Shown here piece by piece: positions 1 through 23,527 of a stretch of DNA of 23,527 nt (its first letter is position 1; each line of letters begins with the position of its first letter). This DNA comes from a virus: IMG/VR virus record IMGVR_UViG_3300014720_000188, positions 1 through 23,527 of that record; one strand, written 5' to 3'. A program made the translations under genes and the position numbers. The notes beneath the pieces were generated by a model. It worked only from the letters and a program-made list of their open reading frames with translations, was not told the DNA's origin and did no database searches.

Positions 1-456
1 TGGTTTTTCTTTAATGTCTGCTTTTTGATAATCTGGAAATTCATTTTTTAAAATATTTAGACAGAATTCTAATGTTTCTATATCTATTCCATCCATTATT
101 AATCTATTTGCCTCCATCCAACCATCTCCAACAATCATGCCCATAACAAAAGATAGGTTTTCTGAAATTAAATTCTGACTTGAAAAATTTTGTGCAGCCT
201 TAATAGCAACTAAATCACCAACTTTAAGATTTTTTTTTAAAACCCCACCACGTTTTGTCATGATTGGATGATTATGTGTACCAGTTATTGAAAAACCAAA
301 TTTTGTTTTAATAGAGATAGTATCTCTAATTCCATTGTCATATACATTGGTTGCAGTTTCAATACCGTTCAGTGTTGAAACGTTGTCTCCAATTTCTATA
401 TCACAAATCTTTTTTATTCCCATATCAGTATATATTATAGCATCTTTTGTTAAACA
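1..456 (-). other. Intein N-terminal half with LAGLIDADG endonuclease signature, inside terL
   Basis: Seen: immediately after the terminase motif TFDRWQ the frame continues with Cys461 (CLTKDAIIYT), the expected first residue of a class 1 intein, then an N1-block pattern ICDIEIGD. GFSITGTHNHPIM follows about 65 residues later and matches splicing block B (TxxH, with the GTHNHP core). LKVGDLVAIK comes next, then FVMGMIVGDGWM (nt about 150-115), which resembles the first LAGLIDADG helix of a homing endonuclease. Known: a Hint fold plus a LAGLIDADG domain is the standard full-length intein. Inferred: excision would rejoin Q460 to a Ser/Thr/Cys, restoring the common terminase DRWQS motif. The second LAGLIDADG motif and the C-terminal HN junction should lie beyond position 1. 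Confidence 0.88.
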
Positions 457-1836
457 CTGCCATCTGTCAAACGTAACAATGCCAAGATTCATTCCCATTC
501 TTCTAAGATTAATAATCCAGTTCTTTACTTCTGATAAGTCTACTGGTCCTTCTTTTTTTGGTTCCCACCAAGCAATAGCATCGACAATGACAACGGGAAC
601 AATCTGTTCATAGTTATTGAATGCCTGAATCTTTACCCATTTATCTACATGGCTAATTGCAACAGCACACTTATCATGTCTTTGAGCAAGGTCTGCATGA
701 ACATAATAAATTTTTTCATTATCTATTCTAAATGATGGATCGAATCTTCTAAAGGTATCTAAAGGATTACGAATAGATAATGCCTTTTCAATCTTATCCC
801 GCTGCTTGAAAAATGCATCACTTGATGTTGTAGGCATACAAGCAAATCTCATCAGGGCATCTGCTGGTTCTTTAAAGAAAGATATCTTAAAGTCTTCGAT
901 GGTTCGTGTAGGATTCATATCCCAAGTTGGACGTTTAAGTGCAAATACTCGTGGGTATTTATATGACTTAATATGATCTTCTTCCCATTCAATTTGAAAC
1001 ATATTTGATGGGTCATCCTCTGGAAGATCTGGATTCATTACATATGTGTGATGACGCAGTATTGTTTCTTTCTCAGCAATTGCATCCTCATACGCATGTT
1101 GAATAAAGTCATCTTTGTATCTTGGGAAAGAAAGCAAAACAACTTTACCATAATCTGGAAAACGTGAATCAACAGATCCACGGAATGCTTTGTAAGTATT
1201 TGATGCTGTCTTTGCCTGCTCATTACCACCACTTGTTTGTGTTGCAAAGCCAGAGATCTCGTCTAACACAGCTAGGAACAGGTTTAGACCTTCATGGCTC
1301 TCTCGTTCAGAGTGTCCAGAATACACACTAATAGACTTATTAAAGGCAACACTGTTTACTTTTGGGTCATACTTTCCAGCAAACCAAGGGGAGTTCTTAA
1401 TCTTTCTTACAAAGTTATCAAAGAATACGTTCTTTGCCTGTTCAGCATTGATAGCAATATTGATTAGATCAATAGCATCATCTGGTGGTTTACCATAATA
1501 ACGTGCAGGATCTTTAAGACATAAAAGTTTATATACAATATAGGCGCAACCAATAGTAGATGTATGATCTTTTCCTGATCCCTTGCCACATTGGACAATG
1601 ATTTCTACCTTTGTATATTTACGATAATGTTCCTTACCTTTTTCCTCTCCATAAACTCTAATCAAATCTTCTTCTCTATAGATCTGACTCATGCACTCAA
1701 CAAGAATATACTGATTTTCAGAAAGAACTGGTTGATTTAAATAGTCTGGAGATGTAACAAAGGTTACTACATCAACGGGTTCTTCATCAAAGGGATTATC
1801 ATCAAGAGCCTCAATGATATCTGATAGATCAAGCAT
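1..1836 (-). CDS. terL: Terminase large subunit (N-terminal ATPase and part of nuclease), interrupted by an intein; runs off window
   Basis: The frame is open from the ATG at 1836 to the window edge (612 codons). The protein is the motor ATPase/nuclease that packages phage DNA. Seen: Walker A-like CGKGSGKD (residues 83-90), Walker B LFLAVLDE (186-193), motif III LLSFPR (234-239), then the start of the RNase H-like nuclease with HADLAQRHD (acidic D382), VIVDAIAWWE (D419) and TFDRWQ (D457). Right after Q460 the terminase sequence stops and an intein begins at C461. The P-loop has Asp rather than Ser/Thr after GK, which is unusual. The start codon overlaps the end of the small-subunit gene by 8 nt, the classic TerS-TerL pairing; only a weak GAGG lies upstream, so translational coupling is likely. 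The rest of the intein and the C-terminal extein lie outside the window. Identity is secure from the motif order. Confidence 0.93.
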   Translation of the reverse strand, partial: MLDLSDIIEALDDNPFDEEPVDVVTFVTSPDYLNQPVLSENQYILVECMSQIYREEDLIRVYGEEKGKEHYRKYTKVEIIVQCGKGSGKDHTSTIGCAYIVYKLLCLKDPARYYGKPPDDAIDLINIAINAEQAKNVFFDNFVRKIKNSPWFAGKYDPKVNSVAFNKSISVYSGHSERESHEGLNLFLAVLDEISGFATQTSGGNEQAKTASNTYKAFRGSVDSRFPDYGKVVLLSFPRYKDDFIQHAYEDAIAEKETILRHHTYVMNPDLPEDDPSNMFQIEWEEDHIKSYKYPRVFALKRPTWDMNPTRTIEDFKISFFKEPADALMRFACMPTTSSDAFFKQRDKIEKALSIRNPLDTFRRFDPSFRIDNEKIYYVHADLAQRHDKCAVAISHVDKWVKIQAFNNYEQIVPVVIVDAIAWWEPKKEGPVDLSEVKNWIINLRRMGMNLGIVTFDRWQCLTKDAIIYTDMGIKKICDIEIGDNVSTLNGIETATNVYDNGIRDTISIKTKFGFSITGTHNHPIMTKRGGVLKKNLKVGDLVAIKAAQNFSSQNLISENLSFVMGMIVGDGWMEANRLIMDGIDIETLEFCLNILKNEFPDYQKADIKEKP

Positions 1837-2356
1837 CGACTATCAAAACCTCGTCTGTCTTTGTTATTTCAGATAGCCTACTAATAATCTCTGTACGAAC
1901 AGTTGGATATTTAGATGCAATGTCTTTAAGAATATTAATTAAGATCTCATGCTTTCTTTCCATTGCTGCCATTTCTTCTGCAATTTCTTTATTGTCTAGT
2001 AGCCCTGCACGATGAAGCATGTCAAGTCTTTTTGCTTCAATGTCAGCAATAAGTTTAATTGCAGTTGTCTTTGCACCAAGGTTATTTGTTTGATCTGCAG
2101 AATCAATAACTTCATATGATTTCTTAATAAGTCCTGAATAATGTTGGTCTGCTCCAGCTAAAGCCTCTCTTGCACGATTATGAATAGCTTGATTATTTGC
2201 TACCATTCCTCGCCAGTCATTAAGTAATGACATAACTCTAGTCCGTGGAATATCAAGATCTTTAGAAATTTGTGATGGATCAGATCCCTTGAGATATTCT
2301 GATGCTACAAGGTTTACCTGATCAAGGTGTTTTACGAGATCTGCGTCTTTTGACAT
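1829..2356 (-). CDS. terS: Terminase small subunit
   Basis: 175 residues. Terminase small subunits recognise the packaging site on concatemeric DNA and hand it to the large subunit. The N-terminus holds a helix-turn-helix at about residues 24-50 (DPSQISKDLDIPRTRVMSLL), followed by a long, charged helical region (about 60-160) suited to oligomerisation. This matches the usual layout and length of 150-190 residues. The assignment rests as much on position, since its last 8 nt overlap the start of terL, as on the HTH. The ATG at 2356 has an AGAGGA Shine-Dalgarno a few bases upstream. The gene begins inside the last 35 nt of the preceding 95-codon gene. I see no truncation. Confidence 0.82.
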   Translation of the reverse strand: MSKDADLVKHLDQVNLVASEYLKGSDPSQISKDLDIPRTRVMSLLNDWRGMVANNQAIHNRAREALAGADQHYSGLIKKSYEVIDSADQTNNLGAKTTAIKLIADIEAKRLDMLHRAGLLDNKEIAEEMAAMERKHEILINILKDIASKYPTVRTEIISRLSEITKTDEVLIVDA

Positions 2357-2609
2357 TATTCCTCTTTATAATTGGCTTCACACGTTCGATGCGAAATGAT
2401 CGCATACCACATGATACACCACGTTCTAGCTCTATGCAGTCAATCCATGTAGCACCTGTTGCTGGATTTGTGACATGAGATATAAATTTAAACTCAGTGC
2501 CATGAATGCCACGGATCTTAATCTTATCTCCTGTAGAAACAGTTTTATTATCTATTTCTACACTACCTTCACGAATAAATGGGTCTACAGAATTAAACTT
2601 TTTACGCAT
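2322..2609 (-). CDS. Small basic protein of unknown function preceding terS
   Basis: 95 residues with an ATG at 2609 preceded by AGAGGA and a 6-nt spacer. The middle (about residues 15-75) reads as a small beta-barrel: IDNKTVSTGDKIKIRG, then EFKFISHVTNP and TWIDCIELER, with regular hydrophobic/polar alternation. The C-terminus is strongly basic (IKRNNVKRRRSRKTP), which suggests nucleic-acid contact. Similar short genes sit just before terminase genes in actinophages, but I cannot name a function. The 3' end overlaps terS by 35 nt in another frame, so translation of the two is probably coupled. Confidence 0.7.
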   Translation of the reverse strand: MRKKFNSVDPFIREGSVEIDNKTVSTGDKIKIRGIHGTEFKFISHVTNPATGATWIDCIELERGVSCGMRSFRIERVKPIIKRNNVKRRRSRKTP

Positions 2610-2643
2610 AAATCTTCCTCTCGTAGCTCCTAACTACATTCTA

Positions 2644-2886
2644 TCAATCATAAGTAATCCTGTCAAGGATTTTCTTTTGTAGTCTTTCAATTTCATCATT
2701 GATATAGAAGATTGCCTTACGAAGATCTTCAATTTGAGTATCTTCATTCTTCAATCCTGCACGCCATAAATATTTAATTGCATTTCCAATATTATAGTTT
2801 CTATGACGAACAATCTCTATGCACTCAACTCCAGACGGGTCGCTGGTGTAATGCTTAGGATGATTTACCATATCAATATATTCCAC
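2644..2886 (-). CDS. DUF3310 family protein (phage nucleotide-metabolism-associated kinase-like family)
   Basis: 80 residues. The family signature is clear: VNHPKHYTS at the N-terminus, GVECIEIVR in the middle, then NIGNAIKYLWRAGLK and a helical end DLRKAIFYINDEIERL. DUF3310 (SaV-like) proteins are widespread in phages of Gram-positive and other hosts; they sit among replication and nucleotide genes and have no settled biochemical role. The reading frame opens with GTG at 2886, whose first bases overlap the TAG of the upstream 49-residue HTH gene, with AAGGA about 8 nt upstream. An alternative ATG is six codons in at 2871, directly before the conserved VNHPKHY. Confidence 0.85.
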   Translation of the reverse strand: MEYIDMVNHPKHYTSDPSGVECIEIVRHRNYNIGNAIKYLWRAGLKNEDTQIEDLRKAIFYINDEIERLQKKILDRITYD

Positions 2887-3035
2887 TATCTCGTTCCTTT
2901 CAGGTCAAATTTTCTCAAGTATATATAAATTGTTTGCAAAGAGCAATTGCATTCTTTAGCAATTTCTTCTGGAGTCTTTCTGTCCATAATGTATCTTTTT
3001 GTTAGCCAAGTTTTTGACTGATAAAGCTTACTCAT
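2886..3035 (-). CDS. 49-residue helix-turn-helix protein
   Basis: This gene fills the apparent gap between the RuvC-like and DUF3310 genes. The ATG at 3035 overlaps the end of the RuvC-like gene by 8 nt and the TAG at 2886-2888 touches the GTG of the DUF3310 gene, so it fits exactly into the overlapping operon. The product begins MSKLYQSKTW and continues with KTPEEIAKECNCSLQTIYIYL (about residues 20-40, with the last Leu at 40), a compact HTH in which TPEEIAKECN forms helix 1 and the turn, and SLQTIYIYLRKF is the recognition helix. It resembles the short sigma-factor/Homeodomain-like HTH proteins common in phages. A DNA-binding role is inferred; its target is unknown. Confidence 0.75.
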   Translation of the reverse strand: MSKLYQSKTWLTKRYIMDRKTPEEIAKECNCSLQTIYIYLRKFDLKGTR

Positions 3036-3627
3036 TATTACCGTCCTCAAATATAGAGTTCCATCTATCAGAGATGTACCAACCTACACCAATAGCATCT
3101 GCAACATCATCGTCATCTATCTTTACCTTAAATTGTTCATATACAGAATCAATTGTTTTTTGTTTACGAGATTCACGTTCTTTTCCTTTGTACCATGACT
3201 TTGATTTACCTGGAAACTTTCTTTGAAGATCATGTTTTTCACTCTTTGTTAGAAGTCTTGTTCCAATATAGTTTTGCCATTGCATAGGAGTTATTGTTTT
3301 AATTGTTCGTATTCCAGCAACGTAGGCTGCTGAAATAATTGCCCCCTGAACTAGAGAGAGTTGCATAGCAGTTTTTGGTGAATTACTATAAATTGCTGAT
3401 TCAATTACAACTGCATCTGCCCGTAATTCTTTAAAGAATGGGATGCATTTTTTACATGCATCCCCAGCTTTATAAAATACTTCTGTTCCACTAAATCTTA
3501 TCTTGCCATATTTAATAAGTTTACCGTTTACAAAATATGAAAACGCCAATGAATTTGTTGATGCATCAATAGCAATAATTGATGATGGCTTTCCAATACT
3601 TAGTAGTGTTCTTCTAGTGATTGTCAT
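3028..3627 (-). CDS. RuvC-like Holliday-junction resolvase / RNase H-fold nuclease
   Basis: 199 residues from the ATG at 3627 (a TTG two codons upstream at 3633 is an alternative; GGAG lies in front of both). Acidic residues occur in the RuvC order: Asp in SSIIAIDASTNS near the N-terminus (residue 21), Glu in AVVIESAIYS (76), and a C-terminal cluster KIDDDDVADAIGVGWY (about 172-178) where RuvC has its final Asp pair. The middle contains TPMQWQNYIG and a Lys/Arg-rich stretch. RuvC-family proteins resolve four-way junctions; in phages they debranch replicating DNA before packaging. The gene overlaps the upstream zinc-finger gene by 14-20 nt and the downstream HTH gene by 8 nt. Fold assignment is confident; junction specificity is inferred. 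Confidence 0.82.
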   Translation of the reverse strand: MTITRRTLLSIGKPSSIIAIDASTNSLAFSYFVNGKLIKYGKIRFSGTEVFYKAGDACKKCIPFFKELRADAVVIESAIYSNSPKTAMQLSLVQGAIISAAYVAGIRTIKTITPMQWQNYIGTRLLTKSEKHDLQRKFPGKSKSWYKGKERESRKQKTIDSVYEQFKVKIDDDDVADAIGVGWYISDRWNSIFEDGNNE

Positions 3628-3904
3628 AGTCAAAAAACTCCGTTATTTCTTTTATAAAGCTGTTCAATCTTTTTTTATGAATCATGCAGGCATTGCACAT
3701 GGAATCATCATTATAAATACTTAATGACGTTCCACATCCTCCAGCACATATCCTTATCTTGCCCTTGCGTTTTTTTCTTTTTTCAATGAAATAACGTTCC
3801 ATGATCTTCACTTTGCTTGCTTGATCACGGCATTCTACGCTGCAATAAATTTGTTTATTTGTTTTTTTAGTAAACTCTTTATCACACCATTCGCAGAATG
3901 TCAT
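3614..3904 (-). CDS. Double zinc-finger protein of unknown function
   Basis: 96 residues with two separate Cys4 sites. The first is CEWC (residues 4-7) paired with CSVEC (21-25), similar to treble-clef or MYM-type fingers. The second is CAGGC (53-57) paired with CNAC (70-73). A basic linker KRKKRKGKIR joins them and a charged helical tail follows. Zinc fingers of this kind bind nucleic acid or protein; no catalytic residues are apparent. The ATG at 3904 directly follows the TAA of the Cas4-like gene, and the 3' end overlaps the RuvC-like gene. The position between two nucleases suggests an accessory role in DNA processing, which is inference. Confidence 0.7.
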   Translation of the reverse strand: MTFCEWCDKEFTKKTNKQIYCSVECRDQASKVKIMERYFIEKRKKRKGKIRICAGGCGTSLSIYNDDSMCNACMIHKKRLNSFIKEITEFFDYDNH

Positions 3905-4723
3905 TTAGAACAATCCCTTTTCATCCTTTCTTCTAGCGATTTTGATATCGCCCTCAGGAGCAACAAGACATGCATCCCTGAGTGGACATGACATACAGAT
4001 TTTAATTGAGTTATTCTTAAATGGTACTTGTGGTATTGTCTTATTTTCCCATGCAGACCATACCTCTTGCATCCAATCAAATAGATAGTCAACAAAATCG
4101 ACATGTGCCTGATTGATATTTACTGGTATTGCTAGAAGATCATGCGTATTCTTATTTTCATAAAGAATAATTCCATTCTTCTTCTTATATATTTTCATGT
4201 AAATAAGAAGTTGTAGGATGTGATAGGAGCTTGCTGTATTTGTTTTTGCATGTCGCTCAAAGGCATCATTATTACATGTCTTAATTTCTACAATATATTC
4301 TTTCTTTGCCCACTTAATAAATGCATCAACATATCCGAATATCGGGGGACTATCATATGGTGTTGGTTTTTCTTTTTCAACAAGGATTCCAGCATCTTCC
4401 ATAGCCTTTTGAATACGAGCATGGCGATCTGTACCATGATCCATGTTTGTTGTTTCTTTACCCGTACGATACTCAAAGAATGTGTTTCCAGAGAACGCTA
4501 GATACCAGTACCTTGGACATACACCATGATTCCAGACTATTGATGATGGTGCAAATGTTTTCTTTGTTTGAAACTTTGGAACATTATCTTTTCGATACCC
4601 CTCAAAAATTGTATCAATAAGTTCTGAAAAAGATGTATCTTCTTTTGTAACTACTGGCTCATCAAAGATGTCTGGTATTTTAATAGATTTATTAATTATT
4701 TTTCCTAGCAAAGTCTTAGCCAT
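3905..4723 (-). CDS. Cas4-like PD-(D/E)XK exonuclease with predicted Fe-S cluster
   Basis: 272 residues. Seen: CPRYW with Cys69; GTDRHARI (His101); FGYVDAFI with catalytic Asp133; VEIKTC with Glu146 and Lys148; QLLIYM (171-176), the Q-containing motif of RecB-type nucleases; and a C-terminal triplet CMSCPLRDAC (Cys243, 246, 252). One N-terminal Cys plus three C-terminal Cys around a RecB nuclease core is the Cas4/AddB-type iron-sulfur arrangement. Cas4-like proteins degrade DNA ends to leave single strands, consistent with supplying RecA substrates here. No CRISPR array or cas1/cas2 is present, so this is a phage recombination nuclease and not part of a CRISPR locus. AAAGG precedes the ATG at 4723; the previous gene ends 1 nt earlier. 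Confidence 0.85.
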   Translation of the reverse strand: MAKTLLGKIINKSIKIPDIFDEPVVTKEDTSFSELIDTIFEGYRKDNVPKFQTKKTFAPSSIVWNHGVCPRYWYLAFSGNTFFEYRTGKETTNMDHGTDRHARIQKAMEDAGILVEKEKPTPYDSPPIFGYVDAFIKWAKKEYIVEIKTCNNDAFERHAKTNTASSYHILQLLIYMKIYKKKNGIILYENKNTHDLLAIPVNINQAHVDFVDYLFDWMQEVWSAWENKTIPQVPFKNNSIKICMSCPLRDACLVAPEGDIKIARRKDEKGLF

Positions 4724-4724
4724 A

Positions 4725-5039
4725 TTAAGCCTTTACCATATATTTTAGTGTTGCAACAATCTTATCTAGCTCTGCTGCTGCCGTGTAATAAAGATTCTTC
4801 TTTGCACGATTGCTCTTATCAACATTAGCCATCCATGTTGCACACATGGCAAACTTAGCTGCCATTGCTTGTAATCTAACAAGCTCTATAGTTGCAACAC
4901 TCATTGGAATATCTGGTTTTACAATAAGCTTTGCAACAAACTCAAGGGACTTTGTAAGTTCCTTGTCCTCCATAAAATCTGCAATCTTAAAAAGATCTGC
5001 AATATCCTCTAACGTAGTACTCTCATTGTTCTCGCTCAT
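4725..5039 (-). CDS. Small alpha-helical protein of unknown function
   Basis: 104 residues, almost certainly all helical: an acidic N-terminus with LEDIADLFKIADFMEDKEL, a central Ala/Met-rich stretch (RLQAMAAKFAMCATWMA, about residues 55-71) and a Lys/Ala-rich end. I see no catalytic motif, signal peptide or convincing membrane helix; the central stretch is hydrophobic but broken by Lys and Arg. The ATG at 5039 follows AGGGA, and the start overlaps the end of the PD-(D/E)XK gene by 17 nt. It lies between two nuclease genes in an operon with recA, so an accessory recombination role is possible but unsupported. Confidence 0.7.
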   Translation of the reverse strand: MSENNESTTLEDIADLFKIADFMEDKELTKSLEFVAKLIVKPDIPMSVATIELVRLQAMAAKFAMCATWMANVDKSNRAKKNLYYTAAAELDKIVATLKYMVKA

Positions 5040-5331
5040 ATTTATCCCTTATCTCTCTCAACTCTTCAAACTCTGACCACTCTATTATAGCAAGCCTTGT
5101 TTTTTGATGTTCTCCAAGGACAACCATGATTACTGGACTCTTATTTGAATCAACTTTTAATGTATCTGTAACTATCTTTGCCCATACGTCACGATTGATT
5201 GAAAATGACTGACGGTATTCCTTTACATCAACAACATATCGATCAAGACTACCGTCAGCCTTCTTCATATTCCTACCTGAATTTTTATGAGCAGTTGCTC
5301 CGATACGCTTTAGTTCTGAACGTTCAGACAC
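5023..5331 (-). CDS. Small PD-(D/E)XK protein, Hjc-like putative Holliday-junction resolvase
   Basis: 102 residues. The pattern resembles small archaeal and phage resolvases: an N-terminal helix with Glu6 (SERSELKRIG), a Gly/Ser-rich strip HKNSGRN, then SLDRYVVDVKEY giving Asp30, Asp35 and Lys37 as a PD-(D/E)XK core. The ordered helix RDVWAKIVTDTLK comes next, followed by the strand SPVIMVVLGE and RLAIIEWSEFEEL. The start is GTG at 5331 with AGAGGA upstream; the previous TAA ends directly before it. The 3' end overlaps the next gene by 17 nt. Known: the family includes structure-specific endonucleases. Inferred: a second junction- or flap-processing enzyme besides the RuvC-like one. A degenerate, non-catalytic member cannot be excluded. 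Confidence 0.6.
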   Translation of the reverse strand: MSERSELKRIGATAHKNSGRNMKKADGSLDRYVVDVKEYRQSFSINRDVWAKIVTDTLKVDSNKSPVIMVVLGEHQKTRLAIIEWSEFEELREIRDKYEREQ

Positions 5332-5514
5332 TTAGTATCCTCTTTTATAGTAAAGACTTACTGTTGAAACATGCTCACAATTCTTGCATTTCCATGTGAC
5401 ATCTAGAGAATCCTTATATACCCTTGATGTATAAGCCTCTTCACCGCACTGCTGACACAAAAATGTGCCCTTCATAATCTCATATCGATTACTCACACGC
5501 TCTGATGAGTTCAT
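5332..5514 (-). CDS. Small zinc-ribbon protein
   Basis: 60 residues from the ATG at 5514, chosen because a perfect AGGAG lies 7 nt upstream; a TTG directly before it would add one residue. CQQC (20-23) and CKNC (43-46) form a zinc ribbon, with beta-prone sequence TSRVYKDS and DVTWK between them and VSTVSLYYKRGY at the end. Such ribbons are typical nucleic-acid-binding modules. The gene starts inside the last 26 nt of recA, so translation should follow recA. No more specific role can be read. Confidence 0.7.
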   Translation of the reverse strand: MNSSERVSNRYEIMKGTFLCQQCGEEAYTSRVYKDSLDVTWKCKNCEHVSTVSLYYKRGY

Positions 5515-6487
5515 CAACCTTCTCCTGATTCTTTCTTAGCCACTCAATAACCTTTGCACGGCCTTGGAAACGCTCCCCAAGGACTGTGTACCAGGCACCG
5601 CTACGTTCAATCTTGCCCTTCATCTCTGCTATATCTACAACCTCAGCAACATTATCTACGCCAAGGTGGTTTGCATCAAAGTAGAAATCATAGGTGCCAT
5701 TGATAAATGCTGGACCAGTTTTATTGAAATCGATATTCCATGTCACTGATCTACCGACCTTCTTTTCAATAAGCTTATCTCCAGAAGCAACCTTATCTTT
5801 GATAGCCTGATTATCTGACTCGCTTGACCATAGTTTGACAACTGTACTAGAGAAGAACTTTACGGCATGTCCACCTGTTGGTTGATGACTAACAAACATC
5901 TGACCAATGTTATTGCGTTGTTGTGAAATCAATACGAGGAGCGTAGGCTTGACTTGATTATTTGCATAGTTAAGCATCTTAACAGCATTTGTCATATCCC
6001 GTGCTTCTGCACCAATCTGTTTTGTATTCTCTAGTTGCTTGAGTTCTGTTGAATCTTTCTCAAAATAAATTGCTGGTAGTAGTGCAGAGATAGAGTCAAC
6101 AATAATCATATCTACTCCTGCTGACATGAGCTGAGTAGCAACATCAACCATTTCATTGACAGTTCTTGAGCCAACGTAGATGAGTGAGTCAACATCTACT
6201 CCAAGTCTTTTTGCCCATGCAGGATCAAACGATTGCTCTGCATCAATCCATGCACATATCTTTCCTTCTTTTTGAGCAATACCAATCATTTGTAGACAGA
6301 AGGATGACTTGCCTGCTGACTTGTTTCCCCAAATAAGAATCTGTCTACCATACGCGAATCCACCATTAAGAGCATCATTAAGTCCGATGCTTGGTGTCTT
6401 TTGCTTGACTACCTCAACTCCACCCCCTGAACTAACGATCTTTCTGATCCTAGGGTCAAGTTGAGATAAAATCTCTTCTATATTCAC
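5489..6487 (-). CDS. recA: RecA recombinase
   Basis: 332 residues. RecA forms filaments on single-stranded DNA, pairs homologous duplexes and hydrolyses ATP. Seen in order: Walker A GNKSAGKS (54-61), WIDAEQSF with the catalytic Glu84, Walker B MIIVDSISALLP (Asp131), and ISQQRNNIGQMF followed by HQPTGGHAVKFFSS (about 188-214), matching the sensor Gln, loop L2 and the GG(N/H)A(L/V)KF signature. The C-terminal domain EVVDIAEMKGKIERSGAWY is also typical. The protein is slightly shorter than bacterial RecA (about 350) because the acidic tail is short. The start is GTG at 6487, overlapping the TGA of the mazG-like gene (GTGA), with GGGAAG upstream. Its neighbours are replication and nuclease genes, so recombination-dependent replication or repair is likely. 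Confidence 0.96.
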   Translation of the reverse strand: MNIEEILSQLDPRIRKIVSSGGGVEVVKQKTPSIGLNDALNGGFAYGRQILIWGNKSAGKSSFCLQMIGIAQKEGKICAWIDAEQSFDPAWAKRLGVDVDSLIYVGSRTVNEMVDVATQLMSAGVDMIIVDSISALLPAIYFEKDSTELKQLENTKQIGAEARDMTNAVKMLNYANNQVKPTLLVLISQQRNNIGQMFVSHQPTGGHAVKFFSSTVVKLWSSESDNQAIKDKVASGDKLIEKKVGRSVTWNIDFNKTGPAFINGTYDFYFDANHLGVDNVAEVVDIAEMKGKIERSGAWYTVLGERFQGRAKVIEWLRKNQEKVDELIRACE

Positions 6488-6810
6488 GCTTGCTTCCCAT
6501 GCATATATGGACGGGTTTTATTATAGTCTGCCTTTTGTTTCATTACTTCCTCAATGTTTCCTGTGAATACTCCATCATGGTTCATTCCAGCCCATAGATC
6601 AAGCACACGAATAATAACGTCTGCCATTTCTAATACAACTTTCTCTGGATCTTCACCCTTAGATATTACCTCACTGATCTCAGATACCTCTGAATGAATC
6701 ATTGCAATCTGCTTGAGATAAAAGTTGGTGCCATTATTATCGTTCCAGAATCCCTTTCTCATTGCATTAGAATGCACAGAATAAGCGAACTCTGCTAGGT
6801 TAACTGCCAT
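6484..6810 (-). CDS. MazG-like nucleoside triphosphate pyrophosphohydrolase
   Basis: 108 residues, an all-helical NTP-PPase. The metal-binding signature is ExxE followed by ExxD: EVSE (Glu41, Glu44) and EMAD (Glu61, Asp64), in IHSEVSEISEVIS and VVLEMADVIIRVLDL. A C-terminal helix MKQKADYNKTRPY follows, as in phage MazG and dUTPase/dCTPase-like relatives. These enzymes convert (d)NTP to (d)NMP plus pyrophosphate. In phages they shape the nucleotide pool or lower alarmones; the substrate cannot be read here. The start overlaps the 3' end of dnaE by 11 nt and the stop overlaps the recA start, so it belongs to the same polycistronic message. Confidence 0.85.
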   Translation of the reverse strand: MAVNLAEFAYSVHSNAMRKGFWNDNNGTNFYLKQIAMIHSEVSEISEVISKGEDPEKVVLEMADVIIRVLDLWAGMNHDGVFTGNIEEVMKQKADYNKTRPYMHGKQA

Positions 6811-9800
6811 TATTTATATCCTCCAATGCTATTGTTTTATCATCAACCTTTTTAGTAACTAGCTTTACTGTCTTTCCTTCTTCACAAAGCATATATGCTC
6901 GTGGATAAATTACTGGAAACGCTACAATATTATATAGGCTTCTATTGCAATCTGCAGCAATAAGATATCCCATCTTCTTTCCAGCCTTCGTAATCTTCTT
7001 TCTAAGATGAATAACATAATACTCATCTTGATCTATGGGTAGACTTCTCAGATTCATAAACTTAATAAGTGGATCATTCTTATACGAATCAAGATCATCA
7101 ACTGGAATGGCTTTATTGATTGTATTGCCACCCACCAATATGATATACGTCTTACCTGTTTCAATTAGGGAATCTTCTACGTCAAAGAATCCTGTCATTC
7201 CACTCTTATCCATGAAATCGATACGCGACCAACCTGTAGATCGCTTTATCTTCTTTGCAACTGCTAAGAAGATAAATGTACCTGACTCATCAAAGTCATT
7301 AATATCGCTAACGTATGCGTAGTAATGAGCAGGGATCTCAAAATTGAACTCTGGAAGATTTAAATACTCATATAGATTAGATTTAACCTTTTCCTCATCC
7401 CTGGGATTATCTGGGAATGTTACTGCTCCGATAGCATTCATGGCATCAAGGGCACGACTATTAATTCCACTGCCCTTGGTGAAAACATACTCTCGTACTT
7501 CTTTATATGTATAGAATGGTCGTCGCTCTAGGATCTTTGATGATATACCATCTGAAACCCACTTGATAGCATTCAATCCAAATCGAATACCCTTACCCTC
7601 AATCTTGAAATCTGGATCAGACTCATTGATATGGGGAAGTTTTAGACTAATGCCCATACGCTTTGCTTCAATAAGATATCCCGTACGAGCATCCTTATCT
7701 TTCTCATTCTTGAGAAGAGAGAACATGTACTCAATTGGATAATGATACTTGATCCATGCAGTCCAATATGAAAGCATAGAATAAGCAACAGCATGACTCT
7801 TATTAAATGAGTATCCAGCATGAGCCTCAAAGTCATTCCAAAGTTTCTTGGCTTCTTGTGGACTAATATATGCAGAGGCATTGGTTACGAATTTCTCTCT
7901 GAACTGATCAAACTCTCGTGCATCCTTTTTCTTACCGATGATCTTTCGTACCTTATCTGCCTCAGACATTGACATGCCGCCCAGCAGAACGCAAGCCTGC
8001 ATGACTTGCTCCTGATAAAGAACGCATCCGTAAGTATCAGACAAGGCATTTCTCATAACACTGTGGATATATGTAATATCTTTCTTGCCATTCTTTCTTG
8101 CAACATATTCTCCACCGATAGTATTCATGGCACCAGGACGAACGAGTGCATTAGAGGCTACAAGTTCGTCAAAGTTTCTTACGCCCATCTTAACGAGAAG
8201 ATTAGTATAAGGCGTTGCTTCACACTGGAAAACACCCTTAGTATGTCCATCAGATAGCATTCTATATACATTCTTATCATCAAGGGGGATGGTTTGTAGA
8301 TCTATCTTCTTATGATGACGCTCCTCAATAATATCTAGTGCGTCTGATAGAACTGTAAGTGTCTTTAGTCCTAGAGCATCAATCTTGATTAGACCAATGT
8401 CTGCTACTTCTTCCATGTCAAGGGCAACTACAGGAATTCTTTCCTTTGATCCCGTTGGAAGTCTAGTCTCCATTGGAGCATACTTATAGATGTCATCCTT
8501 AGAAGTCACAACACCAGCGGCATGGATACCTGTACCGCGAATGCGACCACGCAATTGATCTCCATAGACAAGTACTTCTGGATACTTCTCCCTGAACCAT
8601 TTAGTAGATGATGAGTTACAGAATTCATCCCATGTATCTGCAAGCTTTGTTATTCTATTTACATCATTCAAGGGTACATTGAATACCCTGGAAACGTCAC
8701 GAAGAACAACCTTATCTCTGAACTGTAGGAATGTAGCGATTGATGCAACATTCTTATACTGTTCTTCTAGATATGCCTTGACAGACTCACGATGAACGTC
8801 TGCAATATCGGTATCAATATCTGGAAAGTCATTACGATCTGGATTGATAAACCTAAAGAAAAGTAGATCATATTTAATTGGATCAATCTCTGTGATACCC
8901 AATAGATAACAAAGAAGTGACCCAGCAGCAGAGCCTCGTCCTGGGCCTACAAGAATCTTATTACTCTTTGCCCAAGCAATCATATTACGAACAACAAGGA
9001 AGTATGGAGCAAAATTCTTTTCTTTAATGATCTCCAACTCTTCTTCTAGACGAGCAACATATTGCTCATCAGTATGCAGATTCTTGGCTGTAAGCATAGA
9101 AAATGCATACTTTCGTATACTTTCATCGGGATTCTTGTGATCTACGGGAAGAAGATTAAGATTCCGTGGAATAAAATATTCCTCTACCTTGTTAGCAATC
9201 TCTAAAGTATTTGAATAAATAGACTCATCCTGAGTATATGAAGACATTGCCTCATGCATCTCATCATATGAGAGAAGATGAATATCAAACTTATTAAAAC
9301 TCATTGGGCGATCTTTACCATACAGATAGTCTAGTCTTTCCATAGCATCTTCATACTTGGCAGACTTATCATACGTTGCACCCTTCTCAATCTTGGCATG
9401 AGTATTGAGAATCAGCATGAGTTCCTGAATAACCTTTTGTTCTTTAGTGCAATGATGACAGTCTGGGGTAGTGATGCACTTTACCCCAAGTTCTGATGCA
9501 AGCGTTAATAACTTTTCATTCATGCCTTCAACATTGTGTGGCATAACCTCAATGTAAAAGTCATCACCGAATCTATCCTTGAACCACTTGACATGCATCT
9601 TTGCTGCTGCATATTCTTCTAGTTCGATAGCCTTATTGATCAATCCGCTCATACATGCAGAAGAAACAATGATATCTGCTCCGTACCTATCAAGCGTATC
9701 AAAGTCTATTCGTGGCTTCTTATAGAAGCCCTCTGTCCACGCGATCTGATTCATCTTATTTAGATTCTCAAGTCCATTACTATTTTTAGCAAGTAAGATG

Positions 9801-10084
9801 ATATGGTTATATACAAGGTCTAGAGGAGTTGTTCTCTCTGCCCTGTCTCGTCTATCAAATCGATCAAGCGTGATATACGCCTCTACGCCAAGAATTGGCT
9901 TGATACCATTGTCATTGCAGGCACGATAAAAGCGCCTGTGTGCCGATAGGCTTCCATGATCTGTACATGCGATTGCTGGCATACCTAGTGATGCCGCACG
10001 AGCCGCATACTCTTCTGGTGTTGCTACTCCGTCCATCAGAGATCCAATGTCTGTATGAACATGAAGTGGAGCGTAGTTAGTCAA
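6800..10084 (-). CDS. dnaE: DNA polymerase III alpha subunit (DnaE-type replicase)
   Basis: 1094 residues, a family C replicative polymerase. I chose the TTG at 10084 because AGAGAGGA lies 4 nt upstream and homology should begin at NYAPLHVHTD; the frame is open 19 codons further up to a GTG at 10141, but that would run through a GC hairpin and add a non-conserved peptide. Seen: PHP domain HVHTDIG (His8, His10), CTDHGSL, GVEAYI and TPDCHHC; polymerase motifs GPGRGSAAGSLLCYLLG (about 380-396), NDFPDIDTDIAD with catalytic Asp422/Asp424, IDALGLKTLT with Asp569, and YGCVLYQEQVM; an HhH-like region; and an OB fold around 940-1010. Length is close to the bacterial norm (about 1160). The retained PHP histidines suggest possible intrinsic proofreading. 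No clamp loader or clamp gene is in view. Confidence 0.96.
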   Translation of the reverse strand: MTNYAPLHVHTDIGSLMDGVATPEEYAARAASLGMPAIACTDHGSLSAHRRFYRACNDNGIKPILGVEAYITLDRFDRRDRAERTTPLDLVYNHIILLAKNSNGLENLNKMNQIAWTEGFYKKPRIDFDTLDRYGADIIVSSACMSGLINKAIELEEYAAAKMHVKWFKDRFGDDFYIEVMPHNVEGMNEKLLTLASELGVKCITTPDCHHCTKEQKVIQELMLILNTHAKIEKGATYDKSAKYEDAMERLDYLYGKDRPMSFNKFDIHLLSYDEMHEAMSSYTQDESIYSNTLEIANKVEEYFIPRNLNLLPVDHKNPDESIRKYAFSMLTAKNLHTDEQYVARLEEELEIIKEKNFAPYFLVVRNMIAWAKSNKILVGPGRGSAAGSLLCYLLGITEIDPIKYDLLFFRFINPDRNDFPDIDTDIADVHRESVKAYLEEQYKNVASIATFLQFRDKVVLRDVSRVFNVPLNDVNRITKLADTWDEFCNSSSTKWFREKYPEVLVYGDQLRGRIRGTGIHAAGVVTSKDDIYKYAPMETRLPTGSKERIPVVALDMEEVADIGLIKIDALGLKTLTVLSDALDIIEERHHKKIDLQTIPLDDKNVYRMLSDGHTKGVFQCEATPYTNLLVKMGVRNFDELVASNALVRPGAMNTIGGEYVARKNGKKDITYIHSVMRNALSDTYGCVLYQEQVMQACVLLGGMSMSEADKVRKIIGKKKDAREFDQFREKFVTNASAYISPQEAKKLWNDFEAHAGYSFNKSHAVAYSMLSYWTAWIKYHYPIEYMFSLLKNEKDKDARTGYLIEAKRMGISLKLPHINESDPDFKIEGKGIRFGLNAIKWVSDGISSKILERRPFYTYKEVREYVFTKGSGINSRALDAMNAIGAVTFPDNPRDEEKVKSNLYEYLNLPEFNFEIPAHYYAYVSDINDFDESGTFIFLAVAKKIKRSTGWSRIDFMDKSGMTGFFDVEDSLIETGKTYIILVGGNTINKAIPVDDLDSYKNDPLIKFMNLRSLPIDQDEYYVIHLRKKITKAGKKMGYLIAADCNRSLYNIVAFPVIYPRAYMLCEEGKTVKLVTKKVDDKTIALEDINNGS

Positions 10085-10096
10085 TGTATCCTCTCT
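10082..10096 (-). promoter_or_regulatory. Ribosome binding site and TTG start of dnaE
   Basis: Read on the minus strand, AGAGAGGA (10096-10089), the spacer TACA and then TTG ACT AAC. This strong Shine-Dalgarno picks TTG as the dnaE start. The hairpin at 10107-10138 ends 10 nt upstream of it, close enough to influence ribosome access. Confidence 0.7.
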
Positions 10097-10106
10097 AAGT
10101 AATGTA

Positions 10107-10138
10107 GTGGGGGGGCGTCGTGAGAAGCGCCCCCCCAC
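10107..10138 (-). repeat. Perfect 11-bp GC-rich inverted repeat (hairpin) between the SSB-like and dnaE genes
   Basis: Arms at 10107-10117 and 10128-10138 are exactly complementary (GTG6CG type: GTGGGGGGGCG against CGCCCCCCCAC), with a 10-nt loop at 10118-10127. Seven consecutive G pair with seven C. It begins 7 nt after the SSB-like stop codon and ends 10 nt before the dnaE Shine-Dalgarno. No run of T follows on the minus strand (the next bases are TACATTACTTAG), so it is not a standard intrinsic terminator. A role in 3'-end protection of the upstream message, partial attenuation, or limiting dnaE expression is inferred. Confidence 0.85.
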
Positions 10139-10145
10139 CACGCTT

Positions 10146-10799
10146 TTACCACTCTACGTTAGCAGACGTGGTTGGATTATCGTATCCAAGGTAGAATGCC
10201 TCTTGTTCAGCATAAGGAACATGACGAACAGCGTTCTCCAATTGGAATGGCTCATACTTAGACCAATCAAATGCATCATCATCAGATGGGCCAGGAATAA
10301 GAACATAGTTTGTCTCTGTGCCCTTGCCATTACGCTTAAGCTTCCAAACCATATTGCTAATGCCAGGGGACTCAATGGCATACTCACGAAGAGTATTGAA
10401 TGTAGCAGACTTTGCTACGCCAGTGCTCCAAACTGCGACATATGGATCTTCCATGCCATCATCAACGAGTACATTGATATAGAATCGCAGACGACCACCC
10501 CAGCCTGCCTTGGGATCCTTGCGGTGCATCTCCTCTGCCCAATCACGCCCCTCTGATTCAACCGTACAAACAGCCTTACGCTTGAAGTCCTTGGGATTCT
10601 GATGCTCACGCACAACAATTGCTAGACCACGCTCAGGGTCATAGTGCTTTGAATCTTCATCAAGCTCATTCATAAAACGAATCTTGATGCTTTGACCGTC
10701 CTCAATCTTGAGCCAACGGACACGGGGACCGCTTGACTCTGGACGAGATGACTTATTGATATTCTCATCGATATTCTTTAGACCTTTATAAATAGACAT
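10146..10799 (-). CDS. Probable single-stranded DNA-binding protein
   Basis: 217 residues. The N-terminus (SSGPRVRWLKIEDGQSIKIRFMNEL, cut to its core VRWLKIEDGQSIKIRF at about 26-41) looks like the first strands of an OB-type barrel. Strands FYINVLVDDG, PYVAVWSTG and a central basic segment RKAVCTVESEGRDWAEE follow. The C-terminal third carries an acidic stretch PSDDDAFDWSKYEPF. Proteins with this layout and position, between primase and polymerase, are annotated as ssDNA-binding proteins in several large phages; gp32-type similarity is distant and I see no zinc site. AGGAGA lies just before the ATG at 10799. A GC-rich hairpin follows the stop codon directly. Assignment rests partly on context. 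Confidence 0.6.
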   Translation of the reverse strand: MSIYKGLKNIDENINKSSRPESSGPRVRWLKIEDGQSIKIRFMNELDEDSKHYDPERGLAIVVREHQNPKDFKRKAVCTVESEGRDWAEEMHRKDPKAGWGGRLRFYINVLVDDGMEDPYVAVWSTGVAKSATFNTLREYAIESPGISNMVWKLKRNGKGTETNYVLIPGPSDDDAFDWSKYEPFQLENAVRHVPYAEQEAFYLGYDNPTTSANVEW

Positions 10800-10807
10800 A
10801 TATTCTC

Positions 10808-11758
10808 CTAATTTAGTATATATTCAATCATGTTATCAAATTTATATATAAGTTGCGATAGTTGTTCTTCATCTAAATCTGAAACATCTTTATATTCATT
10901 TGGTATTGTGCCGCTGACTACGATGTTTCCAAGCGCTTCTTCCATCTTCCTTTGCATTGCAAGACCCGCTTCATCATTGTCTGGCAATAATATTATACTT
11001 GTAAAGTACTTTTTTAGCAACTGTATTTGTTTACCTGATACAGTAGATCCAAGAGTAGCAACCGCATATCGGCCAAGCTGTTCGATTCTAATGGCATCAA
11101 AGGATGACTCTACAACAAACACTTGGCTTGCTGCCTTTGTTCTTTGTATATTGAACATAGTCTTACTCTTGGGTAGACCAGGGGTATTCTGAAAACTCTT
11201 ACCCTCAACAGACCTACCAACCATTCCTACACATAATCCATCAGGAGAAAAGATGGGAATAGTAATCATATCCCTTTTCTCTGAGTATCCGATTAGATAC
11301 TTCTCTGCACTCTGCTTAGTAATTCCACGACCCTTAAGGTATTGTGCTGCCCTGGAAGAATCAAGCAGGGATTCATTAAGCCTCTTTACTGTATCTAAAT
11401 CAAACTCAATGAAATCTTGTGGCTTGTTTAACATTCCATAGATCTCAGATGCTATATCAACATCTACCTTCTTTGAATGAATAAGACGAATAGCTTCGAA
11501 GTATGATCGATTACTGCAATGCATAACAAACTCAACAAAATTCTTTGCTTCACGACATGAGAAACAAAAGAACTGACCAGTAAATTTAGACACTTCTCCA
11601 GCAGGAGTTCTAAAGTTTGAATGATATGGGCAAAAGATTATATAGTCGCTGTCAATCTCATTTTCAATATCTATACCGCAGGATAGAATGACCCGTTTAA
11701 CTTGGTCTGGTGAATAGTATTCACTATTGGCTTGTTCTTGTCTATTCCTGAAAGACAT
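10808..11758 (-). CDS. DnaG-type DNA primase
   Basis: 316 residues. The N-terminal CHC2 zinc domain is visible as CPYH (Cys43, His46) and CFSC (Cys65, Cys68). The core TOPRIM domain has VFVVESSFDAIR with Glu217, GSTVSGKQ, and IILLPDNDEAG with Asp260 and Asp262. The linker region contains YLKGRGITKQSAEKYLIGYS and TIPIFSPDGLCVGMVGRSV, both typical of DnaG. It makes RNA primers and normally works with DnaB, whose gene is two genes upstream. It is shorter than bacterial DnaG (about 600) because it lacks the C-terminal helicase-binding domain, as usual in phages. The ATG at 11758 follows GGAAGGAAG. The first 29 codons overlap the 3' end of the 106-codon gene. Confidence 0.93.
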   Translation of the reverse strand: MSFRNRQEQANSEYYSPDQVKRVILSCGIDIENEIDSDYIIFCPYHSNFRTPAGEVSKFTGQFFCFSCREAKNFVEFVMHCSNRSYFEAIRLIHSKKVDVDIASEIYGMLNKPQDFIEFDLDTVKRLNESLLDSSRAAQYLKGRGITKQSAEKYLIGYSEKRDMITIPIFSPDGLCVGMVGRSVEGKSFQNTPGLPKSKTMFNIQRTKAASQVFVVESSFDAIRIEQLGRYAVATLGSTVSGKQIQLLKKYFTSIILLPDNDEAGLAMQRKMEEALGNIVVSGTIPNEYKDVSDLDEEQLSQLIYKFDNMIEYILN

Positions 11759-11991
11759 ATAGCCTGCTTCCTTCCAACGTATACTCCATAAACTGATAGT
11801 AAGAAATTAAATGTTTTTCCATTATATGAGATTGTGAAATCATAGTCAATGTCATATCTTCTAACATACCCCTTTGATCTCATTGATTTTTCTAATATAG
11901 ATATATATTTTTCTTTCATGCGACCAATAATTGACTCGTCATAGATTTCCCCTTCAATATGAAAACGATGTATTTTTTTATGGGAAATCAT
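11671..11991 (-). CDS. Unknown 106-residue protein, apparently leaderless
   Basis: 106 residues, no recognised family. The N-terminus is charged and helical (YDESIIGRMKEKYISILEKS), followed by strands DIDYDFTISYNGKTFNFLLS and VYVGRKQAICLSG, giving an alpha-beta impression. No cysteine pairs, signal peptide or membrane segment. The ATG at 11991 has no Shine-Dalgarno; instead TATAAT ends 6 nt before it, so the transcript probably starts at the A of the ATG. The 3' end overlaps the primase gene by 88 nt, a long overlap for this genome. I believe it is real because of its protein-like composition and placement between helicase and primase. Function unknown. Confidence 0.6.
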   Translation of the reverse strand: MISHKKIHRFHIEGEIYDESIIGRMKEKYISILEKSMRSKGYVRRYDIDYDFTISYNGKTFNFLLSVYGVYVGRKQAICLSGIDKNKPIVNTIHQTKLNGSFYPAV

Positions 11992-12027
11992 ATATTAATT
12001 ATACTAGCGTTTACATGTCATCTTCAA
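11991..12027 (-). promoter_or_regulatory. Candidate promoter for the primase/ssb/dnaE/recA segment (leaderless start)
   Basis: On the minus strand TTGAAG (12027-12022), an 18-nt spacer, then TATAAT (12003-11998). The expected start site, 7 nt past the -10 box, is position 11991, the A of the ATG of the 106-codon gene. That gene has no Shine-Dalgarno. The -10 match is perfect and the -35 is 4 of 6. TATAAT occurs often by chance in DNA this AT-rich, so placement and the missing ribosome site are the main support. Confidence 0.45.
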
Positions 12028-13234
12028 AATCTTTATAAACGAATCTACCGCTGTCAAAATCAGTCATTACTAGAAACTCTCCAAGCATTCCATTTCTATT
12101 CTTGCGAAATGCACATTCAAGAATCTCACTGTTTGCTGCTCGCCCTAAAGCAAGAACCCAGTCAGCATCATATGAAAGCTGCTTTGACCATGCCACCTGA
12201 CCTAGCGTAGGAACACTATGCATATCGCTAGCATCATCTGGTGTCGCGGAAGCAATGGCAACAATAGGAATCTGTTCAGAAATAGCAAGAATCTTCAATT
12301 CACGAGAAATATTCTTGATCTTGACAACTTCATTGTCATTCTTTGTATTTGGCTGCATAAGCTGAATATAGTCAACAAATACAATGTCTGGCTTATACTG
12401 ATCGATCTTTCCTCGTAGGACAGCAGGAGTTACATCTCCAATGCCATCATTCGAAATGATTTGAAATGATGGTTTACCGTCAAAGTACTGAGATCCCCAA
12501 CGATGAAATTCTTCTACGTCAATATCACCAGAACTCATCTTGCGATGAGAGAATCTACCGTTAGCCATAATTGTGTAGGCACGATTGCGTACTTCATTTT
12601 CTGTCATTTCTAGCGACACAAAAAGAGGACGACGACGATTAATCCAGGCTTGTACAGCAAGATACAATGCAAGCCATGATTTACCTATTGCTGGGTAGGC
12701 AAGTAGAATTCCAAACTGACCGCCAGTAATGCCAGAAGGTAAATAATTATCAAACCCAGCCAAACCCGTTTTGATCCCATATTCGCCCTTTTCAGTAAGT
12801 TCTCGCAGATGCTTGAAATATGATACAGCATCATCGATGTCGATAACGTCAATATCACGAATATTTGCCGTGCTTTTCTTTAGTTCTGCTGTTTGACTAA
12901 TGATAGTATTAAGTGCATCAATGGGCTTACCGCTTTGAAGATCTCCAGCACTAGACTTAAGAATGGCTCGTAACGTGTCATTGAGATAGTTTTCTCTCAA
13001 TTCGTCAAGATGATGCTTTGTTGTTCCAACTTCTTTCAATGGCTCAAAGTCACGAAACTTCTCAATAACAAGATGTGTTGGTGGAACAGTGCCATTTTCT
13101 GATGAATAGTCCTTGATAAATAGCCAGATATCCTTATGAGTCTTAAATAGACCATCTACATTTGCTTGCATAAGCACATGAACTTGCTTATCAAGCAGTA
13201 CCGCACTAATTACCCTATCTTCTACACTAGCCAT
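12011..13234 (-). CDS. Replicative DNA helicase, DnaB family
   Basis: 407 residues. DnaB helicases are hexameric motors that unwind the fork 5'-3' on the lagging strand. Seen: an N-terminal helical domain (SVEDRVISAVLLDKQ onward), GIKTGLAGFDNYLP, Walker A AYPAIGKS (179-186, with Ala as the first residue), LFVSLEMTENEVRNR (the SLEM motif), Walker B IVFVDYIQLM (Asp288), and a C-terminal region LGQVAWSKQLSYDADWVLAL with FRKNRNGMLGEF, matching the arginine-finger part of the family. The ATG overlaps the upstream gene by 8 nt. Genes for primase and polymerase follow. It is a little shorter than bacterial DnaB (about 450-470). Confidence 0.94.
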   Translation of the reverse strand: MASVEDRVISAVLLDKQVHVLMQANVDGLFKTHKDIWLFIKDYSSENGTVPPTHLVIEKFRDFEPLKEVGTTKHHLDELRENYLNDTLRAILKSSAGDLQSGKPIDALNTIISQTAELKKSTANIRDIDVIDIDDAVSYFKHLRELTEKGEYGIKTGLAGFDNYLPSGITGGQFGILLAYPAIGKSWLALYLAVQAWINRRRPLFVSLEMTENEVRNRAYTIMANGRFSHRKMSSGDIDVEEFHRWGSQYFDGKPSFQIISNDGIGDVTPAVLRGKIDQYKPDIVFVDYIQLMQPNTKNDNEVVKIKNISRELKILAISEQIPIVAIASATPDDASDMHSVPTLGQVAWSKQLSYDADWVLALGRAANSEILECAFRKNRNGMLGEFLVMTDFDSGRFVYKDFEDDM

Positions 13235-13541
13235 TTAACCACGCCTTCGCTTTCTGTCGATTGATGCGCCTTATTCTATCATCGATCTCCTTGTCTTTTC
13301 TAGCAGCAATAAGTTTTTCTACATTAGATACATACCAGTTCCAGTCATGCCCAGTTTCCTTGACATAAAAATACCAGTCTACTGCATCCTTGCATTCATC
13401 AAAGCCAAAGGAATCAATAATGTCTCTAGCAGCCCACTTTGCTGTGTTTTTATTGATAAGTGGAATGCTACCGTAATGACTTTTATATGATGATGAGAAA
13501 TATGATATGAGTGAGTGACCAAGCTTTATAACGTCACTCAT
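13227..13541 (-). CDS. Unknown 104-residue protein upstream of the helicase (possible helicase loader)
   Basis: 104 residues, predicted helical, with a Trp/Tyr-rich core KDAVDWYFYVKETGHDWNWYV (about residues 51-70) and a basic tail DRIRRINRQKAKAWLNG. No catalytic motif. Small helical proteins in front of phage DnaB genes are often helicase loaders (for example G39P of phage SPP1), and size and position agree, but I cannot claim sequence similarity. AAGGAG precedes the ATG at 13541. The start overlaps the stop of the 67-codon gene, and the end overlaps the dnaB start, so the three are translationally linked. Confidence 0.7.
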   Translation of the reverse strand: MSDVIKLGHSLISYFSSSYKSHYGSIPLINKNTAKWAARDIIDSFGFDECKDAVDWYFYVKETGHDWNWYVSNVEKLIAARKDKEIDDRIRRINRQKAKAWLNG

Positions 13542-13737
13542 TCATCTCCTTCTTAGCCTCGTCAATCTTGCTCACTACCTTGCTCTCAACAAAGGCATAG
13601 ACACGATCCATTGCGGCATCTACAGTCTCGCCATCACGAACAAAGTCTGTGCATCCAAGATCGACACGAAGACTCTGGAAGTTACCAATATTTAATGTAT
13701 AACCAAGATTTGCTGAAACAGTTGTCTTATCTGACAT
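13534..13737 (-). CDS. Unknown 67-residue conserved-looking phage protein
   Basis: 67 residues from the ATG at 13737, preceded by AGGAG with a 4-nt spacer. An in-frame ATG at 13785 would add 16 residues but lacks a ribosome site and lies within the previous gene, so I prefer the inner one. The sequence TVSANLGYTLNIGNFQSLRV (about residues 6-25) reads as a beta hairpin, then DLGCTDFVRDGETVDAAMDR and a C-terminal helix ending KIDEAKKEMNE. A similar pattern with N(L/I)GNF/YxSxRV occurs in small phage proteins encoded near replication genes, without a known function that I can state. Confidence 0.75.
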   Translation of the reverse strand: MSDKTTVSANLGYTLNIGNFQSLRVDLGCTDFVRDGETVDAAMDRVYAFVESKVVSKIDEAKKEMNE

Positions 13738-13744
13738 TTCTCTC

Positions 13745-14284
13745 CTAATATGTCTGCTCTTCCCAAACGGGAATAAATCTTCCATCTTTTGTTTTTGTAT
13801 AGAGCACTAGCTCTTCGCCCATCTTAGCACGCAACTCTTTCTCAGTCAACATCGAATTGTTAACAATGCGTCCGTCTTTACGAGGACGCCCCTTATGAAT
13901 TCCTTGCATGACTTTGTGTATCTCAAAAATATCATCTTCTGAATAATAAGATTTTCTTTTAAAAGATCGTTCACCATTGGCAAGTGTACCCAGAGGCGGC
14001 TTAATGAGTCCACTTTTCCAGTATAACTTTAGTGCTTCCCTGGATCTATTAAGAATCCTTCCAGCATCAATGGTTGTATATGCCCTTTTTCTATGTTTTT
14101 TAAAGTCAGAGAACAACATTGTCTGTTCTTTTTGATCAGTAATATTATAGAAATAAATAATGTTGCTAGCCCTATTTGCAGAAATAACCCGAACTAATTT
14201 ATTATTTAAAAAGAATATGGTATTGCTGGGTTTTACAGGCCGTTGTATGTCTTTAGCAGCTTTGTCTCTATCCTGTGCAACCAT
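13745..14284 (-). CDS. MerR-like helix-turn-helix DNA-binding protein with an AT-hook-like motif
   Basis: 179 residues. Residues about 69-125 read as a winged HTH of the MerR/excisionase type: YTTIDAGRILNRSREALKLY, then WKSGLIKPPLGTLANGERSF and KSYYSEDDIFEIHKVM. After it comes KGRPRKDGR (131-139), an AT-hook-like GRPRK core. The N-terminal 60 residues form a small beta-rich domain (FFLNNKLVRVISANR). It probably binds DNA as a regulator or origin-binding initiator; it is the second gene of the replication operon, immediately after the promoter at 14427-14462. GGGGAG lies 8 nt before the ATG at 14284, and the first 52 nt overlap the zinc-ribbon gene. Confidence 0.8.
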   Translation of the reverse strand: MVAQDRDKAAKDIQRPVKPSNTIFFLNNKLVRVISANRASNIIYFYNITDQKEQTMLFSDFKKHRKRAYTTIDAGRILNRSREALKLYWKSGLIKPPLGTLANGERSFKRKSYYSEDDIFEIHKVMQGIHKGRPRKDGRIVNNSMLTEKELRAKMGEELVLYTKTKDGRFIPVWEEQTY

Positions 14285-14424
14285 TCAACTGACTCCCCAT
14301 ATCTTGAAGGTGGATGAAACATTCTTCTTAATCCACATATAATACAATAAATTTCAAGGTGATCTATTGAACTTTCAACTCTGTCAATAAAGATTCTTCC
14401 CCTGCATTTTGGACACTTAATCAT
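14233..14424 (-). CDS. Small zinc-ribbon protein at the head of the replication operon, apparently leaderless
   Basis: 63 residues with CPKC (4-7) and CIIC (27-30) forming a zinc ribbon (IKCPKCRGRIFID then LEIYCIICGLRRMFHPP) and a basic C-terminal helix WLHRIETKLLKTYNG. It probably binds nucleic acid. The ATG at 14424 has no Shine-Dalgarno; a -10 TATAAT lies 9 nt upstream, so the leader would be about 3 nt. The 3' end overlaps the HTH gene by 52 nt. It is the first gene of the leftward replication set, directly after the last tail-module gene. Its role is unknown; regulation of its own operon is possible. Confidence 0.75.
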   Translation of the reverse strand: MIKCPKCRGRIFIDRVESSIDHLEIYCIICGLRRMFHPPSRYGESVEWLHRIETKLLKTYNGL

Positions 14425-14426
14425 AA

Positions 14427-14462
14427 GGGGATTATTATAGCATTATGTAGTGCCAATTGCAA
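14427..14462 (-). promoter_or_regulatory. Candidate promoter of the replication operon
   Basis: On the minus strand TTGCAA (14462-14457), a 17-nt spacer, then TATAAT (14439-14434). The expected start is near 14427, 3 nt before the ATG of the zinc-ribbon gene. It sits exactly at the tail/replication boundary, and the stop codon of the last tail gene lies in its spacer. The -10 is perfect, the -35 4 of 6, the spacing ideal. Support is from motif, position and the missing ribosome site downstream. Confidence 0.6.
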
Positions 14463-14877
14463 TAATATTCACATTGACATCAATGTTACCAGAGTCACCG
14501 AATCTTACTGCCCCATCAACTCTTGATGTGCTAATATTCTTAATAATTACTGAAAGATTATTTCCTGCTGTTGATCCACTTTTATTTACAGCAGTTGCAG
14601 TAACAACAGGGGCATAAAGAAATTGTGGTGAAAAATCAATAAACCAGTCTTGAGTTTGATTAGCTACAGCAGCATCTTTCTTAATATTTTTTGTAATAGC
14701 AACAAATCTTAAATTATTTGTTGTGACATCCTTCTGACCAACGATACCATTATCTACTGTTGATAGTACAGTTGTATTTGTTGATACTAAATTTGTAAGC
14801 GTATTAAGTTGTTCAATAATACGATAAATATATTCAACGTCTAATGGTTGTCCACGCTGAGGTACTGGTATCTTCAT
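14443..14877 (-). CDS. Tail fibre/receptor-binding-like protein with H-type-lectin-like C-terminus
   Basis: 144 residues. The N-terminus begins MKIPVPQRGQPLDVEYIYRI and continues as a helix with Asn/Thr repeats (TNLVSTNTTVLSTV), suited to a short coiled trimer. The C-terminal half (about 65-144) reads as a beta sandwich: DWFIDFSPQFLYAPVVTATA, NNLSVIIKNISTSRVDGAV, NVNIIAIGTT. The order of strands, with xVxFxxxFxxxPxV at the start and an IAIG-type last strand, resembles the H-type-lectin-like fibre domain of phage adhesins; this is pattern recognition only. It is the last gene of the tail module, consistent with a cell-surface ligand-binding tip. AGAGGGA lies 6 nt before the ATG. Confidence 0.65.
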   Translation of the reverse strand: MKIPVPQRGQPLDVEYIYRIIEQLNTLTNLVSTNTTVLSTVDNGIVGQKDVTTNNLRFVAITKNIKKDAAVANQTQDWFIDFSPQFLYAPVVTATAVNKSGSTAGNNLSVIIKNISTSRVDGAVRFGDSGNIDVNVNIIAIGTT

Positions 14878-14885
14878 AATTTATC

Positions 14886-14922
14886 CCTCTTTATTATACC
14901 AAGTTTACTGTTCCAGTATCAA
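14886..14922 (-). promoter_or_regulatory. Weak candidate promoter before the last tail-module gene
   Basis: Minus strand TTGATA (14922-14917), an 18-nt spacer, TATAAT (14898-14893), expected start near 14886. The hexamer matches are good (5 of 6 and 6 of 6), but the -10 box overlaps the stop codon of the previous gene. The following gene has a normal AGAGGGA site that such a start would truncate, so it may be chance. Confidence 0.25.
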
Positions 14923-15373
14923 ATATTTCAAAAATATTATTAATTTCTGGTGGATAACTAGCCATTTGTCCAATAACCCTTGCTGTTGTATATCCTAATT
15001 TAACAACTGAAAATGAATTATCTCGTGTTCTTCCTTGATATTCAAATGTTCCACTATCCCAACTAATAAATATATCTACATCATGTGCCTTCCAGTCTGT
15101 GCCGTGATTATGAAGAACAGATGCTCCTACAGCAGATGCCCCAACGTTATATATTGATGGAGTATTCCAATATATATTTAAAACTCCTGTAGCATAAATG
15201 GCACATGCAGATGATAAGGATGGAAAAATTTGACCAGTGCTATCAATTGCAAAAAGAGTTGAGTATTGAGAAAATCTATTTCTATCTGCAGAAATAATTC
15301 TGAATCTAAACAATTGTTGACCCTCTTCATTTGGAGGGCCAAGTTTTTCTACAGGAATAACAAACTTAGCCAC
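14894..15373 (-). CDS. Minor tail / baseplate-tip protein with FN3-like N-terminal strands
   Basis: 159 residues. GTG start at 15373, overlapping the previous stop by 8 nt. The opening VPVEKLGPPNEEGQQLFRFR then ISADRNRFSQYSTLFAI is the pattern of tail proteins carrying a fibronectin-like strand set (proline loop, FRFR strand, Ser/Trp-type S-Q-Y-S loop). The middle ATGVLNIYWNTPS and DVDIFISWDSGTFEYQGRT is beta-rich. Probably a small structural protein of the tail tip or fibre base, between two adhesin-like genes. Specific function unknown; no enzymatic motif visible. Confidence 0.65.
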   Translation of the reverse strand: MAKFVIPVEKLGPPNEEGQQLFRFRIISADRNRFSQYSTLFAIDSTGQIFPSLSSACAIYATGVLNIYWNTPSIYNVGASAVGASVLHNHGTDWKAHDVDIFISWDSGTFEYQGRTRDNSFSVVKLGYTTARVIGQMASYPPEINNIFEIFDTGTVNLV

Positions 15374-16748
15374 TCTCTACACCTACAGCTAACCTATACT
15401 CAATATAGTTGTTAGAGTTTTCAGTTTTAATTACTGGATAACCAGAACTTTCAATAATGATGTCGTATGCAACCATAGAATATAGTGGATTTTCTGTTGT
15501 ATTATTTTCAAGCCTCATTCCATCAAAAATAATCTTATAGTCTGACGTTCCACCACTATATGTAATTTTTCCTGTTGATACGCTTGCCGATACTGGTGTT
15601 ACAACACCTGTAGGATGCGTAAATGTTACAGTGGTATCAGTCACACTAGAAACTATAAAATCATTTCCATTAAAATAATCATAAGGTGCATTAACTAATT
15701 CAACATTAAACGTCATGCCAGGATACAGTGTGTGACCAGAGGGTACTGTTACTGTTGCTGTTGATGCAGTCATAGCTGCTATGGAAATATTTGCTTCTTT
15801 ATTTTCAACAACACATGCATAAAGATTAATAAGGTTTATATTTGACCAAGAAAAACCAGTGTCTTCAGTAAAGTCAGATCTATTTTTTTTAATTATAAAA
15901 TACCTATTATCTTGACTTGTTTCTGGATCAATTAAATCTGTATTACTAATATTGGCAACAACTTTAGCCTTTAATGATGTAGCACCCAAGGTTGTTGTAT
16001 TATTAACAAACTCTAAAACAACTCTTGTTGTTTCTGGAGCGGTTGTCTCAGACTGTAATGTATTCAATACTGATATTGCAATTCTTATATCATCTGCAGG
16101 TGCGTTTTGACTAAAGTTAAATGCAAGATTAGTATTTTGTAGGTAGTTGCCAAATGTATCTCCACTATTATCAATGAATGATGAGTCAGCAGATATCATT
16201 AGTGCTTTATTATAAAATCTTGGTGGCTCCTGCTTATCTTTTCTACTTGTATTTTCAAATGCCGTGCTATCTGATGGAATAAAATATGCTTTTCCAGTAG
16301 CTACAATATCTGCACCTGTATTTGTAAATGTAGCATCTGTAATAGTTGTAATTGCAGATGATGATTGTGCAGATCCAATGACCCAGTTTTCTGTAGGAGT
16401 AAATGTTGCTAATGTTTTGCTCCCATATGGTCCAGCAAGTGAGTTTGATCCAGCGGGGAATAGTGCGACTTCAGTAATTTCATATCGTTGCTCTGTTGGC
16501 ATTTCTGCTTTAAATACTAGCTTTTCTATATCATCTTCTTTAACAAAACCTTTAGCAGTAACGGGTACTCGAAACATTTCAAAATCAAGATTTGTTTTTT
16601 CTTTAATTTCATTAACTTTTCCAGCACTTAAAGTTTGACCTGGCAGTGAAGCAGTTGTTCCACATCCTGCAACAATATATGCAGCATACTCAGATGTCTG
16701 TCCAAGAAGATATTTACCGATGATTTTTTTGCCAGAATTAGTTATCAT
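15366..16748 (-). CDS. Tail fibre-like / minor tail protein
   Basis: 460 residues. The N-terminal 100 residues look like the attachment domain of fibre or baseplate-wedge proteins: TNSGKKIIGKYLLGQTSEYA then YIVAGCGTTAS, TNLDFEMFRVPVTAKGF, KLVFKAEMPTEQRYEITEVAL. The remainder is Thr/Ser/Asn-rich beta sequence with strands such as ATVTVPSGHTLYPGMTFNV (about 335-355), which resembles a small Ig-like or insertion domain. No hydrolase motif is seen. AAGGGA precedes the ATG at 16748. It lies between the Gly/Pro-rich protein and the two small tip proteins, consistent with the central fibre of the adsorption apparatus. Confidence 0.7.
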   Translation of the reverse strand: MITNSGKKIIGKYLLGQTSEYAAYIVAGCGTTASLPGQTLSAGKVNEIKEKTNLDFEMFRVPVTAKGFVKEDDIEKLVFKAEMPTEQRYEITEVALFPAGSNSLAGPYGSKTLATFTPTENWVIGSAQSSSAITTITDATFTNTGADIVATGKAYFIPSDSTAFENTSRKDKQEPPRFYNKALMISADSSFIDNSGDTFGNYLQNTNLAFNFSQNAPADDIRIAISVLNTLQSETTAPETTRVVLEFVNNTTTLGATSLKAKVVANISNTDLIDPETSQDNRYFIIKKNRSDFTEDTGFSWSNINLINLYACVVENKEANISIAAMTASTATVTVPSGHTLYPGMTFNVELVNAPYDYFNGNDFIVSSVTDTTVTFTHPTGVVTPVSASVSTGKITYSGGTSDYKIIFDGMRLENNTTENPLYSMVAYDIIIESSGYPVIKTENSNNYIEYRLAVGVESG

Positions 16749-16757
16749 TATTATCCC

Positions 16758-17657
16758 TTATGTTATTTTACCACTATTTGCCATTTGGACTTCAATTTCA
16801 TCATCATCTTGTAAATTATCAAGTTCAATAACAAGATCTCCATTACTTGCAATATAATAAAAACTAGTAATATTTTTTTCTTGTAAAGATACGTCACCTG
16901 GAATATAACTATTAAGATCTATCTGATATGTTTCAAATCCAGTAAAATTAGGTCTTTGTAAAGAAATAAATTGTGATGGATTATATTCTCTTCTTATTGA
17001 AGAAAGATTAGATATAAGGGTATATACATCACTTAACCCTTCGATTGTATCTCTTCTAGATATATTAACAAGTTCATATCCCGCAATTTCTTCAAAAAGA
17101 ATCTGCTGCATTGCTTCAGGGGAAGTTGGAGCTGTTTGAAAATTAATAACATCTCTTCCAGGAATCAATGATTGCCGTGGAATTGCTGCTATTGCAGCAC
17201 TAGATACATCAGATGTTGTAGCGGCTGCTGCTGTAGGTATAGGAGGGTTCGGTGGACCATTTTCAGTGATTACCCTGGGGGGGTCGATTTGCTTAACTGG
17301 TGTTATTGTAGGTCTACTTTCAGGTGTACGTCTTGGTCCAGGTCCAGTATTTTTTCCGCTTACACCAGTAGGTTTTGGAAGTACACCCATAATACCACCA
17401 ACAGAACTAGGTTTTCCACCAAGAAGAGCGCCAGCACCAGTACCACCACTCGGAGCTGAATTTGCTTTTGCTGTTTTAGCACCTATACCAATTCCACCTA
17501 TCTTTCCACCTAGACTTGTACTTTGTTTATTTGCTGCACTATTTGCTGCATTTCCTAAAGCTTGAGTTGCAGGAAATGGTGCTGCCACAGCCAACAACCG
17601 CCGCCCATTCTCGGCCATCGCATCGAATACCTGCTTGGGGGTTCGAGGAGCTACCAT
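16758..17657 (-). CDS. Structural protein with a long disordered Gly/Pro/Ala-rich N-terminal half
   Basis: 299 residues. After a conserved-looking head (PRTPKQVFDAMAENGRRLLA) residues about 35-165 are low complexity: Gly-rich (GGKIGGIGIGAKTAKAN), then Pro/Arg-rich (GPGPRRTPESRPTITPVK), then Ala/Thr-rich (PTAAAATTSDVSSAAIAA). The last 130 residues are ordered, with EAMQQILFEEIAGYELVNIS, an RRDTIEGL helix and strands such as FYYIASNGDLVIELDNL. Its stop and start overlap the neighbouring tail genes by 1 nt or leave a few bases, so it is part of the tail operon. The first 80 nt are clearly richer in GC than the surroundings. Possibly a flexible linker of the baseplate. Function not recognised. 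Confidence 0.7.
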   Translation of the reverse strand: MVAPRTPKQVFDAMAENGRRLLAVAAPFPATQALGNAANSAANKQSTSLGGKIGGIGIGAKTAKANSAPSGGTGAGALLGGKPSSVGGIMGVLPKPTGVSGKNTGPGPRRTPESRPTITPVKQIDPPRVITENGPPNPPIPTAAAATTSDVSSAAIAAIPRQSLIPGRDVINFQTAPTSPEAMQQILFEEIAGYELVNISRRDTIEGLSDVYTLISNLSSIRREYNPSQFISLQRPNFTGFETYQIDLNSYIPGDVSLQEKNITSFYYIASNGDLVIELDNLQDDDEIEVQMANSGKIT

Positions 17658-20600
17658 TATATTTCCACCACCGTTATTTGAGTTGATCTATCTGTTGCAG
17701 ATTTTGAATGTGATATACCCTGGACAACAAATCTTTTTGTTTTATCAACATAGTGAATGTTGTCATCAATATCGTAGTCAATAGATACAATATCTCCTAA
17801 TTGAAGAACTGGTACACCAAAGACTTCCATGACTATCTTTTGTCTTTGCCTTAATGCTTTACCCATGATCCACCCCATAAGTTTGCTTGCATCATCATCT
17901 GATTGAATATATTCAGACTCAATGTTAAATTCTTTTTTACCATATTTTTTACGACTACGTTCAATAGACTCTAACTTTTTTCTTTCTGCTAATGGTGAAG
18001 TGAGTGTTGAGTTTGTATATTGTGGATCAGAGAAGTTTGAACTTCGTTTAAAATAATCATCAACTGTAAGTTCCCCCGTTGTATCTTGAGTAAATGTAAC
18101 ACCAAGGATTCTTAAATAATTACCCGTTGTTTCATCAATAGAAATAGCTTTATCTGTTGTATTAAATATCAAAAATTCTGCTCCATATGCAGATGCACGG
18201 AATTGTGATACAGAATACCCACGTTCACTACCAAATGTTGGAGCAAGTTTTGCTATCAATGCTGGATATGCTTGATCATATCGAATATTAAAATATGCAC
18301 ATTCTCTAAGTATTGTTCCAAACTCTTCTACATAAATTTTATATTTAGGAGCAGTAGATCCTATACCACTAAGATATGTAGACTTAATAAATCCAGATAC
18401 AGAATATTTTCTCATTGCCTCAGATGTTGAAATTGTATCGTCACCAAACGCATCATTAATTTCTGTAATAACTGTTTCTTGACTGTTTGATGCAATAAAG
18501 CTTTGAAGCGCATAAACATTTTCAAACATACATTCTGATTGTCCACGGGTAAATAAAGCCATATTTGTATACTTTGGCAATGGATTTGGATCATCCACAT
18601 ATCCCACTTGTTTGTTATTTATATATAAATAGAATCTTCTAATAGATCCAATATCTTGATATTCTACTGAAAGATCATAAACTGTAGGTTTATCTTGAAT
18701 ACCAATGCGATCTTGTCCAACAAAGTTTCCTTCATCAACAATAATTGATGCTATACCTCCCCAAAGTTTATTTGCAACAGCCTTTTCACCACTGTTATAA
18801 ACTTTATAAAACATAACATTATGAAGAACTCGTTCAAACTTTCCAGTATCTTCATTAATTTGATTGTATTGTTGAATATTCCTACCACTTAAAGCACAAA
18901 TTTCAAAAAAATATCCATGATTTGTTGCAGGATTAAGGCCAATTGCAATACCACCAGATCCACCATCGATATTAGCTTTTTCTGATGCTTCAGATGGAGG
19001 AACAGTATAATATGTTGTTGATGTGCTACCACTATTTGCTGTTTGAACTTTATCCTGATCAGTATTATATTTTCCAATAATTCTCATTCGTGTTCCAAAA
19101 TGACGGAATGCTGCGTCAAGGGGTTTATACACATATGAAATAAAGTCAATTGGTTTAACAATAATTTTTTCTGCTGGATCAATATCATCAACAAGTGCAG
19201 CACTTCCAGAAAATCTTGGTCCAGTAAATACCAGTGCTGATGATTGAACTGTACCACTTGTTGTTGAACTTAATGTTTTTATTTCTTTATCTTTTGGATA
19301 TGAAGCACGAAGGAAATTTTTAATAATTCCATTTCTTGTTGAAAGAAGAGCAAGATCTTTTCTCACTCCAACTGATGCAGTTGTTGATCCTTGTGTTGGT
19401 GGAGTAATACGTTCAATAGGGGTCATAGTAAATAGTTTGCTTGTATCCATGACACATCCTTGTAAATTATCTGAACTTGACCAATAATCAGAAAGACTTG
19501 CTGGATGTTCTACTATATCTGTTCCAAACTGTCCTCTACCATGTCTTTCTACAGCACCATTTTTTATCCTTGTTGTTTTATCAATTGTTTCATAAAATGG
19601 TTCAGAGAATATTCTTACTTTACCAGTTTGATACATTTTCCCACCAAACTTTAATTTTGAAAAGTATTTTTGATATTCTCTATTACTTGTAATCCAAACA
19701 GTATTTGGATTTCTTCCAACCAAAGCTATTTCTGAATCTGTTCTACCTGCAATTGAATATTCAACAGCATCGTATCTAATAATTTCTGAATTAGCATAAA
19801 AATATCCTTGGAATCTTCCAATCCACATAGCACTTTCGCCTACATCAATAATATTATTTATTACTTGATTATTTTCAACATATGGAGCACTAGCATTTAA
19901 TGGAATATTTAATGGAACTGCAGATAATGCATATCCAGAAGTTTGACCTTTTTGATCACTTGATGCTCTCGCTTCTGTATTTGATCCCACTTCCCATAAT
20001 AAAACTGGTTTATAAACAAATACTTTATCTTGATCACTATATTGTGCTTGAGAAAGTTTACTATAAACTCTTTGAATATATTTGATTGAATATTTAATAG
20101 ATCCACTATTAATAATTTGTTCTTCTGTGCTTCCAATACTAATTATATTAGGAAGTTTTGTTGTTCTTGTTTGACCAAGAAACATTAAATCTGTTTTTCT
20201 TGTCATACTATTTGGATCTGGCATAAAATATTCTTTTGGCATAACAACAAAGTTATTATATTCATCAAAAAACATTGCAGTTTGTGTTGCTGCAGCAAGA
20301 TTTGCTAAAGCTTGTGCAACAGAAATGTCTGGGCCAACAAAAAAATATGGTATCACTGGATCTTCTATAGCATCATAAAATGTTTTTTTATTTTCAGTAG
20401 TAATTTTTGTTGATACTGGAGTAAAATTATATTGCTTTGATAGATTCCAATAAATTTCCCATGCTGAATTAATATCAACATTTAATCCAGTTTTTGAATC
20501 AATATATGGTGATGTATTTACATATTGAATAGTATTATTATTTCCATCTTTTGTTTGTATAGGTGGATAATATGTTGGATAATCTGAATCATTTGTAGTA

Positions 20601-22351
20601 GTTAAACTAATATCTCTTAAATCATCAAAACCTTTATAAATATAATTGCTGAATCCACAGCTATCAAGCAGTATTGTTACTGCAGATGTTAGTGTGCAAT
20701 CTGTAAGAAAAATATCTGTAGCCCTTGTTGATTCAAATCTAAAGAATTGATCTCGTAATGAAATTGATATTTCATTCATTCCACCCGTTGATGTTGGAAA
20801 AACTTCTGCATACATACTTTGCATAGGAATATATTTGTCGTATCCATTAACATTAAGAACTATTTCATAAAAATCAAACTTGACGTTAGGTTTTAAATAC
20901 CTTGATACTAAGCTTCCAGTGTTATCTGAAAAAAGTCCAGTATACGATGTATCATCATAGTTATTAAAAGTAAATGCATCATCGTAGTTCATAAGATTTA
21001 CTGTTCCTGTAGAAGCAAGTAGTCCTCCAACAGGTAGTTGTGTCTGATCATTACCCGTGCTTTTTGTTGTTTCAAATGAAATAACATAGCTAGATACGTC
21101 TGCACGCAGTCTTGGAGATAGCTCAATAAGATTAAATGTTTTTTCTGGATTCAACATTGTTTCAACAACAATTCTTAATCCTCGCATAAATACAAGTTCG
21201 GTAAATGTTGGAACATTGCTTGCTAAGTAATACTTTGGATCAGTTAGTGACTGAATAATTCCAACCTTTTCTGTATCATCACTTTCACAAATTGAGAATC
21301 CATATGTTGCTGCCTCTGTATACCATGTAGAGGTTGCTGCATCCCAAATATGTAGGGTTCCAGGGGTATTGTTAGTTGTTGATGATAGTCCAATAATATA
21401 TGATTCCCCCGTATTTAATCCAGTTGGGGTACGACTTGATAAATCATCTAAATATGCAACAAAGTGAAATGATCCACGATATTTTTCTGGAACCTTTACT
21501 CCATAAGCAAGTTCAACATATCCATCCCAGATAAATATTTCACTACCGTCAATTCTTTTTTCATCTGGTCTAAATTGATATGCAGTAATCCAGTTATTTT
21601 TTTCATCTAAATATTCAATACGCCATTTTTTTGGAATAGTTGATTTTGTTCGATCTGCAAGTGGATCAGTTATTGTTGTACCATCTGATAATTTTATTGT
21701 TCCTATTGAATTTTTAGCAAGATTTGTTTGAATTTTTGTTACAATTCTATTTGCTGGAAATGCTTTATCATATACAACAAATGGACAGGCATCACTAATT
21801 TCATACCCAACAACAGTAGGATCGCCAGCAGCATTAGTAATATTAGAAACTCCTAGATCATCAACAGTTGTACCAGATGATTGAGTTTTAAATGAATTCC
21901 AATATTTAAAATTATCATATTTTGTTGACATATAATAACGTGGTCTTGTTGCACTCTTTACATTATCAATGAAGGAGTTTTGAAAATATAAAACCTTATT
22001 AATTCCAGATCTTGGACGAAATGGATCAAAACATTGTTTAAGATCAAAGAATAGTTTTCTATTTGTATCTGGAGCAAGGAATAAACTGGGCTGATCATTA
22101 TTTGTTACAAATGTTCCATAAGTATAGTATGATCTATCTGCATCTCTCCAGTACCCTGCACTATCATCTTTATCATAGGTATTTAAAGGAAGAACAACGG
22201 GATTAGATGATCTATTTAGTTTATATGTTCCATAATTTTCTATATCTTCAAAGCTGTTCATATTCCATTCAGCAATGATAAGAGAGTCAATCTCAATTGT
22301 ACTTGATTCAAGTAGGTGATCGGTAAGTTTTTTCTCTGAATCTACCCACAT
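17657..22351 (-). CDS. Very large baseplate hub / tail-associated minor tail protein
   Basis: 1564 residues, probably the tail-tip hub (Tal-like) that follows Dit in long-tailed phages. The N-terminal 450 residues are beta-rich with many Tyr/Asp. About 480-760 looks like a hub core, with ISLRDQFFRFES, LTSAVTILLDSCGFSNY and SVAQALANLAAATQTAMFFD followed by NNFVVMPKEYF, a pattern of gp27/Tal-type hub proteins. About 1110-1280 resembles a LamG/concanavalin jelly roll (YFFEICALSGRN, VEYQDIGSIRRFYLYINNKQ, MALFTRGQSECMFENVYAL). The C-terminus has a Lys-rich helix (RSRKKYGKKEF), then VFGVPVLQLGDIVSIDYD. No peptidase or lysozyme motif seen. The start overlaps the previous stop (TAATG). Confidence 0.8.
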   Translation of the reverse strand: MWVDSEKKLTDHLLESSTIEIDSLIIAEWNMNSFEDIENYGTYKLNRSSNPVVLPLNTYDKDDSAGYWRDADRSYYTYGTFVTNNDQPSLFLAPDTNRKLFFDLKQCFDPFRPRSGINKVLYFQNSFIDNVKSATRPRYYMSTKYDNFKYWNSFKTQSSGTTVDDLGVSNITNAAGDPTVVGYEISDACPFVVYDKAFPANRIVTKIQTNLAKNSIGTIKLSDGTTITDPLADRTKSTIPKKWRIEYLDEKNNWITAYQFRPDEKRIDGSEIFIWDGYVELAYGVKVPEKYRGSFHFVAYLDDLSSRTPTGLNTGESYIIGLSSTTNNTPGTLHIWDAATSTWYTEAATYGFSICESDDTEKVGIIQSLTDPKYYLASNVPTFTELVFMRGLRIVVETMLNPEKTFNLIELSPRLRADVSSYVISFETTKSTGNDQTQLPVGGLLASTGTVNLMNYDDAFTFNNYDDTSYTGLFSDNTGSLVSRYLKPNVKFDFYEIVLNVNGYDKYIPMQSMYAEVFPTSTGGMNEISISLRDQFFRFESTRATDIFLTDCTLTSAVTILLDSCGFSNYIYKGFDDLRDISLTTTNDSDYPTYYPPIQTKDGNNNTIQYVNTSPYIDSKTGLNVDINSAWEIYWNLSKQYNFTPVSTKITTENKKTFYDAIEDPVIPYFFVGPDISVAQALANLAAATQTAMFFDEYNNFVVMPKEYFMPDPNSMTRKTDLMFLGQTRTTKLPNIISIGSTEEQIINSGSIKYSIKYIQRVYSKLSQAQYSDQDKVFVYKPVLLWEVGSNTEARASSDQKGQTSGYALSAVPLNIPLNASAPYVENNQVINNIIDVGESAMWIGRFQGYFYANSEIIRYDAVEYSIAGRTDSEIALVGRNPNTVWITSNREYQKYFSKLKFGGKMYQTGKVRIFSEPFYETIDKTTRIKNGAVERHGRGQFGTDIVEHPASLSDYWSSSDNLQGCVMDTSKLFTMTPIERITPPTQGSTTASVGVRKDLALLSTRNGIIKNFLRASYPKDKEIKTLSSTTSGTVQSSALVFTGPRFSGSAALVDDIDPAEKIIVKPIDFISYVYKPLDAAFRHFGTRMRIIGKYNTDQDKVQTANSGSTSTTYYTVPPSEASEKANIDGGSGGIAIGLNPATNHGYFFEICALSGRNIQQYNQINEDTGKFERVLHNVMFYKVYNSGEKAVANKLWGGIASIIVDEGNFVGQDRIGIQDKPTVYDLSVEYQDIGSIRRFYLYINNKQVGYVDDPNPLPKYTNMALFTRGQSECMFENVYALQSFIASNSQETVITEINDAFGDDTISTSEAMRKYSVSGFIKSTYLSGIGSTAPKYKIYVEEFGTILRECAYFNIRYDQAYPALIAKLAPTFGSERGYSVSQFRASAYGAEFLIFNTTDKAISIDETTGNYLRILGVTFTQDTTGELTVDDYFKRSSNFSDPQYTNSTLTSPLAERKKLESIERSRKKYGKKEFNIESEYIQSDDDASKLMGWIMGKALRQRQKIVMEVFGVPVLQLGDIVSIDYDIDDNIHYVDKTKRFVVQGISHSKSATDRSTQITVVEI

Positions 22352-22995
22352 TATGCTTCCTCAAGCGATACATTAATATTCCAAAGATCGTGATTTCTTG
22401 CGCCTCTTTTTACAACAGTATAGTCAAACGAAGTAAAATATACTTGTAAAAGTTGATTATATTGACCAAGGTAGTCATATCGATCTTCACCCTCAAATTC
22501 ATTATATTTATCATATGCAAGAAGCATCCAAAATGCTCCGTTATGATTTTCATACCAATCTAAGAGTTCTACCCCACCAGCACCGCCGTCCATTGTATAG
22601 TCTTGAAGATCTTGCACATTTGAAACACCTGAAGCAGCAAACATTGGATCTTTGTTAAATGATCGTGATGGAAGATTATCCCATGAAAATGAAATTTGAA
22701 GTTTGTCTGCAACATGATAACTTCTCATTGTGCCGTTGATCGTTCTTTGTCTATTCTCAATTCTATTCTTTCTAAAATCAAGTTCTGATCTATTATGATC
22801 GGATAGAATAAGAAAATTAGTATACTCCGTACCATCGGGTACTGCAAGTTGTAATGTTGTTGATCCACCAGATATTGGATTAGTATATGTACTTGTATCT
22901 ACAGTGCCAAAATTGTCTGACCAAAGAGCGGCTTGTGGTCTACCACGCAATCCATCAAGCGACCATCTGTTTCTTATATAAAGTGAAGTTGCCAT
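22351..22995 (-). CDS. Dit-like / minor tail protein following the tape measure
   Basis: 214 residues, beta-rich: NRWSLDGLRGRPQAALWSDN, TTLQLAVPDGTEYTNFLILS, then QISFSWDNLPSRSF, GAFWMLLAYDKYNEF and LLQVYFTSFDYTVVKRG ending in NINVSLEEA. Strand-rich proteins of this size between tape measure and hub are usually the distal tail protein that caps the tube. Position drives the call; I do not recognise the fold directly. It starts 2 nt before the tape-measure stop, with only a weak AGAAG in front of the ATG at 22995, so translational coupling to the tape measure is likely. Confidence 0.65.
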   Translation of the reverse strand: MATSLYIRNRWSLDGLRGRPQAALWSDNFGTVDTSTYTNPISGGSTTLQLAVPDGTEYTNFLILSDHNRSELDFRKNRIENRQRTINGTMRSYHVADKLQISFSWDNLPSRSFNKDPMFAASGVSNVQDLQDYTMDGGAGGVELLDWYENHNGAFWMLLAYDKYNEFEGEDRYDYLGQYNQLLQVYFTSFDYTVVKRGARNHDLWNINVSLEEA

Positions 22996-22996
22996 A

Positions 22997-23527
22997 TTAT
23001 CTTCTTATTGCCGTTCCTCGTATTTTTCTTTGGTTCATCTTGCCAATCTTATAAACAACCATGTTTGCAATATCATCTGGGGTAGCATTTGTATCAGCAT
23101 TTACGGTAACACTATAATTATACTGCATCTGATTATTAGAATTAGTATTATATGTTGAATTATCAAAACCTATTGAGGTTATTGCAGATGTACTATAATC
23201 AGGGGCTGAGATTGCCGTTGGGAATATATTAGTATTTACTGAAGAAAGATCAAGAATTGGTTGATTAGCAACATCTGCCTTGGGGAATAGTTGTCCATTA
23301 AGAGCTTCTAGTTGTGGTCTATAAGCCTCAGCAACAGGCTTTCTAACAACGAACTCTCCTGGAGTTAATAGTGCGGGTACAGTATCATTAGATCCAAATC
23401 CTGGAACGAATGCTCCCATTGCATATCCCTTGATCTTTCCACCCATTCCATATCTCTTCATCATTCCACCAAATTTCATTCCTGGTGCTGGTTCTCGTGA
23501 TCCTGCATATTGAATCATTCCACCAAA
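22997..23527 (-). CDS. Tape-measure protein, C-terminal end (gene runs off the right edge)
   Basis: The frame is open to the window edge, giving 176 residues that begin with FGG just before the first visible Met, so this is only the 3' end. The first part is a Gly/Met repeat (FGGMIQYAG, KFGGMMKRYGMGGKIKGYA), then FGSNDTVPALLTPGEFVVRK at about residues 44-63, the very common motif of tape-measure C-termini, and EAYRPQLEALNGQLFPK. An Asn/Thr-rich strand region and a helix PDDIANMVVYKIGKMNQRKI close it. Tape-measure proteins set tail length and reach the tip; the neighbours agree. The main helical part lies outside the window. Confidence 0.87.
   Translation of the reverse strand, partial: FGGMIQYAGSREPAPGMKFGGMMKRYGMGGKIKGYAMGAFVPGFGSNDTVPALLTPGEFVVRKPVAEAYRPQLEALNGQLFPKADVANQPILDLSSVNTNIFPTAISAPDYSTSAITSIGFDNSTYNTNSNNQMQYNYSVTVNADTNATPDDIANMVVYKIGKMNQRKIRGTAIRR

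Follow-up and report, generated by a model that had tools for sequence, protein, structure and literature searches.

An endonuclease-bearing intein in the nuclease domain of the phage terminase TerL

The window analysed here is the whole of the linear virus record IMGVR_UViG_3300014720_000188 (23,527 bases), and it begins inside an intein that interrupts the gene of the terminase TerL. This is very probably an intein of class 1 that contains a two-motif LAGLIDADG endonuclease, is located in the nuclease domain of TerL, and would excise itself from the protein and home into intein-free genes; splicing and cleavage are read here from the residues involved. The element has the anatomy of such an intein, occupies one exact site which is empty in relatives, and has recently been transferred between divergent terminases.

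The intein fragment and its complete copy

On the minus strand of the window, the reading frame starts at 1836, passes through TFDRWQ into the intein, and reaches base 1 without meeting a stop. The TerL N-extein (457 to 1836, minus strand) has 460 aa, comprises the ATPase domain and the beginning of the nuclease domain, and ends in TFDRWQ (457 to 474, minus strand). It is 87% identical to its counterpart in an intein-free relative, L002, and 55-56% identical to terminases of the Streptomyces phages Phredrick, Moab and Gilson; a relative of these three, Streptomyces phage Forrest, is classified in Stanwilliamsviridae. From 456 onward on the minus strand, the sequence after TFDRWQ reads CLTKDAIIYT..., CLTKDAIIYTDMGIKKI... 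and provides the N-terminal 152 residues of the intein (1 to 456, minus strand), which is cut off in the window because the window is the entire record. Cys1, the N-terminal splice nucleophile (454 to 456, minus strand), is an in-frame TGT directly after the CAG (Gln) of FDRWQ, with the Q/C border at window 457/456, and is invariant among aligned inteins. Block B, GTHNHP (265 to 282, minus strand), has the TxxH form T60-H-N-H63 in which T60 and H63 are invariant in intein alignment A2, and the same alignment has G106 and D111 of the first LAGLIDADG motif, VMGMIVGDG (121 to 147, minus strand), as invariant residues. The NCBIfam model intein_Nterm (TIGR01445) scores 26.9 bits on residues 1-67 compared to a curated cut-off of 24.5, and several intein-containing equivalogs of NCBIfam also match (top 3e-11). 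Pfam matches of the fragment alone are below threshold (Hint_2 with E 0.00098, Intein_splicing with E 0.026). The sequence-only reading had seen a Cys, blocks A and B and a LAGLIDADG helix directly after TFDRWQ, and both the single open frame and the TIGR01445 score agree with it. It had also proposed that the DRWQ/S site carries an intein with LAGLIDADG endonuclease, for which a second LAGLIDADG motif, a C-terminal HN before Ser, Thr or Cys and a terminase C-extein were to be expected.

These last three features lie outside the record of the window and were found in an independent contig that belongs to a different phage. Scanning IMG/VR with the 152-aa window fragment gave one relative, the viral contig IMGVR_UViG_3300042197_000813 (L082, also present as L083), and no IMG/VR contigs with the same intein were found beyond it. 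Its frame of 941 aa consists of 461 aa of terminase, a 350-aa intein (positions 1917-2966 of L082) at the same insertion site as in the window, and 130 aa of terminase. The L082 intein contains two LAGLIDADG motifs with their acidic residues, FVMGMIVGDG and FISGLFEAEG. The window holds only the first of them; the second, FISGLFEAEGSI, is seen only in L082. The intein terminates in HSFLANAIVTHN, with the HN end, and the next residue is the +1 Ser of the C-extein SFDIQRDL. TIGR01445, TIGR01443 for the C-terminal splice block (25.7 bits, cut-off 15.6), Pfam Intein_splicing (2.4e-15) and LAGLIDADG_3 (4.9e-6; 27.1 bits, cut-off 22.5) all score above their cut-offs. Removal of the intein leaves a contiguous TerL of 591 aa, and the complete uninterrupted TerLs (n=165) have 586-603 aa. 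For structure search, a profile was made of the L082 intein and four phage inteins; it matches solved endonuclease-bearing inteins and LAGLIDADG enzymes (1dq3 with 7.6e-21, PI-PkoII with 2.6e-16, PI-SceI and I-DmoI). The AlphaFold model of the intein had a mean pLDDT of 34 and was left out of use. The proposed intein at the DRWQ/S site is thus borne out by the anatomy of L082 and by the profile scores.

The two copies of the intein are identical at 449 of the 456 bases that can be compared (98.5%). Four of the seven differences are silent, and the others give three amino-acid changes, two of which are in block B (W71G and I74K). These two are close together in the window (235-246, minus strand), next to a long stretch of T and some 240 bases before the record ends, and a Trp at intein position 71 recurs in several splicing inteins. 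The changes may weaken splicing of the window copy or may be sequence errors near the record end. It could then be argued that the window element is decaying or impaired in splicing, or that the contig is misjoined at the border between terminase and intein, given that the record ends inside the element and that two of the three changes, W71G included, fall in block B. We consider this very unlikely. The frame is open throughout with no stop and no frameshift, the border is exactly Q/C as in the independent L082, and most of the base differences are the silent ones. The copy in the window is presumably as complete as that of L082, from which its second motif and its C-terminal junction are assumed.

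The insertion site and its intact counterparts

The intein is inserted after residue 460, three residues after an invariant Asp (D457), between the Gln and the Ser of FDRWQ/SFDIQ. In 25 TerLs, D382 and F456-D457-R458-W459-Q460 are invariant and D529 is nearly invariant. Their invariance and spacing, and what is known of TerL nucleases, make D382, D457 and D529 the probable catalytic acids, the Asp of TFDRWQ being that of nuclease motif II. The domain was assigned on a predicted model of the intact L002 TerL, whose mean pLDDT is 45.8 as a whole and about 70-84 in several blocks within residues 370-480. In fold comparison, residues 352-546 of this TerL ranked phage G20c highest (Z 11.0; the G20c nuclease 5m1k with rmsd 3.2 over 144 residues), followed by HK97 (10.6), P74-26 (10.2) and T4 gp17 (10.1). 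The predicted RNase H fold of residues 352-546 is clear, and in the model, with core pLDDT about 70-84, this TerL nuclease fold encloses the insertion. RuvC-type folds rank next and are close behind (Z 9.4-9.8), so that the identity as a terminase rests on the ranking together with homology. Searching the PDB with a TerL sequence profile gave no terminase match, and the nuclease assignment therefore rests on the fold comparison and the conserved acids. That the element sits beside a probable catalytic Asp of the nuclease, as had been suspected from the window, is consistent with residue invariance in relatives and with the fold comparison.

Nearly all of the first 80 TerL relatives that we fetched have FDRWQ-S(F/Y)D uninterrupted, and one relative with FDRWNSFD (L026) is uninterrupted at the site as well. 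A DNA pattern for FDRWQ/SFD gave at least 120 further loci. In total, at least 197 of the fetched loci have intact FDRWQ/SFD sites, a count in which some contigs are possibly present twice, and 145 of the sequences are distinct. Scanning with a DNA pattern for V[TS]FDRWQC gave a match only in the L082 contig, and a tblastn search of the fetched loci with an intact TerL showed an interruption only in L082 (and its duplicate). Among isolate phages, no insertion at the site was present in the 60 listed of 361 matching records, and a single-sequence scan of genome contigs gave no candidate source of the intein among bacteria or archaea. The intein at the FDRWQ/S site is a rare element.

In the mechanism that we propose, a precursor of about 940 aa would be translated, an N-S shift would take place at Cys1 and be followed by transfer to Ser+1, with blocks B and F as helpers, and cyclisation of Asn350 with ligation of the exteins would release a terminase of about 590 aa. 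The endonuclease would cut the intein-free terL of co-infecting relatives, and repair would then copy the intein into the cut gene. We infer all of these chemical steps from conserved residues. It had also been suggested that the intein acts as a late switch, i.e. that it is kept as a regulator and that packaging awaits conditional splicing. The nuclease can indeed function only after splicing, and regulatory roles of this sort have been suggested for terminase inteins (PMC5050341). However, about 200 related loci do not have the intein, nearly all relatives doing without it, its pattern is that of a recently moved element, and no sequence feature for conditional control or other regulatory element was found; this part of the sequence-only reading is not upheld, and we regard a late switch as highly improbable. 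A related and equally doubtful idea is that unspliced TerL is a motor or assembly subunit unable to cut DNA, with the speed of splicing setting concatemer cutting and the start of packaging. It stems from the position of the intein, which disrupts the active site of the nuclease but not the ATPase. The reading that we prefer remains that of a self-excising and homing element.

Transfer between divergent terminases

The N-exteins of the window and of L082 are identical at 1031 of 1387 aligned columns (74%), compared to 98.5% for the intein. At four-fold degenerate sites, 50 of 51 are identical in the intein and 68 of 123 in the extein (Fisher p 2e-9, sites not fully independent). In a maximum-likelihood tree of TerL, the window groups with the intein-free L002, L003 and L009 (support 100/96), and L004, L005 and L008 join this group next (98/94) to the exclusion of L082. 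Given the well-supported branches, the intein state must have changed twice; the long branch of L082 makes its exact placement less sure. These sequence comparisons are most simply explained by a recent arrival of one element in two divergent terminases, as expected from homing, and the earlier proposal of a homing element thereby gains support from both the identity contrast and the tree. An old intein that came to both phages by vertical descent and disappeared from the intervening lineages is scarcely credible. The two hosts are of one TerL family and have the exact site in common, but vertical descent would give similar synonymous divergence in the two parts of the same genes, which is contradicted by four-fold identities of 98% in the intein vs 55% in the exteins. 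Immediately before the insertion, the last 10 codons of the window and L082 are alike at 26 of 30 bases, and the intein-free comparisons at 20-23 of 30, too few bases to indicate co-conversion. Regarding co-conversion, no excess likeness between the window and L082 was seen further upstream of the insertion. The window and L082 constitute a natural pair, with a near-identical intein in terminases that are 74% alike in DNA, and would suit measuring the target tolerance of the endonuclease.

Related inteins and neighbouring genes

A survey of mycobacteriophages (Kelley et al. 2016, PMC5050341) lists terminase inteins TerL1-a to -e, TerL6-f and Pham3880-g, at seven sites that are all in the N-terminal ATPase domain; those tested were splicing competent, and two cut the intein-free terL of related phages (PMC5050341). 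The present element is likewise in a phage terminase, but its insertion after residue 460, within the domain 352-546, corresponds to none of the sites a-g and lies in the C-terminal nuclease domain. The TerL inteins of Pseudomonas phage Lu11 and Erwinia phage pEa_SNUABM_7 differ in interrupting the P-loop of the ATPase part (GQR/C...HN/SGKS), and that of Dulem virus 41 differs in being in the ATPase domain (...HN/TGGS). The metagenomic terminase inteins GOS-TerL and AceL-TerL have class 1 chemistry, are split in trans and use a +1 Cys (PMC11766414), whereas the intein here is contiguous, has an endonuclease and uses a +1 Ser. The closest full-length matches from isolate phages are Staphylococcus-type phage helicase inteins, e.g. 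that of Mammaliicoccus phage MSShimriz1 (27% identity, E 2e-19). These also bear LAGLIDADG, but their host protein is a DNA helicase and they occur in another phage group. A Hint domain or homing endonuclease devoid of splicing function, e.g. a bacterial intein-like domain, could be suggested by the best Pfam matches of the window fragment (Hint_2 and the sub-threshold Intein_splicing) but has next to no chance of being the explanation, since in L082 all class 1 splicing residues and the +1 Ser are present, and the C-extein is intact and would give a TerL of normal length on rejoining. The element is a real endonuclease-bearing intein, of an ordinary kind and with ordinary intein behaviour. 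Its site in the TerL nuclease domain is apparently new with respect to the papers covered here, mainly openly accessible ones. Surveyed phage inteins of this protein lie in the ATPase domain, and the present element adds an insertion in the nuclease domain; the general understanding of intein function is unchanged.

Beyond TerL, the window has its tail-side genes (a minor tail protein and a tape-measure-like end) at 14443-23518 on the minus strand, and a replication block comes next on that strand. The remaining part (1-14284, minus strand) encodes a DnaB-like helicase, a primase, a DNA polymerase III alpha subunit with a PHP domain, RecA, and nucleases of RuvC-like and Cas4-like type, with the terminase after them. 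With tail genes, replication block and terminase in this order on one strand, the replication genes are located between the tail and packaging genes. The polymerase (6800-10141, minus strand) is a phage-encoded alpha subunit of bacterial type with PHP, NTPase, finger and HHH domains and is free of inteins. Directly upstream of TerL, in the window and in relatives, is a gene of unknown function, phrog_9507 (1829 to 2356, minus strand), which by its position is the probable small terminase subunit. In L082 its place is occupied by a free-standing endonuclease VII/HNH gene (1-537, plus strand; Pfam Endonuclease_7, 7.8e-20), which has 4 bases in common with the start of TerL. An HNH gene likewise immediately precedes the terminase in Streptomyces phage Forrest, and the HNH gene beside TerL may represent a second mobile endonuclease next to the genes for packaging.
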